Positions 1 to 64,000 of a stretch of 64,000 nucleotides of DNA are shown here, piece by piece. The translations under genes were made by a program, and so were the position numbers. The notes beneath the pieces are model-generated. The model saw only the letters and a program-made list of their open reading frames with translations, did not search any database and was not told where the DNA came from. The stretch lies in assembly GCA_964036045.1 (NCBI GenBank), contig OZ038378.1, positions 177,528,341 through 177,592,340 of the forward strand. The letters run 5' to 3'. The stretch's first letter is position 1. Each line of letters starts with the position of its first letter. The DNA is from Eutreptiella sp. 'Long Island Sound 2002' (taxonomy: Eukaryota; Euglenozoa; Euglenophyceae; Eutreptiales; Eutreptiaceae).

Positions 1-716
1 CAACAGGCAAAAAGGAGAGCACACCAAATCCTACTGGCAGTACTGACAAATCGCCAACCGCACCTGAAAGTCGGCAGTTCCTGCCATTGTACTCCGTACC
101 CCATGGATGTGGGTGGCTAACTTGATCATGTTGGTGGGAAAATGGACCCAGAGTGCGCCTGTGGTTGCCATCTGCTGCTGTTGAGGGGGAAGGGGGGGGG
201 GGGGTTCATAAACGCCGGCCGGTGACCCAGTGTCCAGTGCCAAGTGGTTTGTACGGCCTGCTATTGTTAATTGACGTCGTTTGCGGCTGTTGGAAGCGGG
301 AGGAACAGAGCAGGTCTGTGGCTCTCACTGGGATATCAGCCCCACGTCGGCCAAGGGGGCACAGACTTTCAGTTGCCGTGTACTGGCAATACCCACAGAT
401 ACACACCAGAAACGTCTGAGATACACACGAGACATTTCGGAGATACACACTGAAACTCACAGCAATTTTGGAAAAGAATCCTGGCCTTAAATATGGTGAT
501 GCCCCAACAAACAGGGGCAGAACAAACCCTGTGACAAGCGTTGGAAGAAATGTAGCAGAGCACATGACGTTTACAACAAATTGAAAGCCTGAGACACACC
601 GACACACACTGATACACAAGAAACATTTTTGTGAACACAGTGCGATACACTGCGATACACTCGATACGCAAATCTCAAAATCTGTGATACACACTGACTG
701 AAACCTTGGCACCCAA
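1..716. other. No gene seen
   Basis: I see no supportable coding region here. The stretch from about 400 to 700 is rich in degenerate GATACACAC-like units, an imperfect short tandem repeat that keeps several frames open by chance. Confidence 0.5.
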
Positions 717-796
717 TTAATCATTACGGTTCAGCCAGGAATTCATGGGACAAAGCCTTTGAGCACGCGGCGCCGGTCGGCGCACGCCGGGCACAC

Positions 797-1299
797 CTGC
801 CCGCAGGGCATCGAATGCCTCACCAAGACACCGCGCGGTGTCCTGCAGAATCGCGACGTCCGCCTCTGAGAAATGCTTCCCATCATGCAGCCGGTCGCAT
901 CCCAGGACAACGCCTTCGAGGCGCGCGTCCCCAGCAGCCCCTGCGTCCGGCGACAGGGGCACGCCTGCAAGCATCACGCCACCCGGCACTCCGCGATTCA
1001 TCGGGCGCACGATGCGCAGCGCGGGCTCTTCGCTGCTGTCCTTCAGCACGAGCACCTCGCAGTCCCGCACCAGACGGCGGGAGATGCCGGCGTCTGCGGG
1101 CAGGACCGTGTGGAGAAGGAAGGCCTGCGAGGGGCTGGTGTCGATGTATTGGAAGTCCCCCGCAGCGTTGGTAAGGGAGGCGTAGGTACTGGTGCGGCAC
1201 GAGAGCCTCGCGAGGTACTCTCGGGCCTGCCGGATGGTTTGCTTCACAAGCTCTTGCTCCCACAATGGCCCGGCATAGCGGTCGATGCAGGCGGCAATT
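797..1299 (-). CDS. GAF-domain-like exon
   Basis: An internal exon on the minus strand. It opens at 1299 directly after a good acceptor (pyrimidine-rich, ...CTACAG) and most likely closes at 797 before GTGTGC. The frame is open throughout. The first part, about 40 residues, is helical (IDRYAG, WEQELVK). The rest has the sequence style of a GAF domain: paired hydrophobic strands, a central PGGVMLAGVPL segment, then a GVVLGCDRLHDGKHFSEAD turn and a C-terminal helix, TARCLGEAFDAL. GAF domains bind cyclic nucleotides or other small ligands or act as dimer modules. Exons of similar style lie on the same strand at 32.1, 34.1 and 43.6 kb, so this could be a downstream exon of the same gene across a huge transposon-filled intron, or of a separate paralogue. 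GAF assignment is by eye; the specific function is unknown. Confidence 0.55.
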
Positions 1300-1889
1300 C
1301 TGTAGTTTGGAGAGGGTCGGAGGGGCTGTAGGGGGAAGGGACGGGCTTAGACACGAGCGGTGCGTGGTACCCCCCGCTCCCCTTGCAATCTCCCACGTTA
1401 GCGCGCGACGGTCTACCAGGTGGGGGGGGGGGGGAGACGGTCGCCAAGTGACGGTCTCCCGGGGGGGGGGGGGGGGAGGGGGGAGATTGCAAGGGTATTT
1501 CAAGGCAAACTGTGGTACCGCCACAGCCTCTATCTAGCCTTGAGCGTTGGGCGCTCTCATGATCCACCGGAGTGACCCCACCAGGGTGGATGTACCGAAT
1601 GTGGCAAAACTGTGGCCCATTTGGTGAAGGGCCCACGACAGTGGCCCACACATGTGCACCAAGTGTGCGTGAGTGGTACTGTACACAGTCACCGGGAGAA
1701 AACATCTTGGGTCTGAAATAGCAACACAACACACCCATACAACACCTCTGGAGAGAGAACATCATAGAATACACACAGGTGATTGATTTGAAGTAATGGG
1801 AAAGCAATGCAAGGCCATGTGTAAAGCAGATGGGCAACACAAACCAGCGCAATAGATGTTAACTAGAAAAACATGGAATGACGGTCGGG

Positions 1890-2010
1890 GGGGGGGGGGT
1901 AGAAAAAAATTCCTGGTACCGGCCAGCTTTTATTTCGGGGGGTACCCCCGGAGGGGGAGGGGGGTACGGAAAAAAAATTCGCGCGAAAAATTTTCCTGCA
2001 CCCCGAAACC
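1890..2010. repeat. Dispersed repeat, copy 1
   Basis: This holds a G-run, an AAAAAAATTCCT block, the palindromic core GGGGGTACCCCC and then an ATTCGCGCGAA block. The same blocks recur in the same order near 3465–3580. Confidence 0.7.
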
Positions 2011-3464
2011 TGAAATTTCCTTAAGTCGACCCCACATGTTTGGGTTTGGAAGGTGCAAGGGGGGTATTTTTCAAAGTAACCATGGATATTTCAGCCGATA
2101 TGGGTGGTATTTGTGTTTAACGGCACAAAGACCCCCGGTCTGTTCCGGCTGCAGTGCAGCGCCCCACCCTCGCCTCTTATCGGCAGGAAAGAGTCCCCAG
2201 ATAAGGCAATACACCCTATCCGGGGCGAGAAACCGAACCAGCAGCATTGAAGGACAAGGGTGATTGATGTCCATTCTGGCCAGGGCTGCCATACTGACCT
2301 TCCGGAAGCAATGATGTGCACATGACCCTAGGGCAGGTTGCCAGCGTGCATTGGCTGATTGTGTCTTCGCCATCTGGAGGCGGCATGCACCATCAGTGTG
2401 CCCACAAAAGAGGACTAGACACACCCAGTGGCAAAGCACCCATGCACTTAGGCAACACAGTAGGCGACAGTGACAGTGCCAAGGGTTCACTAGCCCCAGA
2501 ACGTGGGCTATTGGGGTCTTCTGATGGCCGTGATGATCCCCGGGATTGCAGCTGAGAGGGCTGCGACCCTTGGGACGAGGTGTTGAAAAAGTGCGTCATG
2601 GACAGTTGGCGTCCCTTGACAACGGGGGAAATGCCTGCGCGATGCTTCTTGCCCTGGCAATGCAACTGGTAGGACTGCGTGTCGGGTGTAGCTAGAATTG
2701 ATAAGCGCTCACCACAGGGACATGTCCACCCATGGGCATCCCGTTGGCCCCATGCGATGTTGATCGCCGACGACATCTAAAAAGTCTGCGAGAAGGAAAA
2801 GCAAATAACACGTACAATTGAACCCAAATCTTGATGGATTATTATTAATTGGACCCTCTCCCTCTCATGCTTTCTTCGCCCTCCCTCGCTGTGCACTAGC
2901 CCAAATCCCTCTTTCTTTCCCTCTTTTGTCTTCTCCCTAATGATCGATTGCGGCTCTCTACAACCATGCAAGCAATAAAGAGTGGATTGCGAGTCCCTAA
3001 CCCCAACTCAAAGGGCGCAACAATGCTGACCAATATGGGGTTGTGAATGAAACAAACAAACAAGTGGAACACCCCACATTTCACATTGTGTACCGCAATT
3101 CCACTCCCGGGGTGCCACACGGCCACCAAACGCTGGTGGTCACGCGGTTGCACGCTTCGCCCACACTCATTGCTAAGTGGGGCACTGCTAGCATAGCAAG
3201 GCTAGCGGCTCCGCTTGGAGAGTAGATGGATCAAACACAATGCTCAATGTGGGTGGCAGCGCCCCGCGCCAGGGGCCCCTTGTCCGCGGGCTGACAATTG
3301 CATTTAACAAGTGTCCCCCGCTACTGGAGAGAAATCAATGGCACCATGCAAAAAAAAACCCACTTACTTTTATCTCACGAGTAGTTCATGTGCCAATGTC
3401 CTACAATGTGGCAAAGTGAAGGTCGCATGCAAGTTCAAGTAGCACACAGTAAAAAAAATTCCTC

Positions 3465-3580
3465 ATGGCGAAAAAAAATTCCTACATGGGGTGCCAGCTT
3501 TTTGTCCGGGGGGTACCCCCGGAGGGGGGGGGGTACGAAAAAAAAATTCGCGCGAATTTTTTTCCACCCCCCCCCCTGAG
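3465..3580. repeat. Dispersed repeat, copy 2
   Basis: Second copy of the repeat at about 1890–2010, in the same orientation: AAAAAAATTCCT, CCAGCTTTT, GGGGGTACCCCC, a G-run, then ATTCGCGCGAAT. The two palindromic cores suggest a small foldback or MITE-like element. Confidence 0.7.
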
Positions 3581-4773
3581 TGACGGTCTCCCGTGGGGAG
3601 GTGGGAGATTGCAAGGGGTGGGAGATTGCCAAAGGGGGGGGGGGGTACCACCAGTGACAAAAGATGACGTGGGTGTGCCGAAGGTGCTGTCACTAGAAGG
3701 CGATGGCCGGGATGTCTTGCGTACGGGAATAGCAAAAAAGGGTGTGTGTGTGTGGGTGGGTGGGTGGGTGTATGGGTGTGTGGGTGGTTGTTTGCCGCCC
3801 AATTTCTTTCAATCAATCTCACAGCGTTTGCTAACATACACCACTCATCCCGCTCTGTCTGCACTGCAACAATGTTCGACGCCGGCTCCCGTTGCCGTGT
3901 TTCCTCCCTCTCTGCACAACATCAAGACCATATACAGTTCAAGCACCCCTACTATGTGTGTGTGTGTGGAGAAAGGGGGAATGCCATATTAAAGAGGAAG
4001 ACCTGCATGGGTCTACGGGCCGCGTGCTATGAAAAAGAGGGAGGGGTGCCCGCAGATGAGCCCCCGCACCGGTCGGTGGGTGGAGAGAGGGCTCCTCTCC
4101 CCCGCATGCGGCCCTCACCTAGGCCACAGCCTCTCTGGGGGGGGGGGGGGGTTATGTCACCTCCGTGCCCGCGCGGCCGTGCCATTGCGCTGGGCACGCC
4201 AAGCGTGGGCACTTGCCGGGTCTCGCTTGGGGGGGAGTCTCCCTTTGTCGCTTCATTCCCCTCCCCCCGCTGCTGGGGGCTGTTGGGTGGGCTAGCCCGT
4301 GGCGTGCGTGCTGGACCCCAAGGGGAATCCTCCCCATGGGTCGCTTGAGCGCTCGCGTGCCCCCCGCTCCCGGGGTGTGCTGGCTGGCCAGCCCCGCGCG
4401 CCGTGCTGTGTGTCTCGGTGTGCACGGTGTGCAGATGCCCTTCGGGTGGCCGTGGTGCCCCCTGCTGCAGCAGTGCCTCACTCCCCTGTGTGTCGGCGCA
4501 CATGTCGGACAAGGGGGGGGTTCCCATGTCATTCGCACACCCAGGACTTGGTCAGCCGCTTCCGGGTTTCCTTTTTCCTGGCCCCCTCCTGGGTCGTTGG
4601 CGGCGTGAAAATGGGCGCCGCTGGTCTGCCACTGCCTCCGCCTGTCACAGCGCCGCCTGACCGCGGCCGCGGGAGCTGAAGTTGGTGCCATGGGTACGTG
4701 TCCCGCTTTTCGTGTTGTGCCGAGACCGGAAAAAGGAGCCCTGATTCGTCATCCTTGCGTTTTCGGGCCCGCA

Positions 4774-6170
4774 CTACTGCCAGGTGCAGATTTCCCAGGG
4801 GTGTTTGTCCCTGGCAGCCCACTGACGACCCCCCTCCGCCAGTTGCTGCGGTTCCTTTCGTTTGGGCTCCAGCTCCTCCTCGGGCAGAAACAGCCAGCTT
4901 CGTGGGATTCTGTATAGGTCGTCACATCGTTTACGCCACCGGCTATCCTGGTCCATTTCACTGGTCCGTACTGCCTTGTCAGGCACCATCCCGCAGAGGT
5001 GCAAACATGGTGGCCAGTCTCTCAGGGATCCCAGTCGCAGGCTCTTGGCCAGTAGCATCACGTCGGCGATGAAGGGGTCCCTGGCTTGCGCCCAGGCACT
5101 GCACCGCTGGAGCAGGTGCTCCTCATCCCCCGGCACTCCTGCTGAGCAGAAGGGACACGTGCTTGTGGCCCTGAGCCCCCTCGCTTGCGCCCAGACCACT
5201 GTCCACAGTGCCCTTGCGAATACTCCTCGTAGCAGGGCTTTGTCCAGCTCATTGTCGCAGTCTGCTGTGTGTCAGCGTGAGGGCTCGGTGTATGCTGGCA
5301 TCCATGCCTCCAAACAGTCGGGGTCGCCTGGCCTCTAGCTGGCATAGCTGTTGCTTGCGCACCACCTCCCTCAAGACGTGCTCCACGTACGACTGGGAGT
5401 CCAGCGCCATGTGGACTGGGGCATGTGCCCCCGGGTATGTCCACTTCCACCACCCCGTCAGCGGTTGCCATCCCAGCTTGCGGAACTCCTGCAGGGCTCG
5501 GCCCAGGGGACCTGTCACCTTCGGCGTCGGTACGACTTCCCATATCGCTTGTATGATGGTTTACGGCGTGCCCGTGGTGCGTGCTTGTCGTGCCAGTCAG
5601 CACATTCTCCGGTATGGGATGACCACGGTCGGCGCCATGTAGTGCCCCGGCACGAGAAGAGCAAAAACTATTTCCTTCCATCGACATGGTCTGCTTGGGC
5701 CCCATAGCGCATACATGACCGTGGACTCCAGTGCCACCGTCGTCTTCTTGGAGATGTCCGCTGGTTCCACTCCATACAGCGCTGTCGCGATGATCATCAG
5801 GGCTGCCATTGATGCCCGATCATCGAATCCCAAGGGGAGAGATCGTGATTTTTTCAATGCTGGTGGTGCCTCTTGGACTCGCTTCGTGAGCAACGGGCCC
5901 GTGCCCCTCTTGGGGTGCATGCACACTCCAATTGCCAACTGCCTGAAATCATGTTGCCTTGGCAGTGTTTCGCCATTTAGCTCCACATCCTGGGCCTCCC
6001 GCGTTCCACAGGCCGTGTGCTGCACCGCGAAGGCCGGCGACTTTTTCACGTTGATTTCTTGCCCTGTCAATGTTATCCATTGTCCCGTCGCCTAGAGCAT
6101 GAGCAACAGCGTCATGGCAAACATTGCCAGCATGTAAGTGTCGCCTGCGTATCCTTCCGCTCATATTTCG
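4774..6170 (-). pseudogene. Non-LTR retrotransposon RT 3' fragment
   Basis: Degraded C-terminal half of a LINE-type polyprotein. Near 6140 the frame reads Y-A-G-D followed by TYMLAMF, the place of the catalytic YADD box; one Asp is changed, and an in-frame TAG follows after about 15 residues. Downstream is the usual RT thumb context (GQEINVKKS, then LPRQHDFRQLAIGV, then a long helical segment to about 5600). Near 5160 a C-terminal zinc knuckle of the CPFC...DEEHLLQRC type is intact, as in many non-LTR elements. At least two frame changes lie between 5600 and 5200. The 5' part (endonuclease, first RT boxes) is not recognisable. This is a dead, 5'-truncated copy. Confidence 0.8.
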
Positions 6171-6279
6171 ACCGTGGTGCCCAGTGCCATCTCCTCACTC
6201 TGGTCCCCTCCGCCATGACTGCTTGCCTCATCTTCGTCGGTGGAGCGGTCAATGCCCGGGCTGAATAGCACTCTTGGCT

Positions 6280-6660
6280 CAATGGGCGAGCGCGGTGAAT
6301 CCGGGGGGGGGGGGGGTGCGGATTCCCTGACTGTCCGGTGTCGCTGGCCGCCTCAGGGAGGCTCGCGACGTGTCCGTGCTCGCCGGGAGGCCATTTGTGT
6401 CAGGCCCAGCCGGGCCCACACTTGTGCCACGGGCATGTCCCCTTGGGCCCTGCGGCTCTTGGGCTGCGGTGGAGGGTCGACTGTGCTCCCTCGGTCGGGG
6501 TTCGGCGGTAGCAACCGCTGCCCGTCCACCAACCACCCGATTTCTTCGCAGCAGCACGGCGTCTCATACCCATGTGAGGTGCAGTCACAGAGGATTAGGC
6601 CGACAACCCGCCCCCCCCCCAAAGTGGTGTATTCCTCTACCATACCCCCTCACATCCTAT
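6280..6660. other. Low-complexity stretch
   Basis: A G-run at about 6301 and proline/arginine-coding GC-rich sequence. It could be eroded upstream sequence of the non-LTR element, but I cannot support a domain. Confidence 0.35.
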
Positions 6661-6779
6661 GACTTTTAGGTACTCAAACATGTTCCCTATGCCAAGGGGA
6701 CCCCGTGGACACCGGTGCCGCCATGTGCGCACGCGCCGTGCGCATTTCGTAAAACCCCACGACGGCCACAAGACGGCCC

Positions 6780-6905
6780 TTGTCTTCACGACAACCCCCC
6801 TGTCTTGGTTCAGCTGCCTTACGACATCCCCCTGTCGTGACACGTGTCGCGACCCCGTGTCCTAAGACAGCCCCTTGTCTTGGCACCTGTCCCACAGCCC
6901 TGTCG
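6780..6905. repeat. Left terminal CCTGTC array
   Basis: Six or more spaced CCTGTC/TTGTC(T/G) words in one orientation, forming the left end of the outer transposon and matching the GACAGG words at 29290–29430 in inverted orientation. Confidence 0.6.
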
Positions 6906-6924
6906 CAAAGCAGCATTATGGATT

Positions 6925-8603
6925 TCATTTGTCTCCGTAGGCCTTTCGTCGTCCAATGCGTCGCTTCTTGTCCTTCGTGTCATGCAACGCATGCCACATC
7001 TGCAAGCCCACGTCAAGAGCATCAAGCTCCGGTACGTGGGTGAATGCCCATGCACTAAAATACGGGCGCGATATTGTATAACCTAGAAATGAATGGCGGA
7101 TGTCCATCTTGAACTCCACTTTCCGCCTTTCGGTGGGGAGGCTGGAAAAAATATAAAAATTGCGGTACTCGGCCGCAAACCACCTAGAATGGACACATGT
7201 CCAATGTACCCACACTATGGGTTGCCACTGCAACGCACGCCAATCATTGGCAAACTGTCCCACAGCCCGCCAATACGATTCCACCTCCGTATTGGTCAAC
7301 CCAATCTTGTTCGACCAACACTTTTCCATACACCACAAACTTAGGAGCATGCATTGGATCACGGCATGCACGGGGGTGCTTGTCTCGCCTACAACCACAG
7401 CTCTTGAGGCCCCACATGCTGTTGAATAAGCCGCACAACTTTTGCGTGCTTCGCCTGATCTCGGGCAAACTACCTTCCCCCCGCTAAATCAAAATTACCG
7501 TCCTAATTTCGGACGGGATGTGGGCAGCTGCTTGCATCACGGATTGCACTACACTCCGCAGCAAAGGGCCGGGGGCACGGGCTTGTGAAATCCGGCCATC
7601 CAAGCATAACCTTTTGAAAATAGCATTTACTATTCTACAACAACAATGCACCATGTCTCCAACCAGACGTGTTGGGGTTATGGAACGGAGGAAAACCCCC
7701 ATCGGATGGAAATTATAAAATCACTAGGACGGAGGTTGTCATCTCCAAAGTCCTCGAATGCGAGGTCACAATGCCAACAACGGCACTTAAGTCTGATGTA
7801 CCAAGCGCACATCCCTTTCCCATCTCCCGTTAAGAAACATTCCACCTCAACGGTCACGGTGGGGGTGGCAATCCCATCGCGTTGTAGCTCAACCATCTGG
7901 GCATCTAGTTGCCCCGATTTGTCGGCTAGACGCAAAGGGTCAGCATCATCTAATCCATCGAACGTAAACCCCGTGGACCACAAACTGGGCCACCCCGCGG
8001 TGCGTGTACTATCTGCTCAGTCGATGTACACGTCCCCACGTGTGGCACTTCCCTTCCAAAAAGGGGCGGCATCCACATAAATGACAATTGAAACTTCGAA
8101 GGTACGCGGCCTTGGGGTTGTTGCATGTAGTGCAACTTCACACGTTGCTCCACCACGTCCCGGAGGTTGAAGAGGGCCCCACAAAAAGCCTGTCCCACAC
8201 TGAGCTTGAACACCACCGGCTTCGACCGGTAGGGGATGAGGGCTTGGCGCACCCGTCGTAGCGTGGCCCTCCCATATGTCCTCGGGAGTTTGTCCAAATT
8301 GCGGACAGAAATTTTCATCCTTCGGAATTGCCCCTCCAACAAAACAGCCTCCTCCTCACTCTCATCGCAATGCTCAAACTGCCCCTCTAGCCGCAGGGCG
8401 TGATGCCCCTTGGTTTTCGTGATGATCCGGGTGGGTTCCTGCAGAATTGCCGTCGCGGCTTTCTCCAGCATGCGCAAGCGCTCATGGCGCCATGGGTTGG
8501 ACAAAGTCCGACTAGGTGCCAAGTGGAGCTTGGCCACACCAGAGCACAGGGTGTCAAGAATCTCAGACAGGCTGCCAAAGGCCATTTTCCTGTCAACAGA
8601 CAA
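6925..8603 (-). pseudogene. DDE-like transposase, degraded
   Basis: Coding blocks in shifting frames on the minus strand. Block 1 (8603–8060) is a helical N-terminal part. Block 2 (about 8080–7680) reads VDAAPFWKG, a plausible first catalytic Asp, then meets an in-frame TGA near 8018 and continues to FTFDGLDDADPLRLADK and TGDGKG, a plausible second Asp. Block 3 (about 7470–6925) has the C-terminal signature TEVESYWRAVGQ, WVHWTCVHS, then FSSLPTERR, and ends at a stop at 6925. I recall this HS...F-SS-PTERR pattern from algal and dinoflagellate DDE transposases; no family name is certain. Stops and shifts make this copy non-functional as read, although an intron near 7470 is possible. Confidence 0.6.
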
Positions 8604-8681
8604 TGCACCACCATGCAGCAGGCAACCAGACCCAAAAGTGTCTCACGAACTGTGTTCAAGACAAGTTAATAAGAAAGGGGT

Positions 8682-8808
8682 CATGACAGGGGTCTGTCTC
8701 AAGACAGGTTACCAAGACAGATACCAAGATAGGGGGGGCTGTCGATGGACAGCCCCCCTGTCTTAGCACCTGATTTGGCAACCTGTCTTGAGACAGACCC
8801 CTATCATG
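8682..8808. repeat. Long perfect-style inverted repeat (foldback)
   Basis: Arms of about 60 bp meet around 8745. The left arm runs CATGACAGGGGTCTGTCTCA onward; the right arm is its reverse complement with a few mismatches; the centre is GGGGGGCTGTC–GA–TGGACAGCCCCCC. Pairing extends weakly to about 8660–8820. It sits just upstream of the transposase block, between it and the coiled-coil gene. It shares GACAGG words with both ends of the outer element, so it is either a head-to-head pair of transposon ends or an internal regulatory foldback. Confidence 0.85.
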
Positions 8809-8809
8809 A

Positions 8810-9610
8810 CTCCTGTCGTACTATCCCATCACCTTCATTGTCGGTTGATGTAGCGCAACCACACCTCCACCCACCCGCCCTGCATTACGGTGGCATACAC
8901 CCTTCCTCCATTGTGATCACGGCAGGCATCAATGCTGCGGACATTCGATTGCATGGCGCATCGATTGTGACATTATAATCCCGTGCTTCACTTGCACATT
9001 GCAACTCAGGACAGAGGTTCAATTTATATTGCTTCTATGGTCTTTAAAAGAAACCGAGCACCGTGGCACAATTCTGCTGTCGGCTAGCCATCAGGCCACG
9101 TCTGCAACAAAAGGAAGAAAATGAATATCAAGCTCACACACGGGAGCCACGTGATGACCGAGTGATATAACTTCAAATGAAAACCAGGCCCACACATGGA
9201 GAGTGGTGCACACTTTGTGCAACTCATTTATACTGCGACCGATGCATTGACACACCCCCCCCAAGTACAGGGAGAGGGTTGGTCAACTCCCTATATCGTA
9301 AAGAGCCTGCCAGGACCCCTAGAAAGGGGGTGAAGGCAAAGTGTTCCTAGGGGGAAGGGGACAGTGCCAATGCTGAAAAAATCCAAAAGGGACAACCTTG
9401 CATCGGAGTGGATTGGCCTTATTGGGACTGTGACTAGGATTGGGTCGAACTGCCCTTCGCTGCCATGGACACCTCCCGCCTCTGTGCTGTCATCTCCTTT
9501 TGTGCCTCGAGTTGCGTTTTCAGGCTGTCAGCCTGGCTCTGTCCCTGGGCCAGCCGGCCTTCGGGCTCCACCTGGAGAGCCTTCTCCTAGTTTCCTTGCA
9601 CGTTGAGGTC
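8810..9610. other. No gene seen
   Basis: Spacer between the foldback and the coiled-coil gene. I see no supportable coding region or further repeat. Confidence 0.45.
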
Positions 9611-10099
9611 CTAGACCTCCACCTGGGCCTCCACGGCAGTCTTCTTGGCCGCCTCGAGCGCTTCCTTCAAAAGGCCTACGACCTCTTGTTGCTTGTCCGG
9701 ATGCTTCCGGCGCTCCTCAAAAACTGCCTCCTTCTGGGCAGTTTGGTGCTCCTTCTTGAGTGCACGGATCTCCGTGGCGTGTGCCTCCTTGAGCGCCTTG
9801 ATCTCCGTAGACGCAGCCCCCTTTGCGGGGCGTGGTGATTGCTCTGCCCTTGCGTCGCTCCTCGCCGACAACACCAGCTCCTCCAAGAGGCCCGTGGTGG
9901 TTTTCCGCTGTTTTGTGGGGTGTACGTCCGAGTCCGAATCCCCTGTGTCTTGGGCCTCCGACATCTCCGACTTGACTTGCACCGCCTCTCGTTCCCGTGA
10001 CCGGAACTCATTCTCCAACAACGTACGCACGTGGTCCGCTATTGGCTCCCCCCAATGGTCGTGAACTTCGACAAGCTGGTCCAACGGCTGTGGTTCCAT
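9611..10099 (-). CDS. Coiled-coil protein of outer transposon
   Basis: An ATG at 10099 opens a 162-residue frame. It begins with MEPQPLDQLVEVHDHWGEP, then has an acidic/serine patch (GDSDSDVHPTKQRK) near residue 55, and from about residue 85 a charged heptad-rich helix (KALKEAHATEIRALKKEH, then KQQEVVGLLKEALEAAKK) that predicts a parallel coiled coil. A protein-like segment upstream in another frame (about 10360–10040, with WDSKGATVYYRRAVINF and FGAVVRC) may be an earlier exon or a frameshifted N-terminus. It lies between GACAGG foldbacks, so I infer an accessory gene of the outer transposon. Function unknown; a DNA-binding or structural partner of the transposase is one possibility. Confidence 0.5.
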   Translation of the reverse strand: MEPQPLDQLVEVHDHWGEPIADHVRTLLENEFRSREREAVQVKSEMSEAQDTGDSDSDVHPTKQRKTTTGLLEELVLSARSDARAEQSPRPAKGAASTEIKALKEAHATEIRALKKEHQTAQKEAVFEERRKHPDKQQEVVGLLKEALEAAKKTAVEAQVEV

Positions 10100-10639
10100 T
10101 TGTAGTTCAGAGGAGCCTGCACGAGGAATCGCTCCTTGATCTTCGTCTTACCCCCTCCGTGAGGCTGAGTTGTGCACCGCACCACTGCTCCGAACGTACC
10201 AGTTCCGTCCCAGGCGAGGTTATTGACCGCAATGGGCATCTTCACGTCGCGCGGCTTTAGATGGCCCTCGCTGTCGCAGAAGTTGATGACGGCTCTCCTG
10301 TAGTACACGGTCGCCCCCTTCGAGTCCCATGCGCCATCCGACGTTGTCCGGACCAGTGCCGCACGGCACCGGGTCCGTAGTCTCCTCGCCCAACATGAGC
10401 GGGAATTCCCGCGAGGGGGCGGCCTGCGGCGCCCCTTCCTTCTACCCCACGTCCTTCTGCCCCGCATCCCACTCCCCTTGATCCTTGGTCCCGAGGAACG
10501 GAGGGAAAGGCGAACTCTGGGGGCGACAGGGGTTGTCACGTCCATGGCCGGAAGAACATCCACTGAGGCCTCAAGTGAGAGAACACGTAAGGACACGGGG
10601 GCATGAAAGAGACCGCGACTGGCAACTATCGTTGGACGG

Positions 10640-10790
10640 AGACTTAGGACAGGGCACCAGACAGGAAGAATGTCGTGGGACAGGGCATGAAGACAGGGTA
10701 CAAGACAGGGTTTATCATCGGACAGGGGGGCTGTCGGCAAGGTTGTCGTGGGGGGCTGTCGCAGGACAGGGGGCTGTCTTGGTGCCTATT
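10640..10790. repeat. Internal GACAGG repeat cluster
   Basis: At least eight GACAGG or CTGTC words, with small inverted pairs such as GGACAGGGGGGCTGTC. It separates the coiled-coil gene from the gene interrupted by the retrotransposon, and belongs to the same repeat family as 6780–6905, 8682–8808 and 29290–29430. Confidence 0.65.
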
Positions 10791-10899
10791 GTAGGCGGAT
10801 GTTGCAACACACGGATCGCAAACGAAATTAGCAAACGCGCCTCGTGCGCAGTGTGGGAGTTGTCTGGGTAGTGCACCAACTGCAGGCACACGTGCAGTG

Positions 10900-11832
10900 C
10901 ACTGCATCGTCTGTGTCGCTGTCATCGCTACTAGACTGAGCCCCGTTCCCCTTCTTTGGTGTTGCCGCTTTGGAAACCCTTGGGGATTGTTTTTCCCGTG
11001 GGGTGATCTAGCCGTAGTACTACGCCATACGATAATCCAAGAGGGGCGTTCGCGGGGGAACAAGCGTACACCACAAGACACGACCGTGTGTGGCTGAGAA
11101 CTGCGGATCAAGAGGAGACCGAACAGCAAAGCCCCCAAACTGTACTTTGCGAAGAATGATACCCACACCTGGGGCGACGTGAACGGTGGCGAGGACGGTG
11201 TCGGAAACGGTGGAAACGATGGAGTTACCGTGGCAAGAGCGACGCAATGGGCAATGCCCAGGGCTAGGTGGAGCGTCCCCCATGCTCCGCCCTTCCGTGA
11301 ACGCCCGAGGCATGTCAACCACCGTGAGGTACAAGTGGGTATTCTCGTCGCACAACATGAAGAAGCTTGCCGTACCCGGTAAACTAGGGATGTCGGTGAC
11401 CGTCTTCGCCTTGAATTCCCAAGTGCCAACCTGGGTTGGTGCGGCACGCCCCACAACATGTACCACCCCGGGAGCAGCTCAGGCACACCGGCTCTTCTTG
11501 ACACAACGTGCCAGGGGACCTTTTGCTGGCGCTTTGCTTCCTGTTGCAACTTGTGCATGGTCCGACTTGACCAAGATTGTTAGGCAGAGGGGCCATGGTG
11601 CAATCAAGGGGCGGCAAAACTGGATATCCGGCACGGTGGGTCACACGATGTGTCCCAAAGCGCATAACAATGAGGACCAACGGCTCATACATACCGTTGC
11701 GCTTCCCAGGAAGGCGAACAATGCATTCGGGTGCGCAAATCAACGACTCCCCGGGCACCGTGGGGAATGGCAACGTGTTCCATGGCTGCGGCAAACCTCC
11801 AAAACTGAATGGGACAAAGTACCCGTTCATTG
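10900..11832 (-). pseudogene. 3' half of interrupted outer-element gene
   Basis: Continuation of the frame that ends at 28152 on the other side of the retrotransposon. It starts at the junction with NGYFVPFSFGGLPQPWNT, runs through VPGESLICAPECIVRLPG, and after a frame change near 11440 continues as TWEFKAKTVTDIPSLPG, FFMLCDENTHLYLTVVD and RKVQFGGFAVRSPLD to about 11050. It has the look of a beta-rich globular protein with no recognised family. Splitting by the inserted element plus the frame change make it non-functional. The in-frame match of the two halves across 16 kb is the main evidence that they are one gene. Confidence 0.5.
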
Positions 11833-11872
11833 CACAAGCAAAAAAAATCGGAAGCCATATGATTCATTCGGC
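11833..11872 (-). repeat. B2 terminal repeat of YR element
   Basis: About 40 bp (CACAAGCAAA..ATCGGAAGCC..ATTCATTCGGC) matching B1 at 18591–18631 with few differences. It forms the 3' end of the element on the minus strand. Confidence 0.85.
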
Positions 11873-12506
11873 GCGGCGTGTCAAATATTCACAAAGGAGA
11901 TGAGTACCTTCATAGACACAGCAGGGGACCGAGCACTGGTGGGTGGGCGGGCGGCGCCTATCCCCTCCATGGGCAGCTACCCCCGCCACGGGCAGGGTGA
12001 GTGGGCCCTGTGACTTTTATAAGAATTTTTGAAGGAACATTAATCATAAAGCAACGCAAACAGGGAGTGCAACTCTTGATAGCTACTTAGGCGTCACAAG
12101 TTGCCCACCCCCCACCTGGCGCTATGGCCCACGGAAGTCCATGTTGTAATGAGGGGAAAAGTATGTGAAAAGGGGTGTTATTTTTTGGGTATCCAAACCC
12201 CCCTGGTGGCAACATGCAAAAACAAGGTGTGTATTTCAATATATGCCATTATTTGCATTTCTGGAAACACACAGATTTTCAAAATAAAGACATTCAATCA
12301 CCAAAATATAGTGTTGTTTTACATTTAGACCACTGCATTCCAGTGTGGGGGGGGGGGGGGCTGCCAATTTTTCTCTCCCCTTTGTTCGAGGTTGATCACA
12401 GAACCCCCCTATACACCACAGATGAGGGAACCCCAAACATACCTTTCATTGAAGCACACAGAAAACTATCCCAAAGCATGTACTTGTATTTCCTATTTTA
12501 ACCAAT

Positions 12507-12830
12507 CTGGCCGAAATTTCGGCCAGCTCTTCGAAAAATGTCCAAACACATGGTCCTATTTGACAGACAGGCCTAAGCTGGCCGAAATTTCGGCTAGGTC
12601 CATCGAAACTCCGAATATGATCACTGAAATGGGTACCTAAGACAGTAGACATGAGCAAGGAACACAGGAGCAGTGACATTTGAACAGGGTGTGCAACATA
12701 ATATACTCAATTACAAGCAAATACTTGCCACCTGACGAATCAAAGCAGACTTTTGCAGTGCCTATGGGGAAACACAATAATAAAAAGCTGAAGAGGCTGA
12801 GGACTGCATGCTGGCCAAAATTTCGGCCAG
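12507..12830. repeat. Palindrome cluster, 3' end of element
   Basis: Copies at 12507–12526 (perfect), 12578–12597 (one arm altered, CGGCTAG) and 12811–12830 (CCAAAA variant). The first two are 71 bp apart. They follow the stop of the last gene at 12870. Confidence 0.85.
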
Positions 12831-12869
12831 ACTTCATACTGACAGGCAATATAAGCAGCAGGACTGGCA

Positions 12870-15402
12870 TTAGCGCTTGCGCAGACCAGATGCACGGGGC
12901 TTCTTAGCACCTGTGTTAGCAGGAGGCTTGGCAGGGGCTGCAGCACCAGGCTTGGCAGTGGCAGAGTTCTGGGACTGTGTGTTTCCACCCTGGGATGGTG
13001 AAAAATGATTCACAAAAGTATTCATACCTTTGCCAGTAGGGGCAACAATGCCTGAGGAGGAAGCTGGGGTGGCCTGAGCGCACTGCGTGCCACTGGGTGA
13101 GGGGGCAGGGGCAGTTTTGGGTTTCTTCTTTGGAGTGTGTGTCTCTGGTTGCGACTCTGCCTCCCCATCTTGCTCCTCAGGATCCTCATCTACATACCTG
13201 ACCCCAGAACAATCCACAAGAAAACCCGCCCCCAAGTCGTGGTACACATCCTCCCATGACTTGGGGGGGCACGTGTCGGCGTTGGTGATAGCTGCTCTGA
13301 TGGACTGAACAAACTCATCAGGCACAACAGTCTCCTCACCCAAAAGGGCACACACAACATTACAGTCGCTGGAAAACCTGGTAGACATCATGCTTGCAAA
13401 ATACACAGACAGAGTCCCCAGCAAAAACCAGTTGCCTGCCCGTTCTGGGACCGGAACCAGGCTCAAAAGAAATGAGAATATCTCAACAGGCATCACAGAC
13501 GACATGGGTCCTTCAGTAAAAGCCACGTAACGGGGCAGCCTGTTATCAAAGGCAATGGCAGAACAAATGGAAACCAGATGGGACGTAGAAGTGTACAGCG
13601 GGGTCTTGCTTGACAAATTGTAAATTGCAACATCACACTGATACATATCCTCAGCCACAGTGGCCTTCAAAGCAGCAACAGTGGCTTTCACATCAGCAGA
13701 CTCACCCGCAATGAACACAGGCACACCGGACAAAAGCAGCTGCGCAACCAGGTTATGCAAACTAGCTGTATAGAGGCGGGGCACCTCAATGACACAAGCA
13801 GCAAAGGGCAGTGAACTAATGATACTGGGAACAGGGACTCCACAACGCATTGCCATCAATTCCACACGGCCTGACTCTGCAATGAGTTTGCCTGTGCTTG
13901 ACTCAACGAGGGACTCCCTAGCACACTGGATACTGACCAGACCAGTATCAGATTTTTCACAAACAGGCTTAGCAACAGGCTTCTGCAACAATCCCCGCAA
14001 CCCCTCATATTTGGGTTCCTTCCAAAGAGGGGCCTTAATTACTGCTGACCACGGGGACCAGGGGTTTTCTTCAGTCCAGGTCCAACTGCCATAAGCTACC
14101 TTCAGGTGTGATGCAATAGCGCACTGCCTTTTGGCCATCTCGATAGTACCAAGTGTAGCTGCAGACAGGTGGTGTCACAGGGTGGGCTCCTATTGTGCAT
14201 TAATTGAACGACACACAAGCTGGCCGAAATTTCGGCCAGGTCGGTCGATTCATTCGAATACAAACCCCTGTTTGACCAAAACATACCTCTGGTGTTGTTC
14301 ACAAGCCCATTGGTAACCGCCTCGGGATGAAGAATGTGCCAGGACCACATCTGGGCCTTTTTAACATCTTTTATAATTTTTTTGAGACCAGGTAGGGTAC
14401 TTTTTGTCCCATCCATGTAACCTACGATGTCGCGAAGTCGGTCAGGCGTGATGCCTTCCACTTCCTTGAACGTACCCAGTGCGGGATGTAGTCCGCGCTT
14501 TTCCATGGCTGCCATGGCGTCTACTGAAGCAAGACCCACAAATTTCACCAAACGCCCAACACCACCCCACCGTTTGGCAACAGCACTCTGCACAGGAGAA
14601 CATGTGGAACACAGAAGATGGCCGAAATTTTGGCCAGGTCGATCGACAAAACCGAATTAATAAACGAAACACACCACAGTGCCTTCCTCGGCAGTAACAC
14701 CACACTCTTCAAGCATAACAGTAATGTGATGGTACAGGGTGTACTCATTGGCATCCTCATCCTCAAGACTATCCAGGAGTAGGGACATTCGCTCCGATGT
14801 GGTGGATGCTGAGCCAGTCCTGTTTGACTTCATAACCACCAAATACCAGGGTCCAATCCGGAGTCTCCATATTTTTCATCTCAAATTCGGTCTTGTGTTT
14901 TTGGGCAGCAGTGTAAACATGCTGACCCCCCAACAGAACCCAGCGAGTGGCTGTGCAACAGGAATATTCGTAACAGCAGGGTCGAAAATTCAGACGCGAA
15001 AACGGTACTATCGAGAAGAATACCACAACACACATACGAGTGACTTTATAAAAAAGAAGATCCTGGATGTAATCCACGGGCGGGGCTGCCTTCAGATCGT
15101 CGTAGCGGCGTTGCACGCGATCATCCGAAATCCTACGGACCTGCCCAAATTTTTCGGTCGTGGTTGATAATAATCTGATCCCACCGAACCTTTATTTTCG
15201 TCGTTGACGTAACCCAGTCGGATAACTTGATGGAGGATGATGAATTTTTCTTTGGTGCGGCCTTAGGCTTCTTTTGAAGCCCCTCTGTGCTCGCCTGGTC
15301 CTCTTGAGACTGGGATTGCACTTGAAATTGCCCATTGTCTGCTGCAGGCTCCCCATCTGGCGAAATAGCCATGTCCTGTGATACCCCTCCAGGCTCAGTC
15401 AT
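12870..15402 (-). CDS. Unknown spliced gene A of palindrome element
   Basis: Proposed exons are 15402–15190, 15140–15038, 14950 to 14675 (see below), 14587–14287 and 14158–12870. The ATG at 15402 gives MTEPGGVSQDM; the stop at 12870 follows GLRKR. The introns at 14588–14674 and 14159–14286 have convincing borders (GTGTGT..GTGCAG and GTATGT..CTGCAG), keep phase and each hold one palindrome. The frame changes once near 14820–14860; either a 28-nt intron or a frameshift would explain it. Exons 4 and 5 give a helical segment (KRWGGVGRLVKFVGLASVDAMAAMEKRG region), then about 290 residues of mixed globular sequence. The C-terminal 110 residues are disordered and rich in Pro, Lys and Gln (KKKPKTAPAPSPS; AKPGAAAPAKPPANTGAKKPR), suggesting nucleic-acid binding. 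No family recognised. Confidence 0.65.
14220..14239. repeat. Intronic palindrome
   Basis: A perfect copy of the 20-bp palindrome inside the last intron of gene A (14159–14286). Confidence 0.9.
14618..14637. repeat. Intronic palindrome, variant
   Basis: A two-mismatch copy (ATGGCCGAAATTTTGGCCAG) inside the intron at 14588–14674 of gene A. Confidence 0.85.
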
Positions 15403-15521
15403 AAAATAAAGGGCTACAGGGCAACATTTCATGAAGGGGAGAGTTCCCAGATAGCAAACAACAAGCACAGATCAACCAAAAAAGGACCAAAACGGACTGC
15501 CTGACAGGAAAATCGGATAAC

Positions 15522-15680
15522 CTGGCCGAAATTTCGGCCAGCACTGCTCTGCATGTCAAACCACTGTGTACAAATACCATTCTGAGAGGCTGGCCGAAAT
15601 TTCGGCCAGAACCTTATGTCATTTGTGTTCTGGGGGTAGCCATATGACAAAACAACAAGTCTGGCCGAAATTTCGGCCAG
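15522..15680. repeat. Intergenic palindrome triplet
   Basis: Perfect copies at 15522–15541, 15590–15609 and 15661–15680, spaced 68 and 71 bp. They lie just upstream of the ATG of gene A (15402) and after the end of gene B. Confidence 0.95.
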
Positions 15681-15767
15681 AAAAACATGAAACAGCAAAT
15701 AGACACACCAAAATCACTGGCAATGCGTGGCAGAACCCATACCACAGTGACAAACACAGCTGCAAAC

Positions 15768-17682
15768 AGAAATCAGTCCCAGTCCTGGGTATCCACACCG
15801 ATGTGTTCCGCCTCATCTAGGGCTTCGAAGGAGGCAACGCTGTCTGCATCACAATCAATATCGTGGTCACTATCACAAGAGTCGACAGCACTGGAATCAT
15901 CAGGGGCGGGGGGGGGGGGGTACTGGGCGGGGGGGGGCCGGGGGGGGGGGGTACTGGGGGGCCTCTGGCTCGGGGCTTCGGGGGTGGCTTTGGAAGCAAG
16001 GCAATTCCACCAGGAGCAGCAGCAGGAGCAGCAGGCGGTGCACGGTTGGCAGCGCGGATAGAAGCATGTGCAGTACGCAACACCCCTTGCTCGGCAGCAG
16101 TGCGGGCAGGTGCATTTGTCTGTAAAAAGTCCTCAACACCCTCAGGAACCCTGGTACGCGCAACTAGATTTTGCATTGCATGCAACGTAACCATTTTTAA
16201 ACGGTCTGTGGTGATTCGTGTCCTAGACACGGTATTGGGGAACGTCAAATCCTCAACTGCATCCAGTCTTCTCACCTCAACTTTATAGTCCGGAACGGGA
16301 ACACAAATGGGCAGGCTCTGTGTATGGGCTGTCAAGATGAATTGTTTAAGATTGGCAGAGAACATTGCCACGGATCTCTCAGTCAGCACACCACGCAAAA
16401 CTTTCTCTCCCGGTTGGACAGGGGGAAGTGTCAGAAATAAATCAGACGACTGTTGGACACTAGTACAGGCAGTGTTGCGGCGACAGTGGGCTGAGAACCG
16501 ACTCAGAAGTGCCTCACCCAGCTCCTCAGAGTGGATACACCCTAGGGAGGCGGAATGCCACTGACTCCAAAACAAAAGAGCAACAGCGGTGGTTTTCGCA
16601 TACTCTGTGGTTAACTGTTCCTCGGGCTTTAGGATGTTCAGCATGAGCAGTAGGGACATCTCAAGTGCCCGCTTAGCTACAATACCGGAACCTGCCCCCC
16701 GTCCCTCCTAGTTGCACTCACGAACCAAAGTCCCAATGCTGAAAGCAGCTGGACAGTATGTGTACAGCAAAGCCTTAAGGGCTAATAACATACGCAAACC
16801 CTTGCGCTGAATGGGTGTCAAGTCCCGCTGGCTATTGAGCAGGGAAGTGACGCGGTCATCTAGTCTGCCTCTATTGGACGATGTGGCTAGCATGAGTCCA
16901 AGCAACGTCTTCTCCATATGGATGACCTTGACCTTGCGAGGGAGGATAGACCCAACTTGAAGGCTGTTCCCCTGCTCCAAAAACTTAATGAACGGCAGGA
17001 ACGCCCTGTAGATCAATTCAACGCAATACTTATAGCTATGCCATACTCCGTACACCAAAGGAAAACCCAACAGTAATTGTGGTACATTCCAGGGAACATG
17101 AGCAGCACCAGAACACAGCTTAAGTAGGGCAAAGTGTATTTTCATGTCCACAAGCAGCGGAACACAGTGTCTGGTGCGGTGTTCCACACATGACAAATCA
17201 ACCACGAGTTGCAAAAGCTCTTTGTGTGTGCCGGAGCGGAGCTCAGACAGGAAAAAGGGTCTCCAGTTGAGGGAACGAACATTTTTTCTGGCAATATCCA
17301 AAGGAGCACGAACCCAAACTCTCTGAATACCTTGGTTGGCAACATCAATACGATCAAACAATGCTCTATGTGAGCGAAAGATGTCATCAGCAACCTTTGG
17401 TACCCTGGCCTCAATTTCGGCCAGCTCCGGCAGACCCCGGTATGCAGGTAGGGCAGTAGTGTGCAAAACAGCAACAGCTGTACAGTTTAGGGTTAAGTCG
17501 GGTGAATGGGGATCAGCTCCCGACCTGTAACGCCTCAGGTTATCAAACCATATACAAACTTGCCTACGGTGCATGGTGTTCCACAAGTTGTGTGCTGCTA
17601 GTCCAGCACGATGGTGAATGGACTCCTGCTTAGTGTTACACTGACCAAGGACTCCTACCTTACGGCGTTGGCGGCAGGACAT
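15768..17682 (-). CDS. Unknown spliced gene B of palindrome element
   Basis: An ATG at 17682 opens 320 codons. A GTGAGT donor at 16721 and acceptors at 16692 (GGGCAG) or 16677 (TTGTAG), both in the same phase, connect to the frame that runs on from 16691. The N-terminal 80 residues contain VCIWFDNLRRYRSG and SPDLTLNCTAVAVLHTT. The first could carry a catalytic Asp of a DDE nuclease, but that is a guess. The middle is helical and rich in Leu and Arg. The C-terminus enters a proline-rich run encoded by G/C tracts (15908–15955). Read straight, it ends in a hydrophobic tail at 15817. Shifted by the tract it gives an acidic tail, DSSAVDSCDSDHDIDCDADS, ending in QDWD and a stop near 15768, which looks more natural. 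A palindrome-like sequence at 17405–17424 is part of the coding sequence (ELAEIEA). Confidence 0.6.
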
Positions 17683-17688
17683 AATACC

Positions 17689-17991
17689 CTAGTTGTAACC
17701 AGACCCACAGTTAGAGTATGGGAGGGCCATACGGCGCAGCAGGGAGTATAGGGCATGGAACTGTGACAAAAATGTCATGTACCATCGTGGGGGCTTCTTC
17801 TCAGTGGCGGCAGCCTTCAACTGTGTCAGGGAGTGCCGGCTCCTGCGATTCTTCCGCAACATGAGGGAGAATTGCAAAAGCTTTTGCAGAGTCCCACCAC
17901 GTAATGCATTTCGCAACAGCCCTTTGGCTGTAGTAGCAAAAGCACCAGTAACTGCAGCATGTACAACATTGACAGTAATAGCAGAAGACAT
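17689..17991 (-). CDS. Small basic protein of palindrome element
   Basis: ATG at 17991, stop at 17689, 100 residues. It begins MSSAITVNVVHAAVTGAF, is basic in the middle (LMLRKNRRSRHS) and ends YSNCGSGYN. Its stop lies only 4 bases before the ATG of gene B at 17682, so it is either the first cistron of a compact transcript or the first exon of gene B with an unseen splice. No family recognised. Confidence 0.45.
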   Translation of the reverse strand: MSSAITVNVVHAAVTGAFATTAKGLLRNALRGGTLQKLLQFSLMLRKNRRSRHSLTQLKAAATEKKPPRWYMTFLSQFHALYSLLRRMALPYSNCGSGYN

Positions 17992-18062
17992 TAATGCTGA
18001 GACAAGAAAACAGTTATGTAGGAGTGTATGGTGTAATACTCATGAACAACGGCAATTGCAAG

Positions 18063-18363
18063 CTGGCCGAAATTTCGGCCAGGTGTGTTCAAAGGGGAAA
18101 TAATTGCTTAAATGTTCAAAAATAGGAAAAGCTGGCCGAAATTTCGGCCAGACCGCCCAAAAACCAGAATATAAGTGCTTGAGTAGTGAACAGACCAAAA
18201 AGCTGGCCGAAATTTCGGCCAGCCCTAAGAAAAATGAAAATAACTATGCCTATTCACCAGGAAACCAAAAAGCCGGCCGAAATTTCGGCCAGAAGGGTCA
18301 AAAGCTGCATATACACATAGTTGTTTGCAATGTTACCCAAAACCTGGCCGAAATTTCGGCCAG
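18063..18363. repeat. Five-copy palindrome array, 69–71 bp period
   Basis: The 20-bp palindrome occurs at 18063–18082, 18132–18151, 18203–18222, 18273–18292 (CCGGCC at its start) and 18344–18363. Start-to-start spacing is 69, 71, 70 and 71 bp. The sequences between the copies are not repeats of each other. The array lies upstream of the first gene of the element, where a promoter or replication/transposition control region would be. Confidence 0.95.
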
Positions 18364-18590
18364 CTTCAGAAAAACGTCAAATACAACACACTAGAAGACG
18401 GGGATACACAAGGCTAACACATCAACACGTATTTCAACGGGTGTCACACAGCTCTGCCAACAACTTTGGTCACATACGTCAAATAACATACTCAAAGTAG
18501 AAATGTAGAATATTGTCAAATCGCGCGTATACGGGGTCTTAGAGGGTGGGCAACTTGTGACGCCTAAGAGCTAAAGCAAAACAGCGGTTG

Positions 18591-18631
18591 CACAAGCAAA
18601 GCAAAATCGGAAGCCATATGATTCATTCGGC
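18591..18631 (-). repeat. B1 repeat of YR element
   Basis: About 41 bp matching B2 (11833–11872). It abuts A2 at 18590/18591, as expected for the B1–A2–B2 structure. Confidence 0.85.
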
Positions 18632-18639
18632 ACGCTGCT

Positions 18640-19193
18640 TTACTCCTGAAACACCCCCCCCTCTCGGCACCAAGAGGGCGAGATTGCAGATTGCGTGAAG
18701 CACCCAGGCGTCAGGAAAGACAGGATCCAAACAGGGCAGGGAAGGCCAGAGAACGTAAGCAGAGCTTGAAACCGGTTCCACGCCGACGCCGCAACCATAG
18801 CGTGGCTGCCCCCGAAATCACTGTCTATCCTGCTGAAGCAGTCCGTAGGTTTCAAATCACCACGGACCCATTCAAGGAAGGTGGAAAGGGGGGCTCTAAA
18901 GGAGAGATAAAAAAGCCTGCGCAGCTGCCTGTTGTGGCGGTGAAGGCCTGAAGACGCGCGCATACCTGCACACCTATAGGTTGTTCCAGGGACGCAGCAT
19001 TGTCCCCTACGAGTCGAAAAACCGGCCAATTCACATTAACTATGAAGCGCAAGCCTTTTATAACCCCATCTAATTCGGCCTCCTGTTGTGTGCGCACATC
19101 ACTGCTGCATTTAAAAATCCCGCCACCGAAAGCTGTGCCCCAAAGGCCTACATTATAAGTGTGGACATCAAAAGCGGCATCGATGAAAATCAA
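18640..19193 (-). pseudogene. RNase H domain of YR retrotransposon
   Basis: The minus-strand frame from 19193 reads IFIDAAF (first acidic residue), then QQEAELDGVIKGL (Glu on the first helix), then RLVGDNAAS (third acidic residue). After a frame change near 18950 it continues in another frame with a helix and EWVRGDLKPTDCFSR, the usual C-terminal Asp motif of retroelement RNase H (W-V-G-NPAD-SR). It degrades the RNA strand during cDNA synthesis. The order after RT is that of DIRS/Ngaro and VIPER. The frameshift makes it defective as read. Confidence 0.75.
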
Positions 19194-19235
19194 GCCTCGC
19201 GCAGCAGGGGGAGGGGGTAGAATAAGAGCCGGAGT

Positions 19236-20501
19236 CTAGCCCCGGCGAACCATAACCAGGCAATGCAGGAGACTGAGCCTGAGCGGACAAGCCCTAACAA
19301 ACAAGTCACCCCATATGATGTGGCACCACCAGCCCACTAGAAAAGGGCAGGCCCCAATTTGCGGTCTCAGGGCCCAAGAAAAGCGACCCACTACCCGGCG
19401 TGCATGCTGACGAGACAGGGGCAAGATGGCGTTGCGCAGCCACAGGCCAAACAGCATTTGCCACACCTGCGCCATCGCCAAAACCCCCGCAAGCTCCCCC
19501 GAGAGCACAAGGTGTTTACCCAACCAATCAATCTCAGGGACCGGCTCCAGAACGCTTTTTGGGCTAAGTATGGCCCCCTCGAGACGTAAGGCGGAGCACA
19601 TCTGGCTTGCTGCAGACCTAACGTTGCGTGAACCATAACCAACTACTAAAAAGTCGTCGAGGTAGTGCAGCACCAAGACGGACACTAGGGAGAGGCGACC
19701 CATAGGTCGTGCCGTCAATGTCGACTCTGAAAGAATCTTGGTACTGGGGGGGCAATCTCGGACTCCGGAAAGCATTTTTAAGGTCTACGTGGCACGCAAG
19801 CAAAGGGGCTCCTAGGGGGGGGGGGGCGGCCAGGCGTTGCTCCTCTAATGCGCGTAAAAATGGGTCGTTCAAAGAGGCTACAAGGGGGGGTGGCAGAGAC
19901 AAATGGCCCGACCCCGCACTCATATGGTGAGCACATGTCACAAAGTCTGTCCTCCACCACCGGGAGGGTGAAGCCTTGTGGTGACCATCAAAATTCACCA
20001 AATGAATGATCATGAATGCCGTTTCCCGATTTTTGGGTACGGGGAACAACCATCCATTCGGGGGCAAAGAGGCGTCGCATGGTCGCAAACCCCGTCCCGC
20101 ACCAGAGCCCTCGCCATACGGAGACCCTCCCCAAAGACTGCTCTAATCCCCTGTAAAGGGCGGGAGGCAATCGCTGAAAAGTCCTCGGGAACCACGGCAT
20201 GTCAACTGAAAGCGGGGATATTGATGGACCCCACCTCCCCAATGCCCCTATCCAAGACTTCCTCAGAGAGGACGACGAGCTCGGGCTTCGGCGAGGTCGA
20301 GTCCTTGAACACCACTGCCCATGTACCAGGCTCCAGACGATCTAAGGCCACCCCTAGATCCTCCGCAATCTCTCTACCCCATAAGATTAACAATCGGAGA
20401 CGGGACCGCAACAAGGGGAGGGCCCGTAACGGTAGCCTCAAGCCTTCGGAAGCGTGAGCCAGCCATCGTATTCCCCTTGGGGAGTCCAAAAGGTCCTCCA
20501 C
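19236..20501 (-). pseudogene. Reverse transcriptase of YR retrotransposon
   Basis: Three overlapping frames carry the RT core in order. About 20242–20088 has the N-terminal part with the PEWMVVP/NGWLFPVPK region. 20088–19780 has LLACHVDLKNAF, the motif-A Asp context. 19720–19236 has VLVLHYLDDFLVVG, the YLDD catalytic motif, followed by GAILSPKSVLEP, EIDWLGKHL and RRVVGRFSWALRP, typical of DIRS-type RT. At least one frame change lies near 19770, at a G-run. Sequence at 20501–20242 in the same strand may be a linker or the RT N-terminus. Confidence 0.85.
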
Positions 20502-20717
20502 GGCCTGTTCCCTGGCGTCGACTGAGCAGTTGTTTGGACTGGCCGAGGGTCTTGCTGACAGCCCGCTTGGGGCAGGGTCTCGCCCCTGTGGCCGGATCCC
20601 TTAGGCAACCGACGAACTTGGAGAATGTTGGAGCTCATGGTCTATCTGGGAGGGAGGGACCGGAGGCTGTGGTTGAATTTCAGATGCGACCCACGAACTT
20701 GGATGCCGAAGAACCCG

Positions 20718-21854
20718 CTAGTCCATCAGGAGGTTGGCTTTTGGACTACTGGGCTCTGGGCTTTGTGACCCGGGGTTATTTTCGTGCTCTGGAGGGTGCG
20801 GCGCTGGCTTTCGCCCGGGGCGGCTCAACCCAAACTCGTGGTGGTTCTGCGGCACGCATTGGCGGCGGGGGTACTGCGTCCCCTTCGGAGTCCTCCGCAG
20901 GTGTATCTTGGTCCCTTCGAGAGCGCTTGTCCCCGGCGAATGAGGGTCTTTCGGGGCATTCGCCTGGTACACACAAGTCGATGAGGGATTGTGGCCAAAA
21001 GTCCTCCATGGCACTGTTTTCCAGCGCACTCCGGTAGACGTCGGCCATGGCAGTTGCGAAACGGGGTGAAAGACGAACTCATCGGGGGCGGCAGCATACC
21101 AGTGGGCCATTCTGACATGGTCTAGCGTCCCCAGCAGCACAAGTGGCGCCACGGGAGACCCCTACATCGCAGGAACGCCGCACCCGCACATCGCCAACTG
21201 TGCAAGCGGTAGCTGGCGAATACGGAGCCCTAGAGGAGGCGAGCCAGGCCCTCTTCCAAGTAGGATGAGGACAAGGACTTCACGACCCACGTGCGTCTTC
21301 CTGAGCCAGGGGACCCACTCCGCAACGTAACGCCCCACGTCCCTGGAGACCCACCGTTCGTCTCTTTTGATCCCCGGGTACGAGATTGAACCAAAACACA
21401 ATCTTGAGCGACGGATGGAGGCGATTTCCCCCACCCTTGTGAGGCACGCAAATGAAATGGCGGCCGCGGCAAAGATGGACCAGTCGGTAGGGGTGCCGCA
21501 TGCCTCCGCCATGGTTTGCATGACGTGCGGGCCTGCATAGGCCCGTTCGCCTTTGGTAGCCACTGGTGCTTTTGCGAGACGCCAAAGTCTGTCCCAACCC
21601 AGGTCCGAGATCCATCCCAGCAATCGGACAGCTTTAAGGGCTGATACCGCTCCACTGAGTGTAGTTGGGCGATATCCCAATTCGAAAAGGAGGAGCAGGA
21701 CCTCTTCAGCCACCTTCTGGGTGTCCTCGGCGGGGGTAGGTCGGTAAAAGAATCCAAACCGGCGCAGATGGGACCAGTAGTTTTTACGGGTACCCTCCTT
21801 CCAGGTGCTAACCAGGCAAGCCTGCACGTCATTGGCCGGGTTTGAAAAGCCCAA
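20718..21854 (-). pseudogene. Tyrosine recombinase of YR retrotransposon
   Basis: The N-terminal core-binding helical domain reads WKEGTRKNYWSHLRRFGFF and LGYRPTTLSGAVSALKAVRLLG. The catalytic domain begins with ACLTRVGEIASI, which supplies the first Arg. Near 21200 a frame change is needed to read RLHSWRCAGAAFL, the H-x-x-R box, and another to read MAHWYAAAPDEFVF near 21095, the nucleophilic Tyr. All three catalytic groups are thus visible but in three frames. The enzyme would circularise or integrate the cDNA. It lies upstream of RT on the coding strand, which is unusual. Confidence 0.8.
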
Positions 21855-21986
21855 TTCTCGCCACAGGCATCCGATTTTGACCCGGTCGATAAGGACCCCC
21901 TTCCAACTATCACCCGGGGGGTTGGGGGGGTTCTTGGGTGGTGCTGAGACTGGCGACTTCGTTCCCAGGTCCCCCTGTATGTCTCG

Positions 21987-22648
21987 TCATTCCAGATACG
22001 GGCAGCGCCAAACCCAGTGGCGCACAACTTCACCACAACTCCTGTAGGTCTTGCACGGTCCAACCGGATCCTCACTCGTTTTGATCCACTCACCTTTGTG
22101 TATTTCGAAGTATTCCACGCCCTCAACTAACTTGAACCTCTTTCTCATAACCCGCTTCAGTCGCCTGCCGGCCTCCGTCAAGCCCTCGTCGTCCCGAATT
22201 TCAGCGTCTAGCCTACTTTTGGATGAAGATGAGGACCGACTGGAACCCTCGTATCTCTCTTTGTAATTATCCATCGCCGTGGTGACCAGGACCCACATGG
22301 CATCAACAAAACCCACAAACCTCTCGGGAACTGGCGGGGGATCCTGCATGTCTGCATTGCCATCCGCCTCTGCTTCTTCTCCTCTGCCGTCAGGTCCAGG
22401 AGGATCGACTTCAGCTCTGCGTCGTTCATCTTGGGGACCAGTGTGGCGGCATCTGCGGAAGGGGTCCGGTGTCTCAGGAAAGTGGTGAAGAGGAACCGGG
22501 CCCGGGTCACCCACTGAGGATTATTAGTACGGAGGTCAGTTTCGGCGATGGCCTGGAAAGAAAGCGGGGGAACCAGGGGTTTTCCCTTGTCGGGGGCCTC
22601 GGACAGGGTCTGCAGGTGTGATGTCAAAGACTTGATCAGGATTCCTTG
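21987..22648 (-). pseudogene. gag-like gene, 3' part
   Basis: The helical segment TNNPQWVTRARFLFTTFLRHR and the following KMNDAELKSILLDLTAEEKKQRR lie in one frame. DAMWVLVTTAMDNYKERY, a serine-rich stretch, RRLKRVMRKRFKLVEG and a final C-x5-C-x5-H-x4-C cluster (CKTYRSC..H..C) near 22020 lie in another. The last is a zinc-knuckle-like end expected for a nucleocapsid. The 5' part is at 27769–27936, across the inserted transposon. A frame change near 22400 breaks it. Confidence 0.6.
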
Positions 22649-23076
22649 CCCTAGTGACCTAGATTAAAGTCAATATGTTTAATATTTGGCCAAAAATTAA
22701 CACGTTAATCTCAAGTTTCAATTTTTTTAGGGGGGGTTAGGGGGTTTGCCATGAAAATTATGACCCCCACGGGTTGCCTTACGGGCTTGGGTGTCATTTT
22801 CCCCCGGGGGTTGATGGGGGGGTCCTACCCATGTGGTTGTTTCAGAATATTGAAATGGCTCTTGGCTTTAATTTTTGTTTTTAATTTTTCCGTTAATATT
22901 TGAAAAGTTAAAAATTAAAGGGTCGCCGGCATTAATATCAATCTCACAAATATTAACTCATTTCCCCAAATATTAACCCTCCTAAAAATGGCACAACGCA
23001 ACATGGAATGCAGCATGTGTGTGTTTATGTCTCTTGTCCATGGCCATTGTGGCCCCTTGGGTCCCTATCCGGGCCC

Positions 23077-24053
23077 TCATACCTCATGGGACCCCGTAGT
23101 GGGGTCCGACATCTTCGCGGGTCCGGATGGGGGGTTAGTGGGGTTAGTGGGGTTAGTTGGGTTAGTGGGTTCGGTGGTAGGGTTTGCGTTCGGGGGGTTA
23201 GGCGTTTTGTTCGTTTTGGTCTTCTTTTGGCCCTCTTTCTTTTGGGCCTCTTCGCGGTGCCGCTCGGCCTCCTGGAGGGTGGGGAAGAGGAGGGAGCGGT
23301 TGACCTCGTAGAGGGTGGTGCCGCCCGGGTATTCCACCCAAACGGCACCGTACTTCCCCCCGTGGATACCACGGACGGTGCCCCTCTCTACCCCTTTGGG
23401 GTAGGGTACGTGGACGACCGTCCCGATGATCGGATCCTCGGGACGGTAGTCCTTCTTCTCGGCACCCTTGGGGTGTGTCGGTCTTGGTGGGGGGGGTGGG
23501 GGGTTTTGTGGTGGCGGCCTTGGGGGGGTTGGTGGGTTTGGGGGCGGGGACGGCCTTCGTAGGCCGTGCGGTGGTGGTGGTGGTGGGGAGTTTTGGCCTT
23601 TTGGGTCGGGGGATCGCCCCGTCGCTTTCGTCGGACGACTCGAAAGAAAAATTTCGTTTTGGTTTGGCGGGTTGGGGGGGGTTGGGCTTCGCTTAGGGGG
23701 GGGGGGTGTTTGGGGCGGTGGTGGTGGACGCCTCCCCCCCCCTTCCTCCCCCCCCTCCCCCTCGCTCACCCCGCCCCCACCCATGTTCCCCCACATCTCC
23801 TCATCCTCCCCCCCCCCGCGTACCCCACCTCCTGCATCCGAGCCCACTCCGCGGGCCGGAAGTGGCGCAGCGACACCCATATGCCGCTCACCACGCGCGA
23901 AGTCTCCCAATCGTGGAGACCTCGCAAGAGAGCAAGGCCCAAGGGTGGATCTCGGGCCACGATGCGGCCGAGGGACCCCAAGGGTACTTCGTGGGATCCT
24001 TCAGTGTCTCGGCAAGCCACCCGGATGGGCCTAGCATTCGTCGCGTTGACCAC
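23077..24053 (-). CDS. Proline-rich protein with SH3-like barrel
   Basis: Two frames meet at poly-G tracts near 23700–23800. The first (24053–23770) has VPLGSLGRIVARDPPLGLALLRGLHDWETSRVV and WVSLRHFRPAEWARM. The second is proline-rich, then has DYRPEDPIIGTVVHV, KGVERGTVRGIHGGKYGAVWVEYPGG and TTLYEVNRSLLFPTLQEAE, a short beta-barrel of SH3/Tudor style, followed by a charged linker and a run of Asn-Pro-Thr triplets. Such barrels often bind DNA, chromatin or proline-rich partners. It is the last gene of the 5.1-kb transposon. Function unknown. Confidence 0.5.
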
Positions 24054-24237
24054 GACGTGAATAAATTGAAAAAAAAATGGAAAAAAATTAATTTTTCCGG
24101 CGACATTTTTAATTTTTCGACTTTAATATTAACTCTTAACTTTTAATATTTGGACCGGCGACGCAAAAATTAAATATTAATCTCGAGAAATTAAACGTGA
24201 CGTCCTAAAAATTAAAGCACGCACACAAAACACATAC

Positions 24238-25543
24238 CTCAAAACTCCCGTTCACTCCGCCGGCCTGAACTGCCCCCATGGCCTCCCGGAAGAGCGCGGC
24301 AGCACTAGGGGCCTCCACAGGGGCCACAGGGGCTGCCGCGCTGGCCATCGGGGCCGCCTGGGCCCCCGGTTTGGCCGCGGTCGCGGCCGTGGTCGCCGCC
24401 TTGGCGGCGCGGGACTGGGGCACCAAGCCCTCGTGCGAGGGCTGGCAGACGGGGCTGGTAGACGGGGCGGGGCTGGGCCAGCACAGTGGCCCAGTCCACC
24501 CCGAAGGCCACCGCCTTGCCCTGGCGCCACTGCCGCACCAAGCCCAGCTGGGCCCAGTGCTGCAGCAGCACCAGCCAATGCGGTGTCCCGAAACGGACGC
24601 CGCGCGGGTCGTAAAGCAAATTCAGCGCGGGCAGGGCGCCCACGCTGATTGCCTCCGGCATGGGGGCAAGGGGGCACAAGGGTGGGGTTTCCAGACCCAG
24701 ACCCCCCCCCCCTGGAGGCATCCTTACCCCAGGTCCCCCCGTGTTTCCCCTCGTTCCGGCGGATCAAGCACCGGATCAACCGCCGAAAAATCCACATGAC
24801 CGTCATGTGGCTATGGGGGGGGGGGGAGGAAAAAACGGGTTGATCCCCGGCGCACCCCTCCTGCAGCGCCTGGGCTGACCAGGGGATCGGCCCCGCCTTT
24901 CTGGCGGTGGCCGATTGGAGGGGGGGGGGGGGTCATTGGGGGGGTCAACCTCCTGAACTTCCCCGTCCCCGTCCCCCTCGTCCACCACCACTTCCCCCTC
25001 CCCCTCGGCCTTAACCCCCCCCCCCCCCAGGCTGGCCTCTACCCCCCCCCCTGCCCCTGACTCCTCTCCCTGTCTCTCCTCTCCCTTTTCCGCTTCTTTT
25101 TCTTCTTCTTCTCCTTCTTCTCCCTCCGCCGCCTATCCGAGGAGTCTTCGCTTGACTCCTCGGTTGGCGGATGGGCGGCGGGAGGAGGAGGAGGTGCTTG
25201 TGCTGGTGCTTGTGCTGGTGCTGGAGCTGCTGCTGCTGCTGGTTGAGCAGCAGCCAGTCGTTGCTCCAATTGTTGCATCTAAGAGAGCGAGAGGATGAAA
25301 AAAAAAATTAATTTTTGTGCCCCCGACTTAATTTCTTGAAATTAATATTATCTAGCGAAAAATTAATTAATATATTAAATACTAATGACCGCGCCTATTA
25401 ATATTAATCTCGAAATACTAAACGGAGCACCGGAAATATTAATTGTTATACGCAAGCAAGCATGCACAAGCAAAAAACACCAGGGCTTCGTTGTTCGCTT
25501 TGAGCATGTCGGCCAACATCTTTTGCATGGCCGAGGCGTCCAT
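24238..25543 (-). CDS. Coiled-coil/low-complexity protein of 5.1-kb element
   Basis: The ATG at 25543 gives MDASAMQKMLADMLKANNEAL; the donor at 25481 and the acceptor before 25278 (CTTAG) join it to MQQLEQRLAAAQ, an Ala/Pro-rich linker and a Lys/Arg/Glu-rich stretch. After further frame changes at poly-C/G tracts a globular part is visible at 24700–24450 (LLYDPRGVRFGTPHWLVLLQHWAQLGLVRQW), then an Ala-rich tail to 24238, where GTATGT marks a donor. This is probably the second gene of the transposon. The basic stretch suggests DNA binding or nuclear targeting. Confidence 0.4.
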
Positions 25544-25619
25544 GGCAAGGAGAAAACAAAGCTAGTGGTGGGGAAGCAAGGGTGGAGGGCGGGGGGCTAT
25601 GGGTGGCCATGAGTTTGGC

Positions 25620-27491
25620 CATGGTGCATGGGGCGGTATGGGGGGTCCCAGAATTGCGTAGCGGAAGGTCAAATTTTAAAAACCACCACTCCCACACTTG
25701 GGAAACTACCTTCCCCTCCCGCTCTACTTGGGTTGCCCCCGGCATCCCCCCCCCCCCCCCGGCCCGAGTGGTCATTGTATGCGCGCTTAAGGATGGCGTT
25801 GAGGCTCTCAACGACATCCACGCACACGGCACCCAACCCGACCCCCAAGCGGCGTGCATTGGCCACGGCCTCGGTGACATCCTCCTCCAAATAGAGGAGG
25901 TAGTTTGATTGACACGCCTCCTTGCAACAATGTGCACGGTAGGCGCGTGCCACCTCGGCCGCACGTAGGTCCCCGGGGGGCGGCTTGTCCGTGTACAATT
26001 CCCGGAGGAGGTCACGCATGGCCACGACGGCTTGCCATTCACCATCCTCCAGGACGTAGTCCAACAACGGACCAAGTTCCTCCCACGCGAGGAACAACGC
26101 ACGGGCCTCCTCCCCGTCGGGTGCCCCCGCCGCACCCAACTTCACACCCGTGCGGGCCCGGTAGAGGACCCGTTGCACGGCGTTGGTGTTCTCCTTGGGG
26201 AGGTCCGCAAGGCGTGTCTCGATGAACGCCACTTGGAGCCGGCCAATGGCCATGCAACAATGGAGGATGCATAGGAAAACCATGCACCGGTCAACCACAA
26301 TGTGTGGATCCCCTATGCATCCCCCATTCTCCAAGCTACGGCCGGTCTCCTTGTAGCGGCGGCGGGCCGCCTCCTCACAGTCCAAGGTGCGCCGGGTCGC
26401 CACGTTGACCCATGCCGCCGCAACCTTGTCCCACACCCCCATATTGTAAATGGAGCCCACCAAGGGCGAGGTGGACACACCGATAAGGCGCCGCACGAAC
26501 GGTTGGTCTCCCCCGATGACCAACCTGCTTGGCACCCACCGCGACACCCAATGAAACTTCTCGCAGTCTTGTATGGACTGCAATACCTACAAAAAGGACA
26601 TGGATTAATATTTACATTAATTTCTCGAGATTAATATTAAGTTAATTTTTCAGTCGGCGTTAATATTAACCGAAAACAAGAAATTAATCTCGAGAAATTA
26701 ACGCAAAAATGCAAAAATTAACAAACAACGAATGGGCCACAAACCTTCAAGTTGTCGGCCCATATCGTTGCAAGTGCCGCCATGTCCTTGTCCCCGCATA
26801 CGGCCATCCCTATCACCCACAAGTACGCGGGTGTGCGGCCCCGTGCGCCGTGGTTGAGGAGCCCAATAGAGAGTTGGGTCCAACTACCACCGGCGCACGG
26901 GTACGCATCCCCACGCACAATGAAGGTGAGGGCCCTTGTCCAATCGATGGTCTCCACTAGCGATGGGCGTAATTGGACGTACCGGGCCCATGAGGGTAGC
27001 GGCCAAGAGCGCCCACTCGCGGGGGGATCGGGGACGGACACGGGTGGTCGTAGGTCAAGGGGGGTGACCAACTCCTTCCACGTGCCCATGAACGTATCCC
27101 GAGTGGGGATGGGGCGGGGGAACGGGAGGCCCGTTGCGGCCGAGTAGGCCGACCCCCGGCGGCTCATGTACTCCGACACGTGCCGGAAGCCGAGTTTGGG
27201 GACGTTCAAGTCCATGAGGAGGCCGATGAGGTCCGGGGCCGGGAAAAGGTGGGAGGCATATTGCTTCACCGCGTCCACTTGCTTAGTACGAATAAGGGAG
27301 GGGTACCCAAACTCCATGGCATCGGACCATCGGGCCCGGGCCAAAGGGGATGAGGCCACCCACTCACCAAGGAGTTGGGAGACCAAAGGGTCCCGCAAAC
27401 TCTTGGCCCCGCTCAAACGCACGAGCGTCATGTTAAGCTCGGTAAGGGTGTCCCGAGAGAAAGGCATAACAAGGGCTATACAAGGGAACAT
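25620..27491 (-). CDS. DDE-type transposase of 5.1-kb element
   Basis: The ATG at 27491 is followed by exon 1 to 26745 (AAG|GTTTGT) and exon 2 from 26586 (TTGTAG|GT); the join keeps frame (ADNLK–VLQSIQDCEKF). Exon 1 ends with FIVRGDAYPCAGGSW, a likely first catalytic Asp, then WVIGMAVCGDKDM. Exon 2 has LVIGGDQPFVRRLIG, a likely second Asp about 80 residues on. Later comes DVVESLNAILKRAYNDHS, a likely Glu, then after a G-run frame change near 25760 WEWWFLKFDLPLRNSG. The architecture fits a DDE transposase; I do not know the superfamily. A truncated relative at 50855–51884 shares exon 1. Confidence 0.7.
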
Positions 27492-27768
27492 GGTGGTGTG
27501 GAGTGGGGGGGAATGCGGGCAACCGGAGGGGGGGTGTCCAAGACACCCACCAACACAACATTGGAACCTCTCTACTATACCGTTGTGCAACAATATACCA
27601 CGTAACACCCCTTGTAGGTCCGCATATGTGCATGGAAAAATGGTTACAAATGGCCCGATCGCAAAAATTTGACTTTAACCTGTTGATATTTGCGAGATTA
27701 ATATATTAACGCCTTCATATATTAAAAATTAAAATTTAACATATTGACTTTAATCTAGGTCACTAGGG

Positions 27769-27936
27769 TGGTCCTCAAGGATTTTGAGCACCGCCGGGTT
27801 TGTAGTCGAGGCTGGGCTCCTCGGCGACTTCTCCACTTCTTTTGGTACGAGCCAGCTGTCGGCGGTCCGTGTCTTTCGCAACGTCCTCGTGGACCCCACC
27901 CCGAAGGTAGTCGGTGAAACTGAGGGAGTCGTTCAT
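27769..27936 (-). pseudogene. gag-like gene, 5' part
   Basis: The ATG at 27936 follows the A1 repeat and opens MNDSLSFTDYLRGGVHEDVA, running to the edge of the inserted transposon at 27768. It is the start of the gag gene of the YR element; the rest is at 22648–21987. Confidence 0.55.
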
Positions 27937-27974
27937 CTAATGGTGAATCGCACGGCGCATAGCACTAGTTGAAA

Positions 27975-28151
27975 GGCGCCAGTTCTCAAAAATGTTCACA
28001 GAGACGATGACTGCCGCGGCCTGAGCGAAACACAACACGACCTTCGTGCTGAAGGCCCTGTGACTTTTATAAGATTGTCTGAAGTAACAGCAATCATAAA
28101 GCAAAGCAGACAGGGAGTGCAACTCTTGTTAGCTAAAGCGAACAGCGGTTG
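27975..28151 (-). repeat. A1 terminal repeat of YR element
   Basis: The 5' end of the element on the minus strand. 28054–28151 is about 85% identical to A2 (12004–12085 plus 18574–18590) and keeps the uninterrupted TTAGCTAAAGC site that shows where the palindrome element inserted in A2. A weaker match extends to about 27975. Confidence 0.85.
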
Positions 28152-29118
28152 TACTATCCGCCGCATGTGACCCCACAACCACAGTGTAGCTAGTGAGGAA
28201 GATCCCGTTATCAGGAACAAGGCGTCTTTGAACCGCACGATGAACCGGCCCCGGTGATTCAGTGGGAAGGCGCACCAGCTTGACGAATAAAAGATGGAGC
28301 TACTTTTGGTCACCCGCAAAGGACGTTCGCACCCTGTCAAGGTGCTTCATGGCAAACCAGCGGACTTGTGGTAAAAGAGCCGTGTAACCATGCAAAAGAG
28401 TTGTCACTTCCTGTGCCGAAAGACCAGGCACGTCCTCAAGGTACAGATCCTGATGAGGGGGCTTCGCCGCGACGGTCTCCCAGTGAAACTTGCTATGGGC
28501 CGCCCTGACCTGTTGTCGTAGCTCAACGATGATGTCGATTGATTCTTGCGCAAGAAGGTATGACCAGCGTCGATCTGAGTCCTCCGCATGTGCCTCCATC
28601 AGTGTGGTACCATCTGCCCCCTTGACACGGTCGTCGGACACCCCAATAACTAGTGGTGGTGGTAGAGAGGGGATGGTAATGGGGTGGTTGTTGTGTGACA
28701 CCCATAGCCCAGCGGACGTTGTTCCTGGGCCATGTTCACTCCATTGGTGAGGGGAGTCACTTCGGAGGGAGTACACAGGACTTGACAAACTTGGATCCTT
28801 TTCCATGGACAGGCAAAGGCGGTGCTGCAAAGGTCCTTGCCATGATGTGTTTTTCCGAGAGGCCCCTTGGGGGGCATCTGCTCGGAGGTCCAGGCACCCA
28901 TTGTCATCCAGGTTCTCGAGGTACACCGTCTCCTGGCAGCCATCCCCATCCACGGCAGCTTGGGCATACTCAAACAAGTGCTCCGGGTCTTCGCCACTGG
29001 GCCGTACCACCACTAGCCGCAAATCTGGGTTCCCTTCGAGAATGTCGTGGAGGACGTCGCTGAAGCACCCTGGGGATCGCTTGGCAGTGAACGCGGGCAG
29101 CATCTTGACATCCGCCAT
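28152..29118 (-). pseudogene. 5' half of interrupted outer-element gene
   Basis: ATG at 29118 (MADVKMLPAFTAKRSPGCF). The frame is open to 28300 and contains DVLHDILEGNPDLRLVVVRPSGEDPEHLFEYAQAAVDGDG and RRWSYLLAQESIDIIVELRQQVRAAHSKFHWETV. A frame change near 28300 leads to KLVRLPTESPGPVHRA and FLTSYTVVVGSHAADS at the border of the retrotransposon, which continues in frame at 11832. No family recognised. As the most upstream gene of the GACAGG element it could be a regulatory or structural protein. Confidence 0.5.
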
Positions 29119-29289
29119 GGCACCATCGCATTGCAACTGCATACTCTCCCTTGCAAGGATTTATTGTGTGGGCATTTTGGCGACATGAACCACCGATGCC
29201 CCCGTCTTGGTCCCCACACTGCCAATCCACCCCTTGGCAAAGTTGTCCACTTTCGGCATTGCAATAGAAAAGAGGACACAGGTGCTAAT

Positions 29290-29430
29290 ACAAGACAGGT
29301 GCGGTAGACAAGTTTCAAGACAGGGGGCTGTCCGTAGACATGGGGTGCAGATAGGCTTCAAGACAGGCGGTTGTTGTAAGACAAGTGGCACAAGACAGGG
29401 GTTCTGTCGTCCGACAGACCCCCTTGTGCA
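29290..29430. repeat. Right terminal GACAGG array
   Basis: Six or more GACAGG-type words and a foldback centred near 29410 (GGGGTTCTGTCG / CGACAGACCCCC). Inverted relative to 6780–6905. Confidence 0.6.
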
Positions 29431-29664
29431 AAAACAAGGGGTGTCGTGAAAAAAAAAATTGGCCGAAACGCAAGCGCACAACGCAACCACTTGTATATTC
29501 GGGCTAACTCTATTGCCTTCGGCAGTGCACCTCGAAGAGAGGTTGACAATCAGCCAATCAATCCCTGAGCCAGGCCAGCAGTCAGTCGGACAGAAACACA
29601 CAGGTTGCGTTTTTTGTCAGTGGCAGATGCGGCCCCAAGCAGTGGGGAGACGTTTTGCCCCAGA

Positions 29665-29860
29665 TCAAGCAGTGGCCAAATGGTAATGCAGCTATCGGGA
29701 GTCTTTTTGGTCGGCGGTTCCAACCCCGGTCGGGTGAATTTGGCGCCGCCGCCGCCGCCGCCGCCAACAACAGTCGGCCGATCATGATTTGAACCGCCGA
29801 CCGAAAAATTTGCGTCGGCTGCGTTACCATTCGACTAGCAGTTGTGGTGTTAGCGATGTG
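29665..29860. repeat. Inverted pair of tRNA-like repeats
   Basis: Plus-strand 29670–29740 has TGGCCAAATGGTAATGCAGC, like an A box/D loop, and GGCGGTTCCAACCC, like a B box. Minus-strand 29850–29785 has GAATGGTAACGCAGC and GGCGGTTCAAATC. The two are head to head around a GCC-repeat at 29750. The anticodon stems are poor, so tRNA-derived SINE heads are more likely than functional tRNAs. Confidence 0.5.
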
Positions 29861-29864
29861 CTTC

Positions 29865-31260
29865 GGCACTGCTTGGAACCTTCTGAGCGAAAGCTTTTGA
29901 CCCCCCCCCCCCATCCCCCCCCCACCCCCCCCACCCCCCCCCCCCTCAAAAAAGTGATATCCGGCTTTAGGGGATAGAGGCCTCAGAATCAAAAAATACA
30001 TTGGGGGATGGTCTTATTGGGCAAAATAATGATTTTACAAGGGGTTGGACATCCAATATCATGCCTTGGGGTATGCTACGCGAATGACCTCAAAAAAGGG
30101 GGGGTATACGACGCCCGCGCCTGCGCTTGATCTACCAACCTCTCTTCGAGGTGATTTCATTTGCGTGAGCGCACGGAAACCCCAAGAACATGCACAGGTG
30201 CGGGGTATGGGGTGCCAAAAATGCGCTGCAACAGGGGGGGGGGGGGGCTGTCGGCTTCATCCAGTGTGGCTACACTTCATGCCTGGTCTGCTCCTGCTCC
30301 CACACTCTTCCACCAGCACGATGGTCTCTCCGGTTCCTGCGTCTGCAGCGGCAGTTTCTTGGTGATTACCACTACTGGCTTCTTGATATCATCTATTATG
30401 TGTTTCCATGTTGTGGTGAGTGCGTTTATTACTATGAGGCTCAACGGGCATCCTCGTAAGATGCCATTGGTGGCTTAGTGGCTTGTGTGTGTGTGGAGAA
30501 AGAAAGTGAGAGAGAGTGCGTGCACCCCCCTGTGTCCAGCAAAAAATAAAGTCGCCAAATAATACGGTCCAAACACCAACTGTTCGGTGGACAAGCCGTT
30601 CGGTGCGCGCGGCCAAGTGGAAGTAGAGAATGAGTCATGGTTGACAAAAGAGGTCCTATGGTTGAGGGGTACCAGTACCTTGCATCCTGTTGTACAATTT
30701 TTACAAGCATCATTGCAAGACACATCACAACATCGCCTCATTTCCCCAATCATCTAGCCTAAATCATGTACTCTGAAACTCGGTACCTAATTAATTTGTA
30801 CCAAACTAATACGGTCCGAATACCAAGTGTTCGTTGGACAAGCCATTCGCTGGACATTGAGTGGCATTTGTAACTGACAGTAACCGTCCCCCAACTGCTT
30901 TGGCAATCTCCTCCAACCGCCTGTCCCACCGCCTCTATGGCCACCTCTGAGGTCTAATGCATCCCTCCCCCCCCCCCCCGACATTGCAGTGGACTACAGT
31001 CAGGCAGTAAGCCATGTCCTTCCTGGAACCCAAACAGGACAGATGGCCTTGGCTCATGTGACCTTCATGCAAGCTTTATGCTGCATGTATATTTCTGTAC
31101 TGGCAGGCTGGGAATGGGACAATCCTCAAATTGTTCATGCGCGGTAGGCTGGCATGAATTCTGTGTGCCTGCCTGTCTCAGCAATCAATGGGCCCCCCAT
31201 AGCATATGGCCCCATTGACCCCACAACCTAAATCTGGCCTCAGGATTGTCTCTCTAATAG
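29865..31260. other. No gene seen, repeat-rich
   Basis: A poly-C block at 29901–29945, a G-run at 30233 and the dispersed TACGGTCC/GTTCGTTGGACA repeats at 30565–30620 and 30805–30860. No supportable exon. Confidence 0.5.
30565..30860. repeat. TACGGTCCGAA repeat pair
   Basis: Two direct copies of AATACGGTCC(A/G)AA..CCAA(C/G)TGTTCG(G/T)TGGACAAGCC, at 30560–30605 and 30811–30855. Related copies at 50010–50045, 50105–50150 and 57729–57775 show this is a dispersed family, probably ends of short DNA transposons. Most copies lie near AATTAATT/GGTACC. Confidence 0.7.
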
Positions 31261-31266
31261 TGCAGT

Positions 31267-31440
31267 GCACACACACACACACACACACACACTCAACACA
31301 CGTGCATTCACTCACTCACTCACATGCACGCACGCGTGCTCTCTCTCTCTCTGCCTGTCTACACACATGCAAGTGCACACCCCTGTGTACACCGATTCAC
31401 TCTGTCTTTCTCCCCCCCCCCCCCACCACACACACATGCA
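31267..31440. repeat. CA/CT microsatellite
   Basis: (CA)n from 31267, then mixed CTCACT, (CT)n near 31341 and ACACACA near 31428, with a C-run between. Confidence 0.9.
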
Positions 31441-32103
31441 TGCTGTGTGAGGATTGGCGATTGGTGTGACGATTGGCACAAGGCTTCGAAGGGGGTGGGG
31501 GTACCTCCCCCCCTTCCAATGCATCCCTGATGGGGGGGGGGGTCCTATCCGATGCTCTGACTGGTACGGTTTGTGCACACGGCGTGCCGTATTATGGAAT
31601 GAGGAATACGAAACCAACGAGTTGGAGACTCGTGGGTCTGAGGGTGAGGAGAGGCCGAGAATGGTCCTCATTACCTCTTCCTGGCCAAGGATCACTCTGA
31701 CCCCTGCCACTGCACCTGGGGGACTGTTAGGATGGCACCCACTTGACTTCCCCCATGCGGCCATGAGCAGTATGCAGTTCTTAGCGGATGTGGTCAGCAA
31801 ACATTTCACATCTCACATGGCATTGGGTGTGGTTGGGTTGCAAAAGGTTGCGCGGGGATGGGGGGATGGGCCTGGAGGCGGTGTGGTGTGGTGTCGTGCA
31901 GGCTTGGGGGGCGTTGTGCGGAGCGGCACAACGCTATTTTGGAATGGGATGCCAATGAACGAATGCGCGGCGTACCGCACGGAAGAGAGACACGCAAGAC
32001 ACGCAAGCAGGGCAAGGGCAACTGGAGTGAACGGGATCCCCCGTTCAACGACCAGTCTTTCAGCCCCAGAGCAGGCCCCAAGGGGTAGAACACACTTGGT
32101 CAC

Positions 32104-32317
32104 CACTTCCACGTGGCCCTCGTCCAATGAGTGCGGGAGGCCCTCCAAGCCCAATACCCCGATGGTGTGGCCCTGCCGGTTCGTCAGCCGGGTCAGGAGC
32201 AGGCACTGGGCCGGGGGGTCCACAGAGGGGCCCCAGTACGACTGCACGTCGGGGACCTCTTGGACGTCAGCGATGTATATGTAATGAGAGGGCTCCGCGG
32301 AGTCAGTCGGCATGTCT
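32104..32317 (-). CDS. GAF-like exon
   Basis: The acceptor GGGTTCTCAG precedes 32317; the frame gives DMPTDSAEPSHYIYIADVQE, WGPSVDPPAQCLLLTRLTNRQGHTIGVLGLEG and a C-terminal helix DEGHVEVV. The L-L-T-R-L ... G-V-L-G-L pattern resembles the last strands and helix of a GAF domain. The end is uncertain: GTGACC at 32103 is a weak donor, and the frame stays open beyond it. It lies downstream of the 34.1-kb exon on the same strand. Confidence 0.5.
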
Positions 32318-33019
32318 CTGAGAACCCGCAGCGGTGTGGTCGGGCTCGGGGCACGCGGGCACGAGGCCAAGGGTTGAGGGTGCCACGTGAGTGTGGCGGC
32401 CACAGTGGGGGGGGGGGGAGTTGGGACCGGTCCCGCTGCAAACCGCCCCCCGGCTATCAGTCGAAAATTCGGCGGGGTCGCTGGGGGGGGGGGGGTTAGG
32501 AGGGGGGCGGTAGGAACAACAACAACAAATGCTTGTTGGTCCTTCGTCCTCACTCTTGAGGGACAAAAACAAGTTTCCGGACTGCTTTGCGGCCCGAGTG
32601 AGACCAACTGCGGTCCTGCCCGTCACACCCTGGGGAACCGCTATTGTTCAAAACCCGGGCGGGGGGGTGGGGGGGCGGTTCGCATCATGGGGGGGCCACC
32701 GCAACGGGCAATACGCCGACTCCTTCCCACTTTCCTGCCACTTTCAAGGGGGGGGGGGGGGGGGGGGCAACATAAATGGCTTAAAATGACCCCCTCGTCG
32801 CGCTGATCATTTTGAGGTCTGTGGGGGAAACAAACGCACCGCGCGCACCGCGCATAGCACCGCGCGCTCGTTTTTGGGTTGCTGTTTTACGCACTTCTGG
32901 CTGATTTTCAGTGTGGCAGAGACGCAGTGGCTTCAGGGGTTCACATACAACAACGGAGGCCTCCACTCCATCCTCCTCACCATTGCAATGGTGGTTGTAG
33001 CTGCCCACACCCCCTGCCA

Positions 33020-33335
33020 TGTTGGGGTAAAGCTTTTTGAAAAAAAAATTTGTACCCTAACGTGGGGGTCCCAGTTGGCAGGCTGGGGCTAGAGGTTGGG
33101 GAGGGGGAGGGTCAAATTTTTTTCATGACTTTCCTCCATGATTGAACTCTCCATAAAATTCTGAGTATTTTGAGTATAGACACATGGGGTGAAAAAAAGT
33201 TTTACCCCCTCCCATCGCAAAAAACTTTTCTTTCTGGGGACTTCGGCCCCGATGGCCGGCACTTCCCTGCCAATTTCCAGGGAGGGGCAGGGGAGTCGGC
33301 GTCAAGGGCCCGGGCCCAGCGACCCCCCCCTGGTT
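33020..33335. repeat. Intron repeat copy, related to 35.1–35.4 kb
   Basis: Shares ordered blocks with 35095–35430: TTTTT(G/A)AAA, GGGGG(T)CCCAGT, GGTCA, AAAATTCTGAG.ATTTTGAGTA, TTTTACCCCC, GGCCTTCGG-type and GGGGTGTCAAGGGC-type ends. Just upstream (32785–32820 and 35055–35090) both copies have AAAATGA.CCCCTCGTCGC.CTGATCATTT. Confidence 0.7.
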
Positions 33336-33369
33336 TGCATATAAGGACCCAGCGCGGCTCTCCCCCCCA

Positions 33370-34100
33370 CGTGGCGGCAGCTGTGGCCGTGGCTGTGGCT
33401 GCGGCTTGCTGTGATAGTGGCTGTGGCTTGGCAATTGTTTGTGGCTGTGCGTGCGAGGCTGTGGCAGTGGATGCCGTTGTGGTTCTGAGCGTGGCTATGG
33501 CTGTGCTTCAAACACCCGCAGAGCACAACCGGATAGTTGTACAGTAGAGCACAACTGCACACTGAATGCGAAGCAGCACAGAGGATGATCGCCGTACCTC
33601 TTGTCACGGTAAGTCCGAGCCAATAGCAGGTTCAGGTTCGCACAACAGAAGGGCAAATTGAGCGAGCACCGGCGTGGCTATGGCAGTGGCTGTGGCTGTG
33701 GCTGTGGATGTGGATGTGGCTATGGCTGTGGCTGTGGCCATCACAAAGCTGTGACACGGTTCAGTTTGGGGTACACAGGACAAACGGAGAAAGCAATGGT
33801 GGCTGACGGGCAAATGCTGATCTAATTGTGATTCAATGTGGGAATACATGTAAATAAATAGCAATCCTTAAAACTGGCTGTTAATCACGTGCTCATCTCT
33901 GAACGGAATTAAACGCGTTTAGAACTGTTCGGGTGCTGTGGCTGTGGCTGGGGTGGAGGTGTGGTTGCAACCACGGCGGTGGTTGTTGCTGTGTCTGTGG
34001 ACGTAGCCGTGGCTGTGGCTGTGGCTGTGGCCATGACAGTGGCCGTACACGTCGTTGCTGTGGCTGTGGCTGTGACTGTGGCTGCAGCTGGGGCGACAGA
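33370..34100. repeat. GGCTGT hexanucleotide clusters
   Basis: Interspersed (GGCTGT)n/(GTGGCT)n blocks at about 33378–33500, 33673–33745 and 33936–34095, which code for Ala-Val or His-Ser repeats in various frames by chance. They border the donor side of the 34.1-kb exon. Confidence 0.85.
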
Positions 34101-34139
34101 TGTGGCTGCTGTGAGGAGCGCTCCCTGGGTCTTGCACAC

Positions 34140-34668
34140 CGGAAATCAAATGTCATCGCAGGCGCTTGCAGTCGCTTACCAACCAGGTCGCCACGCAGCC
34201 GCTCGTCAGCCCCCTCCTCCTCCTCCTCCTCCACTTCCTCCTCCTCCTCTTCCATCTGCCTCTCTCTCTCTGCCGCTGCCGCCGCCGCCGCTTCCGCATC
34301 TGCCGCCGCCGCGGCGGACCCGCTCTTCTGCGCGACCAGCGTACAACACGTGCCGCCGGCCTCAAACAGGGCCACGTACGCCCGCGAATGAGGGCCCACG
34401 GCGGCGACGGTCGCCTGCACAGCCTCCTCATAGATCTGTAACAGCGTCGCCGTGGGGCGGCTGGCGAGGCGGTTCAGGCCGCGCAGTGCGCCTGCGAGTT
34501 CGCAGGTGCGCGTGGCCTCGCTAAACACCTTCGCGACGTCCTGCAGGAATCGGGACTCGGCCTCGCACATGTGCCGTGTGCCGTCTGCAGCCAGAAGGCC
34601 CTTGGGGCCGTGGCCGTGGGCTGCGAGGGTGTCCACCCCGAGGACGGCCGTGGGCTGTCCCTGAACAC
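34140..34668 (-). CDS. GAF-repeat exon with acidic insert
   Basis: Strong acceptor (CCCGCTTTTTGCAG) before 34668 and donor GTGTGC after 34140, open throughout. It begins VQGQPTAVLGVDTLAAHG and ESRFLQDVAKVFSEATRTCEL, the final strand and helix of one GAF-like unit. It goes on with TATLLQIYEEAVQATVAAVG and SRAYVALFEAGGTCCTLVAQ, the first helix and strands of the next. An Ala-rich then Glu-rich insert (more than a dozen Glu, near 34250–34210) sits in a loop, followed by ADERLRGDLVGKRL. GAF units therefore cross exon borders. Function unknown; tandem GAF proteins act as ligand sensors or scaffolds. Confidence 0.65.
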
Positions 34669-35094
34669 CTGCAAAAAGCGGGGGTAACACTGGAAACGGG
34701 TGGTGCGCGGGGCTGTCGACTGATTGCGGGGGTTGGGGATGCCGTGACACTGGAGCATGGCACACGAGACATGCACAGGGCCGGTCCATTACCTTGGCAC
34801 CAGAACATGGGACGGAGCACATGAAGGGGGGCTGGGGGGCAGGCCACATCGTGGGTCTGCCAAACGCAGAGAGAATGTGAACGGCGTCAAGGTCCCTGTG
34901 GGATTGGTGCAGGAGAGGCGAAATCCGCACACACCCATGGGTGGCGCCCAGGTGCAGCCGCCGACAGCGACGGCCCCAAAACATTTCGCCCCCTGGACCG
35001 GGGGGGGGGGAGGGGGAAGCCGGGCTGGGGCCCCAGGTACCCCAACATTTATACCTCAAAATGATCCCCTCGTCGCACTGATCATTTAGCACAC

Positions 35095-35430
35095 ACTTAT
35101 GTGGAGTTTTTAAAAGAAACATTTTTTAACCCCCAGGGGGTCCAGTCCCAGCAGCCAGGTTTGGGGGGCTGGATGGGGAAGGTCAGGGGTCAGAAAAGTT
35201 TTCCTGTTTTGCATATATATATTTGGATTTCCCATGAAATTCTGAGCATTTTGAGTACCACAATGGGTAAAAACGGAATTTTACCCCCCCCTCCCCCCCC
35301 ACTGTATGCTAACAAAAAAAATTTCCGGGGCCTTCGGTGCCAATTTGGGACCAAAGATTGTCCAGACCTTCTAAACATTTTGGCCAATTTGAAGGGAAGG
35401 GGTGTCAAGGGCTGCAGCTGGGCGCCCCCC
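35095..35430. repeat. Intron repeat copy, related to 33.0–33.3 kb
   Basis: See 33020–33335. The copy lies upstream (on the minus strand) of the 34.1-kb exon, as the other does relative to the 32.1-kb exon, so the pair may record an internal tandem duplication of exon plus intron. Confidence 0.65.
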
Positions 35431-35883
35431 ATGCACACACCACACAGACAAAGCTCGTCAGTGTCTGTGGCTATTTTTGTGTCGGGAGATGGAATGTGCG
35501 ATCAACTCGTCTATGGGAACCCGCCCTATTTGTAAGGCCCAATGCAGCACAGCAACTGTCTGAAAGTACATTCTGTCAAGCTTGAAGCCGGTCACCCACC
35601 ATTTCTGGACGATCACTACACAGGACCGTGGCAAAAGTGCTGGTGACATGAAAACCCCGTGCCCCCCACCGGCTCTGCAGACCCCACCCCGTTGGTCAGG
35701 AGAGGAAGAGGGCACTCGTGTGGGGTAGGGCTCCAGAAAATTATATTTGGCGGGGGGGGGGGGGGGGGCTTGGAGCCCCTTCTCCAACCCCCCACCCTGG
35801 AGGGGGCTCCAACGGCCGGCTCTCTTTTTCCATGTTCTTCATGCATATTCCATGACAAAACCACTGGCACTATCACAGTCTGC

Positions 35884-35960
35884 CACCGTCACCGTCACTG
35901 TCACTGTCACTGTCACTGTCACTGTCACTGTCACTGTCACTGTCACTGTCACTGTGTCAC
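35884..35960. repeat. TGTCAC hexamer repeat
   Basis: About twelve tandem copies of (C)ACTGT, i.e. (TGTCAC)n. Confidence 0.95.
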
Positions 35961-38640
35961 TTCAAGGGGGGCTCCTCCCATGGTTGTCAGCCGTTCTACC
36001 CCCCCCCAACCCCCCAAAGCAAGTTGGTGCAAAAAATTTCAGACATCTATATTGAGGAAATAAGCGTGTGGCCCTTGGAGCCCCTTTTCACAACCCCCCT
36101 CTCCCCCCCTGAATTTGCGGGGGCTCCAAGGGCCCCGCCCGCCCCAAGTAAAATTTACACCAGCCCAGGGGTGTCGCTGGGCTGCACTGCTGCCCCACCA
36201 TCGTCAAGTGACATTATTGTCAAGTGATGTGCCAAGTTGCGGGGTGACGTGGGGGACTGCCTCGCCTGCACTTCTGCAACCTGGCCACCCCATCTCCATC
36301 TGTTCCTTTCCTGCTGGGTTTCCTCCCGCCCAAGGCGCCTGCCCCGCCACTGCTCCGCCAGTCACTGCACCGGTGGCCACACCAGCTTCTCACAGAAAGC
36401 ACAAGGGGGAGCATGACACATGATGTGGGGAACAGCTACAGGGCCATCGCAAATTCTGGAGAGACAGGGAGGGACGGGCTGCGTGACACGTTCCTTTTTG
36501 GCGGAGGGGGGGGGAGGCACATTACAGAGGGGTCCCGTGAGCAGGAGTACAATGCAATTGTTTTGATTCCAATGGCTGCCACAGCCACTGCGGACTTGGT
36601 TCGGCATCTGCACATGTGGCCGGTGTGCCAGTCGTAGTCCCAGTCTGGCCGTAGGGCTGTGGCCTTGTGCAGACACGCTTTGCGCGCATCCGCATCTGCA
36701 CGGGTCATTGCAGGACTGCTCCTCTGCCGCCATAACATATGGAGTACCAGCGAAGCCCAATGGAGGCAGTGCGATGGACGCAGATCAAGGCCGCAGACCA
36801 TTTCCAGAATCTTCGGCAGCTGGGTGCCTTTGCCCGTGGCCTGTGCATTGTGTTCTGTCGAGCCTCTGCTAATTGTGGTGTGGTGTGCGGGTGGATTTGC
36901 GTGCTGAGCGGGGGCTGCACTTGAGGGCGAGGGAGGCGGAGCAGAGGCTTCAAGAGCCCTTGCAAAAACGCACACTGGCGGTTCTGAGTCGTTGCATGGC
37001 ACGTGCCGCCAGGTACAACGCGTTCCAGGGCTGTGCTGTTTCCAAGAACAGCGACCCCCGTAAACGCATGGTCAGCAGGGGTGGGGGAGACGGCCTTTGT
37101 GCCCCCCGGGGGTGTGTGCTTAGCCACGGGGGGGGGGGGGGGGTGCGCTGGCAAACCCACGCAGAAGCAGAATGTGGGAAATCCCTGGGACCAGACGTCT
37201 CCTACCCCCACGGGGGGGGACTATTTGCCCCCATGGACCCACTCACTCACCCAACGGCTGGTGCAACGCACAAGACACGAGCATTGGACGGGGCTTGGAG
37301 GGGATTGAGGGGTACCCTGGGCCCCCGCATGCCGGCCCTACGAGGGGGAGGGGGCGGTTGCTGGACCCCCACCCCCGCAGAATTCCCAGCGGTGGTTCCC
37401 AGCGCGTTGAGGCTGCCTGGGTTTTGCCATGGGAGGCCGCTCACCTCCCAGCGGCATGCGCCCCTGGCGGTCGCTTTTTTCCAAATACTCCGCGTGGAAC
37501 CCCCCCCCCCCCCGACCAACACAAGAACCACCGGGGGCGAGAGTTGGGACCCATCCCCATGCGCCCCGGGCCATGAACCGACATGCGCCCCAGAAATACG
37601 CCTCCTGTTGGCCACTTGAGCACCCCCGACCCCCTGGCCTTGTCGGCGCTCTGGCCCAGCGTCGTCAGTGGTGACGTTCACCAGGCCAGTAACCCCTCCG
37701 CCGGCCATGCAGCACAAACACCCCACTCCGCCGGACGGAAGGGCTCCGCCCCCAGCCCACAGCATGCGGGCCCCAGAGACGGGAGGGCTGGCACGTGAGT
37801 TCCCGGCCACCCCTCCGCGTTAGCGCAGCCCTCTGGGCGCTCAGCCAATATCCTACTGGCGAGGCCCCCCAGCGACGGCGCCGAAATCCTCCTGGTGAGG
37901 CGTCCCTCCCCCCTCCCCCCCTGTCCCACCGCCCGCACAGCCCTCGCCCCCACTGCGCCCCCTCCCCGCAAGCCTTGCACGCGCCAACCCTTCTCGCCCC
38001 ATTGCAGGGTCGTACGCTGGGCTGCTGACGCGACTACGCATGGGAGCGAGGGAATCGACAGAACGACGCGAGAAGCCTGGGGCTCTTGCAGACAACAGAG
38101 CACACGGCACAGCGCGTAACCGGGTCACGAAGGGCTGGCACGTGAGTTCCCGGCCGCCCTTCCACCGTGGCGCCCCCCACACTCTAGCCGAAATCCTTTG
38201 GTGAGGCCGCCCGGCGATGGTGTCAATATCCTCCCGGTGAGGCACCTGCCCCCCCACCCCCACCCCACCTAGACGCCAATATCCTCCTGGTGAGGCGCTG
38301 GGAGTGCAGTGGGGACGCCAAACGCCCATGGTGAGGCGTGGCCTTGCATCTGCTATGAAGCTGCGCATGCCTCTGCCAGTGTATACCAATATGAGTCCGT
38401 TTCCATGGCTGTCAATATGTGTGACATGTCAGCACAGCTCTGCCAAGAGGATGCATATGTGCATTTTCGACTTCGTCCCGATTCTGAGGTTTCACATTGC
38501 ATTGCCACAGAGCGTGACTCCACACCCCCTCCCACTCTGCCCCCCTTGCCCCGCCCCCCGGCCCCACCTCCTGCCACGCCCACAAATCCCCTTCCATACC
38601 AGGCAGCCCCGAGGCATACAGCCAGCGTGCCCTGCCCCTG
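35961..38640. other. Mostly noncoding, one weak exon candidate
   Basis: GC-rich, with G/C runs at 36500, 37128 and 37500 and a GGTGAGGC/CAATATCCT(C)C short repeat at 37850–38335. A minus-strand frame at 37002–36440 (LRPDWDYDWHTGHMCRCRTKSAVAVAAIGIKTIALYSC) could hold an exon, but I see no convincing borders. Confidence 0.4.
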
Positions 38641-38649
38641 CGATGTCCT

Positions 38650-41600
38650 GCACTACCCATGTGCAGCCCCGCACTGCGCCCCCGCGCCGCCCGGCACTGC
38701 GCACCTGTGCAATCCCATGCTGCGCCCCTGCACAGCCCCGCACAGCGCCCTGGCGCAGCCTTGCACTGCGCCCGTGTGCAATCCCTCGCTGCGCCCTTGC
38801 GTAGCCCCGCACTGCACAGCCATGCACGACGCCCTTGTGCCATCCCACGCTGCGCCCCTACGCAGCCGTGCACTGCGCCCCTACGCAGCCGTGCACTGCG
38901 CCCCTGTGCAATTCCATGCTGCATGCCTGCACAGCCCCACCCTGCACCCTTGCGCAGCCCCGCACTGCGCCCCTGCGCAACCCTGCACTGCGCCCCTGTG
39001 CAATCCCACCCTGCGCCCCGCCGCAGCCCAGCACTGCGCCCTTGCGCAGCCCTGCACGGCGCCCCTGTGCAATCCCACATTGTGCCCTTGTGCAGCCCTG
39101 CATTGCGCCCCTGTGCAATCCCACGCTGCGCTCTTGCGCAGCCCTGCACTACGCCCCTCTGCCATCCCACGCTGCGCCCCTGCGTAGCCCTGCACTGCGC
39201 CCTTGTGCAGTCCCACTCTGCGCCCCTGCACAGCCCCACACTGCGCCCTTGCGCAGCCCTGCACGGCGCCCTTGCGCCCCTGTGCAATCCCACCCTGCGC
39301 CCCGCCGCAGCCCAGCACTGCGCCCTTGCGCAGCCCTGCACGGCGCCCCTGTGCAATCCCACATTGTGCCCTTGTGCAGCCCTGCATTGCGCCCCTGTGC
39401 AATCCCATGCTGCGCTCTTGCGCAGCCCTGCACTACGCCCCTCTGCCATCCCACGTTGCGCCCCTGCGTAGCCCTGCACTGCGCCCTTGTGCAGTCCCAC
39501 TCTGCGCCCCTGCGCAGCCCCACACTGCGCCCTTGCGCAGCCCTGCACGGCGCCCCTGTGCAATCCCATGAGGCGCCCTTGCGCAGCCCCGCACTGCACC
39601 CCTGCGCAGCCCCACACCGTGCCACTGTGCAATCCCACGCTACGCCCTTGCACGGCCCCACCCTACGCCCCAGTGAAGCCCCGCACTGCACCCCTGCAGA
39701 GCCCCACATTGCGCCCTTGCGCAGCCCCGCACTACGACCCTGCGCAGCCCCACACGGCGCCCCTGTGCACTCCCACGCTGCGCCCTTGGGCAGCCCTACT
39801 GTGCGCCCCTTGCGCAGCCCCCTGCATTGTGCCCCTCTGCAATCCCACGCTGCATCCCTGTGCAGCCCTGTACTGCACCCCAACGCAGCCCCACACTACG
39901 CCCTTGCGCCGCCCTGCATGGCGCCCCTGCGCAATTCCACACCGCGCCTTTGCACGGCCCTACTCTGCGCCCATGCACAGCCCCGCACTGCGCCTGCACA
40001 GCCCCACACTGCGCCCTTGCGCAGCCCTGCATTGGGCCCCTGTCCAATCCCACGCTTCGCCCTTGCGCAGCCCCACCCTGCGCCCCAGTGAAGCCCCGCA
40101 CTGCACCCCTGCAGAGCCCCACATTGTGCCCTTGCGCAGCCCCGCACTACGACCCTGCACAGCCCCAGATGGCGCCCCTGTGCACTCCCATGCTGCGCCC
40201 TTGTGCAGCCCTACTCTGCGCCCCTTGTGCAGCCCAGCATTGCACCCCTGCGCAGCCCCAACTGCACCCTTGCGCACCCCTGCATTGCGCCCCTGTGCAA
40301 TCCCATGCTGCGCCATTGCGCCGCCCGGCATGGCGCCCCTGCGCAATTCCACACTGTGCCTTTGCACAGCCCTACTCTGCGCCCCTGCGCAGCCCCGCAA
40401 TGTGCCCCTGCGCATCCCCACACGGCGCCCTTGCGCAATCCCATGCTGCGCCCTTGCGTAGCCCTGCACGGCACCCCAGTGCAATCCCATGCTGCACCCG
40501 TGCGCACCCGTGCGCAGCCCCACACTGCACTCATGCACAGCCCCACAGTGCGCCCTAGGGCAATCCCACGCTGCGCCCCTGCGCAGCCCCGCACTGCGCC
40601 CCTGCGCATCCCCACACGGTGCCCCTGTGCAATCTCATGATGGGCCCCTGCACAGCCCCGCACTGTGCTCATGCAGAGCCCCACACTGCGCCCTTGCGCA
40701 GCCCCGCACTGCGCCCCTGCGCATCCCCGCACGGCGGCCCTGTGCAATCCCATGCTGCGCCCCTGCGCAGCCCTGCACGGCGCCCCAGTGCAAACCCACA
40801 CAGCAACCCTGCGCAGCACTGCACTGCGCCCCTGCACAGCCCTGCTCTGTGCCCTTGCGCCGCCCTGCACAGCGCCCCTGCGCAATTCCACACTGCGCCT
40901 TTGCACAGCCCTACTCTGCGCCCATGCGCAACCCCACACTGCGCTCATGCGCAGCCCCGCACTGCGCCCCTGCGCATTGCGGAGGGGCACCGTGCAAGGC
41001 TGCGCAAGGGCGCAGTGTAGGGCTGCGCAGGGCCGCTGTGTGGGGCTACGCAAGGGGCAGTGCGGGGCTGCGCAGGGGCGCAGCGTGGGATTGTCCACAC
41101 TGCGCCCTTGCGCAGCCCCGCACTGCGCCCCTAAGCAGCTGCACACGGTGCCCCAATGAAAACCCAGGCTGCGCCCCTACACAACCCCGCACTGCGCCCT
41201 TGCGCAGCCCCGCACGACGCCCCTGTGCAGACCCACACTGCGCCCCTGCGCAATCCTGCGCTGTGCCCCTGCGCAGCCCCGCACAGCGCCCCTGTGCAGC
41301 CCCGCACAGCACCCTTGCGCAGCCCCGCACAGCGCCCCTGTGCAGTCCCACAGTGCGCCCTTGCGCAGCCCCGCACTGCGCCCCTAAGCAGCTGCACACG
41401 GTGCCCCAATGAAAACCCAGGCTGCGCCCCTACACAGCCCCGCACTGCGCCCTTGCGCAACCCCGCACTACGCCCCTATGCAGACCCACACTGCGCCCCT
41501 GCGCAATCCTGCGCTGCGCCCCTGTGCAGCCCCGCACAGCGCCCTTGCGCAGCCCCGTACAGCGCCCCTGTGCAGTCCCACACTGCGCCCTTGAGCAGCC

Positions 41601-42420
41601 CCGCATTACACCCCTGCGCAACCCCGCACTGCGCCCCTGCTCATTCCCACGTTGCGCCCCTACGCAGCCCCACACTGCGCCCCAATGCAATCCCACACTG
41701 CGCCCTTGCGCAGCCCCGCACTGTGCCTCTACGCAGCCCCACACGGCGCCCCAGTGCAGTCCCAGGCTGCGCCCCTGCGTAGCCCTGCATTACGCCCCTG
41801 CGCAGCCCAGCACTGCGCCCCTGGTCAATCCCATGGTCAATCCCACGCTGTGCCCCTACGCAGCCCCACACTGCGCCCTTGCGTAGCCCCACACTGCACC
41901 CCTATGCAATCCCACACTCTGCCCTTGCGCGGCCCCGCACCGCGCCCTTGCGCAGCCCGGCAGCCCACGCTGCGCCCTTGCGCAGCCCCGCATGGCGCCC
42001 CTGCACAGCCCTACTCTGTGCCCTCGCGCAGCCCTGCACTGCTCCCCTACGCAGCGCCCCACTGTGCCCTTGCGCAGCTCTGCATTGCGCCCTTGCGCAA
42101 CTGCGCACTGCACCCCAGCGCAGTCCCGCGCTGCGCCCCCACGAAGCCCCGCGCTGTGCTCATGTGCAGCCCCGCACAGCACCCCTGCACTGTCCCATGC
42201 TGCGTCATGCACAAACCCATGCTATCTTCTTACGCAGCCTTGCACTGTGCCCCTGCGCAGCCCCGCACTGCGCCCTGGCACAGTCCCACACTGCGCCCCT
42301 GCGCAGTTCCCCGCTGCACCCCTGCGCAGCCCTGCGCTGCGCCCTAGCACGGTCCCCGGATGCGCCCCCGCGCAGTCCCATACAGCGCCATGCCCAGTCC
42401 CATGCTGCGCCCCTGCACAG
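38650..42420. repeat. 23-bp minisatellite, about 3.8 kb
   Basis: Roughly 160 copies of a 23-bp unit close to CTGCGCCCCTGCGCAGCCCC plus GCA. Each unit contains a TGCGC..GCGCA dyad that can fold. Because 23 is not a multiple of 3, each strand reads all unit frames every 69 bp, and as the unit lacks stops this produces long spurious open frames on both strands. Higher-order duplications are visible: about 39001–39190 repeats at about 39285–39490 (offset 284), and 41133–41260 repeats at 41386–41515 (offset 253, 11 units). Confidence 0.95.
40977..41095. repeat. Inverted block within minisatellite
   Basis: For about 115 bp the unit runs in reverse complement (GGGGCTGCGCAGGGGCGCAG), flanked by forward units on both sides. 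Confidence 0.95.
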
Positions 42421-43587
42421 TGCACAGTCATCTGTCATCTGTCAACTGCGTGCCCCGAGACGGCGCCCACTCACATGCGGCGTCGGACCCCGTGCACAGC
42501 TCCACCGCAGAACAAGGGCTCCCCGAGCGCCCCGCGCTGATGCCCCCACCGCCATGCCCAACCCACAGCCCGGAACCCCACATAGCGGAGCCCCCCCCCC
42601 CCCCCCCCGTGCACCGAAACCTCCCACCATCCATCACCCCCAGTGGCGTGGGGTGTGGTGGCTCGCCACCCGCTTCGATCACCCTGGCGGGACCGAGTAA
42701 ACCGTCCTTTGGGCGGTTGCGGGCCTCCATTTTCCTAGAGGTCCCCCTTCAGCTTTGCTGATGCCTCGGGCGGGTCACGCAGATTCCAGATTCCAGATTC
42801 CCTGCAGAATTCCGAGAAACCGCCCCCAGCCCCCCCGCTGGATGAGTGTTTCTCAAAATAGCGCGTGACCGCCGGTGCGCACACAAAGAAGCTCCGCAAG
42901 CCGCTGTTTGGGCCCACAGTTTCTGTTTCTCCGTGTGGCGGGCCATGTCGGCCAAAACATTCGGGATCCAAACGGCAGTCAACTTCATTTGCCCCCCCCC
43001 CCCCACCTCTGCATCCCCCGGTGGGGGTTCCGCGGTCAGCGCACTGTGTTCGACCATCCCCCTACCCAGTCCTTCGCCCACCCTGCAGGTGCACGTTGTG
43101 CAGCAAGTTCAGGTCTGCGCGCAGGCTGGGCCAGGGTGCATCCCCCTTGACAGTCATTGATAACGATGCGGGCAGTCACGTCAGTATACTGCACATGGCC
43201 TTGAGGGCATCTCCCTCGCGCGGCCCCCGCCCAGGGATGTATTAGAAGGGGGGGGGGGGTCCTTGAAGGGCGGGGGGGTTTGGCACAAGGCCTCGGTATC
43301 TGAAGGGCGGGGGGGGAGCCCCCACTGAAGGCAGGCCGAAAATTTTTAAGCTTAAATTCTCTTGGCGCCGAAGCAAACTTTTGGCTGTCAGCCTCAAATA
43401 TTGGAAGGGAAGAGTGGGGGGGAAGGGGGTCGGGGGGGGGGGGGGGGCTACCCCCCCTTCTCCTTCGGCGTACGGCCGTTCTAATACATCCCTGCCCCAG
43501 CCCCGTGGGGTAGGCCGCACACGAAGGAAACTCCCGGTGCCCCCCTCCTCGGGCACCATCAATGCCCCAACACTGCGCCCCGCACAC
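42421..43587. other. Noncoding, G/C-run rich
   Basis: Poly-C at 42588 and 42995, poly-G at 43250 and 43432. The minus strand at about 43150–43080 (PSLRADLNLLHNVHLQ) might be a small exon, but borders are weak. Confidence 0.4.
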
Positions 43588-44052
43588 CCACAATCGGCGC
43601 CACGAACAGGTCCCCGTCCTCCTCCGGCTGCGGGCCCAGCCAGGCCACCGCCGGCAAACTGTGCACCCCCGACACAAGGGACGCCCCCGGGTCCGGTCCG
43701 AGGCACTGCGCGAACGACGGGCAGTCGGCCGCCTCCGTCCGCCGCAGCGTCTTCCCGCGCACTTGGGGGGAGCACGTGGCGGACGTGAACTCGTACTGTA
43801 GCTCGTCCGCCGCCGCGTCGTAGGTCGCCACGTAGCACGCGAAGCCCTGCAGCACGTCCTCGGCCATGCGGAGGCTGAGGTCGAAGAGGCGGCGCAGCGC
43901 GCGCACGCTCGTGGTCTTGTCCTGCTCGGCCTCCAGCGTGGCCAGGGCACGCTGCATCGCCTCCTGCTGCTTTGCCAGGAACGCCTCAGCCTCCGTGTCC
44001 AGCCCATCGTCCACCTCCTCCACCACCACATCGGAGGCAGCAGGGGCCATGA
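43588..44052 (-). CDS. GAF-like exon with N-terminal coiled coil
   Basis: Long pyrimidine tract and TTCGCAG before 44052; donor GTGTGC after 43588. The frame, possibly starting at the ATG at 44050, gives an acidic lead, then EAEAFLAKQQEAMQRALATLEAEQDK (coiled coil) and RALRRLFDLSLRMAEDVLQGFACYVATYDAAADELQYEFTSA. This is the first helix and strands of a GAF-like unit, ending LFVAPIVG at the donor. The ATG near the acceptor allows either a translation start or an internal exon. Same strand and style as the 34.1, 32.1 and 0.8 kb exons. Confidence 0.65.
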
Positions 44053-47000
44053 GGCTGCGAAGGGATGAGGGTGTGAGGGTGAGGGTGCAGTGGGGCAGGG
44101 TTGGGGTCAGGCCACGGCTTACTATTACTGGGGTAGCGGGGGGATGGAATGGCAGCCTGGGTGGGCTCCTCCGCCTGACCCACCGCATGTGACACCCAGA
44201 TTACAAACAAATGACAAGGGTTTGAACTTGCAATCTGCATGTTGTCTCCCTGTCTGCAGCAATATTCAGAATGCCGAACCTGGCAGCATGAGGCATGCGT
44301 ACCGGGGAGGGGAAAATTAGGAACGTGCGAAATTTGGTGCAGAGAAAACTTGACACCAATTGGTGAATAACACTGCAGAATTTGGTACAAAAATTCCCAG
44401 ACTGTGGTACAAGAAGAAGCATAGACCGTGAATGCTGGGTGTCATTTCCTAAGGGCCTTTGGTTGGTTGCAGTTGTTTCTTGGAGGCTTCTAGATAGTTG
44501 TGTGGATGGTTGCTCGTATTTCTTGGAGGCATCTGGATGCTTGTTGTTGCGAACAATGGGCATGTGCATGCCAAGAGCGCTAGAAAAGATACCTAGAAAA
44601 AGGGCTTCGGATCTTCAAATACCATGGGATACTTTGGCATGCTTTTGTTGTGAATTTTGCCATTCCAAATGCTTCCTATTCCTAATTTCCCCCTCCCCAA
44701 TATGCATGTGTGTGTGTGTGTGTGTGTGTACGTGCGATCGCGTGTAGGTGTGTCTGGTTGCCACAGACCGCGCTGCTATGGGCCTCTGTGCATGGCGGCG
44801 GATATGCAGGGGCCAAGAGGCAATCAGTCACCTGATGCGCTCCGCCGGACTTGGACTTGTGGGGGCCGCGACGCCGCGCGCTGCCCAAGCCTCCTCCTGA
44901 ATACTGGCCGGTGCCTTCCGGTGGGACAAGGGGCCAGATTGCTGTGACACCTCCGAGGAGACACTGGGTTCCCGTGACCTGTGGCAGCGGAATGTATGGG
45001 ACACGGAGACAAGAAAACACCAGCACAACAATCACTGGAAAGTACGTCTACGGGTTTCAATCGCACACATGCACGCAGGCGCGCCCACGCGCATGCTTGC
45101 GCGCATGCAAGCAGAGAGTTAAGTGCGCTCGCAAGCACATGGGGAAGACAGAGAGGCAACGAGCGCCAGTCATTGCTATGAGCCCGGGGGGGCGACTACA
45201 ACTGGTCCTGATGCGACAACCCCCCCCCCCCCAGCTATCTGTCAAAACTTGCGGGGGGGGGGGGGGAGTTGGGGCGGGCGGGGGTCGGCGGGGGGGTGGG
45301 GGGGGGGGTATTGGCAGCTTGGCGGGGGGGGGGGGGGCTGCGCGCAACCCACTACTATCACATGCATACCTCAAGGGGGTGTCTGGGGGCATGGGGGTGT
45401 AGAGGTATGTATGCGATAATGGCGATATCTTGTCTTTGCCAGGAAGAAAGTCTTAAGGGTCTTACAGACCAAAGGCATAGTGCCCCTCTCAACGGAGCAT
45501 GGGACAAAAAATTTGGCGCCGTTGGCGCCATGGCCCCCACATCGCTATCTTTCAAAACTCAGGGGGGGGTTGGGGGGTATCACATACAAGGACCGGGCGC
45601 GGCCGCCCCCCTGGGGCTATGAGGTCAAAAATGGGCGTGTGAAACGGGCACTGCATGTGCCCAAAAGTTTTCTCACCAGCCAAAATGGGTGATGTTCCTG
45701 GAAACTGGTTAATACCACCATTTCAATCTTCAAAACGAGCACTGTGTCGTTGACATCATCCACGTCACTCGCAGGAACTTCGACCTCAGGGCCCTCAGAG
45801 CCCTTTGTAGACAAGGGCCGGGGAGGGGGAGCTTTGACCCCGTCTCCCAGGCCCCGGCAGCGGGTGGGGGCTGCAGGACAACTCCTCAATTTAGCAGCAA
45901 ACGGCCCCCGTGTCCAACTGCTCCTGCCAGCACGGCCTTTACGGCTTCCTGTTCAGTGCGCCAGATCCAATGCGCAGCTGTTTGCTGTCCAAATGTTCAA
46001 TGGCTGGGGTAAGGGACAAGGCCCCTACCTCCCTTTTCCACTGCACCAGGTCAGCTGTCACCCGTTGGGCCATCCGTACTGCAAACACTCGGAATGGCTC
46101 ACTCCCTTTTCCAATCGGCAGTTCGGGCCGTACCTTCCACCGGGTGAGAGGCGTACGTGGAGGTCAGGGGTCATCGGTGGGACTGCATTTGCTTGCGCTG
46201 GCCCTGGGCGGCCATGCGGTCCCCTGCTGGTGTCTGGTCCTTGGGCCTACGGGCCCAGTGGGTACAGGCTGTTTTGGACTTAAGTACACATGCAGAGGGT
46301 GGGGGGGATTTCAGCCGAGGAAAATTTCGGCAGCCCCGAATTCTGGTGGTGCCTTGTGTACAGTTTCGGTGAATTTCGGCACAGCCAAATCTTGGGGAAC
46401 TGTGGTACCAGGGGGTGAAAAAATTTAAGAGGTTTTTTTTTGTGATGACCCAAATTAAGGGGGTAAAAAATTGGTATTGCTCCTTAGAAATGAAGGAAAT
46501 TTTTGGTATGAGGCTCCTTGCTGCTGCTTCCTAGTGGATGTGCATTGTGGATTCCGGGTGGGCTCTGGATGGTTACTGTTAGAGAACACAGTGTTAATCA
46601 ACACCGCGTCTCATCTCTATGTTACGCATTCGCACTGCATGCAGCACACAGGAAACCCTCCCTGCAGCCCATGTTCGATGCATGCCACAGAGAATCCTTA
46701 AAATTGAAGGGAAAATTTGGTACGAGGGAGGGCTTCGAAATTTGTCCAAATCAATTTTTTCACCGCCTAATTCCCCCCCCCCCCCTGGTACTTGCCCCAC
46801 CGTAAGCAAAGGTCAGCCCCATTTGCGCAAAAAATTTCGTGGTGAAATTTTGGCACCAATCTGAAAGCCACCCCCGTGTAGAACATACCAAGGTGGGTGT
46901 GGTGCAGGTGCGGGGGATCTTCAATCATGGAACAGTGCCCTGCCCGGTGTCGAGCAGCGTGAGCCTTCCGTGTTGCAGGTTGACACCGTGTCACTGTTCG

Positions 47001-49689
47001 AAGTGCCCGGGGAGGGGGAAATGATTTGCACACGGGACCTTGTGGGTGGCGAGACTCGTGTCGGTGAGCGCGAAACCGCTCGTGACCGTGGCAGGGCATG
47101 ACATTGTGGAGAGGCGAGTGCAGTTGTGGCGGGGGCGGGGGCGGGGGGTTTCTGTGCAAGCAACTGACCACGTGACACTCGAGTGTGGGGCCGAACGGCT
47201 GTGCGGCATTTGACCCGTGTGCCTCCCTCCGGCCCCCACGGACTCAGCGTTTTTGCCCATCAAAATCGCTGACCAAACAACACATGTGCCTGTCTCAGAC
47301 CTTCGCTTAAGCCCCCTCCAGCTCCACACTGTGGAGGAGGTGGAGGGGGTGGCGGTCAGAGAGGGGGATCCCCGGAGTTAATTTCACCCGAGCAACAGTT
47401 TCCTGGTGTGCGTCAACCAAGGCCCCAAATTGACCCCCCCCCCCCCCGACGGAACTCCGGGCTATTACACGTGCGCACAAGAGGCAGTGAGAAAATGGGC
47501 TCGTCAGTGGCCCACAAGACCATAGGTACCTTTCTATCACAAAGAATGAGACACGAAGACGCCAGTGGACAGGCCACTAACAAGAAACGGTGGCGATGCA
47601 GCAGCACGTTGTCGACCACCGCCAGGCAGCAGCCACTGGATCCGCCTGTCAATTAGGGAGTTCACAAAACGGCGGAAAAACAGGCACCCTCCAAAAGGAC
47701 ACGGCCCCAAGGGGATGCATGTCATTTCCCCGCCCCCCCCCCCTTTTGGACAGACAGGACAGACATGAGGGGGAGTGCGACATCGAGTCAGGAGGCGCGA
47801 CCGCTGTGGACGGGGCTAGAGGGGGTTGGAGACCATGGAACCCCTTGGCATGTGGAGCGACCTAGGGACCTAAGGACTAGGGGGGGGGAGGGTGGCGCAC
47901 AGCCCCCTCTGCACACGCCAGGGCCTGCAGTCGCGGACACACCGCAAAAGGCCAACCTCCCCGAAACGTCGCTGCGTTTGGCACGAAGCAGCAGCCCCCC
48001 GTGGCACCAACCGAGGAACACCACTCATAGACATCATACCGGAGGAGACTGCGTCGTTTCGGGCCACTGTACTCGGGCTTCGCAGGCGGAACCGGGTCTT
48101 TGTGACTGGGAGCAGAGCAGATACGTCGGCTTTGGGGCCCGCATGGCCTCCTCCCTCGACACGCCCTTTCCACATCCCCAAGAGAGTCCTGCTTCCCCGC
48201 GCAGGACGGGCGCTGTCTGGTGGCCCCACACTGTGAGCCCAGGAAGCGCAGGGACAGCGGTGGACACTGGGCGAACTACACGCTACACCAACCGCCATAA
48301 TAGAACCACCCCCCTGCACAGCACTGGACACCGGGAGTATCACACAGTGCCCCCACGTGCAGCGTGCAGCGTGCAGCGGGAATCATTCCACCCGCCAATG
48401 AACCGCAAGCACAAATTGGATGCCTCACATACAGCCTGCACCCCCCCCCCCCTCTTGTGTGCAGGGACAATGGCAGGAAAACGACGGGAAGACGGGCTCC
48501 CCATGCTGAGACAAGGCCGGGCATGCGCGTGGCCCAGGGTACGACAAAGAAAAAGTACATCTACCCCTGCCCATACACCACTCAAACCAAAAGTCTCACA
48601 ACGGGGCACCACACAAGAATATGCAGGCAAAATTCAGCATCTTCTTGATGTCATCACTACCCATCAGGGGATCAGGAGCTACGGAACAGAAGCCCTTTCC
48701 AAGCTTGCGCCTCCCCTGAAACAAGGGCACATGCTTGCCCTTTGAGGCAGGCTTTGGAGCGGCTTTGGCTGCAGGTTTTGGGACCCCGCTGTGTGGGCCC
48801 TACACCTGCCATTACCATGAGCTTAAGACATACGCATCCGGGAACGGGCCCCTCCCAGCAAAAACACGGGTGCTCCAACGACTTCACACTTGCTGCCTGG
48901 CCCAGCCAGTCACCGCCAGGGCACCACAGGATGAAATGGAATTCTTCATGCTTCTATTTCTTTCCCATGGAAGTGGAAAGCCACTCCAGAGTGCTCCGAC
49001 ACAGAGGCCTGTCGTCCTTGTACCTCAATGGGGACTGACTTCTGACTGCCCCCCCACACTCTTCCTCGTCACCCTTTTCTTGTCGGATGACTGGATTTCG
49101 GCCCCGGCAGCTCCCCCACTATTCACTATCACCCCCCGGGTGTGGGAATGGGGCGATTGCTGGCTGTGATGCCGCCCTTGTACAATCTTCCTCATTACAT
49201 TGCGTTGTCTCACTTCTGAGCTGACCTCCGCCGGCCAATGCATTGACCCTTGGCCCGGGGATGCCCTAGTTTCATATGCCAAGAGCAAATGATTTGCAGT
49301 TCACACAAAAAAGGTTTGCTTTTGTGCAATCTTTCATCTAAAGCATCGTGCTGACACATCAAGTCCCTACAAAAGCAAAGTGAGCTCATCTAATCTCCCA
49401 AACTGTGCAAAACGGGAGTACAAGACATTGCATTCGGATCTTTGATCTGGGTATACTTTTGTACGATGGGGTGGCATTCTGAGGGCTTTCAGTTTGTGGT
49501 TACGGACTTTGTTTCCCCCCAAAAAAGAAGATGAAATGGGACTGGGCTTCCCATGGTCAAGGCCCCAAACGATGCCGCTCTCATTGCCCCGGCTCCCAGT
49601 CGCTGCTGCACCACCGGCCCACCGCCCCAGCCCCGCCACAAACGCACAGACAAGGGGGACGGGGCCCGCCACCTGCCCGTGGAACTTAC
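44053..49689. other. Intron-like stretch, weak exon candidates
   Basis: Contains a GT microsatellite at 44707–44730 and G-runs at 45250–45340. A possible minus-strand exon lies at about 46120–46036 (GKGSEPFRVFAVRMAQRVTADLVQWKRE before GTAGGG) with a possible continuation at 45984–45890 (TAAHWIWRTEQEAVKAVLAGAVGHGG, then a stop). The open frame of 47765–48745 on the plus strand has no protein-like signal. Confidence 0.4.
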
Positions 49690-49851
49690 GGAGCTGCGCC
49701 TCCGGAACTTGCGGAACTCATGGTGCTGCAGCTGCACCAGCGCCAATTCCTTGTCACGTCGGCGGCACTCCTCGTGCATGGCTGCCTTGCGGGCCCGGAG
49801 GGTCTCTAGGAGCTCGTTCTGAGCGTCCTGTTCTGGGCTCCAGCCCGGGTC
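49690..49851 (-). CDS. Coiled-coil exon
   Basis: A clean 162-nt exon: acceptor CGCTGCCCACAG before 49851 and consensus donor GTAAGT after 49690. It encodes a single charged helix (AQNELLETLRARKAAMHEEC, then RRRDKELALVQLQHHEFRKF). It is probably part of the same minus-strand transcript as the 44-kb exon, placed before it. Family unknown. Confidence 0.65.
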
Positions 49852-49899
49852 CTGTGGGCAGCGGGAGGTTGGGGGGGCAGGAAGGAGTGGGAGGGTGTA

Positions 49900-50854
49900 G
49901 AGAATGATCGGTGGAAGTGGGGGGGGGGGGGCAGATGGGGGCGACGTTTCTAGAAGGCGCTGCCCCCCCCCCCCCCCCGCCCCCCAGCGAGCAATAAGTC
50001 CTCAAAAAAATACGGTCTGAACAGGAGTGTTCATTGGACACAACGTTCGGTACCCAACCAATTCGGTACCTTAACCGGGTACCGAATTAATTAAGTCCCA
50101 AAAAATTACGATCCGGACGGGAGTGTTCGTTGGACAATGCATTCGTTGGCCATAGAACGATGATGGTCGTCACCCTCCGCAGTCACTCCGGGATCAATCT
50201 CAGTGCAACGTCACAAATGCAGCGCCGGAGGCGCCGCCACAGATTGTCCAGCGTTCAATCCCCTCCCTCTCTTGTGATCCCCCCGCATCCGGCACTTGCC
50301 CTGGGGGTTGTCACTCACATCTGTGCTAAATTCGTTGGCAATAGGACGACGATGGTCGTCACCCTCCGGAATCACCCCAGGAACTCTCTCAGTGCACTGT
50401 CATGAATACGGCGCCGGAGGCGCCGCCACAGCTTGTTCATCAAGTACTGCACAGGCCTTTAGGCTCTGTCGGTACTTTCTTGATTACCCCTGCCCAGCCC
50501 GCCTTCGGCACTTGCCCCGGCGAGTGCCACTCACATCCGTGCTACATTCTGATGAACCCAACGACAAACTATCCCGCCGGGCGTCACTGCCACCGGTGCC
50601 AACCCTGACTTTTTTAATTTCTTTTCTTTAACTCGTGGCCGAAGTTCCTCCAAGTGTCCAACGAGTGTACACATAGCAGGTCATGGGTCATCGTGCCAAC
50701 CCCCGAGTCTGAGCCCCCATTTCCCGAAGAATGTGACGAACTGCACATTGACGCCATGGCACTCGACCCCCACTGTCCAGTGCATCCTCCGACGCCGAAG
50801 ACATTCCTTCCAACCCCAACGCCTCCCACTGCGGTTCGACACAACGCCTTTTCC
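49900..50854. other. Repeat-rich, no gene
   Basis: G- and C-runs at 49919 and 49964; two TACGGTC/GATCCGGAC..GTGTTCGTTGGACA copies (50010–50045 and 50105–50150); and a direct duplication of a CGTTGGC(A/C)ATAG.ACGA.GATGGTCGTCACCCTCCG block at 50140 and 50331. Confidence 0.6.
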
Positions 50855-51884
50855 CCTAGAGACCCACGTTAAATCCAATATGTTAAATTTTCAATTTTAA
50901 TATTTGAAGGTCATTAAAGTTTAAACGAAAAGCTTTAACATGTTAAACCAAAAATTTCCAAATTTTAAACCTTTGCAATGCTATTTGCATGCGGATGCTA
51001 GGGTCTTGTGGTTGTTTTATGTGGTACAATGTTGGACAATGGGTTTGTAGAGATGTCACATTGCCGAGGGGTTGGGTTTTCAACCCCTAGTCCCTTTCTT
51101 TGGGTCCACCTCCAACCCCACTCTGCACCCACTTTTCTGTTGTGTAGCTCTTGTTTGTTATGCCTTTCTCCCAGGATACCATTCTCGAGATTAGTATGAC
51201 GCTTGTGTGTTTGAGTGGAGCCAAGAGTTCGCGAGACCCGTTGGTCTCCGGACTCCTTGGTGAGTGCGTGGCTTCATCACCCTTGGCCGAGGCCCGATGG
51301 GTGGAGGCCTACCCCTCCCTTGTTTGCACCAAGCAAGTGGAGGGGGTGAAGCCCGTGACCGCCCGTGACTATCCCCCCCCCCCCCCCGCTAGTGGTCATA
51401 GTTGGACCGTGCGCTTGTGGGCCTAGTACATTCAATCGCGTGCACCACAAGTGGCCACCATTGATTGGGGGCGGCCCCTCCCGTTTATTGTATGTGGGGA
51501 TGCATATACGCGCACGAGTGGGAGTTGGACCCCATTATCCATTGGGCTCCCCAACCATGGCAAATGGGGGCGCACACCCGCCTATTCGTGGGTAATTGGG
51601 ATGGCCGTGTGCGGGGATAAAGAGATATCCGCTTTGGCCACTATATGGGCTGAGTCAAAATTTAAAGGCGAGGCCCATTTTAATATTTTCACCCATGTAC
51701 ACCGGTACGCCCCCCCCGGCTAACAAACATGATAAAATGACAGCCACACACACAAGGCACCCCGTGGGAGTGGAAATTTTACCAAGCAACCACTCTATCC
51801 CCCCGCAAAAAAGGGCAACTTTCGTTTAACGGATTAATTTTTGGCCAAATATTAAATATATTGACTTTAACGTGGGTCTCTAGG
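50855..51884 (+). mobile_element. 1.03-kb deletion derivative of 5.1-kb transposon
   Basis: The TIRs begin CCTAGAGACCCACGTTAAA (50855) and are mirrored at 51884; they are clearly related to those of 22649–27768. Inside, in opposite orientation to the larger copy, are two pieces of transposase exon 1: MPFSQDTILEISMTLVCLSG to KQVEGVKP (51159–51350) and IVCGDAYTRTSGSWTPLSIG to MAVCGDKEISALATIW (about 51480–51645). The segment between them and everything after exon 1 is missing. Non-autonomous. No clear target duplication. Confidence 0.9.
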
Positions 51885-52199
51885 ATCGGCACAGCCCTCA
51901 GATTATTGGGGTGGGCTTGTCGCCCCTGCTCCGCCAGTCGGTCTGCACCTGCGTTTCCCTCCACCCACAGGCGTGATGGGACCCATCGTATCATGAGCTC
52001 TGCACCTGCCCCCTTCTGCTAAATTCGTTGGACAAGGGGGGGTAGGAGGGGACAGGGGCGATGTCGTCTGGTGATAGAATTCTGGGCGGTCGGGTTGGGC
52101 AGATGTGCCGCGAAAAGGGGTGGGTGGTTGCGCCGGGGAACAGGGATGGGCGGCTGCGCTGGGGACAGGGATGGGCGGCTGTGCCGGGGGAAAGGGCAC

Positions 52200-52300
52200 A
52201 CATATAGATACACCCACACACAAATATACACACGCACCCACACACATGCACATATACATGCACACTCACAAACACACACACGCACGCACGCGCACATGCG
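52200..52300. repeat. CA-rich microsatellite
   Basis: Interrupted (CA)n/(CACACG)n directly downstream of the exon at 52341–52598. Confidence 0.85.
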
Positions 52301-52340
52301 CGCACCGACACATACACGTCTGAAATGCAGACAGAAACAC

Positions 52341-52598
52341 CTCATCAGCGTCCTCTGGCCCCTGTGCCTCTGGGTCCAGCTCCTGCCAGCGGGAGTCGAT
52401 GCGCTGACATGCCACGCACTGATATGTGGCCGGGCGCGGCCATGGCCGGTCCTGCCGGTGCCCGCAGAAGTGCCGGTAGGAGTAGATGGTGCGTGCCGCG
52501 CGCACCTCCGGCGGCAGGTGATTCCCGTACCAGCCGTAGATGGTTTGGAGGCGCTCGTCCATCGTCTGCGGGCCGCGCCGCCGCATGACGAACACCAT
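52341..52598 (-). CDS. Probable first exon, unknown protein
   Basis: The ATG at 52598 lies in a favourable context (AACAAAATGG). The frame gives MVFVMRRRGPQTMDERLQTI, WYGNHLPPEVRAARTIYSYRHFCGH and ATYQCVACQRIDSRWQELDP with two Cys pairs, and ends at a GTGTTT donor after GPEDADE. It could be the first exon of the GAF transcript (next candidates at 49.85 and 44.05 kb) or of another gene. The H-x-C..C-x-x-C spacing hints at a small metal site, unproven. Confidence 0.5.
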
Positions 52599-53034
52599 TT
52601 TGTTGCGCCCCGGGCAACGCCCCCCGGAGTCTCAGGGTGGCACAAAAGCAGCACGGTCGGGCTAAAGTGCTGGCTCACAGAGCATGAACAAGGGGTCAGC
52701 AAATACAACGGACAGCTGTGCGGAAGCGGTGTGGCGAGGGTTGTAGAGCGGTGGGTTGAACATGGGGTATGGCTCAGCTGCAGAGCAGATGCCACACAAG
52801 CAGCAGGACTGCAGCAGGGGTTTGTTCCGCGATGTGCGCAGGTGGTGTGCATAGGCGGCCTGTCCAAACCAGGACTGTATATTGGGACCCAGCTGTTGTG
52901 GAAAAGAACATGGCGCATTGTGTGCACCACACTCCCTACAATGCACACTGCGCACTTCGGACACTGCAGAATGTGCACTTTGCACGGTACCCCCCCCCCC
53001 CTTGTCCTTCCCCACCCCAGGGAAGACGGTCCCC

Positions 53035-53095
53035 CACCACCCCCTGGGGGACGGTCACCAAGTGACAGCCCCCCCCCCCTCCCCTAGGGGAACGC
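53035..53095. repeat. GACGGTCACCAAGTGACAG hairpin repeat
   Basis: Related G/C-run-flanked hairpins occur at about 1430–1465, 3575–3600 and 56385–56450, sharing (A)AGTGAC(GG/AG)-type cores. Confidence 0.55.
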
Positions 53096-53195
53096 ACTAC
53101 CACCGTACACGCACATTTGCAAGCACAGAAATTGCAGCATAAAAGGAAAGAATTCAGCATAATATACGTTCAAAGGGCTGCCAATGTACGGAGAC

Positions 53196-53530
53196 CTACT
53201 CCTTGACCAGCTCAGTGTAAAATTTCTTGGTCCTGCTCCACTTCACCTTGAACTCTTGCACATGCTCTCCACTTTCCACTGGAATGCTTTGGGCAGCACT
53301 CTTGGGTGGTGGTTTTGCCTTCTTGGTAGGAGGCTTGGCAAGCGCAAGCGGATTTTTGGGAACCCATTTCCCTTCGGGAATGTCCCTTGTAAAATACAAC
53401 TTGTTCCCAAAACTGTGTCCCATACCCCATACACCACGGGCACTCTTCACCCACACAACCTCCGTGTCAGAATTCAGGTCACTATCATCATCCGTCACAT
53501 TTGTCCGGTCCCAGCAGACTTTAATTAACC
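53196..53530 (-). CDS. Small basic protein fragment
   Basis: Open from at least 53530 to the stop at 53196. It reads VCWDRTNVTDDDSDLNSDTE, WGMGHSFGNKLYFTRDIPEGKWVPKNP, a Lys/Pro-rich linker and EFKVKWSRTKKFYTEL. No ATG at its head, so it is probably a last exon. TTGGATAG at 53545 could be its acceptor. It is next to the border of the 53.55–56.2 kb element and may have been cut by it. Family unknown. Confidence 0.4.
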
Positions 53531-54114
53531 ACTATCCAAAGGCCATTTGACTAGTGACTAGCAACTTGTTTGTTTTGGTGAAAATTTTTTGATTTTTTTT
53601 ACCTTTTTTTAACAAATTGTTTACAAAAATGGTCATTCTGCGGATGCTTGCCTCCTTTTACCTATTCCTTCCATTTGCAGGTTCATAGGACACAACTTTG
53701 TTCCATGTGGCTAGTACCGTTGAGCTCTGTATAATTCTCTAGTACATGTTCAGATATGTTTGTATGTTTATTAAACATGCTTTCCTGGGTGTGGTTTATT
53801 CATGGTTCCTTGCAGGATGTTATTCTTCAATTTTGGTACAAAGCAAATCCCATGCCGTTTAGTCTTGGATGTTCCCAGTCCTTGTTTATTTTTGGGACCT
53901 TCATTCAACTGAAAATGATTTTTCCTCCGTGCCTTGTTTTTTCCCCCGCTGTTTGCGTTCGCATGCTAATAATAATCTTGGTTCATCCCTTCGTGTAATC
54001 CATACCCTGCACATGAAACAACAACACAACATAAGCAAAGGGAACATCTTTGTATCGGAATGCTTGTACGTTTTTATGTGCGCGGGCTCCGCTGCCCCAC
54101 TGCGGTTGCTTTAG

Positions 54115-54386
54115 TACTCCGGTGGCCACTCACTCCCCTCCCGCTCCCTGACTGCCCTGCAGTCGTGCTTTTGCCCGAGGCAGAAGCGCCCCTCCCCCTC
54201 ACCCTCCTCCTCCTCCTCCTCCTCCTCCCCTTCACCACCCTCCTCCCTCTCGTCCTCCTCCTCCTCCTGTTCGTCATTGTCCACGTCGACGACGTTCCTT
54301 GGGGCTGCTGCTGGACTTTGCTCCACGAAGTCATTGTTCGCTGCCGCCACACATTGCCTTGCCGGGGGGCCTGAGAAGCAAAGGCG
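54115..54386 (-). CDS. Acidic C-terminal exon
   Basis: Acceptor CTTTGCTTCTCAG before about 54386. The frame reads AANNDFVEQSPAAAPRNVVD, then a run of Asp/Glu with few Gly, then CLGQKHDCRAVREREGSEWP and a stop at 54115. A preceding exon at about 54650–54500 (EDAMKKMLAYHLEDSDDN) is likely. It is probably the end of the zinc-finger gene of this element. Confidence 0.45.
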
Positions 54387-54675
54387 GACCCACAGGCCCG
54401 GGATGTGCAGCAGCATGTTGCATATTACAAATATTAGTTCCCTGGCTGCACACTACTGCACACTACTCACACTACTGCACACATACGCAAACAAACCTAC
54501 AGGCTCCGCCCCATTTCGGTTATCATCGGAGTCCTCTAAATGGTACGCCAACATTTTTTTCATAGCATCCTCCATGTCCTTAGGGAGGTGGTTCCATTAG
54601 TTTCACCAACTCCTCGTTCCCAGAATGTGGTGGGATCCTTCGGAGGTTTCCTGCAGAGAGCAAAAAGGACTGTAC

Positions 54676-54750
54676 TGCACGGTATTGTACTGTACTGTAC
54701 TGTACCGCACTGTACTGTACTGTATTGTACTGTACTGTGCCATACTGCAC
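54676..54750. repeat. GTACT pentamer repeat
   Basis: About a dozen imperfect GTACT/GTATT units in an intron-like position. Confidence 0.9.
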
Positions 54751-54895
54751 TGCACTATCCTAGACTTTGCTACGCTTGGCCTGCTTTTCCCCCCAGTCCT
54801 TGCAACTTCTCTTCTGCCCCACCCCTGCCCTGCAGCACATGAGAGGGCAAGGTTTGAATGATTGACGTCACGCGACCACCTTATTGCCACAAGGC

Positions 54896-55664
54896 CTAGG
54901 ACACACAGTGTGTGCCCAACCGTTGATGATACTTAAGGGAGCACAGCATGAAGTTCGAAGTACCTTGGACGAAGGGAACAGAGTGGCCAAGTTGAGGGTA
55001 TTGCTGACATGCAATGCACCACATCTTCTCCCTGGTAGCATCATACCTTAGCCAAGACCGGGTAAGAAGCCACTCCCTTTTGAACTGCCGTTTCTTGGGG
55101 GGGGGGGGGGGTAGGCGGCCGGCGCCTCTCAACACAAGAGGTGCAAATGCCATTTGTGGTGCACCCTGGATGCACGCGGAAATGACACTTGTGACATTCC
55201 ACATCGAGCGTGGACACTTCCTGTCCACAAGCACGGCAGGTGCACACAAAGCAGTGCACGCTTGTTCCAACCATGGTCATGCACGCCTCATCAACCACCT
55301 TGGGCCCCTTGTGGCACCTCTGACATGAATACTTGGTGCCACAAATGTTTGCGCCACAACATGCACACCTTACCGGAACAAGAAGAAGAGGAGTTAGGGA
55401 GGGGGTGGGACGTGAGGAAGATGGAGGCGGGGCAGCCGGCGCGCCTGAACTAGACGCCGGCTTGTTCATGGTGAAGGCCCAGCATCCCGCGTGCCATCCG
55501 TCTTGGCAACGCGCATGACCTGGGTGTGGGCCAACTTCGTCAACGACCCACCGTCAGGGGAGTGCAGGTACCGGAGGGCAGCCAAGGCATTGTTGAAATC
55601 CATCCAATCGGCACCCTCGGGAGCGACCGGACCGAGGCGGCGCATCCAGACATCACCACCCATC
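54896..55664 (-). pseudogene. Zinc-finger gene, hAT-associated type, broken
   Basis: Three frames in order. 55664–55466 reads MGGDVWMRRLGPVAPEGADW and ALAALRYLHSP; its TGA overlaps the next ATG (ATGA at 55469). 55469–55100 reads a Pro/Ser-rich lead, then a Cys/His-rich module (CACCGANIC, YSCQRCHKG, FVCTCRACGQEV, ECHKCHFRVHPGC, ICTSC) with six or more Cys pairs. A G-run at 55097–55112 shifts the frame to FKREWLLTRSWLRYD and KMWCIACQQ, ending FMLCSLKYHQ. This matches the TTF/C17orf113-type zinc finger found at the N-terminus of hAT-derived proteins. No hAT catalytic domain follows. Confidence 0.55.
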
Positions 55665-56210
55665 CCGAGATGCGAGATAGGAAAAGACGGTCTCAAGGGT
55701 GAACAAACAAGAAGACGAGAGATGATAATTCTTCTGGGAGAATGGAGAAACATAGGAACCACCGAAGTTCAAGCTTTGTCTATGTATTTATGCTACTGCG
55801 CACGGACATGCACCGAATTACAAGTGAGAACTTTGTTTATTTTGGGTTGAAGCTTTTTGTTCTAATGTGGACCTACAAATGCAAGCCGTCACGAAGTGCC
55901 AAGAGGCACATTTCCAGAACCTCTTCGTTCTAAGCGGTCATGTGCCCGTGGGCACCAGATGTCGAGTATGATTGTTACTTTACGGAACCCTATTTAAGTG
56001 ACACCTACCCGAAATGACGACTAGCAAGCGAATGGCACAACAAGGCAACCCAAAACCTTCCCCAATGCATGCAACAATATGTGAAAACACCGATAAACAT
56101 CAATAAACATCAATAAACATCAATAAACCGCGATTCTCTCCCAAAAACGGGCGTTTTTTCGAAAATAAACGCATAAACGCGTTTATTTTGAATTTGACTA
56201 GCGACTAGAA

Positions 56211-59200
56211 TAGCTGTTAATTGAAGCCTGGGTCCCAAGGGGGAACATGGTTGTGCTGTCAAGTTCCATTTCAGTAAAAAGTAAGCAAAATGTCCCGCAA
56301 TGAGTGCAAAGGATACAAGTGGCAGTGCCCCACAACACAGTCACCCACACAACAACACAATGAGCCGTAACGAAAAATTTTGGGTTGACCAAGTGACGCC
56401 CCCCCCCCCCCCAGGGAACGACAAGGGGCGGGGAACGACAAGGGGGGGGGGGTACACACTGCGCACTTCAACGACCGCAAACTGCACAACCATGCGCTCG
56501 GCACACTACACCCATTTTTGACCAATTTCTGAACCACAAGTGACCCCTGGTGACCGACCACGGTCCACACACCCCATCCAAGTTGGGGGCAATACATAAT
56601 TCTTCATGTGTGCCTTGCACACTACAAGCAGAGTTCACCCATAATCCGACAACGGCAATCAACCAAAAATCTCTCAGTGTACTCCGCACAACATCTGCCA
56701 ACATCAGTGTTCATCATTATTCATCACCAAGGCAATACATGGCGCTAATCGAGGTCAAAAGTAAATGGCTCGTGAAAAACTAGACATCTCGAGTCCACTT
56801 TCTGGCCTTTTCTTTGACGCTCCCCCAAATGCCCCTCAAACAGGCTGCTAAGTGGGCCAAAAAACTTTCAAAATGTGATGCAAAGTGTTTTATCATAATT
56901 TAGATTGGGTCAATGCATATGGCCCCAACCACATATGTACAATATGTTGTGAAAGAGGACTTTTTGGCCCTGTGTTGACAATTTAGCAAACCAACCACCT
57001 GCACTTCGGTCCCTGCCAACGGCAAACTTTGCAGTGTCTCACTTTCTGTGGCACACCCCCTCTCTATGTTCTGCTTGGCTTCTCCCACAATGCTGCCATT
57101 GGCCCCTGACCCCAGTTCTAAGATTAGGGGTAGGTGGGAGTGAGGGGGAGGGGACCAAAGACCTAACACTAACTTGGGCCTGACCCTTCATCCTACCCCA
57201 TGATAGTTACAACCTGATGTCCTCCAGCCCAGTCTTGAGCCGTTTGCCTATACACAATGTGGGATAGACTGAAATTTTACTGTGTGTCGCAGGCATAAAG
57301 AAAAATCTCCGCCGCCGTTGGCACCAACATGCCCAGACCACTATGAGGGGGGAGTGGTGCTGAGGGAGGTTACAAAGACTGGGTCCCACTCCATGCTTGC
57401 AGGCAACGTTTAGCACGCCGGGCAAATGCAAAATATGACGGAAACAACACCTATTGTTGTTCTAACCCGGGCGAAAACACTGCTCAGGGGCACGTTTGCG
57501 GGCACGCTTGGGAGCAGGCACAGAGGTTGGCTGTGTAACAGGAAGGTTTGCAGGGACAGATGCATCATATTCCGAATCCCTTTGGCGAGCCCACTACAGT
57601 ATACTGCACCACCAATACCCTGCATGTGACAAACTGAAGCAAAGAGCAGAATGGGGCATGATAAGTGCAAAGGGGGATGAGCAAGTGGTAGGACCTAATT
57701 AAGTACCTAATTAATTAGGTCCTCAAAAAGTACGGTCCGAATGGAAGTGTTCGTTGGACACAGTGTTCATTGGACATAGGGGGTACAAAGTGTATCACTC
57801 TGCTGTTTTGGCTCCTGTTGACCTTGAGCTTCAGGGTCCAAAGCCCATTCAAGATGGTGCACCGTGCCCCAAGCTGCACATTGCTTCAAATCATGATTGG
57901 TGTCAGCCCCAATGCAGCAGCAATCGTTCATCAGTCCCATTCTTGGGCACTTGCAGTTGATGGTTGCTGGCATTGCTGTATGCAGTGATCCACTCCACCG
58001 ACACTCCCCATTCAAATCCCCCAAGGGAACGCCAGCAAGGCCCCAAACCCGCTCTGCAAGAACTTGGCCGTCATGTCCTTGACAAAAAGAAGGCCAAATT
58101 CTATTGGGGCGCACCGTGCGCTGTGCCCGCGCTGTGCGAAAAGTCGGCTGTTTTCCACCACATGTAGCCACGGGTCCCAGGGTCCTGAATTCTGCACCCC
58201 ATGCTGTTTTGAATTGATCATGCATGCTTCTGTATGTAGGAGGTTTTCAGGGGTGTTCCCGGGATAAACAACATAATAATTGGCGCTGCGTTCGCGCTGT
58301 CCGTGCGCTGTGCGAAAACGCCCCCTAGGAGGAGACCAGCCAATTTGCTCTCTATCAAGAAGTAGCAGAAGACGAGAAACTCCACAGCCTTGGTACAAGG
58401 GCAAGTGTGGAACATTGCTTTGCCCTGTTGTGTCATGAGGTGGCAGTTACGGACTGTTTCCAACCGAGACTTCCATGCAGTGCGGGAGCCATAACACGCC
58501 ACAATGTGGCGCTGCGCCTTTCCCAAGGGGTTCCCTTCCAGCAATGGTAGGCCCGAGTGTGTTGCAGGGGTTTCAGGCCATCCCTCTCCTTAGGCAACCA
58601 CATGTGCTGTGGACCCCCGCCCAAGGAAGATGTGGCCCAGGCCCAGGGAAACCACACCTCACGTTGCTCTGACAACGGGGGCTATTTGTAAACCAAGCAA
58701 AGCAGGACATAGCTCCAAAAGTTGCGGAAAGAACGCCTCCTGTTGCGCTGACAAGGGCGGTGTTCTTGCAAAGGGGGGGGGGGGGGGTCGGTTGGCAGGG
58801 TTGCCAAGCAACACCAAAAATTGGTCCAGCAGCAAAGAGGAAAGAAAGATGTGCCATGTGAACAATAAACCCTTTGGCCGAGGGCCGTAGACCAGTCGAT
58901 GCCTCCCGTACTGTGCAGGTACTACAGCACCAAAACCAGAGGGGGCTGCAGATACCGCACCGTGTGTGCCTGCGATGCATTGTCGTAGAACGGGTCTGCA
59001 ATGCTGTCAGCCATCAGCCCCCTCAGGCACTTTCCGACGATGTCGTTTCAAGAGAACGCAAACACTACAACGTTTTGGCACTGGAGTTTCTGTTTCCAAG
59101 GCAAAAAAAAAAAGTCGCTCCACTGAATGTGCCCTTGCCTGATTGACCTCAGCTTCCAATGCCCTGCACAAGGACAGGCTCATGGACCCCCCCCCCCTAC

Positions 59201-61200
59201 GCTTCCTACTCTACCTGGGCACCACGTGCGATAGAAGTGCCGCGTATGCAACCCGGGACACGCAAAAAGGGAATATGTGCAGCGTCTGGGCCGAAATACA
59301 GAGTGAACATGCAACTTTGAGGTCGTGTGCATGTGAAGCGCGATGCGTGAGCCACGTTCGGAACCTGGAGAGGCAGTAAAGGTGCAAAGGAGCGGTCTCT
59401 TGGCCGACTGCACAGAGTTCGTGGTTTGGATCCCCTCTAATTGACCAGGAGTCCTTGTCTTGTGACGCATCCATTGAGTCAAAGGAGTAGCCGCTTGACA
59501 GTGCTCAGCCCGTTTCTGGAACTGAAGAGGCGCCCAGATTCACTCAGCTCTCCTGATTGGAGGTCCATCAAAGGAATGGCGTGCAGAACAAGTCAACGTC
59601 CCCTTTCTGCCGCCCATGTTGTTGGAGTAGGTGTTGTGTTGGAAATACACTGGGTGCATGGGCCATCCGCGGGGTTCCTTCGCCCTTGCACAAGAAGCGC
59701 CGAAGTAGGGGTAAACCAAGGTCAGAGGGCGCGTGCTCACACAGGAATCACAGACACATGGTTCTTTTTTTTGGGGGGGGGGGGCATTACAGCTACCCAG
59801 GGTACCCGGAGGAAATCATCAAAACAAATAGAACTGGGCCTCTGCAACTGCGCCAACTACTGCAACATCTTGAGTAACGACGTCACAAACTTATATCCCG
59901 TCTGCATCTTTGGCGACGTCTGTCTGCAACACTTTGGCTCAGATTCGGGTGCAACTGACCCCTCCATATCCGCACAATGCATCTAGACCCGCGACTTGGA
60001 CACCAAAGACATGCCATCTCACATTCTGGGCTGCAGAAAATGCGGTCAGGAAAACCATAGTCAGATGGGTTCGCTGTGCCGAGACTTGCCTGTGCTCGCA
60101 AAAAGGGTGGGGAGTCGGGGAACTGGCGAGAGGACAAGGGCTCCTACTAGGCTGTGAGGTAGTGTTGGCGCACAATGACGGAATTAATCCACGTGTACTG
60201 TTGTTTTCTGAGGCAGCGTATGCTTTGAGCTGCTGATGCACTGGCAAAGGGAACGAGGACCTGTGTGCTTTCATGTGTGCTTTCGGAACAGCTCTGCAAT
60301 CCGCTGTACAGCGCACAGGACTGATCCACGACCAGCCCTCTGCTACCGACGGACTGGGGCTGCCGATTGATAGCCAAGGCCCCTAAACACGCAGCATGCA
60401 TTCTGATGAAACTCCTTCTTTTTCTTGATATCCCAGCAAAAAGACTCCGTAGGAGAGACAAGCCAAGCCTCCACTCACTGGTTGGCCTTAAGAGCAAGGT
60501 AATGTAGTATACTTGAAGCAGCCATGTTGCACCATTTCATGTACACACCTCAGAGTATGCCGCCGGACCTCAGGCGTGCCCCCTAATGGGAAAGGATGCA
60601 GAGTGCACTTGGGTGGTGCCCTGCCCAAGCTGGGCGATCAAAATGTCAAAACCCAAGGGGGATTTTGCTTCTTGGAGTTACAAAATACATGGGGCTAGTT
60701 TCAGGGAGGCTGCAAGGTGCTGAGCACCACCAGACTCAGTCCTGAGCGTCAACCAAATCCAAGCATTTGTGGCCGTTGCTCCCCCCTGCTTTACCGGAGG
60801 CTCGCTCCACACATGCTTCCACCCTTGGCTCACGCCTCAGCTCCAGTAGCCATGAGAGCATTTTGTATGTGATGTGTGTACCAAGGCGGACTGATGTGTG
60901 TGGGAAGGGGGTCTGGGGTGACGGGGTTACGGATTTTTTAGTGACAGGGTTTCTCAATCTCCAGCATTTGTGCCTTCACAGGGCTGCTTGAAGTGGCAGG
61001 TGCCCATCGAACAATGCAAGAGGGTGTGATCTGCTGATCAGACATGCTGCACCAAAAATATCATCATGGTTGAGCGAAAATGACCAACTCTGGGTCAGAA
61101 CAAAGAGGGATATTTGACGGAAGGCAGTGATCACAGAGGGCAGAGAGCACAGAGTGTACCCCAGAACATCTGGAGTGCAACCAGGGGAGGGGTGGGGGGG
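56211..61200. other. No gene supported
   Basis: Contains C/G-runs (56401, 56447, 58767, 59768), a TACGGTCCGAA/GTTCGTTGGACA repeat at 57729–57775 next to a TTAATTAGGTAC palindrome, a CATCAATAAA short tandem repeat near 56095–56125 and a possible tRNA-like B box near 59430. Open frames here look like chance. Confidence 0.5.
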
Positions 61201-62260
61201 GCTCCCTGTTCAGTGAATTGCGTCAATGGGCAGCAGGCTATTTCCTCAGGCAGCTGATGATGTCAGGCGGGGGGGTGAACGAGTGGGCATCAGACGAGGA
61301 GATGGTAGTGCACAGCACCATGCCACTGACAAGCTGCCCCCCTTTCAGTTGCGCAACCCTGGCCCCAGCTGGGGCGAACACACGGGCAGAGGTGGCCCCC
61401 AGCGTACACAACGCTGTACTTACGTGTGGTACACGAGTATTCCGCCAAAAGGCCGCAGCTGAATGTGGACTCATTGGCGCTCCCAATCCACTCCACTTCT
61501 GCAAGGGTGCACTGCGGGTGGTTGCACAACTGTTGAAGGGCAGTTGGCAGCAGTCAAAGGCAGGTAGAACGGAATGGACCGACACCCTGAAAGCGGGGGG
61601 GGGTCCCCCTTCAAGCGCACCTCTGGCGGGGTGCTGCAAGGCAACAGCGCACGCAGAGGGCAGCAAGTCTGGGCTGTTGAGTGCGCACACGTGGGCGAAT
61701 GGGGGGGGGGGGGGGCGCTGCACTCTGCCCCTCTGCATCTGCGCGTTTTGTGCCTTGGACACGGCCGTGCCTTGCGCCGGCCCCATGGAACATCAACCAC
61801 AGGCATGTTTCTCCCTGCGTTCCCTGCTACGAACACGCAGGACACCCGGGCCTTGATCGGCCCCTTGCCACCTGCGCAGTTAACAAAGGGCACCTGGGAC
61901 AGCACCCAGCCCCACTTGGGGCTCGATCGCACGACCTCTAAGGCAGGGTGTTGTGATGCGCAGCAACAACTCGTACATGTCTGGCACGGCCATTCTTTCC
62001 CAATACCATGGGCTCAAGTCCGTGTCGGCTCACTTTCACAACCATAGAAACATCAGTTAGACAAGGAGGCACGCTTGCACAAAGGAGGGGGCTGGATACA
62101 AACATTTGCCAGAATCAGAACACCATTGCACTCTCTGTCCATTCAGGCCCCCCAAAAATCCCGCCCGGTTGCATCTGTTCTCTCCGTCCGCAGTGCACCC
62201 CTTGCGGGCGCCTTCCTCTGCCTCTGATAGCGTGTTGGGGGGGGGGGGGGGTAACATGCA
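61201..62260. other. No gene supported, possible tRNA-derived repeat
   Basis: A minus-strand frame (61490–61240) is open but borderless. On the minus strand at about 61940–61905, GTGCGATCGAGCCCCAAGTGGGGC resembles the B box and tail of the repeat at 62990–63062. Confidence 0.4.
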
Positions 62261-62264
62261 GAGC

Positions 62265-62365
62265 CACAAGCACGGCCACAGTCACAGTCAGAAGAACAGC
62301 CACAGCCCCAGCCACAGCCACACAAACGGCCCAAACCACAGCTACAGCCACAGCCAGAGCCATAA
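62265..62365. repeat. CACAGC hexamer repeat
   Basis: Imperfect (CACAGC)n/(AGCCAC)n following a G-run at 62237. Confidence 0.9.
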
Positions 62366-62989
62366 CCACCGCAGCAATAACACGCACATCGGACATCAGT
62401 TAGCGCTGGTTAGGAGGGGTCAAATGCGGGGGTTCGAAATGTTGTAAGGGCAATCCACTGCGGATTTTGCCGGCAGTCCGAGGGTCGCGAGGGAGACCAC
62501 CCTTCCCTGAGCAAGACCCAGCGCCATGTCCCACAAACGGAGGACCCACTTTGTGCGTTCAAGCCCCAGTCTGGCCAATCTCCCACAGGGGGTCACGTGG
62601 TGTAGGGCGCCTCGGGGATGTAGTTCCCTGAAGATGGTCGCTGGTTTGTCGGTTAGTCAAAAGCCATTCGGGGACTGCCGGCGGCTGACGAGTAACCGCC
62701 GGCAGTCGGGGGCCAACCAATCCTTCCCCTTTTGGCACCCTCATGTCTCTGTGCAGAGCACCTGCTCCCCCCCCCCTCAAGTCCTTGGCAGCCCGGGTCG
62801 CTCTCGTCCTTCCCATTCCCCCGATCCTGCGGAGTCTGCGCCTTGGCCACGTCCGGGCAGCAGCATGGAGGAGACAGGACAGCGACCAATAGGCCGCGCC
62901 TGTCATGAAACTGAAGGGCCAAATCATGCCACCCTGGGCGCATTGAATTCAACTAACCCCCCCAGCCCCTGCTCAAGCACAGCCAATGA

Positions 62990-63062
62990 GGTCATGTGGC
63001 TCAGGGGGTCATCGCGTGACACCTGAAACAGAGGTCCCCGGATCGAGCCCCAGGTGGGGCAT
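62990..63062 (+). repeat. tRNA-like SINE head
   Basis: TGGCTCAGGGGG fits an RNA polymerase III A box and GGATCGAGCCC a B box, about 45 bp apart. The arms do not close into a convincing cloverleaf. The tail GAGCCCCAGGTGGGGC matches a minus-strand sequence at about 61920, so it is a dispersed tRNA-derived repeat rather than a tRNA gene. Confidence 0.45.
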
Positions 63063-63170
63063 ACGCATGAACGCACCGCCCCGGGCGCTAGGGTGACAGT
63101 GACCCTGCGAGCCGAGGAGGGGCGCTGAGTGGGATACAGTTACACTGGAGCCCAGAGATCGCCTGGGCAA

Positions 63171-63305
63171 CCTCACCTCACCTCACCTCACTTCACCTCA
63201 CCTCACCTCACCTCACCTCACCTCACCTCACCTCACCTCACCTCACCTCACCTCACCTCACCTCACCTCACCTCACCTCACCTCACCTCACCTCACCTCA
63301 CCTCA
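63171..63305. repeat. CCTCA pentamer array, 27 units
   Basis: 135 bp of tandem CCTCA with one CTTCA variant, then a C-run and (CT)n. It is not a known telomere unit. Confidence 0.97.
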
Positions 63306-63606
63306 AAGTCCCCCCCCCCCCCTCTCTCTCTCTCTGACGGCTCTGGGGCCCAAAGAGGCAAAAGGGGATTTGCAGTCTTCAAGGCTGCCCTTCGCGGTGC
63401 CGTTGGGTCGAGGTCAGTGCCCGCCACACAAACACATGGGGTACTGCTCCGTGGCCACCAATCCCCAAACATAGAGCAGCGGCCCTGGGGACCCCCTGAC
63501 GCCCCCAGGTTCGGTACTACGCTTATGGGACCAGGTTTGCATGGGAACTAGCGGTCTGGGCCCACTGCCCAGCCCCCTCGCAATGCGCTGCATGCCACAA
63601 GGGCTG

Positions 63607-64000
63607 CTACCACAAAGCCTTGACGACCAAGGCCAAGACCATCAGAATGATCAACACCATAAGGCACATCACAATCAGCACGAATTTGCTCTTCTTGGCC
63701 ATATTGGCCGTCTTCATGAGCTCTCTGTTCGCCTTCTGGAACTGCGCCTTCGTCTCCTCGACGTTGTGGTCGATGCGGTCCAACAGAGTCCCCTGATCGA
63801 TCACCAGCTGGTTCAGGTCCTTGAACATCGTGTGCAGGTCCACAATGTTGGTGTAGATGTTCTGCAGCTCTACGTCCCGCTCCGCCACCATTTGTTCATT
63901 GACCATCAGCGCGTCGATCTGCTCTTGGCTGAACCCCTGGTCCACGTACTGCCGCAGCATCTCCTCCCGGCGTTCGTACGCCTCATCCTCTGCAGTCCGC
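63607..64000 (-). CDS. Qa-SNARE, syntaxin-16/Tlg2-like, 3' end
   Basis: Open from the window edge (about 64000) to the TAG at 63607; the 5' part lies beyond. The SNARE motif runs from MVAERDVELQNIYTNIVDLH through FKDLNQLVIDQGTLLDRIDHNVEE. The Gln of VIDQG is the ionic zero-layer residue of a Qa-SNARE. A short basic linker (AKKSK) and one C-terminal membrane helix (FVLIVMCLMVLIILMVLALV) with four residues after it make it tail-anchored. The LVIDQGT-L-DRID wording is closest to the syntaxin-16/Tlg2/SYP4 group, which acts in fusion at the trans-Golgi network. The regulatory N-terminal helices are not in the window. No frame damage, in contrast to its repeat-rich surroundings. Confidence 0.85.
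   Translation of the reverse strand, partial: RTAEDEAYERREEMLRQYVDQGFSQEQIDALMVNEQMVAERDVELQNIYTNIVDLHTMFKDLNQLVIDQGTLLDRIDHNVEETKAQFQKANRELMKTANMAKKSKFVLIVMCLMVLIILMVLALVVKALW

Follow-up and report, generated by a model that had tools for sequence, protein, structure and literature searches.

Among the proteins of the VANDAL transposons of Arabidopsis, VANA is a Mutator-like transposase. The motifs of VANC21 lie, in the excerpted text of PMC5735166, upstream of VANA21, in the introns of VANB21 and VANC21 and mainly in noncoding DNA. For the CACTA transposons, the excerpt of PMC2613891 describes conserved transposases and binding proteins that share little similarity. Here we describe an insertion of 6.5 kb, a decayed copy located at positions 12086-18568 of the window, that is, of the whole stretch of 64,000 nucleotides of Eutreptiella sp. 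'Long Island Sound 2002' DNA that was analysed (Table 1). We interpret it as a DNA transposon of the cut-and-paste type with terminal inverted repeats (TIRs) that belongs to a large family, and we give a probability of about 0.5 to the full reading, in which its protein A is the transposase and its protein B a partner that binds a palindrome repeated in the element. Its lineage is unassigned and may rank as a superfamily.

Table 1. Features of the element, by position in the window.
Feature	Position	Strand	Basis
Left copy of target duplication, AGCTA	12081..12085	.	sequence; single copy in empty site 28054-28154
Left TIR, 25 bp, CTTAGGCGTCACAAGTTGCCCACCC	12086..12110	+	TIR search
Palindrome cluster downstream of gene B: one perfect site (12507-12526) and two sites with one mismatch each (12578-12597, 12811-12830)	12507..12830	.	
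Gene B, five modelled exons	12870..15402	-	GT-AG introns, codon-usage scan, relatives P0097, P0131, P0132
Gene B exons	15402-15190, 15140-15038, 14950-14675, 14587-14287, 14158-12870	-	model
Gene B intron 4, perfect palindrome 14220-14239	14159..14286	-	intron model and palindrome search
Gene B intron 3, two-mismatch palindrome 14618-14637	14588..14674	-	intron model and palindrome search
Palindrome cluster between A and B: three perfect sites whose starts are 68 and 71 bp apart	15522..15680	.	
Gene A	15773..17991	-	one frame from ATG 17991; relatives P0133, P0134
Degenerate palindrome inside gene A, two mismatches	17405..17424	.	
Palindrome cluster upstream of gene A: four perfect sites and one with a single mismatch, spacing 69, 71, 70, 71 bp	18063..18363	.	
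Right TIR, 25 bp, CTTAGGCGTCACAAGTTGCCCACCC	18544..18568	-	TIR search
Right copy of target duplication, AGCTA	18569..18573	.	sequence; empty-site comparison

Borders and family of the element

The two TIRs were identical at 25 of 25 positions, which bore out the perfection claimed in the original prediction and lengthened the repeats by one base from the 24 bp given there. The element has CTTAGG ends, and the TIR sequence was found twice in the window at up to three mismatches versus 0 times in 100 shuffles. The predicted 5-bp AGCTA duplication was present on both sides of the element, and the predicted empty site was recovered in a related repeat: the joined flanks with one AGCTA aligned to positions 28054-28154 with 90 of 102 columns matching and one gap, and the alignment ran uninterrupted through the single AGCTA. 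Inverted ends, flanking duplication and empty site are together those of a TIR (class II) DNA transposon.

Protein searches, which scored about 8000 candidates each, returned at least 106 clusters of gene A relatives (at least 95 that hold 526 sequences, plus another 11) and at least 40 clusters with 458 sequences for gene B. One gene A cluster (P0133) comprised 267 member sequences, and clusters of this size, made up of near-identical proteins, suggest that the family multiplied recently. Three fusion proteins (P0001, P0004 and P0009) mapped onto A and then B, in element order, which shows the two genes to be collinear elsewhere too. One genome-contig scan with the middle piece of gene A retrieved no relative, and Rfam and tRNA searches of the whole window gave no match.

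A pair of unknown genes that share a strand and are flanked by inverted repeats could also belong to a virus-derived or virus-like element. This we consider highly improbable, given the size of 6.5 kb, the 25-bp TIRs and the fact that no viral domain was recognised in A or B; moreover, no relative was detected by tblastn of phage records or by three single-protein scans of IMG/VR, each with six exact peptide patterns that reach close relatives, and the best PHROG match of nine proteins had an E-value of 0.028. Of the undescribed transposon or virus-like lineage originally proposed, the transposon is retained on account of its ends, the lack of a convincing Pfam or PDB relative and the many protein-level copies, whereas the virus-like option found no backing in IMG/VR, phage records or PHROG.

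Genes A and B and their relatives

Both modelled genes lie on the minus strand, in agreement with the original prediction, which had also announced two spliced genes and a separate small frame. Gene A turned out to be unspliced, as residues 1-722 of P0133 align in one stretch to 17991-15820. Its product is of about 720 aa, with an acidic C-terminus ending at 15773. The frame contains in-frame TAG codons at 17691 and 16710, and it changes in a C-rich tract near 15900-15980. Both TAG sites correspond to tryptophan in P0133 (722 aa) and P0134 (747 aa), and likewise in P0001, P0002, P0005 and P0135, while P0008 has serine at the first. Since six relatives carry tryptophan at both positions, stop-codon readthrough, a variant code and micro-introns were rejected. 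This copy is thus broken and cannot encode full-length A, so that it would be mobile only if intact copies provided the proteins.

Gene B is modelled as spliced, with four GT-AG introns of 49, 87, 87 and 128 nucleotides. P0097 matches its last exon with 95.7% identity over 422 aa, and exon 3 contains one frame change that is either a lesion or a missed intron. The small frame exists, and relatives and the codon-usage scan indicate that it is most likely the first exon of gene B, not a gene of its own. Proteins A and B are unrelated to each other, and gene A showed no similarity to window positions 25669-26586 and 26718-27674.

No convincing Pfam family was found for A or B and no sequence relative in PDB, which agrees with the claim that the genes belong to no recognised family; across the Pfam, PHROG, PDB-sequence, IMG/VR and phage searches there was likewise no clear match of either protein to a known transposase superfamily or virus family. 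Among the open-licence papers listed, no description of such an element was found. Distant relatives of gene A have H177, D232, D282 and H318 in common, the lowest identities among the matches listed being 38% and 43% (P0079 and P0080); D282 is replaced by H in one copy, P0136. Protein A, which is larger, intronless and keeps these four residues in distant relatives, is likely the transposase, a putative assignment that was reached by elimination because no catalytic domain was recognised and the AlphaFold models were unusable. These models had a mean pLDDT of 43.5 for P0133 with 50 alignment rows and of 42.4 for the P0027 core with 46, the rows being hand-picked from the 106 gene A proteins listed. 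The first alignment, A1 (34 rows), still contained three broken or largely unalignable proteins (P0085, P0038 and P0076), which were later removed.

The element could instead be a divergent member of a known superfamily (Transib-, hAT5- or KDZ-like, or a Repbase superfamily not modelled in Pfam) whose subterminal binding sites are of the ordinary kind. To our knowledge, Pfam coverage of the Repbase superfamilies is incomplete, and the target duplications of Transib are, like those of the element, of 5 bp. Duplications of 5 bp are also found in hAT5 (PMC12730594, in excerpt), Repbase superfamilies number 24 in the excerpted account, and at the low depth of our alignments (Neff about 2) remote homology is easily missed. 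On the other side, Pfam gave nothing meaningful among 50 gene A proteins (best E-value 0.046, in one member), and the combination of CxxC with Hx3-4H that is described for EnSpm, Mirage, Chapaev and Transib was absent from the seven gene A proteins examined: CxxC occurred in none of the seven, and a single Hx3-4H, before D282, in two. Neither motif was present in the gene B protein P0097. The element ends start, as we take it, unlike those of Transib or hAT, and no protein similarity to Transib or hAT5 was found; the Pfam search revealed no hAT transposase or dimerisation domain alongside the hAT5-type 5-bp duplication. Duplications of KDZ (Kyakuja-Dileera-Zisupton) elements are of 7 or 8 bp according to the excerpt of PMC12730594, in contrast to the 5 bp observed here, and no KDZ transposase domain appeared in the Pfam search. 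We hold membership of a known superfamily to be somewhat unlikely.

A decidedly improbable alternative is that A is one of the uncharacterised eukaryotic proteins grouped as DUF6589 (PF20231), and the element a TIR transposon of that group. By eye, the order of a few motifs agrees (W/YFDN, LNxTxxxVL, a D and, 36 residues on, an H), the last two being D282 and H318 of A, with the H in a P-L-x-x-G-x-W/F-H context. Statistical similarity is absent, as PF20231 was matched by no gene A protein or core consensus, and the hhalign score against an exemplar that Pfam confirms as DUF6589 at an E-value of 2.3e-25 was 14.6, at the level of shuffles (best of 60, 20.2). Among open-licence papers, none was found that joins DUF6589 with transposition words. 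The lead was set aside as unsupported on the Pfam and profile comparisons.

The palindrome and its placement

The 20-bp palindrome CTGGCCGAAATTTCGGCCAG was found at 14 sites at up to two mismatches, all of them inside the element (nine perfect, three with one mismatch, two with two), and its closest match elsewhere in the window had six mismatches. The 18-mer core at up to three mismatches gave 14 matches versus 0.04 expected, none outside the element. Five sites lie upstream of gene A, three between A and B, three downstream of B, two in introns of gene B and one, degenerate, in the gene A exon (17405). The placement originally described, in both subterminal regions, the spacers and two introns, was thus recovered, and absence from exons held save for the site at 17405. 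With 13 noncoding sites versus one coding, scarcity in coding DNA had a binomial P of 2.8e-6, calculated with exon limits that differ by a few bases from those of the final gene model and treating sites as independent, which overstates significance if the clusters arose by duplication.

Seven of the eight within-cluster spacings were of 68-71 bp, and Tandem Repeats Finder reported no array at about 70 bp. The spacers have mostly diverged: 16 of 21 spacer pairs had z values of 1.7 or less, two retained similarity at 3.6 and 4.5, and three more reached 2.3-2.4. Given these raised values and the alignment of the right-hand cluster with itself after a shift of one unit (69% over 243 bp, a figure that counts the palindromes), an old duplication is likely there, with sites and spacing outliving it; the regular spacing may in part be inherited from it. 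Translated palindromes occurred at equivalent places in five relatives. Site 18063 was recovered upstream of gene A in P0134 and site 15661 downstream of gene A in P0136; the peptide encoded at site 12811 was present downstream of gene B in P0102; and the intron 4 peptide LAEISAS reads VAEISAS in P0131 and LAEISVS in P0132, one residue different in each. The palindrome is thus conserved, unlike most of the spacer sequence, and is kept out of exons. In IMG/VR, the 16-bp palindrome core occurred in 15 stretches at one place each, and these single sites, none in an array, were treated as chance.

The core CGAAATTTCG fits the two-unit pattern of a heat-shock element, and the sites could serve a host factor, such as an activator of the heat-shock type, and not the element's proteins. 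Of 13 GAAnnTTC sites in the element, 11 lie in palindromes, their density is 2.0 per kb inside versus 0.10 per kb outside, and clusters stand upstream of both genes. This explanation is nevertheless quite unlikely, as the element lacks a three-unit heat-shock element, conservation covers all 20 bp and so exceeds the core, and promoter sites do not usually stand in introns or on the 3' side of genes. The array around and inside the genes, sparing their coding parts, suggests a self-recognition system of the element.

For this role, B is the likely partner that binds the palindrome, putatively TNPA- or VANC-like and evolving faster than A by our comparison of relatives, the lowest identity among the gene B matches listed being 70% (P0130); the asymmetry in divergence between relatives of A and B may, however, reflect the limits of the searches. 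Protein A could itself be the reader, given a weak homeodomain-like stretch around RRQVCIWFDNLRR with W-F-x-N-x-R, as in the recognition helix of homeodomains. Its Pfam E-values of 0.045 (core consensus) and 0.083 (P0133 fragment) both fell below Pfam's cut-off, Pfam gave no homeodomain in three second-subfamily fragments of A, and the stretch had no PDB support.

Comparison with VANDAL and En/Spm

A dimeric, faster-evolving DNA-binding protein B would read the palindrome and, bound at both ends, both promoters and the introns, would bring the ends together; its binding could also, or instead, keep the noncoding DNA of the element open to transcription. These would be the roles of TNPA for En/Spm or VANC for VANDAL, and with sites outside exons the array could be conserved without constraint on the proteins. 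That the element combines a new eukaryotic DNA transposon superfamily, an undescribed transposase lineage and an independent VANC-like palindrome-reading protein, which unsilences the element and pairs its ends, is unlikely as a whole. Should A prove to be a transposase that fits none of the known superfamilies, the eukaryotic DNA transposons would gain a lineage. If the palindrome is read by A or B, the element would be an independent example of a transposon that marks its noncoding DNA, and would put to the test whether transposons in general answer silencing by the host in the way that VANC does in Arabidopsis.

Like En/Spm in the excerpt of PMC2613891, the element carries, in its subterminal regions, repeated sites for a binding protein that it encodes itself (here putatively B) and that diverges faster than the transposase (both roles being putative here); deletion derivatives are a further likeness. 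En/Spm differs in its 3-bp duplication and CACTA ends, as excerpted, from the 5-bp duplication and CTTAGG ends found here; the element gave no CACTA transposase match, and its palindromes also occupy introns and the space between genes. VANDAL resembles it, as far as the excerpts of PMC5735166 and PMC10398659 describe, in carrying several genes in one DNA transposon and a short motif, specific to the family, that recurs in noncoding DNA, in upstream regions and in introns and is rare in coding sequence. At the Pfam level, neither A nor B gave a VANA- or VANC-type match. The VANC21 motif is, in the same excerpts, a non-palindromic sequence of nine bases in dense, fast-changing tandem repeats, whereas the element has a 20-bp palindrome at intervals of about 70 bp, with largely diverged spacers, in an array that likewise occupies noncoding DNA, introns included.

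Ends, target site and surroundings of the element

The element is bounded by perfect inverted repeats, as the original prediction had it, although they measured 25 bp and not 24 bp. No further copies of these repeats were detected in the window at up to three mismatches, and shuffled sequences gave 0 of 100. AGCTA flanks the element on the left and on the right. When both flanks were joined through a single AGCTA and compared with 28054-28154, 90 of 102 columns matched, which clearly defines where the element inserted and its duplication of 5 bp, and bears out the proposal of an empty site preserved in a related repeat. Both flanks also carry a direct repeat, about 46 bp long (11830-11875 and 18588-18634, 44 of 47 columns identical), so the target itself is an internally repeated region.

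Features of the window by position
Feature	Position	Strand	Remarks
Element	12086-18568		TIRs and target duplication
Gene A	starts at ATG 17991	minus	single frame, no intron
Homeodomain-like stretch	gene A residues ~122-155, window ~17530-17630	minus	W-F-x-N-x-R pattern
Gene B	starts at ATG 15402	minus	five exons in the model, separated by four GT-AG introns
Host retroelement (apparent)	18852-22520; related repeats near 11830-12085 and 28054-28154		YLDD motif, RNase H-like stretch, weak PF13495
Second repeat	25446-27768 and 50854-51653		long frames of 305 and 318 aa

The repeat around the element looks like part of a tyrosine-recombinase retroelement, with a Phage_int_SAM_4 match at 21162-21986 that lay under the Pfam cut-off (E 0.0056). 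Its reverse-transcriptase-like motif and RNase H-like stretch were seen by eye, and no Pfam matches were obtained at 19236-19784 or 19618-20142. Read on the minus strand, the recombinase frame lies ahead of the reverse transcriptase, an order that may be shared with Kangaroo from Volvox. Elsewhere in the window, the segment 26755-27768 of the second repeat recurs inverted at 50854-51653 with 69-72% identity; its long frames had no Pfam match, and it showed no relation to gene A. A long low-complexity tract (38294-42700), strongly C-rich on the plus strand, has several frames open on both strands and encodes CAPAQP-like peptide repeats.

Genes A and B and their protein relatives

Both genes had been described as spliced. 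This did not hold for gene A, since P0133, a related predicted-protein cluster (722 aa), aligned over its full length with 17991-15820 at 95% without any intron. The window copy of gene A carries in-frame TAG codons at 17691 and 16710, where the six close relatives read have tryptophan at both positions and the first is serine in P0008. A C-rich tract shifts its frame upstream of an acidic C-terminus that P0134 has; given that P0133 shares the shift, it may be ordinary length variation or a sequencing error.

The modelled introns of gene B measure 49, 87, 87 and 128 nt, and a codon-usage scan for which gene A and the final exon of gene B served as training set marked the modelled exons too, as well as a frame change within exon 3 that would reflect a lesion or else an intron missed by the model. 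The separate small frame of the original prediction is most likely exon 1 of gene B, because P0131, a predicted protein from another copy, joins this exon to later ones.

Protein searches, each scoring about 8000 candidates, returned at least 95 clusters (at least 526 sequences) with the middle piece of gene A, at least 11 extra clusters with nearly all of gene A, including P0133 with 267 sequences, and at least 40 clusters (at least 458 sequences) with the last exon of gene B, these being predicted proteins clustered at 90% and not the copy number of one genome. The matches were spread over contigs of 120 different sizes, the largest of 6.5 Mb, and need not all stem from a single assembly or organism. 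Relatives of gene A fell into two main divergence levels, one of close relatives and one formed by a second subfamily with about 50% identity, with single distant proteins at 43% (P0080) and 38% (P0079). Three clusters matched by both genes (P0001, P0004 and P0009) have gene A at the start and gene B at the end, in element order, and P0115 showed the same layout by eye. The best reading of these fusions is that they derive from internal deletions; they also show A and B together in other copies. The ends, the duplication and the deletion derivatives indicate that the element is probably a cut-and-paste TIR transposon.

In line with the original prediction, which recognised no family, Pfam and PDB-sequence profile searches gave no convincing one. 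The Pfam scan covered 50 proteins of gene A and 26 of gene B, the best gene B match being an isolated one to Rod_N (E 0.003, 3 of 26 proteins); the PDB-sequence search gave nothing for A and two matches only for B (E 1.2 and 2.2). AlphaFold models were unusable. By eye, the motif order of gene A resembles that of DUF6589 (PF20231), a lead to which profile comparison gave no support. Among ten gene A proteins chosen by hand, H177, D232, D282 and H318 were the acidic or histidine residues that never varied over the part covered by P0079 and P0080; P0136, outside this set, has H at position 282. The homeodomain-like stretch of A, likewise a lead, scored under the Pfam cut-off (E 0.045, and 0.083 in a P0133 fragment), with no such match in three other gene A fragments and no PDB backing. 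No earlier description of such an element was found in the part of the literature covered, which did not include Repbase.

The palindrome array

The 20-bp palindrome CTGGCCGAAATTTCGGCCAG occurs 14 times in the element with at most two mismatches (nine perfect, three with one mismatch and two with two), and its closest match elsewhere in the window had six mismatches. Five sites lie upstream of gene A and three downstream of gene B; three more separate the two genes, and two fall in introns of gene B, in agreement with the predicted subterminal, intergenic and intronic placement. The original prediction had the palindrome not as such in exons; the remaining site, a degenerate one, lies inside the gene A exon. 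The core CGAAATTTCG fits a two-unit heat-shock element, and 11 of the 13 GAAnnTTC sites in the element fall in palindromes.

Where predicted proteins of relatives extend into noncoding DNA, the translated palindrome was read at matching places: upstream of A in P0134, downstream of A in P0136, downstream of B in P0102, and in intron 4 in P0131 and P0132, with one residue changed in each of the last two. Seven of eight within-cluster spacings were 68-71 bp and the eighth 233. Of 21 spacer pairs compared with shuffles, 16 had z of at most 1.7, three fell at 2.3-2.4 and the last two reached 3.6 and 4.5; when offset by one unit, the right-hand cluster as a whole matched itself at 69%. The array may therefore have begun by duplication in that cluster, but the sites and their register were kept as the DNA between them drifted.

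Candidate roles and comparison with known transposons

A would be a better candidate for the transposase than B, since A keeps relatives at 38-50% identity whereas matches to B end at 70%. The homeodomain-like stretch would fit a DNA-binding domain ahead of a transposase core in A, and would make it possible for A, and not B, to read the palindrome. The palindromic site implies a dimeric reader, and we favour B as the putative one: a dimeric protein B would recognise the palindromes and, once bound, would pair the element ends, keep the element accessible for transcription, or do both. Two analogies underlie these candidate roles. In CACTA (En/Spm-type) elements, according to PMC2613891, the transposase is conserved and its DNA-binding partner diverges, as A and B do here. 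Similarly, PMC5735166 and PMC10398659 place the target motifs of VANC21, an anti-silencing protein of Arabidopsis VANDAL transposons, in noncoding blocks including introns and nearly absent from exons, a distribution that the palindromes of the element share.
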